The translations under genes and the position numbers were made by a program. From assembly GCA_963971425.1 (NCBI GenBank), contig OZ020518.1, forward strand, positions 4,786,263-4,850,262: DNA of 64,000 nt, read 5' to 3'. The notes below the pieces were generated by a model. It did not search any database. It saw nothing but the letters and a program-made list of their open reading frames with translations, and was not told the origin of the DNA. Below, in pieces: positions 1 to 64,000 of this stretch. The stretch is from Bryoerythrophyllum caledonicum. Lineage: Eukaryota > Streptophyta > Bryopsida > Pottiales > Pottiaceae. Position 1 is the first letter of the stretch, and each line of letters opens with the position of its first letter.

Positions 1-449
1 AAAATTCCTCACACAAGTCCAAAAACCCTAAACCTATAGTTCTGTAAGTAGTACAAACTCCAAGAAGTTATCTTCAAAAATGGATTTTTAGGATCGTGCC
101 AAAATCAATTTGTCTCCAATAGTGACAAATTGTCCTTTAGGGATTGAACATGAAAGATTATACTCTCAATACTATCATGAATCAATGCTAAAATTTTTAA
201 AAGATCCACACACATAGATGTCAACAAACTCAAGAACGGATATTCTACACAAGAGTAGTCAAGTGCAATTCAACAACACTAAAACATACATGTTGAAATC
301 TATAATCAACTCTAAATCAATACAATGGACAACACAACACATTTATCACATGTTTATACCAACATTCACTTTTGAACATTTTCGGAATAACCTTCTTACA
401 ACAAATTGAAGTCAAGGAGAAGAAACAAATGAATGCTACATTTGAGCCC

Positions 450-1772
450 TCATGTTGGCCAATGTTCCTCTTGTTCAACCTTATACCTTCTAACTTTTGC
501 TAAATTATCTTCAAGTACTTTCAATATATCTTTAAACGAAGGTCTATCCATAGGATTGGTTTGCCAACACCACTTTAGAAGTTCTCGTGCCCAACCCTCT
601 ACATATTCTGGCACCTCCGGTCGATTTCCATTAAGGACAAGATCATAATCCCTCCATGCATGGTCATCAAATGGATATCTCCCAGTCAATATTTCATAAC
701 TAGTCATTCCATAGCTATAACTATCCGCTTGTCTTGTAAATAACTCTGGACGCTCGAACACATTTCTCTCTTTGCAAGCCTGCAATACTTCGGGAGCCCT
801 CCAAAATCCCGTTCCAACAGTTCCGATGGAACACTCAAAGTCAGCAACAAAACTCATCCAATGCCCCTTAACCCCATGTTTCTTCATTAGCACATTCGCG
901 GCCTTGAGGTCTCTATGGATGATGTTGTGACTGTGCATCCACTTCATTCCAAGTGCAATGCGATACATGATCATTATAGCCTCCTTTTTCTCAAATGGTC
1001 CTTGATTCCTCACAAAATTTCTCCGCATCTTCTCGTCAATGATGGATCGTAGATCCCCATCTTCCTTGACCATCAGGAAGGCAAACCTTCCATCCCTTAA
1101 TAATGTAGCACACTTCACATAACAATGGTGCCTAATAACACGCGTTTGTCTAGCTTTACTAAGTGTGAAAACCTCTGCCCCGTACTGCAAGTACCCTTGG
1201 GGCCACTGGGATTGTAATTGGCGCAATAAGGTGCTCTTCTTGAACACCTTTAACACCCACTCTCGTCCCTTTTCAAGATCTCGCACATTTGTGTCTGGCT
1301 TACTCCAAGTCACCTTAACATGGAAGAGTTCCGCTTGCCCACCCTCTGCAAACTTCTCCCCTATCTCCAACTCACCCATATTTCCTCGACCTTCCACTCC
1401 CAAATCAAAACCAAAAGTTTTGAAGAACTTAGGGGCAACGGAATGCATCTGAAGCATCTTAAAAACTTCCCTATTCTCAAACTCAGCCCCTCCCTCTTCA
1501 TCAAGATTCATAGCCAACTTCGAAAGCTCGCTCCATTGCCCCTTGAAACTTTCAGATTGCTCTTCCACTTCAAAATCAATGGCGCACTTCCCACTCTCCA
1601 TCTTTGCCGCCACACTTTCACTACCTACAATGCAACTCGAGGTGGTCCCATGCTCACTCCCGCATGCAACAGCTGTGTGAGATTCCGACTTCGTCAATCC
1701 ACCACTCCAACAAGAGTTCATCAATCTCAACAGCGGCTTCCTCTTGAATGTCGGCGCACTTGTAGAGGCCAT
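450..1772 (-). CDS. Protein kinase-like protein with DFE activation motif (copy 1)
   Basis: This is a 440-residue open frame with no intron, starting at the ATG at 1772-1770. Residues 1-135 form a Ser-rich, low-complexity N-terminal region. The kinase domain spans about 135-425: nucleotide loop IGEKFAEGGQAELF (137-150), VLK lysine K175, catalytic loop IIHRDLKAANVL (284-295, with D288, K290 and N293), and GTGFWRAPEVL (320-330). The metal-binding DFG is DFE (311-313, VADFECSIG). The C-lobe ends with WCWQTNPMDRPSF (401-413). The fold resembles plant TKL/HT1-like cytosolic kinases. Intact HRD and VLK argue for some nucleotide binding, but the glutamate in place of the DFG glycine makes normal catalysis uncertain. 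Paralogues lie at 30,500-31,823 (broken) and 52,898-54,235 (open). Confidence 0.85.
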   Translation of the reverse strand: MASTSAPTFKRKPLLRLMNSCWSGGLTKSESHTAVACGSEHGTTSSCIVGSESVAAKMESGKCAIDFEVEEQSESFKGQWSELSKLAMNLDEEGGAEFENREVFKMLQMHSVAPKFFKTFGFDLGVEGRGNMGELEIGEKFAEGGQAELFHVKVTWSKPDTNVRDLEKGREWVLKVFKKSTLLRQLQSQWPQGYLQYGAEVFTLSKARQTRVIRHHCYVKCATLLRDGRFAFLMVKEDGDLRSIIDEKMRRNFVRNQGPFEKKEAIMIMYRIALGMKWMHSHNIIHRDLKAANVLMKKHGVKGHWMSFVADFECSIGTVGTGFWRAPEVLQACKERNVFERPELFTRQADSYSYGMTSYEILTGRYPFDDHAWRDYDLVLNGNRPEVPEYVEGWARELLKWCWQTNPMDRPSFKDILKVLEDNLAKVRRYKVEQEEHWPT

Positions 1773-3952
1773 TCGTGCTCAACCCTTGGAATTGTTGCTA
1801 CACCCTCTTGAACAACTGGATCCGCAAAAGAGGCTTTCAAAAAAACGAGACGACAACAAAGTACAAACCACTGTCTTGCACTCCCATGCAACTATGCCTG
1901 AGGATGAGTAGATGGCGACGAACATGCCTTGCTAGTTATCTACCACATTCGCAAGCAGACGCCTTCATATCCTTCCCAAACATACCGTACACCAAATCCA
2001 CCAAAGATAAATATAGATACAGATCTACTCACGGCTTTCAAGAACGTGCACAAAATGAAATCACGTCGACAGATTCTATGCGGACCACCAACAACAATGG
2101 TTCTGCCGAAGAGTGCTCAAGAGCTGCCAAGATAGCAAATATCGAGTGAAAGAGTCACAAGTTCAAAGAGACTGCCAATCGAAGGACAAGCAGGAGCGAA
2201 TCTTGGTGCTGCCAGAAATCAAACCCTCCAATCACCTGCTCCTCGCAACCCCTTGAACCCTCGTGAGACAGGTCAGCGCTCTCGTTGCCTTGCAACGCCC
2301 TGCCGCTTCCTACAATTAATAAGATCGGAAAACCTTCCACTTCACTCCATCACTTGAATTATCAAATGAAACTTGATGCAAGAGGATCCAATCCGCGCGG
2401 GAAACTCATCCGCCTCCTCAAATCGCCACACCAAACCCCGCAAAACGAGACCCCAGATCCACAATGTCGTCCGTGGGTAACAGAAACATTGCCATCAACA
2501 ATGGCCGCACCTGCGAGCGAGAGAAGAGAGATCCGCAGCCAAAGACCGCCAAGTTCCAGGTTATCACAAAACGAAGAAGTAGTCGTGCGCTAAACAGATG
2601 AGCGATCAAGTGACTCTGAGGCGTAGCCCCGAAGCGCGTCCAGACGCCTACTGTGGACCCCGAAGCCGTTTGACAATAAGCAGCCTGCAAGCTCGCTCCT
2701 GCTTTAGACAACTTCACCACCTGAACATACACAAAACATGCTACATCATAACTATTTCTAAATTCAGCTGAAACCAAATGAGGTGTACCCGCTGACTGAC
2801 GATACCATGAACACTAGAACTCCAGAATAATTCGTTCTCTGAACAATGAATGCCTCATTATTTATCAGGTCAATGACAATCAAACGAGGACGATGCCGAT
2901 GAATACTAACGATCCCTTCACCAAACCTAGACTTTGACTTGCTGTCAACACTTAAAAGAGTTCATCTAGTGGACCCAGTGTCCAGATAATCAATATAGGT
3001 CTAACTCGATGAGCTCCCAGAGTCTGTAAAAACCGAGTCAGTCCACTATCATCGCACCTAGCAAAACAGATCTCTATGATTCTGCCTAGAAGTGCAATAT
3101 AACGCTAACTCAGCTCCACCAGATTGAAGAAGAGTGTTTACCGAGATCTGTGGCTAAAAAGCTATTGTTAGAGCCCAGATCCTGTCAACTCCAGGTGCAC
3201 TAGACTGAAACGTGGAAGCAGAGCCTTGCTATCAAAACTTAACCTTGTCCAGCCATGTGCTACACAGGTCATTTCCACATAACAAAACTTGCATGTTGGT
3301 TACTCTTACCGACGATCGAGGAATAAAGAAACTACAGCTTCTGACCAGCCCTTGTTACGGAAACCATCCAGCTACAAAAATAAGATTTCAGGAAGCACTT
3401 ATCACACCAGCACATTAGGAAAGCCAGACAGACACAAGCGGCACAGCTGTCGAATATGCACACACATAGCACAGACTGAAGTACTCACCAGCTTGACCAA
3501 CACTGCAAGAGGAACCCCGATCACACAATGTCGTTATAAACCCCTTGAACAGATCATCCTCGATCCAGCACCTGCCACGAGCACCGGCCTTCTACACGAG
3601 AGTACTATCCAGTCATCCTCTGGGGTTGGTTTCTCGAAGCAACGCACGCAATGAGCACTGAAGTCTGCCAAAACGCTTGAACCGGAATGGCAACTTGCAT
3701 GACTACACACAATAGCCAACTTGGGACCAGAGGTTGACTTTGGAGGTAGAATCGCGTAAACAGTATTTGCCAGCCTGGTTCTCGGGTGACGTGAGAGGGG
3801 CCGTGTCAAGGGCATCGAATCCAGGCCACACGTTTCAGTTCCTAAAGTCAATGTGTCACTGTTTGCACCGAGACCTTGATTGCAGCTGTCACGGTGAGTA
3901 AAAACAATAAACAATTGAGGCACCGAGTACCGATCTACAGTGTTTCGGATAT
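1773..3952. repeat. Duplicated kinase upstream block, copy 1
   Basis: This non-coding stretch matches 31,824-33,822 and 54,236-55,685 closely over most of its length, and 55,776-56,760 more loosely. It holds the kinase 5' region and, at 2,464-2,601 on the plus strand, a 45-codon stretch starting MSSVGNRNIAINNG. In the fourth copy the matching stretch forms the putative first exon of the gene at 57.5 kb. No convincing gene is seen in the remainder. Confidence 0.7.
2464..2601 (+). pseudogene. Fossil first-exon piece of the neighbouring gene (copy 1)
   Basis: A short plus-strand frame (45 codons, real ATG) begins MSSVGNRNIAINNG and continues RTCEREKRDPQPK. It aligns in frame with RTSERRKTHPQRK of the putative exon at about 56,426-56,713, which goes on to a splice donor. 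In this copy the frame stops at TGA 2599-2601, before the matching donor. The same piece is at 54,732-54,869 with its ATG and near 32,440-32,565 without it. I infer it was carried along when the kinase block was duplicated. Confidence 0.45.
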
Positions 3953-3954
3953 TA

Positions 3955-4010
3955 GAGTTTTGCTGAAAGTCACCAAAATACAATGGATAGTCATACCGAA
4001 TCTTAGGGCC
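3955..4010 (+). mobile_element. Left end of GAGTTTTC-TIR element (truncated)
   Basis: The sequence after TA at 3953-3954 begins GAGTTTTGCTGAAAGTCACC, the terminal sequence of the family seen whole at 33,825-34,462 and 34,570-35,205. Homology stops near 4,010 and no right terminus was found, so this copy is truncated or overwritten. Confidence 0.5.
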
Positions 4011-5030
4011 TTACCACACGGGAGGGGGAGGAAGTTTCACAACTTCCTCCAACATGGCACTAGTGGCATGAAAAATATTCTTTTCCTCCAACATGGCACT
4101 AGTGCCTGTGGACTTCCAAGCACTAGTGCCTGATAGTTTTCGCATGCAATTATTGTGCCAAGTCATTGCCATGTAGATTCCAAAGCAACATCCAATGCAA
4201 ATTCCAAAGCTACAAAGTTGCTCCATGTCATTCTTGCCACTCCCCCTACTTCCTTTCATGTGGCAACCACTTGCTAATTTGAACCAATGTGAGTCATCCA
4301 ACTCACTGCCTTTCCTGTCTTGTGGTTTGGCCCTTAAGGTCTTGTGTTCAGCCATTTCTTTATTGGCAAATTTTCGCCACAATCTGACTCATCAGCCACA
4401 TTGGCGAACTATACAGTCATAATATACTGGATTTTGGATGTGAAGTTCGCCATCATCAGATGGATGGTGGTGGGGTGGTGGCCAGTCAGGCTCATACACG
4501 CCATGTCAGTTCGGCATCTTCGACACACGAAGTCGTCACCTCGTCGCCGCCGCTGAGCCCCATGCAAGAGCGCACTTAGATCTGATCAGTTGTGATCGCC
4601 ACATTTGGCATTGGCAGAACTTCTCGCTGGGAGCCAGCGCGCTCTTGCCAATCTGAGCGCCTTCGCCGCTGTGCGAAGTTCTTTCATGTGCTGTCGCCAA
4701 GTTTCTTGTGTGCAGAATTTGGAGGTTTAGGTGCTTTTGCCCTCTGCTTCTGTTTGTTATTAGGCTGGTTGCAGGCTTTTGCTGTTTGGGAGTCAGACCT
4801 TCTGGATTTGCAAGTTTCGGAGTGCGCCAATGAAACCCTTAAGTTCCCCTCTTCTAGATGACTTTCTCACCCGAATTCTTTGTGAATCTGTGTGTGTTTG
4901 GATGTGGTGTTTTGAGCATTGGGATTGCATTTCTGCAATTTGCGTTGTTTTCATGGCGCCCAAATAGTCAATTCTAACCAAGTTCTTGTATGCTGGCAAT
5001 GGCGATGAAGTTGATTCTTTGGGTGTTGAC
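4011..5030. other. Intergenic stretch with short tandem repeats
   Basis: No gene is recognised. A short tandem duplication of a CCTCCAACATGGCACTAGTG unit lies at about 4,045-4,110. The stretch becomes GC-rich from about 4,480 towards the hAT element and may contain that element's 5' end, but I could not define terminal inverted repeats or an 8-bp target duplication. Confidence 0.4.
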
Positions 5031-7439
5031 ATGGAGGGGTTGCGATTTTGCACGACGTAGGTGGTGGCCAGCGATGGATCTACCGCGCCTCCCGACACTG
5101 TGAGCGACTCCGTGCATGCGCTTGAGAAACCCCTGCATGCGAGCTCAGAAGTCGAGGAGTTGGACCCTGTTGTTGCCAGCCAAGCTCACGAACTCGCTCG
5201 TGCTCGCCGCAGAGTTTACGAGAAGAATAGACACTGGCAAGACACTTGGGCTGCCCGACTGTCGTGGGCAGAGTCGGTGGTATCTCCCAACGGAGACGTC
5301 AGACAAGTTCGTTGCAAAGTCTGTTCTGAGGTTCAAGGTCGCAATAAGCTCCTTGTGCCGAATATTGACTCCATGTGGAAGCATGTAGGACGTCGGAAGG
5401 CACTTGCAACACACGGCAAGGTCGTTGCAGGTCAATTTTACTTCCTCTCTACCAATGCACACGTTAAAAATGAAAAAATCTACTTCGTACGTCATGGTCG
5501 GGCTGGGGACACTGTAGTCCAGCAAGTCCAGGCAAGTGCGGTAAAAGAGAGACGTAGGAAATTCGTTCAGTTCGGGTCCGTATTTTTCTTGATGCAGCAT
5601 GGACGTCCCATGTCTGATTTTTCCAATTTCCGTGAGCTTTTTGATATTCTAAGTGTTCCTGATCTGCCAAAGAAGCACTGGTCAGCTGGAGTGGGTTGGG
5701 AGATGGCTGATCATCTTGCCCCGACATTGGCCACGCACACAAAGAAGGTGATCTCTGCGGCTAAATTCCTATCTCTATCCGCTGATTAGGTAACTACCAT
5801 TGATGGTCAGTCCTGGTTGAGCATCCATTGCTATGTCTGTCTGCAATTTAAAAGAGTCCCGATCCTTTTGAGTTTGAGTCGCTTGCATGAGGGAAACACG
5901 GCTGATGCTGTTGGCCGGACAATATCAGCCATGGTGCTACAGCATGCCGGCCTTGACAATGTAACCTTGGCAAGCCGTTTGGTGTGCTTTGGGGCGGATG
6001 GGGACAGCGTATTCCAGGGTTGCAGGAATGGTGTGACAATGAACATGAAGGTTCATGCCGCTCCTTTCATGTTTGGTGTGCACTGCATGGTACACCGGAC
6101 TAACTTGGCCGTGGAGCCATTGTCTAATCTCCCTATTGTTGCCAAACTGGAGGCCCTGTGCCAGGCCATGTACTCGTATTTTAGCTTGAGTCCGAAACGA
6201 CATTTGGAGTTTCAGAGACTCGCCAACACTGTGGAAACAAAGGGACTTAGAATGCTCCGAAATGTAAAGACTCGATGGATTTCTTTGCTGGCTCCTTTGC
6301 GCAGGGCCATGGGGGAGTATAAGGCCTTGTTGGCGAAGATGTGCGAGGACGCTGCAGTTAAGGAGCCCGAAATGACATCCAAGCAAATGGCAGCGCGAGA
6401 GAGTGCAAGGCGGAACTATGACTTGCTGTGCGGTGTGGGCACCTTGTTGGCCCTGCCTTGCGTACTGCCAATGCTAGAATCTGTCGATTCGTTGATGAAA
6501 TTTGCTCAGTCCAATAATGTCTTCGTTGTTGACTACGTTGCTGCTATTCAAATATGTCAAGCGGAGCTGTATATGATGTATAGTGATGATGCTTCGGCGT
6601 TCCAGCAGCAACATTTTGGCATGTTTTATGATATTGTTCATGATAAATCCTACGCTATTGCGCAGGAATGGGTGACTAATCTGAATATGGGAGACAAAAC
6701 ATTGTCAATTCGGATTGGTGATCACAAGTACCCTGCTCATTCCATATGCACAGTCACTGGCAAGAAATTGTCAATGTCATAGAGTGACTTGCAGATTATC
6801 ATAACTTCGGTGAAGGGTCAGTGCAAGGACGCTGCTGACTTACTCAGGCTGCAGTTGGACTGCCGATTCCCTGAGGTGGAGTTGATGAACGCACTAGGGA
6901 TTGTGTTCCCACAGTACTGGCTGCAGCCAAATTGTGACGAACTATTTCCCTTGCATGTTAAGACGCTGAAGGAGCAGTATTTGGTATGCCGCACCGTAAA
7001 CTTCGGCAGTAAAGTTGAGCCTGAACTTACGCAACTTGACCCCATCATTGATGGGCGGTCCTTGATGCTCCAATCCAGCTTGTTCAAGCTGACCATGAAA
7101 TCGCATGCCAAAGCTACGATGGAAGAGCCTCATGATCTGAACCCGCTTATAAAGCTGTGGACTCGGGTGGGCCAGAACGCTCTCATGCTCTACCGGTTAT
7201 CTGAGTTCATCAAAGTGGCGGAGGTGGCCATAACTACCGTATTAGGTAGTGTGGAAGATGAGAGGACTTTCTCTACCTTGAACTTCATGAAATCGAAATT
7301 GCGAAACCGCCTTGGTGGGCATCTTGACGCATGCATGAAGTTGTATGCGCAACAATTTTTCACACTTAAATCTTTCCCTTTCAATTCTGCCATGACCAGT
7401 TGGCGGGAGGAAACCATCCGAAGAGGAGCGGATCGGTAA
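5031..7439 (+). pseudogene. hAT-superfamily transposase, interrupted by in-frame TAG codons
   Basis: One frame runs from the ATG at 5,031 to the TAA at 7,437-7,439 (about 800 codons). It is broken only by TAG at 5058-5060, 5787-5789 and 6780-6782, with no frameshift seen. N-terminal BED-type zinc finger: W...W then VRCKVCSEVQGRNKL...MWKHVGRRKA (about 5,250-5,400). Catalytic core: FGADGDSVFQG (about 5,990) and VHCMVHRTNLAV (about 6,080). C-terminal hAT dimerisation block: AITTVLGSVEDERTFSTLNFMKSKLRNRL (about 7,228-7,315). A cut-and-paste transposase acts in the nucleus on its own ends. The order of domains makes the family assignment firm. TIRs and target duplication were not identified. Confidence 0.85.
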
Positions 7440-8830
7440 GTGCTCTGTTTCCACATTGACGGCGAGTTTCTGAGTTCAAATTTTTATAATGGTAGTACTA
7501 ACTTGGGTGGGAGGGTGGATTTGCTACGTGCATTGGGTAGGGCTGTTTTACGGCTGGGGTTTAACTCCCCTTAGCAGAGCTTACTGGAGGCTTGATACGC
7601 AGCAACAAGATTGCATTGAGTGAGCATACGCTAAAACAACTACTGCTGCCGCAACTTCTCGTGAGCATATGTGACGTGAACAACTACTGCTGATGTGAGC
7701 AACTACTGCTTGAGCAACTTGACGTGAACATACGCTGGAACTTGACGTGAACAACTATTGCTGTTCAACTATACGAATTCTTGTTCTTCTCCATATGATG
7801 GTTGACGTGCGTTTTCATAATGTGGTAACGATACATGATAGACTCTAGATCATGTGTAGGTCTTCCAATGCCAGTTTCAGTTTGTTCTTTAATTGGCTCA
7901 AAACTGATCTACTGGGTACGACGTAATGCAGCTTTTGCAAAACATCAAGAGCCTGGAGATGGAGGTTTCGGCCTGCGCTCGGCTTCTCCTCGACCAATCG
8001 AAATTTGGTGAGCATGGAAGGCCAATATTGTCAGGTAATTGTATTATCGGCAAATACTTCGTAATCAGCAAGTCTGACTTGATTTTAGTATATACATCGA
8101 GAAATGACTGACTTGTATGCCTGTGGGATTATTATGTTGTCGTAACAACCAAACTTGCAGTGCTGCAGCTACTTGCTTACATGCAAGTCAATGCCGACAT
8201 TCAACCTGTAGTACTGCTGTAGCTACTTGCTTAGAGCAAGCCCAGTCGCCACATCAACGGCTCCAGTCAACAGCACTTGGCGGGTCCGGCGGTTTAGCCG
8301 CACCCCAATCGGCTCCGCACTCCTTACTCCACCCTGCCGGTCTCGGCAAAAATTGCAGCTTTGCAGGGTGTCGTGCATAACCGCATCGTGCCAAAATAAC
8401 ATCGTGCCAATCAGGTGAGAACGCACAGTCAGAGACAACTCGAGAGTAACGGTGACATAACCACCACCGTTACCTCTATAAAACAATAATACAATGCACA
8501 CTTACACACTTTCAGCAATCCAAACTTGGGGAAAAGAAATAAATGGCCCATGACCTCGTACACCAAGAAGTAGTAAGCGGTCTCCAAGTACCCCTTTACT
8601 CGCCCCCTTCGCCCGTGCTGAAGCCCCTTTCACACCGGCGAACCACACAGTTTACATGTAAACTGAATGATAACCGTGAATGAAAACCTCTCAAACCATA
8701 GAACGAATGTCATCTACATGAAAAGACGCTAAAGGACTTAACAAACAAAGGATAGGCCAGGTGCAAGTAGAGCCCCATCGTTAATCGCCTCTAACTTATT
8801 TTTAATGCCAGACTTTGTCCACTCAGACCC
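7440..8830. other. Intergenic stretch with degenerate short repeats
   Basis: No gene is seen. A degenerate repeat of a GTGAACAACTACTGCT-type unit lies at about 7,630-7,770. Two imperfect 54-bp direct repeats lie at about 8,153-8,206 and 8,207-8,260 (shared core GTAGCTACTTGCTTA or CAGCTACTTGCTTA). An inverted pair GTAACGGTG/CACCGTTAC lies at about 8,444-8,477. The stretch should hold the 3' end of the adjacent retroelement and possibly the right end of the hAT element. I found no sequence here repeated on the far side of the retroelement. Confidence 0.35.
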
Positions 8831-8950
8831 TCAACGTGCTAAACACTCAGGACAGGACCATTGATCCACTGGCACTTCCAACAGAGGTGGAGTTAAGCAT
8901 TCTAAATGCCACCCCGTAGAACATAAGTCACAAATAACCATAGTGGCTGC
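8831..8950 (-). other. PHD finger at the C-terminus of the retroelement integrase
   Basis: The terminal residues read ICDLCSTGWHLECLTPP, then WSCPECLAR: the C-x2-C...H-x2-C...C-x2-C tail of a PHD finger. PHD fingers bind histone H3 tails. In this position, past the integrase core, the domain could steer insertion to particular chromatin, by analogy with the chromodomains of chromovirus integrases. That role is inference. Confidence 0.7.
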
Positions 8951-9149
8951 CCTTTTGGCACTACCATACAATTGACAACGTAATCCAGCAGAGGTGTGAG
9001 AGAGACCAGGGTGTATTGTCCCATCAATGTGTGGCAAGTGACAAGGTGCACAATTACGTGTGTGATCCTTCCACTTCTTGCCATCACAACCCTCCAACAC
9101 TAACACTCCTGAGTCCTTCACCTCACGAACTCTTAAGATTACCCTTCCT

Positions 9150-10060
9150 GCTGTCACATCCAAGGTGGTGGGCGCTGCTTGCTGCAAATACACATAGTCT
9201 CCAGGTGTGAAACGCCGCACCTGCGGTCGATAACCACCTCCTCGTATTGTAGCATAGCGCAACGTATCCCGATGTTGAGCAATGGAGAGGTTCTCCAATA
9301 CCATAGGCATCACCTTTTTGAACAACTCTGCACGTTGCTCACACACTTGAACCCACGTGTCTGGATTGTCTATGTTAGCCAACACGGTGTCAGTAACTGC
9401 TTGAATGGCATTCGGTAAAACCGGGTGCCTTCCAAACAATAGATAGTAAGGTGAAAAAGACGCCAAGGATGCCTGTTTGCTGAACCGATAGCCCATTGCT
9501 ATCCATGGTAGCTGTAAATCCCAATCCTGGTGATGTCCTTTCTTCAAGCTGTATTTCCGGAGCCCCCTCTTGACGGTTTGCACCATGCGCTCTGCCAATC
9601 CATCTGCTTCGGGGTGATCCCTCGAAGTAGTGCGATGATCAATCATCGCCTGCTCACACAACGTCTGAAACTCACCCAAGAACTCTCTACCTTGGTCTGT
9701 GAGTACCTCTGCTGAAGCTCCAAAGCGACTCAGAACACGGTCAAGAAATGAATAAGCAGCTCCCTCACTTAACTTATCAGGTAATGCCACTAACTCTATT
9801 CATTTCGAGAAATGCTCGATGATTACCAGCACATACTTGTTGTGTCGAGGTGTCACTGGCAATGGACCTGCAAAATCCAAGCTCCATCTATATCCTAAGC
9901 CCATAATTGGCAAAGGTTGTAACTGAGGCATTGGAGCGTTAAAAGACGCTCGTACCCGGTCACACACCATACACCAAGCCACTAAAGCTTGCACTTGGGA
10001 TTGCATTCCACGCCACCAGTAGTGAATCTGAAGTAGACTACAAGTCCTCCGCACTCCAAA
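9150..10060 (-). other. Integrase region of the fossil retroelement
   Basis: The HHCC zinc domain is visible (HEDLGHFGVRRTCSLLQ...WCMVCDRV), followed by the integrase core with SLDFAGPLP, TDQGREFLGEF and a conserved glutamate in PEADGLAERMVQTVKRGLR. This is the DDE integrase that inserts the retroelement copy. It is described as a fossil part only. Confidence 0.75.
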
Positions 10061-10479
10061 GTGTCCAAGGTCCTCATGTGTGTCTTTAATTAGTTTCACT
10101 CTTTCTATTGGAGTTGGTACTACCTTCTTAGTACCATCTGGCCACACTCTCACAAGGTGAATCCCCTCCCACACAAACCTCTTAGCTCGTTGTAGAACCC
10201 TATCTCTCTCCTTATGAGACCATGAAGCCACCGTTTCTCCATCTTGCAAAAATTTCATCACATTCGTATCTTCGTGAATATCTCTGGCGCCCCCAAAATC
10301 CTCACCTCCATCCTCATCTACTGTGGCCACAGTATCTTCCCCGGTGGTGTCTCCATTCATTGCTAATATCCCCAGAAAACCCGAACAATGCCACCCTGGC
10401 AACGGGTCGGTTTCACCCTCAGTATGCCACCTAGCACCTGTATCATCCTCTTGGTTTGGAATTGGATTGCGGCTAAGGC

Positions 10480-11770
10480 CATCTGCATCCATATTAACCA
10501 AACTTGCTCTATGAACCACCTTGAAGTCATACTCCATCAACATCAAGGCCCACCGTGCCAATTTTCCTGTCAATTTATCAGACTCTATCAACCATTTCAA
10601 CGGCTGATGATCTGTAACTAACAGAAATTCGTTACCATAAAGATAACACCGAAAATGAGCAATTGCCCATATCGCAGCCAAACATTCCCTCTCATACGAG
10701 CTATATTGAGCCTCAGCATTGTTGTTGGACCGGCTGGCATACGCAATCACAAATTCCTTACCATCATCATCCATTTGCGTCAATACTGCACCAATCCCCA
10801 ACGAGCTCCAATCTGTGTGTAGCTGGTACGTCCTTCCTGCTATAGGTCTCCGAAGTATTGGTGCTGATGCGAAACGGTCTTTCAATTGTTGAAAGGCCGC
10901 CTCTTGCTCATCTCCCCAGATCCAAGGTTGATCATTCCTTGTCAACATGGTTAATGGCTTGGCAATAGCACTGAAAGTTTTGACAAACTTTCTATAGTAG
11001 TTACACAATCTTAGAAATGCTCTCAACCTACTAACATCTCGTGGTCTAGGAATAGACATCACTACTTCCACTTTGCTAGCTACCACACCTAATCCACTTG
11101 GATAAATCATGTGGCCTAAATACTCAATGCGATCAAAGTAGAATTTGCACTTATCAGGGTGCAACTTTAATCCATGAAGCCTCAATCTAGCAAAAACCTC
11201 GATCAAGGGTAGTCTATGTTGTTTTCGATTCCTGCTAAAGATAATGATGTCATCAATATAGCATCTCACGAAATCCAACCCCGAGAATACTCTGTCTATG
11301 ACTCTTTGAAATTCTGCTGGAGCATTCTTCAATCCAAACGGTAGAAACTTCCATTGAAACAACCAGTCCTTCCCATCCCTGTCAATGCCCCAAAACGCGG
11401 TTTTCTCTTTGTTTTCCTCTCTCAATCCAATTTGATGGTATCCAGAGCGTAAATCCAACGTACTAAACACCTTGGCATGGCCAATGGCCTCAAAATTCTC
11501 CTCCGGAGTTGGCATTGCACAATGGTCTGACTTAGTGAATTTGTTAATTCTCCTATAGTCACCACACATCCTTTTCTCAGTCCAATTACCATAAATGTCC
11601 TTCTTGGATGGCATAACCGTTGCTGATGCATACTCACAATCTGGAGGAGCCAACTCCACCAACCCTGCAGCCATCAATTTTTCAGTGCGAGCACGAATCA
11701 TCTTCCGCTCCATGTCGCTGTACTTGTATGGCTTTCGATAAATTGGTGCTTCGTCGGTTAAGTTAATACG
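10480..11770 (-). other. Reverse transcriptase and RNase H of the fossil retroelement
   Basis: RT motifs include KRMCGDYRRINKFT, FSTLDLRSGYHQI, FQWKFLPFGLKNAPAEFQ and the catalytic CYIDDIIIFS (YxDD class). RNase H follows with LHTDWSSLGIGAVL and ends near VNMDADGLSR. Together these place the element in Ty3/Gypsy. Confidence 0.9.
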
Positions 11771-12349
11771 TACTTCTTGCCCCTTCAACACTCCCAAATC
11801 ATGTAAACTGAAAGCAAAACAATCTAAATACTCCTTTAGGAACTCATGTTCCTCCACCTCCACTGCTCCATCTGCCAGGCCTACTTTTGGTTTCCAAGTG
11901 TCCTTAGTCACCACCTCCTTCGGTTCCTTTGGAGCACGGTTTTCCACCCTTGGTTGCTATTGAATCCCCTATAGAGGAGACTCTCCTCCTTCTTCCTCAG
12001 TAACACTCCCAAGTCCTTCCAATTGACCCAATTTGTCAATTTCTTCCATGTGAAGAGCTGTGTGTTCTTCCAAGAAGATCTTCTCCACAACATCCTCCAA
12101 ATCCATCCTCTGATGAGCCAATCTGCTCCCTTCACTCCAATTCTCCCCTCCATAGTGAAGCTCTGTTGCCTTGGTGGTCGCAAAAATATTTGGGTTATCC
12201 CACATGTTCCATGGATGAGGTGCAAAGGCCCTCTCGCCCCCAACCACCTTTCTTGTCACCCTGACAGAGGCAAGTGGTTCTCCTACTGCTAGCAACTCAT
12301 AATAACCCATGTAACTAGTTAAACTAGAAGCCAACCGCTTCTGTTCGGC

Positions 12350-13312
12350 AACCACTAATGAAACAATCCACGTCAAGCAATTTAAGTCCATGACCTGACC
12401 AAGTAAAAATCGTCTCTGTGGTTCTGAAATCCCAGGCACATCGGTGGTGCCAGTGGGAAATCCCATGGCTCTCTCTCTCTCATCTGCATTGGGTTCTACC
12501 ATCTCTTGAGACACTGAATCCCAAACAAGTCCAGGTCCATTATCCTTGAAAGGATAAGACCTTGCAAAACTAACCAACGTGGGCAAGGCCTTACGTCGTT
12601 CCTCCTTGCGGTTAACCACCGCTAATGGTGTCTGGTCATCGTGATACACGCGCCGTGGTGTCCTGTGAGGATCGAAAATGTAACTCACATACACATCTGG
12701 GCGTTTAATACGACCCACCGCGGACTGTAGCAATTCTGCTGGTGCCAGGTTTGTCCACCACAAGCGTGGTCTATATGCCCTGGACCCTACTGCAGCCGCA
12801 TCAATTAACACTGGCAATCCCAGAGTCTGATGGATCCTATGCATACTCTCGAGTGTCCTGGACCTCGAACTGCTCACCACGGGCACGTTCTCCACAATAT
12901 AACCAGGCGGTTGCCTCTGAGAAGTCTCAAGTAATCGAATCACTCGAATCATGTCTAAGAACCTAGAAGAACGGGAATCCTCTAACCCATTCTGATTGCA
13001 TGCCATAGACATGCCTTGGCAAGGCCATCCTACAATGACAAGGTCCACAGGACCCACGCGGTGATTGTCATCATCTGACAACAAAGAAATATCACCCACA
13101 AGAGTAGAGAAAGAGGTTTTGATGGCACTAGTGGCCAACAATTCTGGAAATTGAGTCCTCAGTCTCCGTCTGTGACGTTTGGCAACATGTCTTGCTGCTT
13201 CATCCACATTCACGTAAATGTAGCGCTTAACCTTGATCCCGGCTTGTAAAACAGCTGCCAGGCCTGTGCCAATTCCTCCAAAGAGCTCCAATAATACGAT
13301 ACCATCCATTGG
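12350..13312 (-). other. DNMT3-like C5-cytosine DNA methyltransferase domain inside the retroelement
   Basis: Within the 646-residue product at 11,969-13,909 the domain spans about residues 200-520. Motif I is VLLELFGGIGTGLAAV (205-220), motif IV is GWPCQGMS with catalytic C297, motif VI is YIVENVPV (337-344, ENV), and motif VIII is RAYRPRLWW (377-385). A motif IX/X-like end is PGISEPQRRFLLGQVMDLN. The order I-IV-VI-VIII-X is conventional, not the rearranged DRM order. The stretch LPVLIDAAAVGSRAYRPRLWW resembles DNMT3 around motif VIII. Such enzymes transfer methyl from AdoMet to cytosine C5 in DNA. DNMT genes captured by retrotransposons have been reported in charophytes and dinoflagellates. 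Confidence 0.85.
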
Positions 13313-13924
13313 TGTCTTCCAATGGATGGTAGCAGTGTCTAACGGAGGCCCCATGTCTTGATCAACTCCAGTCTCCTGTTGCATCTGTGGTAGCAATGAT
13401 TGTTGCCATGCTTCTTCCACTACTAACTCCGCGGCCTTCCTCAACTGGATGGTGTTACTCCATGCCGCCTCAATCCCAGGTCTATATCCTTCTTCCTCTC
13501 CACCACTCGTGTTGCCCATGTAGGCATCCACCTTCTCTGAAATGTGGTCAACCATAGAAGGGTCCTCAAAACCTACCTGAAACCATGAAGGTTTCATGTT
13601 CATACATCCAGAGAAGGCAAACAGGTCAGCTAAGTTACCAGTAAGAACTCGAACAAATCGAGCTGGCAGCTGAGCCTTCCGCCCATCTCCTGCTTGCCAT
13701 CCTGGTCTATAGCTTGCTGACTCCTCCCAGAAATCCAAGGTGAATCCCATAGGGTATAGCACCGCCGAGCCCACCAAGACGTCATACGACTTGGCCTCAG
13801 TAACGACCGCCTTCACCTTCATAGAACTGGCATTTGCCACATCACTTTGGTTGAGTTGTAAAACTAACTTAGCCCTTGTGATCCCTGTGGCGTGCTCTGT
13901 ACCCCCCATGGATGTGCTAATGGT

Positions 13925-15964
13925 CTAGGGACACTTCTCCAAAGTATCCCCAGTTAATCCCAACCCTTCCATAGTAGACGCTCCCAGCATCAAAGGTTGA
14001 GCTCCCGAATCCAGAAGCACACGTCGAGGTACAAATATCTTCCCCTTAGGCCCAACGAGTTGGAAAATACCTTGGGAATTATCAACCACTACCACGCCAG
14101 AGGTAATGGATGATCTTCCAATCGCAGGTCTAGCGGCCATTGTCTTCACACGCATAGCTGCTGAAAGCAGCCCCTCCACGCTGTCACTCTGACTCTCCTC
14201 TGCTTGGATGATCTTTGACTTCAACACATTCACCCCCGTGGAGTTATCCAACTCACACCTTGAGGCTACACTTTTCAAAACCTCTGCCAAACTGAAGCCA
14301 TCCTGTGACAACATCTTAGCAGAAAATAACGAGGCTTCCCACACGGAAGTAGTTGCCTCCATAAATGCTGCAGAACCTCCTATGAGTCCTCCAGCTCGTG
14401 GTAAGGCTCGTGTGGGTGTCGCCACTGGTTGTGGTGGAGGCACCATGGACGACGTGGGTACCATCTCTTCTAACGTGAAGGATTGTGGCAACCTGGCTTG
14501 TCGGTTATCTTTTCCATGGTGTGGATCGAGAGTCGGAGTAGCTCCACGTGGAATATCCTTAGAAACTGGAGTATGGCTTCGTGTGAGAGCATAGGCCTCA
14601 TGTGTGCCATCCTTGATGGCAAGTGCCATGCCACTCAACATAAAATCTCCAAATTCATCATCCATTGAGCTAAAACCGCCCCCAGCATGAAAATTGGGAG
14701 TAACCTGAGGCTTGCTACCTACCACATTGGTACTCGCACTCATAGCTTCCATCTTGGCCTCCAACTCGGCGAATTTGGCCTTCCAGCTCTTCTTTTCCCC
14801 TCCAGTGGTCTTGGACTCCTTGTCCTTGCCTCCTTTAGCTCCCTTACTTCCCGTGGGCTTTAACTCTGGATAGAGCTTCCAGCAGCTGGCCTCTGCATGC
14901 CCCTTGGCACCACAACCCGAGCAAAAACATCCAATCTGAGGTGTGGAAGTCTTACCTTCCTTGCAATCCTTTCTTTGATGTCCTGGCTTCCCACATTTGA
15001 AGCACAAGGCACCAGATTCTGTAGTATACGAAGGAATGGCCACCTTGGCCACCTTAACCTTCTCTGGGACCTTCTCTTCACGTTTGAAAAAGCCCATGGC
15101 TGCCTTCTCTTCCAGTAAGTTTATCTCAATCCGCTCCGAAGTCTCAAAAACAAACCGTAGTGTCGTGGGTACTCCCAATCGCAACGCCTCATTGCGAACC
15201 AAGGTCTTCAACTCCTTATCCAGGATACTGTACCAATGTTGCACTGCCTGTTGTTCTGTAACTCCGTGAGTGGCTGAGATTAGTCTCCTTAATCTCGCAT
15301 GAGCCTCTCTCAGAGACTCGTCACCTCCACGTGTGAAGGAACGTAGGGCCTTCATCTTGTCCGCCCTCTGTCCTTGGTAGTCTCTATGGAGTTGCACAAA
15401 AAATCCCACGGTGGGATTAAATGGAGGTGGATGATTTACAAGTACCTCTGACTGCTCCACATCCTCCGTTGTGCTCGTGTCTTCCTCCATCTTCCCTTTG
15501 GACAAGCGTGGAGGTATCACCCTCGGTGCTCCACCGAACACGTCCACGTAGTTCGGTGCGTAGAAGTCTCTCCAGGCCATGATTTCGGTGAAATGAGCCG
15601 CCTCGAACTCTTCGTAGTTCGCCAGTGGCGCTCCCTCCAGACACCCGAACAAGGCTCTCCATACCATATACGGATTGAAGTTGGGGTTACGTGACTTCTG
15701 GAGTTCACACCACATGGTGAACTCCCTCTTGAAGTCATCGACTTCGATGGTGCCCGTGGCACCTGAAAATCTTCGTACCCCTCTTTCTCCACCTCCATGT
15801 GGTGAAGCCATTTCCTCCCAATCAAAATATGATTGGTAAGGCTTTATGGGTAAGACTGAAACCTGATCACTCACTTGCGGGCTTTCTAAAAATTCCTCCT
15901 CTTCCACCAGTGGCAAATCACTCCCCTCTGCCTCTTCCGATTGACCAAGAATTTCAGACAACAC
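13925..15964 (-). other. Gag region with CCHC knuckles and protease-like end (fossil retroelement)
   Basis: The region encodes an acidic N-terminus, a capsid-like middle segment, and two zinc knuckles (CFKCGKPGHQRKDC and CSGCGAKGHAEASC). A Lys-rich linker follows. Near the C-terminus, RRVLLDSGAQPLMLG has the DSGA signature of a retropepsin-type aspartic protease. The arrangement is that of a Ty3/Gypsy Gag followed by protease. Confidence 0.75.
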
Positions 15965-16194
15965 TCTTTCACTAGCATCTACTGAGAAGGGGGTGTTTCT
16001 ACGTGTAAACCCGGGACCCTTCCAGTTCTCCAGATTGCTAGTTTCGTGATCTACTCGAATAAATGCCAGGCTTCATGGGTCCCTCTCATCTGTGGAGCAT
16101 AGATTGTAGGTATAACTTCCCAATCCAATAACTCTAACCTAAGAGTATCCCACACACTCGAGGCACGCTCTTGCCACGTATTAACCTCCCACTG

Positions 16195-16713
16195 CTAGGT
16201 AGTGTGGAATAGAAATCCTTCGTTCTCGAACTCGGTGAAAATGAGGGAGAAGGTGGGTAACTGGATGCCTGAAGAGAAGTCCTCAACCTCTATACCATAT
16301 CTGGATCCAGAATTTCGAAGAACCACGGCCTTACCTCCAGTTACCAAGTCTTTGACCCCCACTTGCCCGCGAGCACGGCACAGCGGTGCTGAAATTCCCT
16401 CCTTTGTCCGAAGTGAACGAATATTTTGGACCCCACCTAGTGAAGTCCAATACTTCACTGATTCCGCACTCAACACCTTCGTGTCTGGTTTGTGCAAACT
16501 CTGAGGCCCCGTACGAGATTTCGCTATGGGTGAAAGCTCAAAGTCCCCGTGGCTACCACTTGCTGTGGCTAGGGAACCTTTCACTCGTAGGCTCTGCAAA
16601 CAATCGATCAAGGTGTCCAACACTTCACCATCAATTTCTACCTTCGGCCCACTAGTCCTCTCGGGCTTCTTAGACTTACCTCTTCCCTCCATGGTCCATA
16701 ACTCAAGTCTCAA
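16195..16713 (-). other. Unassigned product upstream of Gag in the retroelement
   Basis: This 172-residue frame lies on the same strand as Gag and just before it in element orientation. It has a basic N-terminus (GRGKSKKPERTSGPKVEIDGE) and no motif I recognise. It may be an extra element gene or leader-encoded product, or simply chance. Confidence 0.35.
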
Positions 16714-16829
16714 ATATCCTTGAAATTCTCAAACCATATTAATAGAGTCCCTGCAAAGTGCTACGAATCCACTTTTCGCTCCACCAGGTGCTATGAGTAT
16801 AAAATCATCTTTCAACCTCCTGGTAGTCA

Positions 16830-17720
16830 ATGTTGGTACTCGGGTAATCTCATACGCAAACCCTACCTAACCTCATACAGGTAGGGCAACCACCAATATG
16901 GTCCCAGTCTCGGTTACCAACCCCCACAGCCGGTCATCAACCCGACTGCTGGTTATCAACACGAGTGCAGGTCATCAACCCCACACCCGGTCAACAACCA
17001 AGGGGCCGGGTTTAAACCAAGCACCAGACATCAGCCTTAACCCGAGTATAATCACACTCACCCGGGTATCAGTAGAACCAAGCGAGGGTGTGAATCCTGC
17101 ACCAGGGTAACAAACCCACACCTGGGTATCAAATCCTGTCACCGGGTACCATAGTCCCCACCGGGTATAAACCCACACCAGGGTATCCTGCACAAGGACC
17201 GGGTCTCAGGAACAAAACCGGGTAACAACACCACTGCCGGATATCATACACTCTGCCGGGTCCTAAACAGTCAGCCGGGCATAAGTACCAGAACAGGGTA
17301 TCAGGAAGATCGGATATCAGGCAAACAGGGTACCAGTAACATCCTGGGTATCAGCACCAACATTGATATGATCACCCACAGCCGGGTACCAATCCACGAA
17401 CCGGGTATAACTCAATAAATAGGATATTAACTAGACAGGCGGGTATCAGGTCACTAACCAGGTATCAGGCCCTAACCGAGTATCAGACCCCTGACCGGGT
17501 ATCAGACCCCTAGCCGGGTATCAAACCCCTAACCGGGTATCAAAACCCTAACCGGGTATCAATGCGTTCAGTGGGTCTCAGCAAGTACCGGATATAAGTA
17601 AGAGGAGGGTATAAATAACTATGAAACAGGCGGGTATAATTATAGGAACACGTATCAATAGCAGCGCCGGGCAGAGTGTCCACGACCGGGTACCAAGTCA
17701 CAGACCGGGCAGAGTACCGA
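16830..17720. repeat. GGGTATCA minisatellite (about 20-bp unit)
   Basis: About 890 bp is made of degenerate direct repeats of roughly 19-21 bp around a core ACCGGGTATCA. The best-ordered run is at about 17,440-17,570 (CCGGGTATCAGACCCCTAA-type units). I estimate around 40 units. It starts just beyond the 5' end of the Gag-side retroelement region, so it may sit in that element's leader or be an independent array. Confidence 0.8.
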
Positions 17721-19390
17721 AGCGCACTGTCTGCGTTGGGCCTGTGTGCCCGCCTCGCCGTATCTGTGCACACAGACACAATTCCTGTGAATACCGCAGT
17801 GTCTGTGGATGCGAGTGTATCGCGTCTCACCTTCGCGTCTGCTTGACTCTCCCGCCCACACCTCTCACGTCAAACTTCGATCACTCAATACCCAAAGCTC
17901 ACCGCCTGTGCACTCCTCTCGTACTCACCACCGACTTGCACTAACTTCCAATCCAAACCTGGATTCGAGACAAGTGCTACTGCAGGCAGATGATCTCAGT
18001 TGGAGGCGCGCGAACTGGGAGACAAGAGAGTCTAGGAGTTGCTATTTCAGCTGGATGCATCGTCTGCTGTTTCAGCTGGATACAATACAGAGGGAGGAGA
18101 TCTCCAGAGCCCCGATCCACCAGCGGCGCCGCGCCAGTAGCGTGCAGCGACTTGTCGACGAACACGTCCTCCCCTGCAATCTGTCCGCTCGACACCTCCA
18201 TCACAGATTGCTCGCGCTACTGCTGCAAAACCTGCGTCTACACACACCAAAAACCGCCTATGCAAGCACCGCCCTCCTGCTCAACACCCGGGCTCACCTC
18301 TCCCTGCAGCCTCGCTTGGCTCACCTTTTGTTGCAGTTGCTTTTCCCTTCTTGGCGTTTCGAGGAGTGAGCTTCACCCGGTACTTGCATCCCTGCAGAGC
18401 CTGGTAAGGGACACACATAGGAACCGCGTACAGCAACACATCACTTGTGGTTGGGCACCCTGTGAGCGAGTCCAGCTCCGTCAGCTTCTCTCGCTCGTCG
18501 TCTCCCGATAAGCAGCCTCGAGAAGGGCTTGCACGCAAATACCTCCAAGCTCGGCTGCGCGCACTTCACCGCCAACGTCTCGAGCCCTGCAACCACCGAA
18601 GACCACCACTACGCGAACCTGCGTCGTGCAGCGCCTCTCAACGTCCACCTTCCTCAACGTCAACAGACTCCGTCAAATGTGGATCTACTCTTTCATCCTC
18701 GGATGAGACGCCAAGTCAACGGATCTTCATCCGCGTGTAGTGGAAAGTCACTCTCCACCACTCCTCCTCTAACTTTATCTAATGAACCTCATCCATCTTC
18801 TCTAAGTATGCTTGAGGTTTTGCAACAAAATTTCAGCACTAAAACATTGCTCAAAAACACCCTAAACACAACATTTTGAGGGTTTTAAGTGTCACTAAAT
18901 CACTAGGAATACACTCATATCATAATGATGATCTTTCTCAAGTAATAAACAAGTAGAAAATACTCATAAACTACACATAGTCAAGCCAATGCCATTCTTA
19001 AAGAATGGTCGCATAATAACAATGAAGTTTAAGAAGTACACATAAGCACGCACTCTCTCACTCCATCACGTGGGAGACTCAACTTGAGAAAGATGAGTCT
19101 CCCCACACTACACGTGGAGGTCATTTGGACTCCAAGTCCCAAATGAGGTGTCAAAAGACACCACCAAGGCCCTAAAAGTCAAATAACACTAATACTAACT
19201 CTAATTAACAACTAGAGCTAGCATCTAGGGTTTCCTTGGGCCATTTAACCTCCTAGTTGGTTTACAACGTGTAAACCAACCTCCACAAACCCTCCAACAC
19301 GTCGAACTTGACAAGGGAGACATTTTTCTCCTTGCAAACTCAGTCAACGCCACCATGGCAGGTGTGGAGGCGGGAAGGGGAAGGAAGGGG
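17721..19390. other. GC-rich then AT-rich stretch, no gene recognised
   Basis: The stretch 17,721-18,740 is GC-rich and may belong to the terminal region of the neighbouring retroelement, but no second copy was found on the other side. From 18,760 the sequence turns AT-rich. Two small stem-loops lie at about 19,072-19,108 (GGGAGACTCA/TGAGTCTCCC) and 19,147-19,164. These could mark an unrelated LTR or transcript end. No coding signal is convincing. Confidence 0.3.
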
Positions 19391-19454
19391 AAGTAAAAGT
19401 GTGTTGAGGTATGCTTGAGGTGTACCTCAAGCACACCTCAACACACTTTTACTT
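19391..19454. repeat. Near-perfect 31-bp palindrome with 2-nt loop
   Basis: Left arm 19,391-19,421 and right arm 19,424-19,454 are reverse complements with a single mismatch and only GT between them (AAGTAAAAGTGTGTTGAGGT...). It could extrude as a cruciform, be two element ends joined head to head, or give a hairpin RNA. Confidence 0.85.
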
Positions 19455-19882
19455 TTTACTTTTGGTTGTTACTATCCAAGGAGAAGCGAAGATTGGATGT
19501 TCATGCATGGAAAACCGAATAGTATATAAGAGAAGAGATATGGTAAGCCACCACTATAATTCCACTTCTCGCTTGTGCAATTATTGTGTTTGATCATATT
19601 GTCGCCAATATTGCCATCCGGGTGTGGATGTATTTGCCACATCCGCACTTATGACGCCATAAGCGTTGCCAAATTGTTCAATTTAAATATAATTTTTTTT
19701 AATTCACTCTCGCTAGTGAGAATAGGGTCCTTCACCAAAGCGGCCAATTTTACAACGACAGGTGAAAAATAATTAGCCTCCCTGAGTACTTTAGAATCCA
19801 CGGTATCACATGTCGCTCATCCTGCCTTAAAACATAAAAAATTGGCTGGCATCGAATCCAGGCCTCGAGTTTTAGCTCCTGA

Positions 19883-20318
19883 GAGCACCTCCACCGCAGG
19901 CTCCCATCCCGGCAGACCTGTCAGGTTTGGTGGGTCTGGAGGAAGGTGCTCCCCCACCGCGCTGGTTGGGGCCGCCAAACCGGTCCGGCGGGATGGAGGG
20001 AGTTGGGAGCAAGCCTGGAAAAGGAGAGAATATGGCGGGGGACTGAAAATTTCACCGGGGCTAGGCCACCAATTTGGTTCTAGCACGTGGTGGAGCAACA
20101 ATGGCTGTGGGAGTGGCCGCCACTGACAGTCCATTCACTGCGTTTTTGCATGGATCCACAGCAAGGCTTTTATTATGAGAGCCAGGTTTCCAGGCTGGAT
20201 AACCTTGCTCCCTACTAGCGCTGCGCTAGGAGCCTTGCAGCCCAACCACGGGCCAGGATTTAGGGCCAAAACCCTGGGCAGTCTCCACCGGGCTGGCGCG
20301 TCCCTGGTGGAGGTGCTC
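19883..20318. mobile_element. Harbinger/Tourist-like MITE (436 bp)
   Basis: The termini are GAGCACCTCCACC and GGTGGAGGTGCTC, flanked by TGA (19,880-19,882) and TAA (20,319-20,321). The uninterrupted site occurs in the kinase blocks near 3,814 and 33,811-33,816, where TTCCTAACGTC or TTCCTAAAGTC reads straight through. The element therefore inserted at TAA, and one duplicate later changed to TGA. TWA-type target use and GAGCACCTCCA ends fit PIF/Harbinger. The interior is GC-rich and non-coding. Confidence 0.8.
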
Positions 20319-20321
20319 TAA

Positions 20322-20560
20322 CGTCAACCTGTCACTGATTGCACAAAGGCCTTGATTCGAGCTGCTACAGTGCGCAAACATTTAACAATTGAGAAACCGA
20401 GTACCGAGCTACAGTGTTGCAGATATTATATTGTTCTTTCTCCTGCTATGGAGTTGATCGCTCCGAGCAGATTTTCATCCATTCTCCCCACGTGCCCTGC
20501 ATGGCCAACTTGTTGATTCTAGTTTGTACTCTCAATAAAACTTAGAAGATATAGAATTGG
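20322..20560 (+). repeat. Copy of dispersed segment also at 3,850-3,952 and 34,463-35,320
   Basis: The segment GATTGCACAAAGGCCTTGATTC...GAGTACCGAGCTACAGTG matches the kinase-block tails. Continuation into TTGTTCTTTCTCC...CGTGCCCTGCATGGCC matches 35,212-35,290. At about 20,432 it runs through the point where the 636-bp element at 34,570-35,205 is inserted, so it preserves that empty site. Confidence 0.7.
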
Positions 20561-20834
20561 CCCCTACTAAAGTAGACTTCAGAAGGTACACATGAGAACA
20601 AGAAGAACTCTGGTCCCTACGAAAACCAACGTGAATGTAGTAATTGTTCATTCTCTTCACAAAGCCTCTGGCCAATGACATAGGTTAATGTTACCGAACT
20701 ACTACCCTTTTCCAAAGGAAAACATTAACTATACTAAGTGCTTCCTTACACTTGGTGCCTTTGAAATAACCGACATGTCATCAACCCAAGGTCTTTTTGC
20801 ATACCCATACAAGGTCTTAAGAATCTCCACCATA

Positions 20835-20935
20835 GTTGGGTGGACTATGGTAGTAGGCACCACACTGGCGTAGAGACTTGAACTCACGACCACCTCATTG
20901 GTGTGCCATGATCCGAACCACTACTACGTACGCAT
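20835..20935 (-). mobile_element. tRNA-derived SINE fragment
   Basis: Read on the minus strand it has GTGGTTCGGATCATGGCACAC (box A-like), then GGTGGTCGTGAGTTCAAGTC (box B-like, compare GGTTCRANTCC). The same sequence is on the plus strand at about 35,440-35,530. RNA polymerase III internal promoter boxes with dispersed copies are the SINE pattern. No long A-tail is seen at this copy. Confidence 0.55.
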
Positions 20936-20955
20936 TACAGTCTAACCTTTTGAAG

Positions 20956-21172
20956 CCCTAAAAGACCAAGGCATATTAGAGGAATTTCTATTGAATTGAT
21001 TAAAAAAACTACCAAGATAAACGTTTTGAGGATGTAATTGTAGGATCTTCTAAACTTATATGAGATGTTATGGTAATTTTTTTGTTAATTTTAGCCATAT
21101 GGATTGAAAGATAACTGCAATAAAGTCAAAGTAAATTAATTGTATTTCAAATAACACTTGGTCGTTTAAGGG
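20956..21172. mobile_element. TTAA-type short element (about 217 bp)
   Basis: It begins CCCTAAAAGACCAAGG and ends GTCGTTTAAGGG, followed by TTAA at 21,173-21,176. The interior matches the element at 42,167-42,380. The left TTAA has decayed. It is a non-autonomous DNA element of the same TTAA family as 41,359-41,590. Confidence 0.6.
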
Positions 21173-21856
21173 TTAATTCAACACTAAATAATACAACAAC
21201 CTCCATTATATGACACTTTTTTTGTTTGACCAAACTTTTGTAGTCTCAAACTCCCTCTACAATATGACTATGATACTTGATACTACAACACTTTGAGACC
21301 ACTACTTTGTCATAGTATAATGGGATTAACTGCATTGGAATCATGTTATCATGTTACGAACAAGTTGTGAACGTTGGGGGACACATGCATCACAGATTAT
21401 CGTTCATCATTCTTTTCGCCATCTGCCCCTCTCTTGATTGTATGGGATTGTACGTAATTTGTACCGTTCTAACTTGAGGATTTTCTCTGTGATATTTGCA
21501 ATGTTATGAAGTTCCTATAAGCTATTCACAATACATTTCCTGTGCATATTTCTCTTAAATACTTTCTAGCAACCTTTAGGCATTTATTAATATAACCTCC
21601 ATAATGCAACAATATGGTTCAAAATGTCATATTAACAATTATGTGACACCTCAATATGGCGACATTTTCCTCGTCTGCCAAACGTGCCATATCAAAGAGG
21701 ATAGATTGTTCTAGCAAAGCGGTCATTTTTCCACTTACTACTTGTAGAATGTTATGATGTGTTTGACTTGTTTGGTCAAAAAATCACAAGAAAATGCAAC
21801 TTCTTTACTACATGAAGAAAAATCTAGGACTTGGGTTCAATAATGCTTTCATATAA

Positions 21857-22760
21857 CCCCTAAATGACAAAAGTCCCGAGGTGGGCTTTTGCAAACCACC
21901 AACACATTCTCTAGGTTACAATTTATATTTACAATCCTCAATTTTTTGTGCAAACTTGCAAGAAGACAAGAGGTACATGGGAATATATTTTTAATTTTCA
22001 TCTTACCTATGAAAAAGAAGTTATGCCATCTTAAAAATTACTCTTGAGATTGGGCATGTGGGCAACTCCAAAACTTTTGCCATGACACTCTATTATCTTG
22101 ACACTAGTATTGCTAAAAACTCTATTGTCATATTAAAATGTGAGATTTTCAATACTAGCAAGAAACTAATCCTCAACCTAAGTGAAACATTTTCACACAT
22201 TGTCGGGCAAGGTACTACAATAGCTTCTTTTTTTTCACATAAACCTTTGAGATCTTCATATTACTCACTTTTCATTTTTTCCACAACAATATATGGTGTA
22301 AACCTTTTTATTGACCATCTGAATTCTAAAACATATTGAGTTCTCAAACAATTAAAACGTGAATTGACAAATTTTGACCCTCCTCTCCTTGCACACATGT
22401 TTTGAATATGCTACACCCCTTCTTTACCTTTAAAAATTGGTGTGCAAGGAACGTGTGTCATGCTTAACATGATGGTCACAAGTCCAAACCTTTTATGGTG
22501 CAAAGATTTGACAACAAGAAGTGTGCACATCCACTCAACGCAAAGAAGAAAATGCACCGTTTCTCACTTCAAACACAATAGTCTTTTGATCTGTGCGGTC
22601 AAATTTTATGAAATGTTGTGAGTATGTTACTTAATAAGTCTCAATTTAGATCCTACAGTGAATACTGGAAATAAATTATTCTGTAACCTTCCTTTCTCTT
22701 TACAAGATAATCAACAGTTTTGAAGTGTTTTGGGTGTGAAATTGCCAAGAATTCTTAGGT
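21857..22760. mobile_element. Long TTAA-family element, copy A
   Basis: It starts CCCCTAAATGACAAAAGTCC after a TATAA flank. It shares a body of about 0.9 kb with 23,339-24,280, 26,284-27,208 and 42,385-42,970 (landmarks: GGTGGGCTTTTGCAA, TTTCACACATTGTCGGGCAA, CTCCTTGCACAC). The right end is approximate. Non-coding. Confidence 0.55.
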
Positions 22761-23338
22761 GTTATTTGTTTTGCATCGGTCTTGTCGGTGTGTTGAGATT
22801 ATCAAGGTCTTTTCACGGTTCATGTTCTTTGGCAAGTCATTAGTTTACTCGGTGTTGAAAGCCACGAGGTTCTTACTCTGAGATGTAAGCATAGCCGTTG
22901 TCGCAAGGAAATTGACTTGGCAAATGACAGAGTCCTTCCGCAACGTGATCTGTGATGCACCATCACCTGGTTTCGAACACCTCACAATTTTCTATAGGAG
23001 GAGAGTCACCCGGCGTTCCACCTTGCTTTGATTTGTTTTACCACTCATTTTTCACGTTAGATCATTATAAATAGTTGTAGCCCTCTTTGAGATTGATCCA
23101 CAGACATTCAATGCATACGGGTTGGTTCCATTTCTGAAACCACTTGACAACAAGGATACTCCACAAGAGTACAGAGATCTGAGGCAGTTCGCAGGAAGAT
23201 GGGCTTTTGCATGTCCTCACATAATGCGCTCAGTGTTAGCTTTGTGCCCCCCTTCCCTCACATGCTGCGCTCAGTGTTAGCTTTGTGCCCCCCTTCCCTC
23301 ACATGCCATCTCTTTCCTGCTGTTGCTCAAGCATTTAA
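22761..23338. other. Spacer with exon-like fragment and 41-bp tandem duplication
   Basis: The plus-strand stretch 23,090-23,205 translates to IDPQTFNAYGLVPFLKPLDNKDTP..., which looks protein-like but is not recognised; it may be an exon remnant. Two 41-bp direct repeats (TGCGCTCAGTGTTAGCTTTG...) lie at 23,225-23,265 and 23,266-23,306. Confidence 0.35.
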
Positions 23339-24280
23339 TCCCTAAATGAAAAAGTCTCGAGGTGGGCTTTTGCATATGCGGAGCAGGTTTCCATGGTTGC
23401 AATTCATATTTGAAATTCTTGAAATTTTGTAGAGAGATGCAAGAAGACAAGATGTATGCGGGAGTATATTTTTAATTCTCATTGGACCTCTAGAAAAAAA
23501 AGTCATGTCATCTTAAAGAAAAAACTGGGAAGTACGGGCATGTTGGGCAGCTCCAAAAACTTTTTCTAGGACATTCTAGTAGATTTGAGATTTCCAATAC
23601 TAGCAAGTAATATTATCTCCTTTCATGTTGTCAAAAACATTTCTTGTTTTTACTGAAAAAGATGCATTCTATCCCAAGTCAAAGATTTTTACACATTGCC
23701 ACACATTGTTGGGCAAGGAACCAAAAAAACTTCTTCTTTTCCACATAAAAGTTTGCAATCTTCATATTTTGCACTTTTTACTTTTTCTATTACAAGACAT
23801 GGTGTAAACCTTTTTATCGACCATTTGGATTCTAATTCTAAAATATAGTGCGTTTCCAAAAATTTAAAACATGAATTGGTAATTTTTGAACCTCCACTCC
23901 TTGCACAATATTTTTGAATATACCGCATCCCTTCTCTACCTCTAAAATTTGGTGTAGAAGGATTTAATATCATGATCAATATGCCGATATAAAGTTTAGA
24001 CCTTATTTAGTGCAAAACTTTGATACCCAGTTAAGTGAAAGTCTATTGATCCACTCAGCGTTGGGATGAAAATGAACCATTTTTTCTACTTTGAACACTA
24101 TAATCTTTCAATCCGTGCAGTCAAAGTTGGTGAAATTTTGTGAATATGTTATTTGTTAAGTGTTAAATGAGAACCTACAGTTCATACTAGAACTACAATT
24201 TTTTGTTTCCTTCCATACTGGTTGCACTAGATTTTACAGTTTTGAAGTGCTTTTGATGTGAATTGTCACGGAATTTTAGG
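23339..24280. mobile_element. Long TTAA-family element, copy B
   Basis: Same body as copy A, starting CCTAAATGAAAAAGTCTCGAGG. It contains the landmarks ACACATTGTTGGGCAAGGA and CCTCCACTCCTTGCACA. The termini are less clear than in copy C and the right end is approximate. Confidence 0.5.
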
Positions 24281-24859
24281 GATCAGTTTGGTGGTATGAG
24301 ATCAAACTATTCTCTACTATGTTGTTGTATTATGAGCATGTCACGGGACAATAGTTCCCTAACATGTACACCTTGGAGAGTTTGTAGTTGTTTTTGTGGA
24401 CTTAGGGCCGCTTTCCACGGGCCAAGTCGGGAGGCCGAATGTTAAAAATTTTGCCCAAACAATGGCAACATGCCAAACTCTTTGGCTTAAAACATACATT
24501 AAACAATATAAATTGAAGGAAGTTGACAACCTCTAGAAGGAAGTTTGAGTTGGCTAAAAATAGCAACCTAAGTTTGCACTTGAGAGGCCATCACTTTGGC
24601 GCCAAAACTCTCTAAAAAAGCTGCCCTGAAGGCACAATGGAGGGCAACGGCCTTTGGGCTTTGACTTTTGGTGTGAAGGCAGAGGGGCCAAACTTTGGCC
24701 ATTCCCACAATCTCATCGGTGGAAATCGACAGTCTCTCGAGCTCGATTTTGGTGTGAAATGGCCTTTAAGTGGCTTGAGGAGCTGGTCCAATATGGCTTT
24801 ATTTGTTATGATTGTTGTTATTGCATTGCCCATTTTGCTACCTCTCTTAAATTTTCTTG
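24281..24859. other. Intergenic stretch, nothing recognised
   Basis: Short frames on both strands overlap without codon or motif support. No repeat relationship to the rest of the window was seen. Confidence 0.3.
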
Positions 24860-25260
24860 TACTAATGTGACAAAGATCATGTTTAGGATACAAAGATGAT
24901 ATCAAAAAGTTTTTGGATTGAAGTTCAATGTGTTAAAAACCATTTATGGTGCAAAAAACCTCCAATATATCCAATACAACCATCCATGTGTGTCCCATTC
25001 ACTTGCGCATATTGTGACCATTTGAAACAACTCCATAAAATTTAGTCAAGATGAATAAGAGGATTATGTTCATGACATTTTTGCTGCAACGCGACATGGT
25101 GTACCTCGTCCAAAATATTTCTCTAGTGGTAGGACTTGAGGGATTACAAGCCGCCTTCACGTTTGAAGCCCAAGCGCAAAGGGTCATTCTATATCTTGCT
25201 AAAGGTAGAGTGCAACAAAGATTTGAATGTCCTTAATCTTTTAGCGCAGAGTTGGCTATG
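24860..25260. repeat. Segmental duplicate of 49,775-50,180
   Basis: The sequences AAGATCATGTTTAGGATACA...GATATCAAAAAGTTTTTGG and GAGTTGGCTATGGCTGATGG align end to end with 49,780-50,190. This marks the far left of the duplicated kinase block in copy 2. Confidence 0.75.
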
Positions 25261-25564
25261 GCTGATGGAGAATCTCCAATTAAAATACATGATTGTAGTA
25301 GATGATATAGCTGATGGAGAAATCTACAATTCTAATAGGAGGAAGGAGCAAAATAATAAATAATACAAAGGGGTTTGCTTGGGTGACTTACAAATGAGTG
25401 TAAAATCTGGTGCACTCAATTTTCAGCTGCAGTTACTTTGACCACCCAAAAACACTACTTTGAAAATCCAGCCAGTGTTGTTGCTTTGATCAGTTTTTGG
25501 AATTAGAGGGCATATAGTATACCATTAGAAGTGTATAAATGGGCACACAAGGGGTCATGTTGAT

Positions 25565-25909
25565 GTGTTTGATCATGTTGTATGCAGTGGAAAGAGAATC
25601 TTCACAATTATTGTGGTTTACCACTCCCTGAGTTGTACCAAACTCTTGTGGGATGATGAGAGCACCCCAGTTTTACCTACTGTTGAGAAGGGGACTGATT
25701 TAGCGTGTAATCACATTGAACTGGCAGACAGAGTTAATCTAATGATTGAGTGTCCAAATTGGGCCTTTGGAACTAAAAGAGAGGATGAATGGGGTGACTG
25801 GAAGATATTTTGTTTCAAGATGATGGCTGGCCTTGGAAGATATGAGCCACATTGCCCTGATTTTGTCAATTCCCCCAGTTCTCTGGACTACACTGAAAAT
25901 GATGTTTAG
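25565..25909 (+). CDS. Unrecognised 114-residue frame
   Basis: This small plus-strand frame contains STPVLPTVEKGTDLACNHIE and ECPNWAFGTKREDEWGDWK. It lies in the part of copy 2 (25,270-27,960) that has no counterpart in copy 3, and its end overlaps the MITE at 25,909. The composition is protein-like but I recognise no family. It may be a remnant of a captured or transposon gene. Confidence 0.25.
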   Translation: MFDHVVCSGKRIFTIIVVYHSLSCTKLLWDDESTPVLPTVEKGTDLACNHIELADRVNLMIECPNWAFGTKREDEWGDWKIFCFKMMAGLGRYEPHCPDFVNSPSSLDYTENDV

Positions 25910-26087
25910 TGTATCCACACTATATGATTTGGAAGTGCTATAGCTTTTTACCTTTGTTGAAGATTTTTATGGAGAGCGGAATCATCTATGCTACTCAAGG
26001 AGGCGGATCATTGGAGACATAGTTGGTAAAAATATTCATCATGAGTAAAAACTTATAGCATTTCTAAATCACTTAAAGTGGATACAC
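25909..26087. mobile_element. Stowaway-like MITE (179 bp)
   Basis: TA at 25,907-25,908 and 26,088-26,089 flank inverted ends of about 40 bp: GTGTATCCAC...GGAAGTGCTATAG on the left and CTTATAGCATTTCTAAATCAC...GTGGATACAC on the right. TA duplication and short length fit a Tc1/mariner-derived Stowaway MITE. Confidence 0.75.
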
Positions 26088-26283
26088 TATACATCATTTT
26101 TAGAGTATTGGTATGCACTGTACATCAATCTTTTACATGTAATCCATGGAGTTACGCAGTGATTTATGGAGTAATTTACATGTGAATTTTGGAGTGATTT
26201 GCATGTGATTTATACAGTGAGATTACATGGACTTACCTCTAGACCCGTACATGGCCATGTGGTGATACACATGTTTCTTTTAA

Positions 26284-27208
26284 CCCCTAAAGGACTAAGA
26301 GGACCAAAACAGTCCTCTGGTGAATTTGGGCAGGTACCTATGATTCGAAAAAATATCCTTTTTAATTGGATTTTTTTTTCAAGATAGGATCTGATAAGAG
26401 CTTCGTGGAGATATTTATTTATTTATTTTTGGATTTGTGGTTTGAAAGTTAGTGCCACTTAAGCCAAAAGTGGGGACTCCGGGCACCTCCAAAATTTTTG
26501 ACAAAAGTTTCTATTGACATTGAGATTTTTCACACACATAAAGAATATTTCCTTCTTTAGAAATTTTCCACAAAAATTCTTGTCTTTAGTGTAAAAAGGC
26601 ATTTTATTCCAAGTCAAACATTTTCACACATTGTCGGGCAACGGGGGAAAAAAATCATCTTTTCTACATAAAACATAGAGATCTTCATATTTTTCACTTT
26701 TTATTTTTTCAAAAACAATATGTGGTGAAAACCTTCTTATTGACCGTTTGGATTATCATTTAAATACATACGTAGTTCACAAAAAAATAAAACGTGAAAT
26801 GGCAATTTTTGAACCTCCACTCCTTGCACACTTGTTTTGAATATGCTACACCTCTTTTTTACCTCTAAAAATTGGTGTGTTGGGAAATAACATCATGCTT
26901 AAGACAATGGTAAAAGATTTAGACCTTGTACAATGCAAAAATTTGATACAAAATGAAGTCAAAGTCAGCTGATCTACTCAACGCACAGATGAAAATGAAC
27001 CATTGTTTTGACTTTAAACACTAAAATCTATCAATCCGTGCGGTGGATTGCAACCAAGATTTGACGGCATGTTTGTATAGAAGTCCGTTTCAAGATCTTA
27101 CGGTTGAAAAATCCAAAATTCACTTTAAAATGTGATTTTCATGTCTCTTTTTGACAGTGGCAGTTTTGGACTGGTTTTAGAGCAAAATAGCTCTTAGTCC
27201 TTTAGGGG
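26284..27208. mobile_element. Long TTAA-family element, copy C (complete)
   Basis: Terminal inverted repeats of 18 bp, CCCCTAAAGGACTAAGAG on both ends, are flanked by TTAA at 26,280-26,283 and 27,209-27,212. TTAA target duplication with CCC-starting ends is the piggyBac signature. The 925-bp interior has no transposase frame, so it is non-autonomous. The window end (63,934 onward) begins another copy. Confidence 0.8.
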
Positions 27209-27212
27209 TTAA

Positions 27213-28407
27213 GGTAGACAACATACTTCCTCTTGATTTAAGCAATCCAATAAACATCTAAGTATGATTTTTATACATGAAACTTAGAGTTAGAAGCTTA
27301 AATTTCTATCAAATTTATTCATGTGATTGTCTAATGAATTATTGAAGTACATCCACGTAGTCCCATATATTTGTAAGTAGACTAGTATGTTCTTGTTAAC
27401 ACATCATCCACCAATTACCTACCACTACTCCGATTACTTTCCATTCTGTAATTGTTATGTAATTGTTATGCAAGGTAAGTGGATAAAGAACTAAGAAGGA
27501 GGCTAGAAGTGCATGTGCAACTACATGTCTCAATAGAGAGTAGTATGCTCGATAATATACTCATTTCTTAGGCACCTTCATGAGACAATATAGTACTCTA
27601 GAGGTTATCATAGACACATATCCTAAAATGTTTCTATAACAATTCTAGTTTATGAAATTCTTTTGACACTAGACCCTTGGAAAGCGTCTGGAGCCGACAT
27701 TGCCTAATGGGCTCTTCCATCTTGTCGATCAATTTCCGACAGGCCTCTCATGAAGGTCAATCATCACTTGTGCACATTTTGTAGGTGTCAAGGAATAGGT
27801 GAATCAACTTTCCATCACCAACTCCAAACCTTATGTAACCATCTTTATGTACAATCTAAGTGCTTTTCGGTTGGCATAATAATGATTTATCAAAACATCG
27901 AATTTCACATTTTCATATGCTATGTGTTGTTTTCATATATACTATGTTTCTTTGAGTGATTTATTCTCATTTATTATAATATTATTTTTCAAACCCAAAA
28001 TAATTGAAATAAACTTCATTATAAAAAAATGATTAAATGAAAGAATGATGAATAACATGGATGTAAAATTGACAAAAAGATCAAAAAATTATAATGCCAA
28101 CATGAGCCACTAATTTTCACTACATGTGGACTTCCAACCATGCATCAAACATTGGATTCTCACAACACTACTTTTTATCCTTTTAAATTGATTAGTTGAT
28201 ATTTCGTATATTATTCTAGCTCTACATTAGCTCTTCAGTAAATTAACTACTATTATAATCCAATTTCAAATTCATTTGTTATATTGGTCTTGTAGATAAT
28301 AATGCCTTATAGATATGTTCCATCTATTAATACTTATGATTGTATAACATCATATTTACATTAAGTTCATAAGTTTTTAATAAAAAATAAAAAATTAATC
28401 AATAAAA
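27213..28407. other. AT-rich intergenic stretch
   Basis: No gene is seen. From about 27,960 the sequence is a diverged duplicate of 50,560 onward (ACATGAGCCACTAATTTTCAC...). The part 27,213-27,960 has no copy in the window. Confidence 0.4.
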
Positions 28408-28595
28408 TTATGTATATATATATATATGTATATATATATGTATATATATATATGTATATATATATATGTATATATATATATGTATATATATATATGTATA
28501 TATATATATGTATATATATATATGTATATATATATGTATATATATATATGTATATGTATGTATATGTATATGTATATATATGTATATATATATAT
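28408..28595. repeat. (TA)n/(TATATG)n microsatellite
   Basis: About 190 bp of TATATATATG-type repeats. The corresponding place in copy 3 (about 51,000-51,030) has only a short TA-rich tract, so the array expanded in copy 2. Confidence 0.95.
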
Positions 28596-28599
28596 TACA

Positions 28600-29990
28600 A
28601 ATGTAAGAGTAGATGTAGCAAATGAAGATAAGTGTTTTCTATAACATTTTTTTACATATTCAAAGATATTTTGAAATTATAATGAATTATAGAACTGTGA
28701 AAAAACATTTCATTTCACTTGTATATCAAATCAATGAGTGTATACTATATTTTTTAGCATCTTTGCATGTGAATCAAAGTTCATTCATGGTAATAAGTCT
28801 AAAATAATATTTATATGTAATGGCTTATTGAAAATTAAAATTTCAATATTTTTCAAGCAAATCTTAAAACAAAATGTTCCAAATCTCACTTAGTTTATGT
28901 TAGAAAATAGATGTGATACGGTCATTTTCATGACATAAATAAAGTCCTTGTGACATGATCGTCTATGATAAAAAATGCATTAAATGATATAATATTTTTA
29001 CCACATTATATGTGGTTTGACCTTATGTATGATTAAATAAAAAAATAACTCTTTAATGCCTTTCATAAACAAGAAGCTTTGAACTTATTAAGATAGTATA
29101 CATCACTTTATCTTACAACATCTAAACCACATCACCTACCAATTTTCTATTTTTATAAACGAGAAAATTCCAAATGAAAATTATTCAAATTACAAAAATC
29201 AGTACTATGATATTTATAATTTATACTTAAAGCGTATGTGTAGATTTGAAAAGATTACTAACTTGCAGTGAACAGACCTGGTAATATGAAAATGTCAAAT
29301 AAGTTTGTAATTAATCCCTGAAAAACCAAGCCTTGTGCTTCACCAAGACCACCCCAAAACTACCACTTTGAGATGAGATATTATTAGACTTATTCAAATG
29401 CTTTTTTACTTCTATCAATTGTTGGATCTTCAAACTAACCACTACAAGAAGACACTCTAATAATTTTGTAAATTTTGACTATATGGATCGAATGATAATT
29501 GCATTTGAAGAGTGCAAAATTGATTATTATCTACTATGTCCGAACAGGTTCGGCATACTTTGACTCAAGATAATGGCATATTTTTCCATTACACATTGCA
29601 TAAACTCAATGGATCTATGTTCTACCTTGTGTGAAGCCATTGCATGCCAAAAGTCACAAGCAATGGAGGTGTTTACAATAAGAAAAATGGACCTGCAACG
29701 ACTAGGGGTAGAGAAAGTGACTCTTCACTTACAAAAGCAATATTATTTTTTAATAGAGAAATAATTGTTGGATCTAATATTCGAATGGTAAATGGAATCA
29801 TCATGTCATATTCTAACAATAGAAATAATAATTTTTTAGTAAAAGTAAAATCCTCAATTTCCATGCGTTTTAAGGTGAAAATAATGAAGATAGCCAAAGA
29901 ACTTTCCTTCACTATCACTTGCCTAAAAAAAGTGCAATTGTCAACTCTACACTAGCTCTAATCATCTCAATAATACCCTGTCCACCTGCC
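28600..29990. repeat. Segmental duplicate of about 51,030-52,400
   Basis: AT-rich non-coding DNA aligned throughout with 51,030-52,400. Both copies contain the same remnant of a TTAA-type element (about 29,310-29,550 and 51,733-51,970), so that insertion predates the duplication. Confidence 0.7.
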
Positions 29991-30499
29991 AAAAGAGTTG
30001 AGCTTTTTATGAACGAAGCACCATAATTTTTCCTCATAAGTTCGAAAAAAAATTAAAAAAATTCCCCCCATAAGTCCAAAAACCCTTAATTTGTATTTTT
30101 ATTAGCAGTACAAACTTCAAGAAGTTATCTTAAAAATTGGATTTTCTAAAACCACTCCAAAATCAATTTGTCCTCAATAGGTACAAATTGTCCTTCAGGG
30201 GATAAGCATGAAAGATATCTACACTCAATACTATCATGAATCAATGCTATAATTCTTAAAAGATCCACACAAGTAGATGTCAACAAACTCAAGAATGGAT
30301 ATTCTACACAAGAGTAGTCAAGAGCAATTCAACAACACTAAAACACACATGTTGAAATCTACAATCAACTCTAAATCAATACAGTGGACAACATAACAAA
30401 TTTATCACATGTTTACACCAAGATCCACTTTAAAACATTTTTAGAATAACCTTCTCACAACAAACCGAAGTCAAGGAGAAGAAATATATGCATTTGGGC

Positions 30500-31823
30500 T
30501 CACACCTTTGCCAATCGTTCCTCTTGTTTAACCTTAAACCTTCTAGCTTTTGTTGAATTATCTTCACGTATTTTCAATATATCTTTAAACGAAGGTCTCT
30601 CCATAGGATTGGTCTGCCAACACCACTTTAGAAGTTCTCGTGCCCAACCCTCTACAGACTCTGGCACCTCCGGTCGATTTCCATTAAGGACAAGATCATA
30701 ATCCCTCCATGCATGGTCATCAAATGGATATCTCCCAGTCAATATTTCATAACTAGTCATTCCATAGCTATAACTATCCGCTTGTCTTGTAAATAACTCT
30801 GGACGCTCCAATACATTTTTCTCTTTGCAAGCCTGCAATACTTCAGGGGCCCTCCAAAATCCCGTTCCAATAGTTCCGATGGAACACTCATAGTCAGCAA
30901 CATAAATAGCCATATTCCCGCTTCCCCTTTCTTGCCACACAAGCACATTTGCTGCCTTGAGGTCTCTATGAATGATGTTGTGATTGTGCATCCAATCCAT
31001 TCCAAACGCAATGCGATACATGATCATTTCAGCCATCTCTTTGTTAAATGGTCCATGGTCCCTCCTATTATTTCTCCGCATAGACTGATCAATGAAGGTT
31101 TGAAGATCCCCATCTTCCTTGACCATCAAGAAGGCAAACCTCCCATCCCTTAATAATGTAGCACGCACCACATTACAATAGTGCCTAGAAATACCCTTTC
31201 GTCTAACTTTACTAAGTTTGAGAAACTCTGCCCGATACTGCGAGTACCCTTGCGGCCACTGGGATTGTAATTGGCGCAATAAGGTGCCCTTCTTGAACAC
31301 CTTTAACACCCACTCTCGTCCATTTTCAAGATCCCGCACATTTCTGTCTGGCTTCCTCCAAGTCACCTTAACATGGAAGAGTTCCGCTTGCCCACCCTCT
31401 GCAAACTTCTCCCCTATCTCCAACTCACCCGCACTTCCACGACCTTCTACTCCCAAATCACAACCAAATGTGCTAAAGAAGTGGGGCAATGGAGTGCATT
31501 TGAAGTGTCTTAAACACTTCCCTATTCTCAATCACAGCCCCTCCCGCTTCATCAAGATTCATAGCCAACTCCGAAAGCTCGCTCCACTGCCCCTTGCAAC
31601 TTCCAGATTGCTCCTCCACTTCATAATCAATGGCGCACTTCCCACTCTCCATCCTTGCCGCCACACTTTCACTACCTACAATGCAACTCAAGGTGGTTCC
31701 ATGATCACTCCCACATGCAATCGTTGTGTGAGATTCCGACTCCGTCCGTCCACCACTCCAACAAGAGTTCAACAATCTCAACAGCGGCTTCCTCTTCAAT
31801 GTGGGCGCACTTGCAGAGGCCAT
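30500..31823 (-). pseudogene. Kinase-like gene copy 2, frameshifted, DYE motif
   Basis: The start is the ATG at 31,823-31,821 (MASASAPTLKRKPLLRLL). Around 31,480-31,490 a 2-bp loss relative to copies 1 and 3 shifts the frame, ending the first part after LQMHSIAP. The kinase domain then continues in another frame: FAEGGQAELFHVKV, WVLKVFKKG, IIHRDLKAANVL, and VADYECSIG where DFG is expected, then RAPEVL. The kinase half remains open to 30,500 and stays close to the other copies. An alternative product from an internal start cannot be excluded. Confidence 0.8.
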
Positions 31824-33822
31824 TAGTGCTCAACCCTTGGAATTGTTCCAACACACTCTTGAACAACTGAATCCGCAAAAGAGGGTTTAATAAAATGCCT
31901 TGCTAGTTATCTACCACATTCGCAAGCAGACGCCTTCATATCCTTCGCAAACTTTCCGTAGACCAAATCCACCAAAGATAAATATAGATACAGATCTACT
32001 CACGGCTTTCAACAACGTGCACAAAATGAAATCACGTCGAAGGATTCTATGCGGACCACCAACAACAATGGTTGTGCCGAAGAGTGCTCAAGAGCTGCCA
32101 AGATAGCAATGATCGAGCGAAAGAGTCACAAGTTCAAAGAGACTGCCAATCGAAGGACAAGGAGGAGCGAATCTTGGTGCTGCCAGAAATCAAACCCTCC
32201 AATCACCTGCTCCTCGCAACCCCTTAGAACCCTCGTGAAACAGGTCAGCGCTCTCGTTGCCTTGCAACACCCTGCCGCTTCCTACAATTCATAACATCGG
32301 AAAACCTTCCACTTCACTCCATCACTTGAATGATCAAATGAAACTTTATGCAAGAGGATCCAATCCGCGCGGGAAACTCATCCGCCTCGTCCTCAAAGCG
32401 CCACACCAAACCCCGCAAAACGAGACCCTAGATCCACAACGTCCGTAGGTAACAGAAACATTGCCATCAACAATGGCCGCACCTGCGAGCGAGAGAAGAG
32501 AGATCCGCAGCCAAAGACCGCCAAGTTCCAGGTTATCACAAAACGAAGAAGTAGTCGTGCGCTAAACAGATGAGCGATCAAGTGACTCTGAGGCGTAGCC
32601 CCGAAGCGCGTCCAGACGCCTACTGTGGACCCCGAAGCCGTTTGACAATAAGCAGCCTGCAAGCTCGCTCCTGCATTAGACAACGTCACCACCTGAACAT
32701 ACAAAAAACATGCTCATCATAACTATTTCTAAATCCAGCTGAAACCAAATGAGGTGTACCCGCTGACTGACTATACCATGAACACTAGAACTCCAGAATA
32801 ATTCGTTCTCTGAACAATGAATGCCCCATTATTTATCAGGTCAAAGACAATCAAACGAGGACGACGCCGATGAATACTAACGATCCCTTCACCAAACGTA
32901 GACTTTGACTTGCTGTCAACACTTGAAAGAGTTCATCTAGTGGACCCAGTGTCCAGATAATCAATGTAGGTCTAACTCGATGAGCTCCCAGAGTCTGTAA
33001 AAACAGAGTCAGTCCACTATCATGGCACCTAGCAAAACAGATCTCTATGGTTATCCTAGAAGTGCAATATAACGATATTTCAGTTTCTAGCAGGTTAAAG
33101 AAGAGGGTGTCCCCAGATCTGTGGCTAAAAAGCTATTGTTTGAGCCCAGATCCTGTCAACTCCAGGTGCACTAGACTGAAACGTGGAAGCAGAGCCTTGA
33201 TATAAAAAAATAACCTCGTCCAGCCATGTGCTACACAGGTCATTTCCACATAACAAAACTTGCATATTGGTTACTCTTACCGACGATCGAGAAATAAAGA
33301 AACTACAGCTTCTGACCAGCCCTTGTCACGGAAACCATCCAGCTACAAAAATAAGATTTCAGGAAGCACTTATCACACCAGCACATTAGGAAAGCCAGAC
33401 AGACACAAGCGGCACAGCTGTCGAATATGCACACACATAGCACAGACTGAAGTACTCACCAGCTTGACCAACACTGCAAACAGAACCCCGATCATACAAC
33501 GTCGTTATAAACCCCTTGAACATTTAATCCTCGATCCAGCACCTGCCACGAGCACCGGCCTTCTACACGAGAGTACTACCCAGTCATCCTCTGGGGTTGG
33601 TTTCTCGAAGCAACGCACACAATGAGCACTGAAGTCTACCAAAACGCTTGAACCGGAATGGCAACTTGCATGACTACACACAATAGCCAACTTGGGACCA
33701 GAGGTTGACTTTGGAGATAGAATCGCGTAAACAGTATTTGCCAGCCTGGTTCTCGGGTGACGCGAGAGGGGCCGTGTCAAGGGCATCGAATCCAGGCCAC
33801 ACGTTTCAGTTCCTAACGTCAA
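31824..33822. repeat. Duplicated kinase upstream block, copy 2
   Basis: Near-identical to 1,773-3,815, except that a segment present in copies 1 and 3 (about 1,835-1,915) is missing. It contains the first-exon fossil at about 32,440-32,565, which here lacks the start codon. It is interrupted at 33,824 by a TIR element. Confidence 0.75.
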
Positions 33823-33824
33823 TA

Positions 33825-34462
33825 GAGTTTTCTTCCTGAATGGGCAAGCCAGGAGGAATATGGTGCCAGAGAGTAGGCCCACGCACATGATTGAGATTTG
33901 GTGCAGAATATGCCACCGAATTTGGTTAAGAATTCGGCCCAGAATTGGGCGAACCCGCACATGGTTCAGAATTTCCCCACAGCCATCGCCTCGTTTACCC
34001 CGCCCTTGCCTTGGTTTTAACCCTCCAAAAATATTTTGTGTCGATTTACTGTCAAACCTACCTAAAACGTCCCGAACATACATGACGGTCTGGTGAGCAT
34101 GTCAGGGGACGAATTTCAGCAAAGTGCTCCTCAAAACAGTGGTCCAGTCCCTGAAAACTCCAATCTAGGTGCATGTGTGGAGGCCTAGTATGAGATGTAT
34201 AAACGGAAAAAAAGAGAGCATGGGGAAATTTCATCACCTTTTCGCGCACCAATGAAATGCTTTGCAACCAATGTTCTTGGGCCCTACCCCATGCAAGCTA
34301 AAGCTCTCCCATAGTACCCTAAGTTCTCACAGGGTTGACCAATAGTTCCCCCAAACCTTTCCCAAGGCAAGACACCATGTGCATGTGGTCTCGGTTACTA
34401 ACATAAGACCTTAAGATTCGGGGTACCCATCCAATGTAATTTGGTGACTTTTAGGAAAACTC
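33825..34462 (-). mobile_element. GAGTTTTC-TIR element, 638 bp, inverted copy
   Basis: The ends are GAGTTTTCTTCCTGAA on the left and TTTTAGGAAAACTC on the right. Flanks are TA at 33,823-33,824 and AA at 34,463-34,464. Copy 1 of the kinase block reads straight through here (about 3,820). The body matches 34,570-35,205 and 41,307-41,875 in opposite orientation. No transposase frame. TA target use suggests Tc1/mariner. Confidence 0.7.
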
Positions 34463-34569
34463 AAATGTGTCACAGATTGCACCGAGGCCTTGATTGCAGC
34501 TGTCACAGTGAGCAAAAACAATAAACAATTGAGGCACCGAGTACCGATCTATAGTGTTTCAGATATTTA

Positions 34570-35205
34570 GAGTTTTAATGAAAGTCACCAAAATACAATG
34601 GATAGTCATACCGAATCTTAGGGGTCTTGTGTTAGTAAGCATGCGCACATGGTTGAGGATGAGATGCCCGTTAGGTAGGTTGCGGGACCCACCCGACTTG
34701 GCCCGGATCCTAAACGTGTGCGCGCACATGCATTCAGGCTGGTTACAAAATTCCTCCCCATCTTGTTCAAAAAAGTTCAGAAAGTGAAAATAGTGAAGAA
34801 AAAAAAGTTCCCTTGAACGAGGACCTTGGCCAGGATTCCTCCTTGGTTTGGAGGGCTTGCCCCATCTGAATAGCTAGGCCTCAATCCGGGAAACCTAGGG
34901 CTAGATGGGGCCGCATGGCAGCCATGTGCGGCTGCTTAGTAATTGGGACCATATCCACATGGTGACTTGGCTTGGGAAAGGTGTGGGGAACATTAATCAA
35001 TTTTTTGAGAATTTAGGGTACTATGTGGGAGCTTTAGCTTACATGGAATAGGGCCCAAGAGCATTGGTTGTCAAACATTTCATTGGAACAGAAAAAAAGG
35101 ATATGAACTTCCTCTTGCTTTCTTTCTTTTTGTTTTTGAATCTCATACACTCTTGCACCATATTCCTCTTGGCTTGCTTATCATGTAGCACTTTCAGGAA
35201 AACTC
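34570..35205 (+). mobile_element. GAGTTTTC-TIR element, 636 bp
   Basis: TA at 34,568-34,569 and 35,206-35,207 flank ends GAGTTTTAATGAAAGTCACC and GCACTTTCAGGAAAACTC. The paralogous segment at about 20,425-20,445 lacks the element and reads GATATTATATTGTTC, so the insertion and its TA duplication are directly visible. Non-autonomous. Confidence 0.8.
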
Positions 35206-35816
35206 TATCACATTGTTCTTTCTCCGGCTTTGAAGTTGATTGCTCCGAGCAAATTTTCATCCATTCTCCCCACGTGCCCTGCATGGCCAACTTGCTAATT
35301 CTAATACATCCTCTCAATTAAACTTGTAAGATTTGAAATTGACCTCCAATAAAGTAGACTACACTAGCCACACAAGAAAAAAAAAAGAACTTTGGTCCCA
35401 ACAATAACCAGCGTGAGTATAAGGTGGAGGCACCCTGGCACCACGGCCTTGGTGTGGTGGTTTGGATCATGGCACACTGGTGAGGTGGTTGTGAGTTCAA
35501 GTCTATTGCTGGCGTAGTGCCTACCATCATAGTAAGGGGGTTTTACACTAGGGTGGAGAACTCCACCAGCCGGTCAAGAAGTCTCGGCCAAGACATGGTT
35601 ATTGTCTTGGCCGAGTGGTGGATGTTGGACGAGACAAAAAAAGAATAAAGTAATGCATGAAGAAGTCTTGACAGGTTCGTAGTGTAAACACCCAACAGTG
35701 AGGCCCACCGGCCAACTTCATAAGGTGAAGACCACTGGTGAACTTCACCACCAAGAAAGTCTATGCTAGCCAACGGAAACCACAATTTCTAATGGTTCCC
35801 ATGGACATATTTTGTA
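35206..35816 (+). mobile_element. tRNA-derived SINE (about 35,440-35,530) within dispersed segment
   Basis: The segment 35,212-35,330 matches 20,436-20,550. The SINE then carries GGTTTGGATCATGGCACAC (box A-like) and GGTTGTGAGTTCAAGTC (box B-like), as in the minus-strand copy at 20,835-20,935. The remainder to the Tc1 element shows no gene. Confidence 0.5.
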
Positions 35817-36765
35817 CAATAGGGTGACATTCAAATTGGCGTTTGGGCAATTCCAGGGATGGTGTCCCACACTGCTGCCAACTTTGACGCCCTCCACAGG
35901 GCTGAAAAATTGTTCTTTTACCCTGAAATTTTGGGAACAGCATCACCTCTATGTTAAAAACATGCATACCAAATTTCAAGTCCAGAGGACTTATAAAACA
36001 AAAGATATTAAAAATTAACCACCATGGGGTAGCTGTGAGAAAAGTTTCTCAACGGCCAACTTTGACACCATCCCAAGGATTGAGGAAATTTTTTTTGCCC
36101 ATGGAATTTTTGAAGTGAGAACACCTTTATGTTGATTACATGTGTGGAAATTTTCAAGTCCAAAAAATGCACAAAAAAAATCACATCCCAAATCTACCAA
36201 CATGTGTAATTGTGAGAAAAAAAGGGAAAAACCATTTTACTACTTCCAACTTTGACACCCTCCCTAGGATTGAGGGTTTGTTATTTCAACATGAAATTTT
36301 TGACACATGGTAACCTTTATGTTGATAACATGTGGGAAAATTTTCAAGGCCAAAAAATGTATTCAAAAGAAGATATTCAAAATCTACTAACATGGGGGTT
36401 AGTTGTGAGAAAAGTTTCACAGCTGCCCACTTTGACACCCTCCCAAGAATTCAAAAAAATTTATTTGTCCATGAAATTTTGGGTATGAAGTCACCTTCAC
36501 GTCAAATACAAGTGTGGAAAATTTCAAAATCCAAAAGATTTACACAAAAAAACATATACCAAGTCTACCAACATGTATTGTTGTGACAAACAAAGGGGAA
36601 AGTTTACCACTACTTCCAACTTCAACACCCTTCCTAGGATTGAGTTTTTGTTGATACATAATGAAATTTTGGCCACAAGATCATCTCCATATTGGTAACA
36701 TATAAGATAGATTTCAAAGCTAAAAGATGTATATACAAAAAAAAATTATTCCATATCTACCAACG
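35817..36765. repeat. Left compound TIR, five units of about 180 bp
   Basis: Units start near 35,875, 36,055, 36,245, 36,423 and 36,615, each with a CCAACTTTGACACCCTCCC-like line, then CATGAAATTTT, then ATGTTGATAACATGTG-like text. The inner boundary touches the transposase stop codon. Confidence 0.85.
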
Positions 36766-37764
36766 TGTATGTCCTCCATTAGCATCAATCACTGCTTGTA
36801 ACCTTGAGGGCATAGAATGACATAGTTGAAGGAGCTTTGTACCACTAACCAAATTCCACTCTTTTTCAAGAACTACCTTCATCACTTCTAAGTTTCTAGG
36901 GCATTCCTTGCCATGTTGCACAACATCTTTTAGCATCCTCCAGACATTCTCGATTGGATTGAGATCGAGAGAGTTTGCAGGCTAATTGAGCTTTTCGAGT
37001 TGGTGGGTTTGTCTCCATTCTTCACATGTTTTGCTACGATGAACAGGTGCACCATCTTCCATTAGCACTCCTTCTGGAAGTCTACTCAAGAAATGAATCA
37101 ATTCGCCATCGTAGACCACTTCAACAAAATCTTTAGCAGAACGTTGAGTTTCTGGCATAAAGACAAGTTGTGACTTTTGTCCTCCAGCAAATGCACCCCA
37201 AATCATCAAAGATGTCCGTCCACTTTTAAAAGTAGGAACTATACAACTTGATGAATAACGCTCATATGCACTTCTCCAAACATGAATCTGCCGAGAACTT
37301 TTTCCAATCTCAAAAGTAGATTCATCTGTCCAAACAATACGCTCCCACTCTTTTGGACTCCATCCATGGTACTTCTGAGCAAAAGCTAACCGTTGAGACA
37401 TGTGATGGGATGTCAAGAAAGGTTTTTTGACTGCAATTCGACTAAAAATACCACTTTTATGTAATACCCTTTGAATAGTACGTCTACACACTTGAGTACG
37501 ACACATATTAGTAATCTCTGAGACCGAGGAAGGACGATGAGTTTTTGTATAACGCACAATATTATTCACATCTCTCTCACTAAGTTTTTTAGCGTGACTT
37601 CCACCGCAAGATTTGCGCTTATAAGTTCCATCTTCTTTAAACGTTTTTACTAACCTCTGAACTGTTCTAACAGAAACTCCAGTAATGGCTGCAATTTGAA
37701 CTCCTGTATTTCCTCCCTCACTCAAACCTATAATGCGAGCACGGATTTCATCTGAAATTGCCAT
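36757..37764 (-). pseudogene. Tc1-family transposase (DD34E) with one in-frame TAG
   Basis: The frame runs from ATG 37,764 to TAG 36,757-36,759 (335 codons plus stop), the usual Tc1 length. Helix-turn-helix DNA-binding region: MAISDEIRARIIGLSEGGNT, then ITGVSVRTVQRLVKTFKEDG. Catalytic residues: D in IVWTDESTFE, D in LMEDGAPVHRS, and E in DLNPIENVW, with 34 residues between the second D and the E. The C-terminus GGHTRW is typical. A single TAG at 36,982-36,984 falls where the family has Trp (LN-W-PANS). Otherwise the frame is open and may be only recently disabled. Confidence 0.9.
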
Positions 37765-37789
37765 TATAGACTATTTTTTATGATGTTGA

Positions 37790-38549
37790 TACAATACTAA
37801 ATGCTCTTCAATAAGTAATCAATATAACACTCAACCTATGGCAATTGGATTATATAATTCAGTAAACACAAAGAACTCAACTTATGGCATGTGCACTAAA
37901 TAAATCAATCAACAACATAACACTCACATTGGCATGTGCATTAGGTGATAACCATGGCATGTGCATTAGATGATAACCATGGCATGTGCATCAATTGAGT
38001 GAACCAAAAAATACTCTTGGACATACTCATGGCACATGTGATTCGTCAACACTCAGTAAACTAGTCAACAACACTCAACAAAAAAATATATATATATCCA
38101 CTCAATAAATCAGCCCATATGTGATATGCCCACTCAATGGATCAGCCCATATGTGATTTGTCTACTCAATCAGTCAACAACACTCAGCCCATATCTAATA
38201 TGTCCACTCAATACCATCTCAACATTCACTCTCAATACCATCTCAACATTCACTCTATTACAAATCACATGACAAAATACACACAACATTTCCTTTACAT
38301 AGTGCTCAACAAATATTTGGAGGAGAAAACTCGTCATACGTGCATAATGCACACCAAACCTTATGACAAGTGGATTCTTCTACACAAAACAACTCTGCAA
38401 TTCTACATGTAGATTTCATTGATCTTTTCAAGATGCATTTGTGTTTGGTAGCTTAGTCACATGAATAAAATCAATGAAGAGTACGAGGTGTCAAAGATAA
38501 TTTGACATTCTCAATATGCCCCTTCAATATAGTTTCTCATTGTTACAAA
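37790..38549. other. Tc1 internal non-coding region with short repeats
   Basis: This lies upstream of the transposase start. It carries about 24-bp direct repeats (ACCATGGCATGTGCATTAG..., 37,934-37,996) and a repeated CTCAATACCATCTCAACATT unit (38,208-38,260). It probably contains the transposase promoter. Confidence 0.5.
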
Positions 38550-39498
38550 CATTGGTAGATATGGAATAATTTTTTTTTGTATATACATCTTTTAGCTTTG
38601 AAATCTATCTTATATGTTACCAATATGGAGATGATCTTGTGGCCAAAATTTCATTATGTATCAACAAAAACTCAATCCTAGGAAGGGTGTTGAAGTTGGA
38701 AGTAGTGGTAAACTTTCCCCTTTGTTTGTCACAACAATACATGTTGGTAGACTTGGTATATGTTTTTTTGTGTAAATCTTTTGGATTTTGAAATTTTCCA
38801 CACTTGTATTTGACGTGAAGGTGACTTCATACCCAAAATTTCATGGACAAATAAATTTTTTTGAATTCTTGGGAGGGTGTCAAAGTGGGCAGCTGTGAAA
38901 CTTTTCTCACAACTAACCCCCATGTTAGTAGATTTTGAATATCTTCTTTTGAATACATTTTTTGGCCTTGAAAATTTTCCCACATGTTATCAACATAAAG
39001 GTTACCATGTGTCAAAAATTTCATGTTGAAATAACAAACCCTCAATCCTAGGGAGGGTGTCAAAGTTGGAAGTAGTAAAATGGTTTTTCCCTTTTTTTCT
39101 CACAATTACACATGTTGGTAGATTTGGGATGTGATTTTTTTTGTGCATTTTTTGGACTTGAAAATTTCCACACATGTAATCAACATAAAGGTGTTCTCAC
39201 TTCAAAAATTCCATGGGCAAAAAAAATTTCCTCAATCCTTGGGATGGTGTCAAAGTTGGCCGTTGAGAAACTTTTCTCACAGCTACCCCATGGTGGTTAA
39301 TTTTTAATATCTTTTGTTTTATAAGTCCTCTGGACTTGAAATTTGGTATGCATGTTTTTAACATAGAGGTGATGCTGTTCCCAAAATTTCAGGGTAAAAG
39401 AACAATTTTTCAGCCCTGTGGAGGGCGTCAAAGTTGGCAGCAGTGTGGGACACCATACCTAGAATTGCCCAAACGCCAATTTGAATGTCACCCTACTG
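38550..39498. repeat. Right compound TIR
   Basis: Mirror image of 35,817-36,765, with only a few differences near the outer end (for example GGATGG against GGTATGG). Confidence 0.85.
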
Positions 39499-39500
39499 TA

Positions 39501-41306
39501 CATTATGGGCTTCGTTGAACTACAAAAATTTATATTTTTTGCATCAAATGTCCAAATGTAGTAACAATTGTTGGGAAAAAAGCCCCTACTTGTCTAGTTT
39601 GTGTGGTAAAAATCTCACATGAATACAATATACATGTTGTAAGCACACAACCATGTTATAATTGATTTGTTTCAAACCTTTTAATTATTTGCTTGCCTTT
39701 TCTTCAATTACCACATAAGGCTTGTTGATGCTGACATTAGACTAAGTAACGACACATCTATGTGCTTATTGTAGGTTCTACTTTATAATTTTTATACTAT
39801 AGAAAAACAATTGATTTGGTTGTTCAAAATTTATTTACCAAAAGTACATCAGGAAAATAGAAGGCACTTTTGTTCATATGTAGAATATATCAAAGATATA
39901 TGTTTCTTATGGTCATATTGATTCCATATGGGTCATAAATTGCATTCCATATCAATATTGACATAAAATCAATATTGTTTCAATCCTTCTTGAGATCATA
40001 TTGTAAAAAGATGATATGAAGTTGGTATAAAATATTTTCAATACAATAATCATAAAAATGAAATATGAAAAATAACACATAATTTGAAAAAAGTATTAGT
40101 ATGAAACTTTAGGACATTGTTTTTTTTATGTGGAAAATAATTGACCCAACTAATAGAAATGAAATGATTTTTGCACATTAGTTGAGTGTGTAAAAGAAAT
40201 CTCAAAAGATGTCAATATAAAAATAAAAATAAATAGAAGATATACCTTGACAACGATTGATGTCCAATTATAAGGTCAAATTCAAAAGCAACTATTCTAA
40301 ATAAAATATGTACCATCAATGTAAATTGTTTACTTAATTTCCTTCCCGCTTTTTGCCAATGTCATCTTGTCTTTTCTTTTTAATTTCTTGAATGCGCCAA
40401 CTCTTTGTAGATGAAAAATCATTTTCCAAAGTGGCTTTTGATTTCTTTAAACAAAGGATGGATATCTCCCATCTACTTAATGTTATAAGGTCCTCTATGC
40501 ATTTTTGGCCGCAATGACCTTCCAAAATCTATAAATTTTACATCAAGTGTAAAAGTGTAGTAAAACTTGTTAGAAAAAATGGTCCTACTTGTCTAGTTTG
40601 TGTGGTAAAAAGTTCACATGAATTCAACATACAATGTAATTTGGAGAGCCATTTATTACACCAAGTAAAATGCATGTCACTCACTCAATACTAATCAAAC
40701 TAACTTGAAATTTGTACCACATAAACTAGACAAAAATGCGCATCTTGTAAAAACAAGTGTTGGATAAGGACCTTCCACCAAGAAGTTACAGCACGCCGAA
40801 GTTGCAGTGTTCAAAATTGATCCTCAATTTCTTTGCAGAACCCCCTTCCACTACAATGCACGTAACTCACTCAATACTAATTGAATTGGCTTGAAATTTG
40901 TACCACATAAATTACACAAAAATGTGCAACTTATCCAATTTTAAAAAAAATAGACACTCATAGAAGGAGCAAGAACTTGAACTGCAGTGCAGTAAAATTC
41001 AACAAATTTGTAGAGGGAAGAATATTTTAAGTAAGTTCTTCTTATCTAGTGATTTGGTTTTTTGTCCGGGGGTTTGAGGTCGGACAAGATACTGATCCAG
41101 AGGAGAGGTATTCTTCAAAAAGGTGTTGCCACATAGGTATCAATGTCATTTTTTCATCCATGATTGAAGTTCTTCACTGGTCAAGTCTTGGCCATAGTGT
41201 AAAACCAATCTGGGAAGAACAAATTGTTCTCCAATCATATTGCTCCATTTCCCTTGAATTCTTGACCGGTGAAGTTCTCCACCATAGTGTAAAGCGAGCT
41301 TCAGTA
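39501..41306. other. AT-rich intergenic stretch with a direct repeat
   Basis: No gene is seen. A segment with CCTACTTGTCTAGTTTGTGTGG occurs at about 39,520-39,640 and again at about 40,530-40,640. A ligand-like GCATGTCACTCACTCAATAC motif recurs at about 40,672 and 40,855. These are remnants of an unclassified repeat. Confidence 0.4.
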
Positions 41307-41875
41307 GAGTTTTCCAAAAAGTCACCAAAATACACTGGATAGGTACCGTGAATCTTAACCCTTAAACGACAAATTTGTCTTTAGAAATTTTATAGAATCT
41401 TTGAATTTTAACACCCATATTTAGCTACCATTTACCATTCTAATTATATCACATGATTATTATTATACATTCAAAGAATTTTGAAAAAGAAAAATCATTA
41501 AAATGAATATCCATCATTGGAAAATCATGGTCAAAGTGAGTTGAAAAATGAAAAAACCAAGCCCCTCGGGTTGGCTCTGACGTTTAAGGGTTAAGGTCTT
41601 ATGTTAGTAACCGGGACCACATGCACATGGTGTCTTGGCTTGGGAAAGGTTTGGGGGAACTATTGGTCAACCATTTGAAAACTCGAGGTACTATGGGGGA
41701 ACTTTAGCTTGCATGGGGTAGGGTCCAAGAACATGAATTGCAAAGCATTTCATTGGTGCAGAAAAAGACGATATGAAATTTCCTCATGCTCTTTTTTTCC
41801 GTTTACACATCTCATACTATCTGGCACCATATTCTTCTCGACTTGCCCCTTCAGGAAGCACTTTCAGAAAAACTC
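41307..41875 (+). mobile_element. GAGTTTTC-TIR element with nested TTAA element
   Basis: TA at 41,305-41,306 and 41,876-41,877 flank ends GAGTTTTCCAAAAAGTCACC and CACTTTCAGAAAAACTC. The TTAA element at 41,359-41,590 is nested inside. Without it the copy is about 330 bp, an internally deleted relative of the 636-bp form. Confidence 0.75.
41359..41590. mobile_element. TTAA-family MITE (232 bp) with an empty site in the window
   Basis: The inverted ends CCCTTAAACG are flanked by TTAA at 41,355-41,358 and 41,591-41,594. The host element's inverted copy at 33,825-34,462 has GAATCTTAAGGTCTTATG (read on the minus strand, about 34,400-34,420) with a single TTAA and no insert. This is direct evidence for TTAA insertion with TTAA duplication. 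Confidence 0.85.
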
Positions 41876-41936
41876 TAATGTCTATCGTGGCTTTGCGTGT
41901 CATCTCTCGAGGTTGAGTGACGGGTTTGCCTATTGA

Positions 41937-42162
41937 CCCTTAAACGTTACTCGGGAACTGTATATTCAGGCACGTATTTTACTCAATAGGATACAAAATA
42001 TGTATTAAAGTTTAGCAAGACTTACACCTTTGGATTAAAGATTCTTTAACTAACATGTTTCATTTGGAGGTCATTTTGATATTTGAACCTTGTCATGTTC
42101 AAATACAACACCATACATGTAGAATATTGTGGCCACCAGTGGCACCTTCTAGCGTTTAAGGA
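41937..42162. mobile_element. TTAA-family MITE
   Basis: The ends CCCTTAAACGTTACTCGG and (reverse complement) TCCTTAAACGCTAGAAGG are flanked by TTGA at 41,933-41,936 and TTAA at 42,163-42,166. First of three elements lying end to end. Confidence 0.65.
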
Positions 42163-42166
42163 TTAA

Positions 42167-42380
42167 CCTCAAATGCCAAGGTGTTTTAGAGGAATCTCTA
42201 CTCCATTGAAAATAATTTGCCAAGATGAACATTCTGAGAATGTAACCATAGGATTTTCTTTCAAACTTGTATGAGATGATGTGGTTAAAATTTTGTGAAT
42301 TTTGGCTGTAGGAATTGAAAGATAACTACAGTCAAAGTGAAAAAATTTGTACCCCGTAGGTACACTTGGACCTTTAGGGG
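42167..42380. mobile_element. TTAA-family MITE, second in chain
   Basis: It runs from TTAA 42,163-42,166 to TTAA 42,381-42,384. The right end reads CCCCTAAAGGTCCAAGTG in reverse complement. The interior matches 20,956-21,172. It shares both TTAA sites with its neighbours. Confidence 0.65.
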
Positions 42381-42384
42381 TTAA

Positions 42385-42970
42385 CCCCCAAATGATAAAA
42401 GTCTTGAGGTGGGCTTTTGCAAGTCTTGCGCTCGTTCCCATGGTTGCAATTTATATATATAATTCTTGAAATTTTGTACAAAGATGCAAGAAGACAAGAT
42501 ATGCATGGGAATGTATTTTATATTCTCATTGGACCTCTGGTAAAAAAGTTATGCCATCTCAAAGAATAACTTCTCAAGTGCGGGCACTTCGGGAAATTCC
42601 AAAAACTTTTGATAGGACACTCTTTTGAATGTGGGATTTTTAGCGCTAGGAAGTAATATCATCACCGTTTATATTGAAAAAAAACATTTCTTGTCTTCAG
42701 TGGAAAATATCATTTAAACTAAGTCAAACGTTTTCAAACATTGTCACACATTGTCGGTCAAGGTACCAAAAAAATGTCTTCTTTTCCACATAAAACTTAG
42801 AGACCTTCGAATAATTCTTTTTATTTTTTCCTCTACAAGATGTGGTGTAAACCATCTAATGGACCATTCGGAGTCTCATTCTAAAACGTATCATATTCAC
42901 AAAAAAATAAAACATGAATTGGCAATTTTTGAGCCTCTAGTCCTTGTAATTTTTTTTGAATATGCTACGG
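42385..42970. mobile_element. Long TTAA-family element, copy D
   Basis: It starts CCCCCAAATGATAAAAGTC directly after TTAA 42,381-42,384. The body matches copies A-C up to CCTCTAGTCCTTG near 42,950, where homology is lost; the right end is missing. Confidence 0.6.
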
Positions 42971-44344
42971 ACGAAGCTATTTTGTGTGCCCAGAGCGGTG
43001 AGCGGAGAGCGGTGAGCGGTGAGCGGTGAGCCTAGAGCGATGAAGTTGGGGTTTTTCTGGGAAAGCGAAGTCATAAAGTTTGACATGAAGCAAGTGGGAA
43101 AGTGAATATAAAAGAGTCGAAGTTGACAGAAGAGGGCCTATAGCCGTGGATTCCAATAAAGTATGTGTTATCTTTGGTTTTCCATTCTATAAAATAAGGT
43201 ACTTTTTGAAAAGGGAACACTTGCTTAAGTTGTGGAGGGATGTAGGAACCCTATGACCGTGGACTGCTAGAACACCCTTTAATTAGTGACGTTGCATTAT
43301 CAATCCAAATTTTTGACATTAAGTAAATATGAAACCAGTTTTTGTGTTCATTTAATCACTATTACATTGTCCAATGAAAATTATGCTAGATTATATCGAT
43401 GAACTTACATAGTAGTATTTATCAAATCATTTAAATTATGGAAAAGTTAACGAGATATTGTAGTGCGAGGGGTACTGATAATAATGATTAAAGATACCTT
43501 GATTACATAGTAGAAAATGAGGAATTGAGAGGTTAGAGGGCTCATGTCGTAAGAGAATATAATAAGGACTTCTTACTAATAATTTCTAGCTCAAATAATT
43601 AGCTACATACTCAGTTTTACAATGATATTTTATATACAAAGTGATAATGCCTTTCTAGAGTGGAAAGAATGAGTATGGTGCTCAACTACTTTGAGGAAGA
43701 ACATAGTGTCAATTTCAAACCAGGTAAAATGAAGGTCTCGAATGTTATAAAAGACACAACGAATTTGAGAACCGCTCACCGCAAGTTCACCAAACGTAAG
43801 TAGAAAGAAGAGATTCACGGAAGAACTACAATAAATTTTAGATATCTCCATAAACACGCACCATAGAACTGGAGCACGCAATACGGTTCTATGTAGCATC
43901 AATAGGAAAAAAACATTATGTATTTATAATTGAAAATAATACGTGGAAGAATAAGAAGGGGACGCTTGTTATAAAGAGGAGGTGCCTTGAAACGCCTTGG
44001 TACAAGAAAGATTCCAAGTCAAATCAAAATAAATGCTCACGTAGAGGCAAAAGAAGTAGAGTTGGAAGATGAGGGCGGGGCATGTAAATCGACGTCAGCT
44101 TCTACATCCATATAACAAACCACACGGGCATCGTATTGCTGATTGCGGGTTTGATGGCGAGGAGACGAAGTAGTCGCCAATATGTCAACAGCATGTGCGG
44201 CCCAAGGTGGCAGCAGAAAATCACTTGGTGGAGAAATCGCCCTAGCAATCAGACTGTAGAAAACACTGAGATATCAGGATATGAAAACATGGAGTTCCAC
44301 TCGAAACAAAATGGCAGAGAAATCTAAATATATAAAAGTTTAAC
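42971..44344. other. Intergenic stretch with a short GAGCGGT repeat
   Basis: A GAGCGGTGAGCGGAGAGCGG-type simple repeat lies at about 42,993-43,035. No gene is otherwise recognised. Confidence 0.4.
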
Positions 44345-47300
44345 TTATGTACTCATTCTATTGCGTTTTATGATTTTGCGGATAGGGACGTCTTCGTCTG
44401 GGAGAGTTGCCACTAGAGGTGACTGAGTTGGGATCGTCGGCACTGATGATCGTGATGAAAGGTCCTTCAACTTCTCGTTAAAGATGGCGGTGTCGCTTTC
44501 CAGAGCAACAATATGTCGACCGGTCATCTAGCATGCTCGCACGGAATTTCCTGCAGAGGAAAATCAAAATATTATAATAACAATAATTAAATATCTAACC
44601 AAAAGCTTTGACAAAGACTCACCGGTGGAGGCAAAGGCATCCAGAATAACTGCTTGAGGCTGTGATAACGCCTCGATCAACATCCGGAGGAAGATAGCAT
44701 CCTTCTCCCGTGGCCCTCTCCATGGAACAACTCCTCGCATGGATTGAGAATCGGCGGAGGTGAAATTGAAAAGAACGTCAGATTCTTCCACGTCCATTCC
44801 CACTTCAGAGAGGGAATTGTTCTTGTTGAAAGTAAACTTTGCGACATCCACGTTCTCACAAAGGAATAACAAGACACGGAACCTTCAAGACTGCGATTGT
44901 ATAACACGCCAAGGCCAAGAGAAAGCTCTGAGATTGAGTACTAAGTTCAAAATTAACAACTAAAACCAATTGGAATGTTGGGAAGTAGATTAGAAATCGA
45001 ACCTTCAGTGTTGCATTAATGTACGAGGTAAAGTGGAGGTCGTTAATTGCCCACCACTCTCTGAAGACCTTGAAACCGTATCCGCCTGCATACGACAACA
45101 CATCAGACCGGATGGAGGGTATTTCGGGCAAGAAGATCAGTATCCTTCCCGAATCATGAAGGAAGTATTCAGAAAACTCAAACAAGCTTTCGATGGCCGA
45201 GATTGAATATTCATTCCACGAAAAAAATGTCCAACGCATGCTTCGAGATGGATGGGATGGCCATCACGTCAGGGATGTCTGCCTAGATCAAGTCAAATCC
45301 ATTGTGAGGACAGTGAGTGGACCGTCCTGAACTGGAAGCCTCCTTCCGTGCCTGTATAAGCACTAGTCAATAAAATTGTATAAGAACTAAGACAATGGGT
45401 GTTTGGATGCAGTTTGAATGATTAATTATTGTGACAGTTGTGAGATGCAAACTATTCATATGTGCTCCAGAAGAAGACAAATAATAAGAGAAATGAAGAG
45501 GAAGCCATCTGAATTGAAGTAATAGTGTAATATCTAAAGTATCTAGAGGACGAACGAATTGATTTGAAGTAGAGATGAATGTTGTGCGGGAAAGGACTCC
45601 ATTATCATAGAGATCGATGAGTTGTCCACGAAGACTATCGCAGGGAGAGGAGTGGAGGTTCTACCACCGTTAACCTTCTCGATAAGCATACTAGAGCATA
45701 GTGAGAGGAGACTCGTGATACTCGAAGCTTCGGCTGGAGATTGTTTTGGTCTCCTACTGAAACGAATCGGCACCACCAAGGACTCCGAATCTAACATGTG
45801 CACGTCATCCACGTGGGCAGCAATGGTCGAAGGGATCAGCTGAGCTTGTTGGAAGGCTAATTCGGCCTTGGCGGCTGCTTGTGCTTTTGCTACAGCTGAT
45901 GCAACAACGTCGGACTCAGCCTTCATCTTTGCAGCGACATCTAACTCTACTTGTGCTTTAGCAACAGCCTCGGCATCAGCAGCAGCCTTCCTCTTCAAGA
46001 CACGAGTCTTCTTGGGACCAACCTCTGTAGTGACTGAAGGAATCAAAATTTCTGTACCCAGAAGATCTGACTGCACATAGATCCTGAGGTCGGTATCAAA
46101 TGATGGTGGCCTCTTCACTGGACAATCTATATACCACCCGCACGCTCCCAATGCTCCCGGCCCCACGTCTTTGTCATATCCTCAGTGAACATAAACATAT
46201 CACTAGTCTTCTCCAAGTAATTGAAGAAGGATGGTGGAGTCCTAGTGATTGCCTTCCTTGGAAAAAAAATATACATGAAGTACCTATAGATAGTGCGGTT
46301 GATGGCATGCTTCAATCCCACTTGCTTCTCCAGCGGATTATTCTTGTGAACTCCTTTCCCCTTGAATTCATTTTGGAAGGCAATATCCCAGAGTTGCACG
46401 CGCATCTGCTCAATGTATTCGGATATCGTTGGAATGGGCATCCCATTATCGGGAAAATAGTCAATTGAAACCTCCATGTCTGATAAAATTCCGTCAAAGA
46501 GAGTTTCAGTCTCTCCTGAAAGCTAGAAACAAGAATCAAACAATAGTACTCAAGTCAATCAAGTAGAAATAAATCATAGAATGAAAATTTGCATACCACT
46601 TAGAAGCAAAGCACAAATGATAATGACAATGAGTTAAGCAGAAGATAGTACTTGAGACCACCATGTTGCCTTGTGAAGCCACTCAAGGAAGTCATGGTCA
46701 CGAAACTTTGACCTTGGAAATCGAACTTGCTCACGAAGAGAAGGTGGCTTGTTCCACTGCTCCAACCACTTTACCTTCATACTAGGAACCATTGCTGAGG
46801 TTGCGAGGTAATATAGTTTCTCCTGAGACATCTCAGGATCATCTTCGCGGTTCACATAGTGAATTTGAACTTGAGATAAGTACTATGCTGTATGTTTCGG
46901 GTCCGCAATCAGTAGTTGCTTCTTGAGCTCCGGGCTAAGCTGAACCTTCACTTTCTCAACACGTTTAGAAACAAATTCATGAATCTTTGCTGAAGTCTAC
47001 TCTGACTCGTCAGAGACCATCTCTTTGAATTTCTTATTGGCGTGAGCAACAACATCACCCAGCTCTTGCTGAAGAGATCAGAACAGAAATCAGGTAACGT
47101 AATGGAACGGAAAACATGGGCACATTACTCGTAAATTAAACTTTGAAACTGATACCAAGTTAGTAGATTCAAATCTACATTAGTTCAGTACACAAAACTG
47201 TTGGAAGGGTTTAGGATAAATTGGTCCATTAAAAGAATGAGCATCGAATTGGTTGGTTAAAAGTTGAAACTCATCCACCAGATTTCAGTCAACGAAAATA

Positions 47301-48430
47301 AAAAATAACGAATTATGTTCAGTGGGTATTACTATGGGGGAAAGTTATCTAATCCAGTCTTCCCATGCTCCAGAACAAGGCAACAGGGTACTTATGCACA
47401 GTTACCTAATGCACCGAATCTAATAAGTTAGGACAGAAATAAAAAGACTCAAGCACGAAACTCTGAAAGCCGATACTAATTCTCTTATGATAGGCACCGA
47501 AATCATATCAACATAACTTTTGGACTGTGTTCAGTAACAAGGCAGGTTACAATAATTGCACTAACGAAAATCATGCAGGTTTTTAGGTTCAGGAGCAAGA
47601 CCACAGTTGCACTTCAGTCACCTCCGAAGTCATCCATTTTAAACGAGATTATTCTCAAAACTTTCCTCTCTGTATACTCTCTGAAGACAACATACAGTAT
47701 TTAGAATAACAATTGGTATACCTGTTCGTGTTCTGTTATGGATTTTAGAAAAATGAAGGTATTTTGAAAAAGGATTTTACAAAATTCTAGTTAGAGTTTT
47801 AGAATAAGACATCATCGAAAACTTTAAAGGAAAAAAATAAATGTAAACCGAATTCACTATATCAGTGAATCAAAATCACAATAATTCGACACCGAAACCA
47901 AGCATAGATTATATAACCAGCCTTTAATAAATAATATGAACTCAATAATTTACTTGCTTGAAGTCATGATATCAGAATGCATCAATTTTAGTCATCGAAC
48001 CTCAATGCGACCAAATCACATAAGCTTTGAATACTATAATACACTCAACATTGAAATCGAAACCAGCAACATTGGAAACATTCAGATCACAACTACTTCA
48101 CTGAATCTATGTAAGCGATGTGATTCCTAATCATAATATGTAGTCATAAACACACTTAATGAAGCACGTAGTATAGATGAATCATGTTACCTGATAAAGA
48201 ATCGCAATAAGAGACTTGAATGTCAAAGTATACCATGTTCGTTCCTTTGACTTCTGCTTAGCTTCGGCTGCAACGATCTCGTCCTTGCCCATGAGCGACT
48301 CGAAATACTCAAGCGGTTGACCGGCAATACCCTGAATGCGATATAATTTGTGGACCAGATTTGTAGTCACATGGGATTTCTGGTTTTGCCTGGTAGCACA
48401 AATCAATGAGTCAAATACTGAGCTTCTCAT
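44345..48430 (-). pseudogene. Broken multi-exon gene with amino-methyltransferase-like motifs
   Basis: Minus-strand exons, upstream to downstream: about 48,430-48,191 (NLVHKLYRIQGIAGQPLEYFESLMGKDEI, donor GTAACA); 47,068-46,652 (QQELGDVVAH... to KATWWSQ); about 46,515-45,543 (ISEYIEQMRVQLWDIAFQNEFKG, then an Ala/Lys-rich segment); about 45,360-44,990 (FDLI-x-ADIPD, then FLPEIPSIRSDVLSYAG); about 44,870-44,623 (GVVPWRGPREKDAIFLRMLIEALS, AVILDAFASTG, donor GTGAGT); and 44,550-44,345 (GRHIVALESD). DAFASTG plus GRHIVALESD resembles motif I of N4/N6 amino-methyltransferases, and ADIPD a decayed DPPx motif, in the permuted order IV then I. In-frame TAGs at 46,997-46,999, 46,883-46,885, 45,283-45,285 and 44,528-44,530, and frameshifts near 46,140 and 45,230, mark it as a pseudogene. 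Whether it is host- or element-derived is unclear. Confidence 0.6.
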
Positions 48431-49774
48431 TCAATAGAACTTCACTCAATTTCTGTTTTACTCAACACAATTCATCCCCTATATGCAGTAATTTAAGCAA
48501 CCGATTTCAAAGCATTGTTCAGTAACATCTCATTTGCAGCGATAATAAATATAGAGATAACGCGGAGATTGTGTCATGAGTGAGCAAGGGTAAGAGGAAG
48601 AGGAAGAGAGTCCCTAATGCGAGTGGCCTTTGAAGTGAAACTAGGTTGAACTTACCAAGCCTCTACTAAATTCTCAGCTAGCTATTAACCTCTATAAAGT
48701 TCTTACCACCTCCATCCACCAGTGCTTGATTTGTCTATAACTTATGGGAGGGATTAGTGTACATAATTGCACATACATTTTATTATATACCACGTAGTAG
48801 GCATGAACTCATGACATCTTTCACATATAGTGTGGGTGGAATTAATTCTGATAATTTCTCATACACAAGGTGGTAAGATTTTATTAAACTTATTTTCAAC
48901 TTGGAATGAAATGATTGCATGGATTATTTCTTGAAAAATCGAAAGGAATTATATAATCTTTGTAAAGAATATTAATGAATATGTTTGGAATCAATGATGA
49001 CTATAGTCCTCTAACAGGAATTAATGATGAAATTTCCAATTTTCTAAAGATTAAAATGGTATAATCTGACAATGAGAGTCTTGTGGTGATTTCATATGTA
49101 ACACCAATGTAAGTAAATTTTATTAGCCTATAACATTAAAGTGAATTCTTTAACTTGGATATACAAAGGCCACAAAGGAAACATAGAAGAATCAATCAAA
49201 AAATGTGCATATTGAATTCCAAAATCAATGATGATTGTATGAAAAACACCCAATAATTTCTAATTTCAATTGAATAGATTTGAAGAGAAAATAAATTGAT
49301 TTTTCCACTCCCACAATCAATCAGAGGACCTTCAAAGAGAAAACAAGTAAATTGTACCTTCAATGTACCACCATGAGATCAATAGAGGTTTTGAGTACCT
49401 AGTTGACACCAACTTAAGCATTGAATATCAAACAACTACTAATATTACCCTATTTAGTGCCACACATGAACTATATCCTTAGAGCAATATCTTCTTCTAC
49501 AATGTAAATTTTTTTATCATGACAAAAGAGATAATTTTGAATAAGTTTCTAGTGTGATACAATAACTACAAATCTATGCACTTTGAATTTTTTTTTAAGG
49601 GCAAATCCTACGCGCCTCATCTCACAAGATGCATATGCTATGTTGAAGGGTAATCAAATCACCATGCTTGATAAAAAGCCAAGTACCAGTACCCTAAAAT
49701 TCAAATTTAGTGTTACACTGGTTAGTGTAATAAGCTGTCTTGACTACACAACTCTATTTGTGTATCCCTTGAAA
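48431..49774. other. AT-rich intergenic stretch; fragment resembling intron 1 of the 57-kb gene
   Basis: No gene is seen. The segment at about 49,608-49,690 (CTCACAAGATGCATATGCTATG...AAGGGTAATCAAATCAC) resembles 57,310-57,360 and 57,440-57,490. It may be a trace of a duplication breakpoint or a small dispersed repeat. Confidence 0.4.
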
Positions 49775-52700
49775 ACGTGACAAAGATCATGTTTAGAATA
49801 CAAAGATGATATCAAAAAGTTTTTGGATTGCACTTCGTTCTCTACTAAATCACCAATGGTGCAAAAAACGGCCTATATAACCAATATAGCCAGTGATGTA
49901 TGTCCCATTCACTTGCGCATATTGTAACCATTTGAAACAACTCCATAAAATTCAGTCAAAATGAACAAAGAGGTTTATGTTCACGACATATTTCCTGCAC
50001 TGCAACATATTGTGCCTGGTCCCAAAATGTTTCTCCAGTGGTAGGACTTGGGGGGATTAGAAGCCTGCTTCAAGTCTGAAGCCCAAGAGCATGGGCCCTT
50101 CCACATCTGGCACAAGGTAGAGCGCAACAAAAATTTGAATGTCCTTAATCCTTTAGCGTCGAGTTGGCTATGGCTGATGGAGAATCTACAAGTGTAATAG
50201 ATGATACACTACACAGTCTATTACAATTGTAGATTTGACCATCATCCATAGCCACCTCGTCCTTAAAGAGTTACATAAGTGAAATATTCTCATATCAGCT
50301 ACATAGTAAAATGCAATCATCTATGATATTTGTACTCTAGTGTCTAGAAAATCCGTATAACATATGATTGTTGACCTGCTACTTGGGGTGTGGAATCAAC
50401 AAACTCTTCATTCATGTTGTCCCTCACCTTCTTTGTGGACTGCTGTGAAATTTATGGATGTTAGACAATGTTGTTCAACATGGATTGTCGCCAAAGTTAC
50501 AAAATGATGTGTTTCGGACATTGGCTCACGACATGAACCACTATTGGAGAAATCTTTCATTATATATATTTTTTAATATCAAAAATTGAAATAAATTTCA
50601 CTATAAAAGGGTGATGATAAACATTGCCCTAAAATTGACAACACGATCAAAGAATTCATAATGCCAACATGAGCCACTAATTTTCACTACACGTTGTCTT
50701 CCAACCATGCATCAAACATTGGATTCTCACACCACTAGTTTTATCCTCTTACATGAATTAGGTGGTATTTCCTATATTATTCTAGCTCTATATTAGCTCT
50801 TCAATAAATTAGCTACTATTAAAGTCTAATTACAAATTCATTTCTTATAATGAATTTGTAGATAATAATGCATCACGAACATGTTCCATCTATTAATACT
50901 TATTCTTGTATAACATCTTATTTACAAATGCACTTTCATGACTATTCAGTTTACAATATTTTAATTTCTTTTTTAAAACATAATTAATCAAAATAATGAT
51001 ATATATTTATATACACATATATACACACATCAAGAGTAGATGTAGCAAATGAAAGCAAGTGTTTTCTATAACATTTGTTTACGTATTTAAAGATGTTTTG
51101 AAATTATAATGAATTATAGAACTATCAAAAACATTTCATGTCACTTGTAAATCAAACCAACGAGTGTATACTATATTATAGCATTTTTGCATGTGAATCA
51201 AAGTTCACTAATGGTAATATGTCTAAAATAGTATTTATATCTAATGGCTTATTGAAAATCAAAACTTCAATATTTTTCAAGCAAATTTTAAACCAAGTTT
51301 TTGCAAATCTCACTTAGTTAAAGTTAGAAAATAGATGTGATAACGGTCATTTTCATGACATAAATATAGTCTTGATGATAGAATCCTGTATAATAGAAAA
51401 TGCATTAAGTGATATAATTTTTTTATCACGTTATATGCAAACTGACCTTATGTATGATTAATTAAAGAAATAACTCTTTCATACCTTTCATAAACAATAA
51501 GCTTTGAACTTATTGAGATAGTATACAACACTTTATTTTACAACATCTAATTCACATCTCCCACCAATTTTCTATTTTAATAAAGAAGAAAATTCCAAAT
51601 GAAAATTATACAGATTACAAAAATAAGTTATATGATATTTACAGTTTATATTTAAAGCATATGTGCAAATTTAGAAAGATTACTACCTTGCAATGAACAA
51701 ACCTAGTAACAGGCAAATGTTAGATTAGTTTGTAATTAGCCCCTAAAGGACCGGACCTTGAGCTTCACCAAAATCACCCCAAAATTGCCACTTCGAGATG
51801 AGATATTATTAGACTTATTCAAACGCATTTTTACTATTTGCAACTATTGGATCTTCAAGCTAACCACTACAAAAAGATACCCTAATATTTTTGTAAATTT
51901 TGACCATATGGATCGAATGATAATTGCATTTGAAGAGTGCAAGGTCGATTTGATCTATTGTGCCCGAATTGGTTCAACATCCTTTGACTCAAGATAATGG
52001 CATGTTTTTCCATTACACATTGCATAAACTCAATGGATCTATGTTCTACCTTATGTGAAGTTATTGCATGCAAATAGTCACAAGCAAAATGGAGGTGTTG
52101 ACGATAAGAAAAATAGACCTACAATAACTAGCAGTAGAGAAAGTGGCTCTTCACTGAGGAAAGAAATTTTATTTTTATAATAGGGAAATAGTTGTTGGAT
52201 CTAATATCCGAACGAAGAATAGAATCATTATGTCATACTCTAAAATAAATGTAAAATCCTTAATTTCTATGTGTTTTTAGGTGAAAACAATGAAGATAGC
52301 CAAAGAACTTTCCTTCACTACTAGCCTCAAAAAAATGCAATTGTCAACCCTAGAGCAACTCTTTTCATATCAATAATACCCTTCTCTTTTGCCAAAAAAA
52401 TCAAGCTATTCTTGTTTGAGGCACCATAACTTTCTCCTCATAAGTCCAAGAAAAGAAAGATAAAATTCCCCGCACAAGTCCAAAAACCCTAAACCTATAG
52501 TTCTATAAATAGTTCAAACTCCTAGAAGTTATTTTAAAAAGTGGATTTTTAGGATCGTGCCAAAATCAATTTGTCTCCAGTAGCAACGAATTGTCCTTCA
52601 GGGATTAAACATGAAAGATATATACCGTCAATACTATCATGAATCAATGCTAAAATTCTTTAAAGATCCACACAAATAGATGTCAACAAACTCAAGAAAG

Positions 52701-52897
52701 GATATTCTACACAAGAGTAGTCAAGTGCAATTCAACAACACTGAAACATACATGTTGAAATCTACAATCAACTCTAAATCAAAACAATGGACAACACAAC
52801 ACATTTATCACATGTTTACACCAACATCCACTTTAAAACATTTTCATAATAACTTTCTTACAGCAAATTGAGGTTAGAGAGAAGAAACATATGAATG
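49775..52897. repeat. Segmental duplicate flank, copy 3
   Basis: Aligned with 24,860-25,260 (first part) and 27,960-30,499 (second part). It lacks the 2.7-kb block with two MITEs present in copy 2. Non-coding. It contains a foldback at 50,166-50,253. Confidence 0.75.
50166..50253. repeat. Small foldback (88 bp)
   Basis: GGCTATGGCTGATGG...ATCTACAAGTGTAATAGA pairs with TCTATTACAATTGTAGAT...CATCATCCATAGCC across a short loop. The matching position in copy 2 (about 25,253-25,340) has only the left arm and altered sequence, so the right arm was gained or lost after the duplication. Confidence 0.6.
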
Positions 52898-54235
52898 CTA
52901 TATTTGAGCCCACATCTTGGCCAATTGTTCCTCTTGATTAACCTTATACCTTCTAACACTTGTTGAATTATCTTCAAATACTTTCAATATATCTTTAAAC
53001 GAAGGTCTATCCATTGGATTAATTTGCCAACACCACTTTAGAAGTTCTCGTGCCCAACCCTCAATATACTCTGGCACCTCCGGTCGATTTCCATTAAGGA
53101 CAAGATCATAATCCCTCCATGCATGGTCATCAAATGGATATCTCCCAGTCAATATTTCATAACAAGTCATTCCATAGCTATAACTATCCGCTTGTCTTGT
53201 AAATAACTCTGGACACTCCAACACATTTCTCTCTTTACAAGCCTGCAAAACTTCGGGGGCCCTCCAAAATCCCATTCCAACAGTTCCGATGGAACACTCA
53301 AAGTCAGCAATACAACTCATCCAACAACCCTTCACCCTATGTTTTTTCATTAGCACATTCGCAGCCTTGAGGTCCCTATGGATGATGTTGTGACTATGCA
53401 TCCACTTCATTCCAAGTGCAATGCGATACATTATCATCATAGCCTCCTCTTTCTCAAATGGTCCTTGGTTCCTCCCAAAATTTCTCCGCATATTCTCATC
53501 AATGATGCATCGTAGATCCCCGTCTTCCTTGACCATCAGGAAGGCAAACCTTCCATCCCTTAATAATGTCGCGCGCACCACAGAACAATGGTGCCTAGCA
53601 ACACTCTTTTGTTCAACTTCTCTAAGTTTAGAAAACTTTGCCCGGTGCTGCAAGTACCCTTGCGGCCACTGGGATTGTAATTGGCGCAATAAGGTGCCCT
53701 TCTTAAACACCTTTAACACCCACTCTCGTCCCTTTTCAAGATCCGACACATTTTTGTCTGGCCTCCTCCAAGTCACCTTAACATGGAAGAGTTCCGCTTG
53801 CCCACCCTCTGCAAACTTCTTCCCTATCTCCAACTCACCCTCACTTCCACGACCTGCTACTCCCAAATCATAACCAAATGTGCCAAAGAACTTAGGATAA
53901 ATGGAGTGCATTTGAAGAGTCTTGAACACTTCCCTATTCTCAATCTCAGCCCCTCCCTTTTCATCAAGATTCATAGCCAACTCCGAAAGCTCGCTCCACT
54001 GCGCCATGCAACTTTTAGATTGCTCCTCCACTTCATAATCACTCGCACACTTCCCACTCTCCATCCTTGCCGCCACACTCTCACTACCTACAATGCAACT
54101 CGAGGTGGTTCCATGCTCACTCCCGCATGCAACAGCTGTGTGAGATTCCGACTTCGTCAATCCACCACACCAACAAGATTTCAACAATCTCAACAGCGGC
54201 TTCCTCTTGACTGTCGGCGCACTTGCAGAGGCCAT
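52898..54235 (-). CDS. Protein kinase-like protein with DFE motif (copy 3)
   Basis: This is a 445-residue intronless frame from the ATG at 54,235-54,233. Residue numbering matches copy 1 over the kinase domain: loop KKFAEGGQAELF, K175 in WVLKVFKKG, IIHRDLKAANVL with D288, IADFECSIG (DFE) at 309-317, RAPEVL at 325-330, and WCWQINPMDRPSF. The C-terminus is five residues longer than in copy 1. All landmark residues match copy 1, including the unusual DFE, so the change is ancestral rather than a recent error. Role unknown; a cytosolic TKL-like kinase or pseudokinase is the best description. Confidence 0.85.
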   Translation of the reverse strand: MASASAPTVKRKPLLRLLKSCWCGGLTKSESHTAVACGSEHGTTSSCIVGSESVAARMESGKCASDYEVEEQSKSCMAQWSELSELAMNLDEKGGAEIENREVFKTLQMHSIYPKFFGTFGYDLGVAGRGSEGELEIGKKFAEGGQAELFHVKVTWRRPDKNVSDLEKGREWVLKVFKKGTLLRQLQSQWPQGYLQHRAKFSKLREVEQKSVARHHCSVVRATLLRDGRFAFLMVKEDGDLRCIIDENMRRNFGRNQGPFEKEEAMMIMYRIALGMKWMHSHNIIHRDLKAANVLMKKHRVKGCWMSCIADFECSIGTVGMGFWRAPEVLQACKERNVLECPELFTRQADSYSYGMTCYEILTGRYPFDDHAWRDYDLVLNGNRPEVPEYIEGWARELLKWCWQINPMDRPSFKDILKVFEDNSTSVRRYKVNQEEQLAKMWAQI

Positions 54236-55685
54236 TAGTGCTCAACCCTTGGAATTGTTCCAACACCCTCTTGAACAACTGGATTCGCAAAAGAGGCTTT
54301 CAGAAAAACGAGACGACAACAAAGTACAAACCACAATCTTGCACTCCCATGCAACTATACCTGAGGATGAGTAGATGGCGACGAATATGCCTTGCTAGTT
54401 ATCTACCACATTCGCAAGCAGACGCCTTGATATCCTTCGCAAACATTCCATAGACCAAACCCACCAAAGATAAATATAGATACAGATCTACTCACAGCTT
54501 TCAAGAACGTGCACAAAATTAAAATCACGTCGACAGATTCAGCGCTCCCGTTGCCTTGCAACGCCCTGCCGTTTCCTACAATTCATAAGATCGGAAAACC
54601 TTCCACTTCACTCCATCACTTGAATGATCAAATGAAACTATATGCAAGAGGATCCAATCCGTGCGGAAACTCATCCGCCTCGTCCTCAAATCGCCACACC
54701 AAACCCCGCAAAACGAGACCCCAGATTCACAATGTCGTCCGTGGGTAACAGAAACATTGCCATCAACAATGGCCGCACCTGCGAGCGAGAGAAGAGAGAT
54801 CCGCAGCCAAAGACCGCCAAGTTCCAGGTTATCACGAAACGAAGAAGTAGTCGTGCGCTAAACAGATGAGCAATCAAGTGACTCTGAGGCGTAGCCCCGA
54901 AGCGCGTCCAGACGCCTACTGTGGACCCAGAAGCCGTTTGACAATAAGCAGCCTGCAAGCTCGCTCCTGCTTTACACAACTTCACCACCTGAACATACAG
55001 AAAACATACTACATCATTAACTATTTCTAAATTCAGCTGAAACCAAATGAGGTGTACCCGCTGACTGACGATACTACGAACTCTAAAACTTCAGAATATT
55101 TTCTACTCTGACCAAAGAACGCCTCATTACTTCTCAGGTCAATGACAATCAAACGAGGACGACGCCGATGTATACCAACGATCAAGATTCCCTTCACCAA
55201 ACGTAAACTGTGACTTGCTGTCAACACTTGAAGGAGTTCATCTAATGGACCCAGTGGATAATTAAAATAGGTCTAACTCAATGGGCTCTCAGAGTCTGTA
55301 AAAACAGAGTCAGTCCACTATCATGGCACCTAGCAAAACAGATCTCTATGGTGTTGCCTAGAAGTGCAATAAAAACGCTAACTCAGTTTTATTCCAAGAT
55401 CTGTGGCTAAAAAGCTATTGTTAGAGCCCAGAAAGTGTCAACTCAGGTGCACTAGACTGAAACGTGGAAGCAGAGCCTTGCTATCAAAAAGACCTCGTCC
55501 AGCCATGTGCTAGACAGTTCATGTCAACATAGCAAAACTTGGATATTGGTTAGTCTTATCGACGATCGAGAATAAAGAAACTACAGCTTCAGAACAGCCC
55601 TTGTTACGGAAACCATCCAGCTACAAAAGAAGATTTCAGGAAGAACCTATCACACCAGCACATTAGGAATGCCAGACAGACACCA
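54236..55685. repeat. Duplicated kinase upstream block, copy 3
   Basis: Matches 1,773-3,425 and 31,824-33,400. It has a deletion of about 270 bp relative to copy 1 just after 54,540, and ends abruptly at GCCAGACAGACACC where copy 4 begins. The first-exon fossil with its ATG lies at 54,732-54,869. Confidence 0.7.
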
Positions 55686-56425
55686 ACTCCGTCCATCCAC
55701 CAATCCAACAAGTGTACAACAATCGCAACAATCTCATCACATTGCTGATGCACTTGCCCAGGCCATGGCTGCTTAACCCTTGGAATGGACATCAACACAC
55801 GAAACCACAGTAGTAGCTTTCAGGAAAACCAGACAACACCAAACTCCGTCCCTTCAACTCCCCGGCAACAAAATCTAAGGATAATCAGATGGCAATGAAC
55901 ATGCCTTGCTAGATTTATCTACCATGGCGAGCACACGCCTTCTTATGCTTCTAAAAAATTCCATCGACCAAACCTACGAAAGAAAATACGATTTCTCCTG
56001 CTTCAAAAGATTCCATCGAAGATAAATAGAAATCTACAGCTACTCACGCCTTTCAAGAACCTGCACAAGATGAAAGCACGTCGACAGATTCTATGTGCAC
56101 GAGCAGGAACAATGGCTGTGCTAGGTAGTGCTCAAGAGCTGCAAGATAACAAAATCCAGTGTAAGAGCCCCAAGTTTACAGAGACTGCCAATCCGAGGAG
56201 GAGGAGCACACCTAGCTGATGGGCAGACGAGGATCGATCGCGAACAACCACGTTGGCGCTGCCAGAAGTCACCCCTCCAATCACCCTGTCCTCAAGCTTC
56301 TTGCAAACCCTAAAACCCTCTTGAACGAGGTCGGCACTCTCGTAGCCTTGCAACACACTGCCGCCCCCTGCAAACGATCAGATCGGAAAACCTTCCACTT
56401 CACTCCATCTCTTGAATGACTGAAT
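55686..56425 (-). pseudogene. Fourth, fragmentary copy of the kinase 5' end and upstream block
   Basis: On the minus strand, about 55,770-55,686 encodes only remnants of the kinase N-terminus (MAWASASA, and in another frame RLLRLLYTCWIGGWTE, compare KPLLRLLNSCWSGGRTE). It is followed upstream by diverged versions of the block (AGACTGCCAATC, GCTGCCAGAAGTCA, GATCGGAAAACCTTCCAC). It abuts copy 3 at 55,685. It sits directly before the putative first exon of the next gene. Confidence 0.65.
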
Positions 56426-58226
56426 GAAACCTTCTGCAAGGGGATCCAAACCGCGCGGGAAACTCATCCGCCTCCTCCTCAAATCGCCACACCTAACCCC
56501 GCAGAACGAGACCCTGGATCTAGAGCGTTGGAGGATTACAAATACTTGGGCCGCACAAGCGAGCGACGGAAGACACATCCGCAGCGAAAGAGCGCCAGTC
56601 CGCAGAAATCCGCCACACAGTTGAGCGATCTAAGTGAGTCTGAGGCGTACTTATACAGTATCCCGGAGCGTGTCCACAAGCTTGCTGTGAACCTGGAAGC
56701 CCTTGCGAGGAAGGTGAGCTCTTGTACGCCAAGTCAAAGAAAGCCACCTGCGTGAGGCCGGCAGACTAATTCAGAGTATTTTATTATTCTGCATGGGTTT
56801 TGTCGGTCATCGGTGACTCGGTACGCACCACAACGGAATCGTGGCAGCGCTAGAAGAAAACGAGGACATGGTTTCGATACTTGATACAGGATGCACACAA
56901 ACCTGGAATATTATCAAGTAGAAACTACATGGCTGGCCGGAAGTAGAGACAGTTCAGGTGCAGCGGCGAAACACAAATTCATGAATATTACGATAGTATT
57001 GCTATGTGACCACTAGTAGTATGTTTCAAACGTTTCATCACAGTAACGCTTGCCATCCCTCCATGTGCGTCTTGCAGGACCTGTTAAGTTTTATGACCAT
57101 GTAAGCAGCTGCCGTTACATGGCACGTTTCACAAACTTCGCGTGATTCCAAACATCACAGGAGTTACATGAAAAGAAAGAAAGACGCCATTCCAAAAACT
57201 GGTTGCGTCATCAGTACTAACCTAGCACCTAACGTCACTTCGGTTATGATACTCACTACAATAATCGCACAACCAATAACCCTTTGCCCTAATCCTGACA
57301 TACGCTCATCTCACAAAAGACTTCCAAGATGCAGATGCTATGCGAAAGGGTAATCGAAACATTCAACCTCTCACACAAGTAGAAAGAATCAAACAATTTC
57401 TATGTAGAGAAGCTGCAGTGCATCTGCATGTTACATAGGATTTGTTTCACCTCACGAGATGCAGATGCTATGCGAAAGGGTAATAAAATCATCACGATTG
57501 CGAAAGAGTCAAGTGACGAGAGAGTTTCTAAGCATGCATGGTGATCTTGCAGGTGCGGTTCTGCGAGGAGCACGCGTGGAAGCAGGAGAATCAGAGGGGG
57601 AAGCACATTGCGGGCTACGGCGGGTTCATTCCTCTAGAAGAGATTTCCCCCGCGCACGACGTCACGCTGCCGCGCATCCATGTGCCAGATATGGAGCCCT
57701 GGGGCGGCAAGCAATCCGGCTACACCGGCTTCAAACCCGAGGTAAGGGGGAAATTCATCACGAACTCCACCGATTCAGACTCCACCGATTCAGACTCCAC
57801 TGATCTTGACTACCCATGTGCAGCGCCCGCCGTGCGAGAATCCGGACTACATGTGGCAACTCGACCACAGCCGCAACAACCACTACACCACGACCTACGG
57901 CATCGCAAACCAGTCCTGCATCGAGACGCGCGCCAGGTTGAAGTACAGGCCACCAATCGTCAGACCGCCATGGCCACATGAAGACCCGAAGGTGAGAGAC
58001 TCATCACACATCCCATCTCAAGAACTAACCCTAGAAACTGACGATGTCCTCCTGTTTCCAGGCGAAGAAAGGCGTCAAGGGATTCTTCTACGAAGATAAC
58101 ACCAATGGCTCCTCCGAAGAAGGCAAGAAACAAGCAGAGAAGTATTTTGCGGTGGTGCGGCCTTTGGAAGGGACGTTGCTGGCTATGAACTCGAACAGGT
58201 CCATCAAATCCAGGGTCATGGCGTGA
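56426..58226 (+). CDS. Possible axonemal microtubule-inner-protein-like gene, four exons
   Basis: Exons: putative 56,426-56,713 (donor GTGAGC, ends LEALARK), 57,553-57,741, 57,824-57,991 and 58,062-58,226 (TGA). All junctions are phase 0 with GT-AG. Exons 2-4 read VRFCEEHAWKQENQ...GYGGFIPLEE...WGGKQSGYTGFKPE, then RPPCENPDYMWQLDHSRNNHYTTTYG, then AKKGVKGFFYEDNT...SRVMA. The GYGGFIP and GYTGFKP motifs resemble FAM166/CIMIP2-type proteins inside ciliary doublet microtubules. In a plant this would be a sperm-flagellum protein. No in-frame ATG is visible in exon 1. A start at ATG 57,538 (MVILQVRF) or in a further upstream exon is possible. The family call is tentative; the exon structure of 57,553-58,226 is firm. 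Confidence 0.6.
56714..57552 (+). other. Intron 1 of the axonemal-like gene, with direct repeat
   Basis: It begins GTGAGC and ends TTGCAG. It contains a repeated segment of about 40 bp (GATGCAGATGCTATGCGAAAGGGTAAT) at about 57,328-57,356 and 57,460-57,485, related to 49,612-49,680. It could also hide a small exon. Confidence 0.4.
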
Positions 58227-58434
58227 CTCTCTTAGAAACAATTTGACAAAAGGAAAACGCGTTTGAAATAATGTATTAAGCTTCAGATAACTGGATCCAT
58301 CTCGTGACATCCACTTGTCAAAGTTGGGATTCGTGTCGCGCTTCCCGAGGATGCGGAGTCCACTGCTTTTGTGACATGATTTGTTGGTTGCGTTTTCAGG
58401 GCTGTTTTAGGGTGTTGAGGGAGTTGCAGGAATT

Positions 58435-60396
58435 ATGGTGAAATCCGTGCGCGTGCACACGATTGGCGGCCGGCATCACCTGCAGGTGGAAGATGTGGAG
58501 CTGCCGCACCCGGGTTGCAATGAAGTGGAGGTCCGGCACCGCGCGATAGGGTTGAATTACCCCGACGTGGAGGATTGCAAGGGAGGAGGCCATCATCACG
58601 CGCGCCATTCCGTGTTCACGCCGGGCAGCAGCGCCGTGGGCGTCATCACCGAACTGGGTACGCATCTCCATCTTTGTGATGCGCTTTGTTGTGTGTGTGT
58701 GTGCTTGTTTCCTGATGGATGCGCTAATTGTTCGTTGTGTGCTTGTTGATCATGCGCTTTGATGTGTTGTGTGCTTGTTGCCTGATGAATGCGCTCTGTT
58801 GTTGTTGTGTGCTTGTTGCGTGACCGAGTGTATGCTTGTTGCCTGATGGATGTGCTTTGTTGGTGTGTGCTTAGAGCCTGATTCTCTTGGTTGAATTGGG
58901 ATGCATGCCAGGGACGGGAGTGCTGAGCCACCGCGTGGGCCAGCGCGTGGGCTACGTGAACCCGCCCGCCAAGGGCGCCTTCAGCGAGGCGAGCGTGGTG
59001 CCCACGAGCTGCCTGGTGCCCATCCCCGCCACCATCAGCGACGAGGAGGCCGCGGCGCTGCTCTTCCCAGGCTTCACGTCATGGATGCTGCTGCACAAGC
59101 TCACCTCCGTGCGCCGCGGCGACGCCGTCCTGGTGCACAACGCGGCCAGCGCGCTGGGGTCCGTGATTGCGCAGTGGGCCAGGCACCTGGAGGCGCTCGT
59201 GATCGGAACCGTGGCGTCCCAGGACGACGTGGAACGCGCACGACAGATCAGTGGGTGCCATGAAGTGATTGTTGCGGCGGAATCCTCCTTTGTGGATGAA
59301 GTGTGCGAGTTGACGACGTCTGGAGAAGGCGTGGCGGTCGTGTTCGATTTGGTCGGAAAGACCACCTTCACAGCGTCTCTCGATTGCCTGGCTCCCAAGG
59401 GAATGCTTGTCTGCCTCGGTGGCGATGCTCCCACTCTCAACTTCAAGGATCTTGCAGGTGCTCAATCCTGTTGCCCTTTGTTTGCAGATGTATGTAGCAT
59501 TTGTGATGACTTAATCTCAAAGATGAGATTGCAAATGAGGCGAGGAACCTGTAATCCTTTATCGTTCTTCACCAGCACTTTACTGTAAAGTCAGTTCTAC
59601 GGAATTCTTAGTTCATGTACGAGAGAAAGATGGCTAACATTCATGGTTGAACTCTTTCTTCGCTTTCAACGACAACTACTCTGACTTGAGTGTAGAGAGA
59701 CCACCGATCTCTTCCATTGATCTAGAGTGAGGAAAGAGTAGGGGTTACCTTGTTGAAACTCTACAAATAACTCTACTGATGTATCACCTTTTTGTGTTCG
59801 GCATCAGGAAGGGGGAGTTTAACAGTAGCAGTTCCCGTTTTGGGCGATTATGTGAAGCGCCAAGAGGAACTTTTCGAAGGTGCACAACTTCTGTTTGAAT
59901 TGCACAAGACTGGTGCAATAAAAGTGGAGATCTCGAAGAAGGTATGTTACAGTTCGTTCTAAAAGTCAACAAGATGACCCCTCTTTTTATTTATAATGCT
60001 ACACTTTTCCTCACTCTTAGTAGCTTTTAGATTAATGGAAGAGCTTGGTGATCTCTAAACTCAAGTTAGAAGAAGGAAGGAGTGGTCATGTTTCATGGTG
60101 AATCTTAGCTGATCATAGAAATTGAAAGCTAATTAGGGCTGCTTTTAATGAGAAAAAGAGGTATCTTTGCTTCACTTATCATATAACTCTGATATCTAGA
60201 GTACTGTTGTTGTTTTACGTACAGTTTCTTGAGTATAGGCACACTTATGGACAGTGACTTCCATGATGTTTGATGTTTGCAGATTCCTTTGAACATGATA
60301 AGCAAAGAGCTTGATGTGGTGACAAATAGAGAAGCTTCTGCGGGTTCGTATATCCTCATCCCACCCATTCCCGACCCCAAGAATTATTATTCATGA
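58435..60396 (+). CDS. Quinone oxidoreductase (zeta-crystallin type, MDR superfamily), four exons
   Basis: Exons 58,435-58,657, 58,912-59,457, 59,808-59,941 and 60,283-60,396 splice with GT-AG and correct phase (1, 1, 0) to 338 residues, the usual length. The N-terminal GroES-like domain reads VEVRHRAIGLNYPDVEDCKGG...TPGSSAVGVITELGTGV...GQRVGYV. In the Rossmann segment, VLVHNAASALGSVIAQWARHLEALVIGTV (about 148-176) sits where the family has AAGGVG; here it is AASALG, which keeps the last glycine. VVFDLVGKTTF and GSLTVAVPVLGDYV are family landmarks. The C-terminus reads AGSYILIPP. No structural zinc cysteines are seen. Members reduce quinones with NADPH in cytosol or plastid; no transit peptide is evident. 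The start lies 208 bp after the preceding gene's stop. Confidence 0.93.
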
Positions 60397-61002
60397 GGGG
60401 CAACTGAGATGTTTGTATGCATAACCGTCAAATGAAACATGTTGTTGGTTTTTTTGGCATTTCTAAGCTGTTACTTCAAGTCTGCAAAGTGCTAGTGAGA
60501 GGAGGTATATCGTGGATACAAGTGTAGGGCATATAATGAAAATCCTATCCTATTGTAAAGTGTATGTTGATTCAATATTGGATTTTCCAAAAAGCTGTTC
60601 ATGGACTAAGTTGGTGAATGGCACATTATTCTCAACTTCATCATTTTCAATTCTACTATTCAACAACTTCAAAGACCTGGGTAAAAAAAATCCAAGACAG
60701 AGTGTTATGTGCAGTAATCTAAACATTTAGCGATGATATTAAATTAATAAAACGAACTTTCTTTATGAATCTAACAATTTGAAACCTTAGTTTAACCAAG
60801 GACCAAGGAGAAGTTTTAGACTATAGGTGCGTTCTAGTCTAGAAACCTGTCGGTCACAGGCTCGCATATCCAACTTCTCACCAAAAAAGAATAGAAATAA
60901 CCAAGAAGATCTAAATAATCAACCTCCAAATTTGTGTTCTGATAAATGAGAACAAACCTATGTCATTTCAGTCCTTCGCCATTCAGACATCTACAATGAT
61001 AA
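60397..61002. other. Downstream intergenic stretch
   Basis: This includes the 3' untranslated region of the oxidoreductase gene. No further gene or repeat is recognised. Confidence 0.4.
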
Positions 61003-61099
61003 GGGTCAGTTTGCACTTGGTTTTAGAGTGGTGTTAGAGTGCAGTTGTAGATTAGATTCATTTGCTAACACCAGTCCTAACACCAAGTGTAAATAGGCC
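61003..61099. mobile_element. Short foldback MITE, hAT-like ends
   Basis: The left end AAGGGTCAGTTTGCACTTGG...GTGGTGTTAG pairs with the right end CTAACACCAGTCC...CAAGTGTAAATAGGCCCT. The AGGGCC...TTTACACTTGG end style is common among plant hAT MITEs. The target duplication is not clear. Confidence 0.55.
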
Positions 61100-61652
61100 C
61101 TAAGCGTGGTGGCCGGTATACTCAATGATTCTATTTGGGTGATACCTATGGCCCCATGATGATATTCCCGAGGTGATGATATTGGGACAAGACAAAGTGA
61201 ATTGATAGGAAAAGTGAACAATGAGTTTTATGAAAGTTTACAAAGACACGCTCCGTATACTTTGCCCATTGGGGACAACTAGGGGAGGGGTTCCACTAGT
61301 CTATGGCATAAGTGAGGGGTGATTCAAAGCAGGACCAAGGACCAAACTCCATTGAAGATTAAACTATGGTAAGAGGAAAAATTTTGGAGTTGAAAAAAAG
61401 GATTAGAATATGTAATTTGTGGAGTTTGGATCCTTGTAGTAAGAAAGCCCTAGGACCAAATTTAGAGACCGTTACCCAAACTATTTGGTAATACCCAAGT
61501 CAATATTTTACTACTTATGGGTCCTTATTTTTGAAGTTTTCCTCTCACTTTCTTTAGTCATGCAGCCTAAAAGGGGACACATTTTTTACTATAAAAAATG
61601 TCAAGAAAATGGCCCAAATGCTCATTACACAAAAAATTCCAGCATAAGCACT

Positions 61653-62299
61653 ACACTAAAAATCTCATTTAGTGTAGTGGTATGAGTAGGGTACTAACCC
61701 TAGTATACTATTTGTGAATAAGTTGACAATTAGTGTTAGTTGCCACTATCATTAATGATACCCCCAATGAACTACCTAATTTTGATTTCTTATCAGTTAG
61801 CCGATGCTTTTCTTTATTTGCAACTTTCAAATGGCCATAACTCACTCAAACTTTGTCCAAATCAAATAAATAAGGTATTCTAATCCTTTTTTCCAACTCA
61901 TTTGTCCATATTTTGTTAAATATCCGTTAAATTATTATCTGACATCTAAATTTTCTATAGATGTCAAAAACCACTTCATATGCCCAATTCGGATAGTGTA
62001 TGAGTGACTTATGGTCTTCAAAAGATTGTTAATAAGATACTCTAATAGCTCTGAATTTCTGAATCTTTTTTTTGAAAAAATCTTCTAATATTCATACACT
62101 AAACGTGCATAAGTGAAAAAATATATTTTGCAATCTTTACTGGATTTGACAAATAGTGTAGTAGTTGGCATTTATTGTATTGTTTTGTCACTACACTAAT
62201 TGCCTACTTTGCAATTAGTGTACGTATTAGTGCACTAAATTAACTAGGCACTAATAGTTTGTATTTAGGGTCCACTACACTAAATGAGATTTTTAGTGT
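61653..62299. mobile_element. CACTA-ended TIR element, copy 1 (about 647 bp)
   Basis: The ends ACACTAAAAATCTCATTTAG (left) and the matching reverse complement (right) are inverted over about 28 bp, with many TTTAGTGTAG subterminal repeats. Flanks fit a TA duplication if the element proper starts CACTAAA. The CACTA start and subterminal repeats suggest En/Spm, but TA flanks suggest Tc1/mariner. No coding frame. Confidence 0.65.
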
Positions 62300-63244
62300 A
62301 ACACTAAATAAATTATAGGTAAAAAATTGAGGTGAAAATTTAGGCTAAAGAAATTAGGTATAACTTTCAATTACATCTTTCAAGTTAAAAAATGCATATA
62401 GAAGTTTCAGGCAAAAAATTTGTCAAAAATAAAGGTAAAAAATTTCATGTAAAGTGAAGTTATTATTTCAATAATTGAGACTGAGATCTTCTGAAATGTT
62501 TAATATGTCGTTGCTTACTACTTACGACGGTGCGGAGCATGGTGTAAAGAGCAGCATTAAGCCGGATGTAGGATGGACGAGCCTTGTGCACCATGCCCCT
62601 GCACCGCAACCACAGTAGGCCCGCCCCCAACGCAAATTGGGCGCTACGCACGAGGCGCAACAGCATGGCCTATCATCTAACGTCTTCACCTCTATGTCTG
62701 ACCAACTCACATAGATCATAAATTGTGGCATGCCCACAAGCTGCACGGCATGTTGCCATGGAAAAGTCTAATCTTTGTGTGCCAACATCTAAATTGGCAA
62801 GAAGAAAAATTTCTGTGGTTGGGAGCACCCCATGAAACTCAAGACGACTTATAGAACTCTCTCAAGCTTCTCGTAGGAGGAGGTTGGACAAAACCTATCT
62901 CCTACTATTCTTTTGGATTGGAGACTGTTTTCAGCAAGTAAGAGCCTTCAAAGGATAAATAGGGGGCGGCAAGCTCCAACTTTGAGCTTATAATTTCCAA
63001 AAACACCCTTAGGCCCCCAAAAATGAGAAGGTGAGAAAAATGACCCCTTGCCATTCACCCTTTAGTGCCAAGGCGGCCCAAATAAGGTCTTCAGGTACTA
63101 TTTTGGGAGAATATACCTGAATCCACCGAATTGTGGGCTTTGCCTATTTCATAATGGAGGTGCGCCCTAAAATTTGGAATCACATGCAACTCTCAAATGC
63201 CAAATGTAACCGCTACAATTCCCTCAAAAAATATTTCCATGAAA
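62300..63244. other. Intergenic stretch with a GC-rich island
   Basis: The stretch 62,525-62,760 is GC-rich against AT-rich surroundings and has no coding match. It may be a SINE or MITE remnant. The rest shows nothing recognisable. Confidence 0.3.
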
Positions 63245-63828
63245 TACACTAAACATCGCATTTAGTGTAGTCAAGCAAATAGTGTAATTACCCTACTACA
63301 CTATTTGCGAACAAGTTCACGATTAGTGTTAGCCTCCAACATCATTAATGATGCCTCAATCAACCATCTACTAGCCGTCATGTCTTTATTCTCTATGTTG
63401 ACTTTTCCTATTTCCCACCTCATACTACCCCCAATCAATCGCCTACCGGCCATCTTTGTTTAATTTACATCATCAAAATCTTTGAATGCCCATAACTTAT
63501 TCAGATTTTCTTCAAATTAAACATACAAGATGTTTTTTGACATCTACAGAAAAAGTAGATGTCAAAAACATCTCATAAGTGCAATTCCAATCCTTTTTGA
63601 GTGGCTTATGCTCCTCTAAACAATGCTAGTTTTCATACACTGCAGCAAGCTTTTCATACACTAATTGTGCATAAGTAAAAAAAAAATCCCGATTTTTATT
63701 GCCATTCACATATAGTATAATGTTTCATGTTTAGTGTAGTGTTGTGTCATTACACTAATTGTGATTCTTACATTTAGTGTAAGGGTTCGTATTTAGTGTA
63801 GACGATACTAAATGCGATGTTTAGTGTA
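63245..63828. mobile_element. CACTA-ended TIR element, copy 2 (about 583 bp)
   Basis: The left end TACACTAAACATCGCATTTA mirrors the right end TAAATGCGATGTTTAGTGTA. The interior shares ATTAGTGTTAG...CATCATTAATGATGCC with copy 1 but has diverged. The ends differ from copy 1 at matching positions in both arms (CATCGC against AATCTC), so the two represent sister subfamilies. Confidence 0.65.
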
Positions 63829-63933
63829 GTGTCACGGTGATATGTATCCATTCTGTACATGATGTTTGCACAGTGTATCACAGTCATAGAATCTCCTAGG
63901 TCTCCTCTGTCATGCTCGTCACAAAAGAGTTAA

Positions 63934-64000
63934 CCCCTAAAGGACCAGAGTCTCTTTCGGGGGGATTCCTTGATTTTTGGGCAGGTTCCTAAAATTCGAA
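63934..64000 (+). mobile_element. Start of another long TTAA-family element, cut by window end
   Basis: TTAA at 63,930-63,933 is followed by CCCCTAAAGGACCAGAG...GGGCAGGTTCCTAAAATTCGAA, matching the start of copy C at 26,284-26,350. Confidence 0.7.

Follow-up and report, generated by a model that had tools for sequence, protein, structure and literature searches.

What happens when a retrotransposon, a class of element that normally is a target of DNA methylation, carries a cytosine methyltransferase of its own? The question is raised by a locus of the moss Bryoerythrophyllum caledonicum that was analyzed within a stretch of 64,000 nucleotides, termed the window here.

Organization of the Element

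A Ty3/Gypsy-type element extends on the minus strand from 16072 to 8831 with the domain order gag-protease-DNMT3-RT-RNaseH-integrase-PHD. The succession of gag, protease, RT, RNase H and integrase is that of Ty3/Gypsy LTR retrotransposons, and the methyltransferase lies between Gag/protease and RT as the original prediction had it. The following features were located.

16922..17712, minus: imperfect minisatellite upstream of gag with a unit of ~19 nt, possibly leader or LTR
16195..16728, minus: 177-residue ORF upstream of gag in a different frame, matching no family
13925..16072, minus: gag-protease portion of the first frame; gag and protease matches weak
~14957-15004, minus: CCHC zinc knuckle of gag
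~13940-14029, minus: protease DSGA motif region
11960..13924, minus: remaining protease, then linker and DNMT; TAG 11957 closes the first frame of the family
12329..13312, minus: DNMT3-like C5-methyltransferase domain
13268-13282, minus: DNMT motif FGGIG
13016-13024, minus: DNMT motif PCQ
12884-12892, minus: DNMT motif ENV
12764-12772, minus: DNMT motif RPR
9803..11956, minus: second frame with RT, RNase H, H2C2 and start of integrase
~11105-11581, minus: RT
~10529-10834, minus: RNase H
~9947-10105, minus: H2C2 zinc-binding domain
8834..9799, minus: integrase core and C-terminal region
~9611-9787, minus: integrase core; Pfam match below cut-off
8843..8965, minus: PHD finger at the integrase C-terminus; second zinc ligand Tyr, not Cys, in the window copy

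Direct-repeat searches of the window copy (5-22 kb and 6.5-20.5 kb) disclosed no LTR pair flanking the element. PBS patterns yielded only weak matches with mismatches in this copy, and neither a PBS nor a PPT was established. Chromoviruses, which also are Ty3/Gypsy elements, likewise end their integrase in a domain known from chromatin proteins. However, their domain is a chromodomain, whereas Pfam detected no chromodomain after the integrase of the window element and a PHD finger in its place. The PHD finger had been overlooked when the locus was described originally.

Class and Substrate of the Methyltransferase

Motifs I, IV (PCQ), VI (ENV) and VIII (RxR) follow each other in the order characteristic of C5 cytosine methyltransferases, and the assignment of FGGIG, PCQ, ENV and RPR to the DNMT3 order is borne out. 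Among solved structures DNMT3A is closest by sequence (5.6e-23), with weaker matches to 4onj, which is labelled DNA methyltransferase only (6.6e-10), HhaI (1.3e-7), DRM2 (2.3e-7) and DNMT2 (4.9e-7). The domain shares the catalytic fold and motif order of DNMT3A and DNMT3B at an identity of 20-28% in structural alignments, but its frame lacks PWWP and ADD domains according to Pfam and some relatives have ECQ in place of PCQ. Affiliation with DRM was rejected as the rearranged motif order is absent: motif I is ahead of motif IV and the last conserved motif is C-terminal.

DNMT2 performs C5-methylation of RNA, and nothing in the sequence of the element fixes the substrate of its enzyme. An alternative in which the enzyme targets RNA, or host DNA as a weapon or silencer against host or rivals, instead of the DNA of the element itself is unlikely but nevertheless carries appreciable weight. 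Set against it are the DNMT3-type sequence and fold, the weak match to DNMT2, and the CG methylation of DNA in yeast by the DNMTs of SymbioDIRS elements that is described in excerpts of an earlier report (PMC5890265).

Relatives Across Streptophytes

The DNMT is located directly before RT in relatives from Marchantia and Closterium, a homologous DNMT also is present in Calypogeia and Sphagnum, and the RT backbone was found in Riccia and Klebsormidium. Across the searches for DNMT relatives and the 120 of 176 RT relatives listed, all entries with an organism name derive from streptophytes apart from P0032; of those 120 RT relatives, 39 possess a PHD finger. P0032 originates from a bacterial MAG, on a contig of 2410 bases that possibly was mis-binned. 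A scan of viral contigs with the DNMT gave no pattern match; a scan of genome contigs produced five, none of which was a relative by tblastn.

One published case of a Gypsy element with a DNMT3 was found, KnitGypsy-Dnmt3 of the charophyte Klebsormidium nitens (de Mendoza et al., 2018; PMC5890265). The excerpts describe a Gypsy domain set, an unrearranged DNMT3-like domain and purifying selection, as in the window family, but place the DNMT within the Pol ORF and assign its capture to the K. nitens lineage. The K. nitens enzyme was inactive in yeast, a result that the authors call inconclusive. SymbioDIRS-Dnmt3 and SymbioLINE-Dnmt of dinoflagellates also are DNMT-carrying retrotransposons, but of the DIRS and LINE classes (PMC5890265). 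The link to charophyte and dinoflagellate elements that had been proposed for the locus was correct. Within the excerpts neither Marchantia, mosses nor PHD fingers are mentioned, and "stop codon" appears once, for Symbiodinium.

A scenario in which Gypsy elements acquired DNMT3 repeatedly, once in each host lineage, would accord with publication of the K. nitens event as independent (PMC5890265). Of the clustering proposed originally, with charophyte element DNMTs or with the DNMT3 of the host, the part that concerns Closterium was covered: its element DNMTs align and tree with the window family, in a tree that contains neither the K. nitens DNMT nor host DNMT3 as outgroup. The K. nitens DNMT was not reached in searches for relatives, including one with P0169 as query. 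However, the position of the domain is constant, ahead of RT in all ten proteins that hold both and downstream of the protease in every sequence that shows this portion (the window, P0107, P0018, P0024, P0197, P0199 and P0203). Moreover, DNMT and RT distances are correlated across nine proteins (r 0.94, partly driven by close pairs), a value attained in none of 5000 shuffles. Separate captures are judged rather unlikely. RTs from K. nitens (P0113, P0130 and P0139), which may belong to DNMT-carrying elements, are among the relatives in an RT tree that lacks an outgroup, and P0139 has a PHD finger. These comparisons suggest one old streptophyte element lineage and not an event confined to K. nitens. 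More tentatively, and possible rather than probable, a single ancient capture of DNMT3 by a Ty3/Gypsy element may have taken place before Klebsormidium, Closterium and bryophytes diverged, with retention of the enzyme over hundreds of millions of years. Some members of the lineage then would pair a DNMT encoded on the Gag side of a programmed leaky stop with a PHD integrase, a self-contained kit that writes 5mC, reads histone and thereby both positions and marks each new copy.

The K. nitens case may represent a single branch of a lineage that spans the streptophytes and has Marchantia among its hosts. Marchantia is a tractable laboratory plant, and its place in the lineage would make the gain that a retrotransposon derives from a DNMT a testable question. 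A practical warning also follows for genome annotation in bryophytes and algae, where gene models that resemble DNMT3 may belong to transposons.

A Conserved Stop Codon Between DNMT and RT

Four in-frame stops (TAG at 13925, 11969 and 11957; TGA at 9800) interrupt the window copy.

13925..13927, minus: TAG in the protease region; Trp in L002, L003 and L006, stop also in L004; taken as decay
11969..11971, minus: second TAG, three codons ahead of the conserved TAG; five copies read CAG/CTG, L007 shares the TAG; taken as decay
11951..11962, minus: CAA-TAG-CAA-CCA at the DNMT/RT boundary, putative programmed readthrough stop (TAG itself 11957-11959)
9800..9802, minus: TGA in integrase; Trp (HFSKW) in relatives P0076, P0078 and P0083; taken as decay

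Seven element loci (L002-L008) served for the comparison of stops. The stretch around TAG 11957 was located in them by the string QPRVEN, so that altered copies could be missed. CAA-TAG-CAA-CCA is identical in all seven sequences that reach it (the window and L003-L008) amid neighboring codons that vary. L002, without similarity in that stretch, is the only locus missing at this site. The consensus for leaky stops in plants is UAG-CAR-YYA, as in tobacco mosaic virus (TMV; excerpts of PMC2754532 and PMC2194720), and UAG followed by CAR YYA is present in 7/7 sequences.

The length of the first frame points in the same direction. From the TGA before gag to TAG 11957 the window copy spans 1371 codons, and among 123 scored matches in the host genome (437 Mb in 894 contigs) open frames are exactly 1371 aa in five, one with a TGA inside the match, and 1353-1371 aa in 16, these being known as table lengths only. 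Of the open-frame lengths that recur elsewhere in the genome, 1371 aa is the greatest; two of the 123 frames are longer (1517 and 1710). The protein also ends soon past the DNMT in relatives P0017, P0018, P0199 and P0203. The original view of all four stops as damage thus is retained for 13925, 11969 and 9800, but is rejected for 11957 on grounds of conserved context and frame length: this TAG probably is a programmed, putative leaky stop.

A stop between two frames also fits separate expression, in which UAG is not read through, merely closing ORF1, and RT-IN-PHD (ORF2) depends on reinitiation or on an RNA of its own, spliced or subgenomic. ORF2-like proteins P0076, P0078 and P0083 start with Met near the same place, such starts being chosen by gene callers. 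However, both frames are in the same register with no spacer, the fit to UAG-CAR-YYA is expected by chance about once in 500 (our own arithmetic with even base use), and the context is invariant amid changing neighbors. We regard separate expression as rather unlikely. A leaky UAG would align the family with TMV, SIRE1, Tca2 and rice gypsy candidates, in which an in-frame stop parts the halves of a polyprotein and, for TMV, has the UAG-CAR-YYA context (excerpts of PMC2194720 and PMC2754532); the putative readthrough stop of the window element differs in separating Gag-PR-DNMT from RT.

Genomic Copies and Selection

Candidate copies of the family account for 122 of the 123 scored genome matches. 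The window copy is dead, in agreement with its original description as a fossil. That description does not extend to the family, in view of these copies, the five frames of 1371 aa and low dN/dS. Mean dN/dS was 0.217 for the DNMT (8 sequences, 28 pairs), 0.236 for RT (7 sequences, 21 pairs), 0.29 for the linker, 0.52 on the protease side and 0.50 after the DNMT, all as plain pairwise means without a significance test. Judged on these sequence comparisons, the family is not a fossil and is still under selection, with the DNMT constrained like RT.

The presence of ECQ, with Glu for Pro before the catalytic Cys in nine of 42 pattern-picked rows, might indicate a catalytically dead domain that is retained as a nucleic-acid-binding or structural part. 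That table is no evidence of Cys conservation because the pattern itself required Cys. Nevertheless, all 20 rows of alignment A1 share the Cys and Gln of motif IV and the Glu and Asn of motif VI, conservation of these residues reaches 90% or more across the 29 rows of alignment A2, and dN/dS is as low as that of RT, which makes a dead enzyme improbable. Insertion of retroelement sequence around a host DNMT3 gene, named at the outset as a refuting circumstance, found nothing in its favor and is dismissed as having negligible likelihood since the DNMT is intronless and in frame from protease to RT at L003, L004, L006, L007, L008 and in the window, with many more candidates.

Proposed Mechanism

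On balance, the locus probably represents a dead copy of a streptophyte Ty3/Gypsy family under selection that combines a leaky UAG, Gag-level DNMT, self-methylation and PHD-guided integration. Genomic RNA would be read as Gag-protease-DNMT3 with termination at the UAG; in the smaller share of passes, readthrough would extend the same protein into RT-RNaseH-integrase-PHD. As the DNMT is upstream of the putative leaky stop, its dose in particles may resemble that of Gag rather than that of Pol, which would make the enzyme plentiful. This output is not general as the DNMT continues into RT without a stop in the Closterium relatives, P0094 and P0169. Most likely the enzyme would methylate the double-stranded cDNA of the element while inside the particle or, alternatively, the new insertion; self-methylation at either stage is a fair hypothesis. 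The PHD finger, a type known from chromatin proteins, may steer integration to particular, probably H3K4-unmethylated, chromatin, and the host would tolerate a copy that is methylated from the start and resides in silent chromatin. By supplying a methyltransferase itself, apparently at the level of Gag, and by adding a domain of chromatin-reader type to the integrase, such a family would reverse the usual role as target.

CG-to-TG decay was considered as a trace of methylation, but pairwise counts against seven loci revealed no excess of it towards the window copy. The CpG observed/expected ratio of the element is 0.54, which is inside the range of 0.18-0.91 for the window.

Structure of the element and its in-frame stops

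The Ty3/Gypsy-type element occupies a single minus-strand reading frame that is interrupted by stops only, with zero frameshifts. The coding order, 5' to 3', is Gag with a CCHC knuckle, aspartic protease (DSGA), C5-methyltransferase (DNMT), reverse transcriptase (RT), RNase H, integrase and PHD finger; gag, protease and integrase-core matches fell under Pfam cut-offs in this broken copy. The original prediction of a retroelement carrying its own DNMT3-like methyltransferase was correct in coordinates and methyltransferase motifs, as judged by frame translation and domain search, and the latter also revealed the PHD finger, which was absent from that description. The features, compared with loci L002-L008 of the same family in the host genome, are as follows.

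16072-8831, minus strand: reading frame from Gag to PHD finger
13925, minus strand: TAG; Trp at this position in L002, L003 and L006, likewise a stop in L004
11969, minus strand: TAG; CAG or CTG in five copies, TAG common to L007
11957-11959, minus strand: TAG between DNMT and RT
9800, minus strand: TGA; Trp at this position in relatives
16922-17712: imperfect minisatellite, unit ~19 nt, upstream of gag

The minisatellite could be the leader or LTR of the element.

Conservation of the stop between DNMT and RT

The context ATT CAA TAG CAA CCA AGG was unchanged in all seven sequences that reach TAG 11957 (the window and L003-L008, these loci being top-scoring matches and hence a non-random sample), unlike nearby codons which were variable in the same set. 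Similarity to this stretch was sought in L002 and none was found. In tobacco mosaic virus the six-base context UAG-CAR-YYA is described as essential for readthrough (PMC2754532, PMC2194720).

In the host-genome search with a DNMT profile, 123 of 1053 candidates were scored. The open frame measured exactly 1371 aa in five of the 123, one of which had a TGA within the match, and 1353-1371 aa in 16. In the window exactly 1371 codons separate the stop preceding gag from TAG 11957, and the 1371-aa frames of the other copies, known from their lengths alone, probably also end at the TAG. Two scored matches had longer frames (1517 and 1710 aa), and none of the 123 came near the ~2400 aa expected for an unbroken copy without the stop. 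A further 15 scored rows matched the profile from positions 1-3 to 100-120, in contrast to a start at 42-49 elsewhere, with frames up to 1353 aa, three of them, each 1108 aa long, lying on small contigs; these are perhaps another DNMT-carrying subfamily, or the element family differently aligned. Locus L001 (C14:16014858-16018817), within a 22-Mb contig, is a complete bacterial-type C5-methyltransferase ORF (E 2.4e-62) that represents either contamination or gene transfer; all seven other fetched loci belong to the element family.

The window copy was 91-94% identical to the loci across 1.9-3.4 kb. The DNMT had a mean pairwise dN/dS of 0.217 (window and seven loci, 28 pairs) and the initial portion of RT one of 0.236 (seven sequences, 21 pairs), compared with 0.29 in the linker; the stretches on the protease side and behind the DNMT gave 0.52 and 0.50, respectively. 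These values were calculated without significance tests. CG-specific decay asymmetry was sought in the window copy against the loci and none was observed; thus, the history of this copy shows no sign of special methylation.

Relatives of the element

The DNMT search yielded 74 proteins, the best being metagenome proteins at ~70% identity, with matches at 33-48% in Calypogeia, Marchantia and Sphagnum. The RT search yielded 176 proteins (E up to 1e-100). Among the 120 of these that were listed, 39 carried a PHD finger and five combined PF00145 with RT; named hosts were Calypogeia fissa, Marchantia polymorpha, Riccia sorocarpa, Klebsormidium nitens and several Closterium strains. A BLAST comparison across 194 collected proteins identified both DNMT and RT in 10 of them, including P0107 and P0114 (Marchantia), P0163, P0182, P0187 and P0188 (Closterium), and P0094 and P0169 (metagenomes), and the DNMT lay upstream of RT in all ten. 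Protease preceded the DNMT where the upstream part was present (P0107, P0018, P0024, P0197, P0199, P0203); this part was not seen in the Closterium proteins, P0094 or P0169. Sphagnum magellanicum P0200 contained pieces of DNMT, integrase and PHD. At the level of gene models, P0017, P0018, P0199 and P0203 terminate shortly after the DNMT, and in the Closterium proteins, P0094 and P0169 the DNMT continues into RT. Thus, the stop is a trait of part of the lineage. Nine relatives (P0051, P0094, P0163, P0169, P0182, P0188, P0195, P0197, P0198) have ECQ, with Glu for Pro before the catalytic Cys, which is unusual among C5-methyltransferases where PCQ is the usual motif.

In the DNMT tree (45 rows; deep forks weak) the window falls within a metagenome group, nearest to P0026/P0034 and, after these, to a Marchantia-Calypogeia group. 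The RT tree, a quick midpoint-rooted tree without outgroup and with weak forks, placed the K. nitens RTs P0113, P0130 and P0139, of which P0139 bears a PHD, among the relatives. DNMT and RT distances correlated at 0.94 in nine proteins with both (0 of 5000 shuffles as high), with much contributed by close pairs inside Closterium and Marchantia.

The solved structures nearest to the PHD, with a Marchantia relative as query, were CHD4, PHF12, ubi-d4 (DPF2), ATXR5, DPF3 and KDM5B. Several of these fingers recognize the H3 tail when K4 is unmethylated, and by analogy the element PHD may have the same target. In the window copy the second zinc ligand is Tyr; Closterium P0163 and P0137 are without a PHD.

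Proposed mechanism and published cases

Domain order and the conserved stop suggest a scheme in which Gag-protease-DNMT would be produced at high level and RT-integrase-PHD through occasional readthrough. The DNMT would be carried in the particle and might methylate cDNA or the new insertion, and the PHD-bearing integrase might select chromatin for insertion. Methylation of cDNA was already put forward for DIRS elements in the discussion of PMC5890265; the presumed Gag-side DNMT dose and the PHD are the additions made by the present family. That paper describes the published Gypsy case KnitGypsy-Dnmt3, acquired in the K. nitens lineage, with the DNMT within the Pol ORF, whereas in the window family it lies on the Gag side of the TAG. 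In its accessible text the terms Marchantia, moss and PHD are absent, and 'bryophyte' occurs once, concerning host DNMT3 sequences. In the accessible text of a 2025 survey (PMC12344493), the cases from streptophytes and dinoflagellates are cited, and Copia and DIRS are mentioned by name. Methyltransferase and PHD are absent from the main text of a plant LTR-retrotransposon survey (PMC6317226), and among the open-access papers listed by literature searches none described DNMT-carrying elements from bryophytes or Closterium.

Surroundings of the element

1-3852, 28574-33823 and 50999-56597: three copies of one segment, main pieces 86-96% identical
5061-7439, plus strand: series of ORFs that look like a broken hAT-type transposase
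36982-37770, minus strand: Tc1/mariner-like transposase ORF
35813-36766 and 38549-39502: 954-base inverted repeats, 99.6% identical

The triplicated segment, which contains an intronless minus-strand ORF whose translation resembles a protein kinase, is a segmental duplication around the element. Both transposase assignments were made by reading the translations. The long inverted repeats flank the Tc1/mariner-like ORF, and together they may form a DNA transposon of recent origin.
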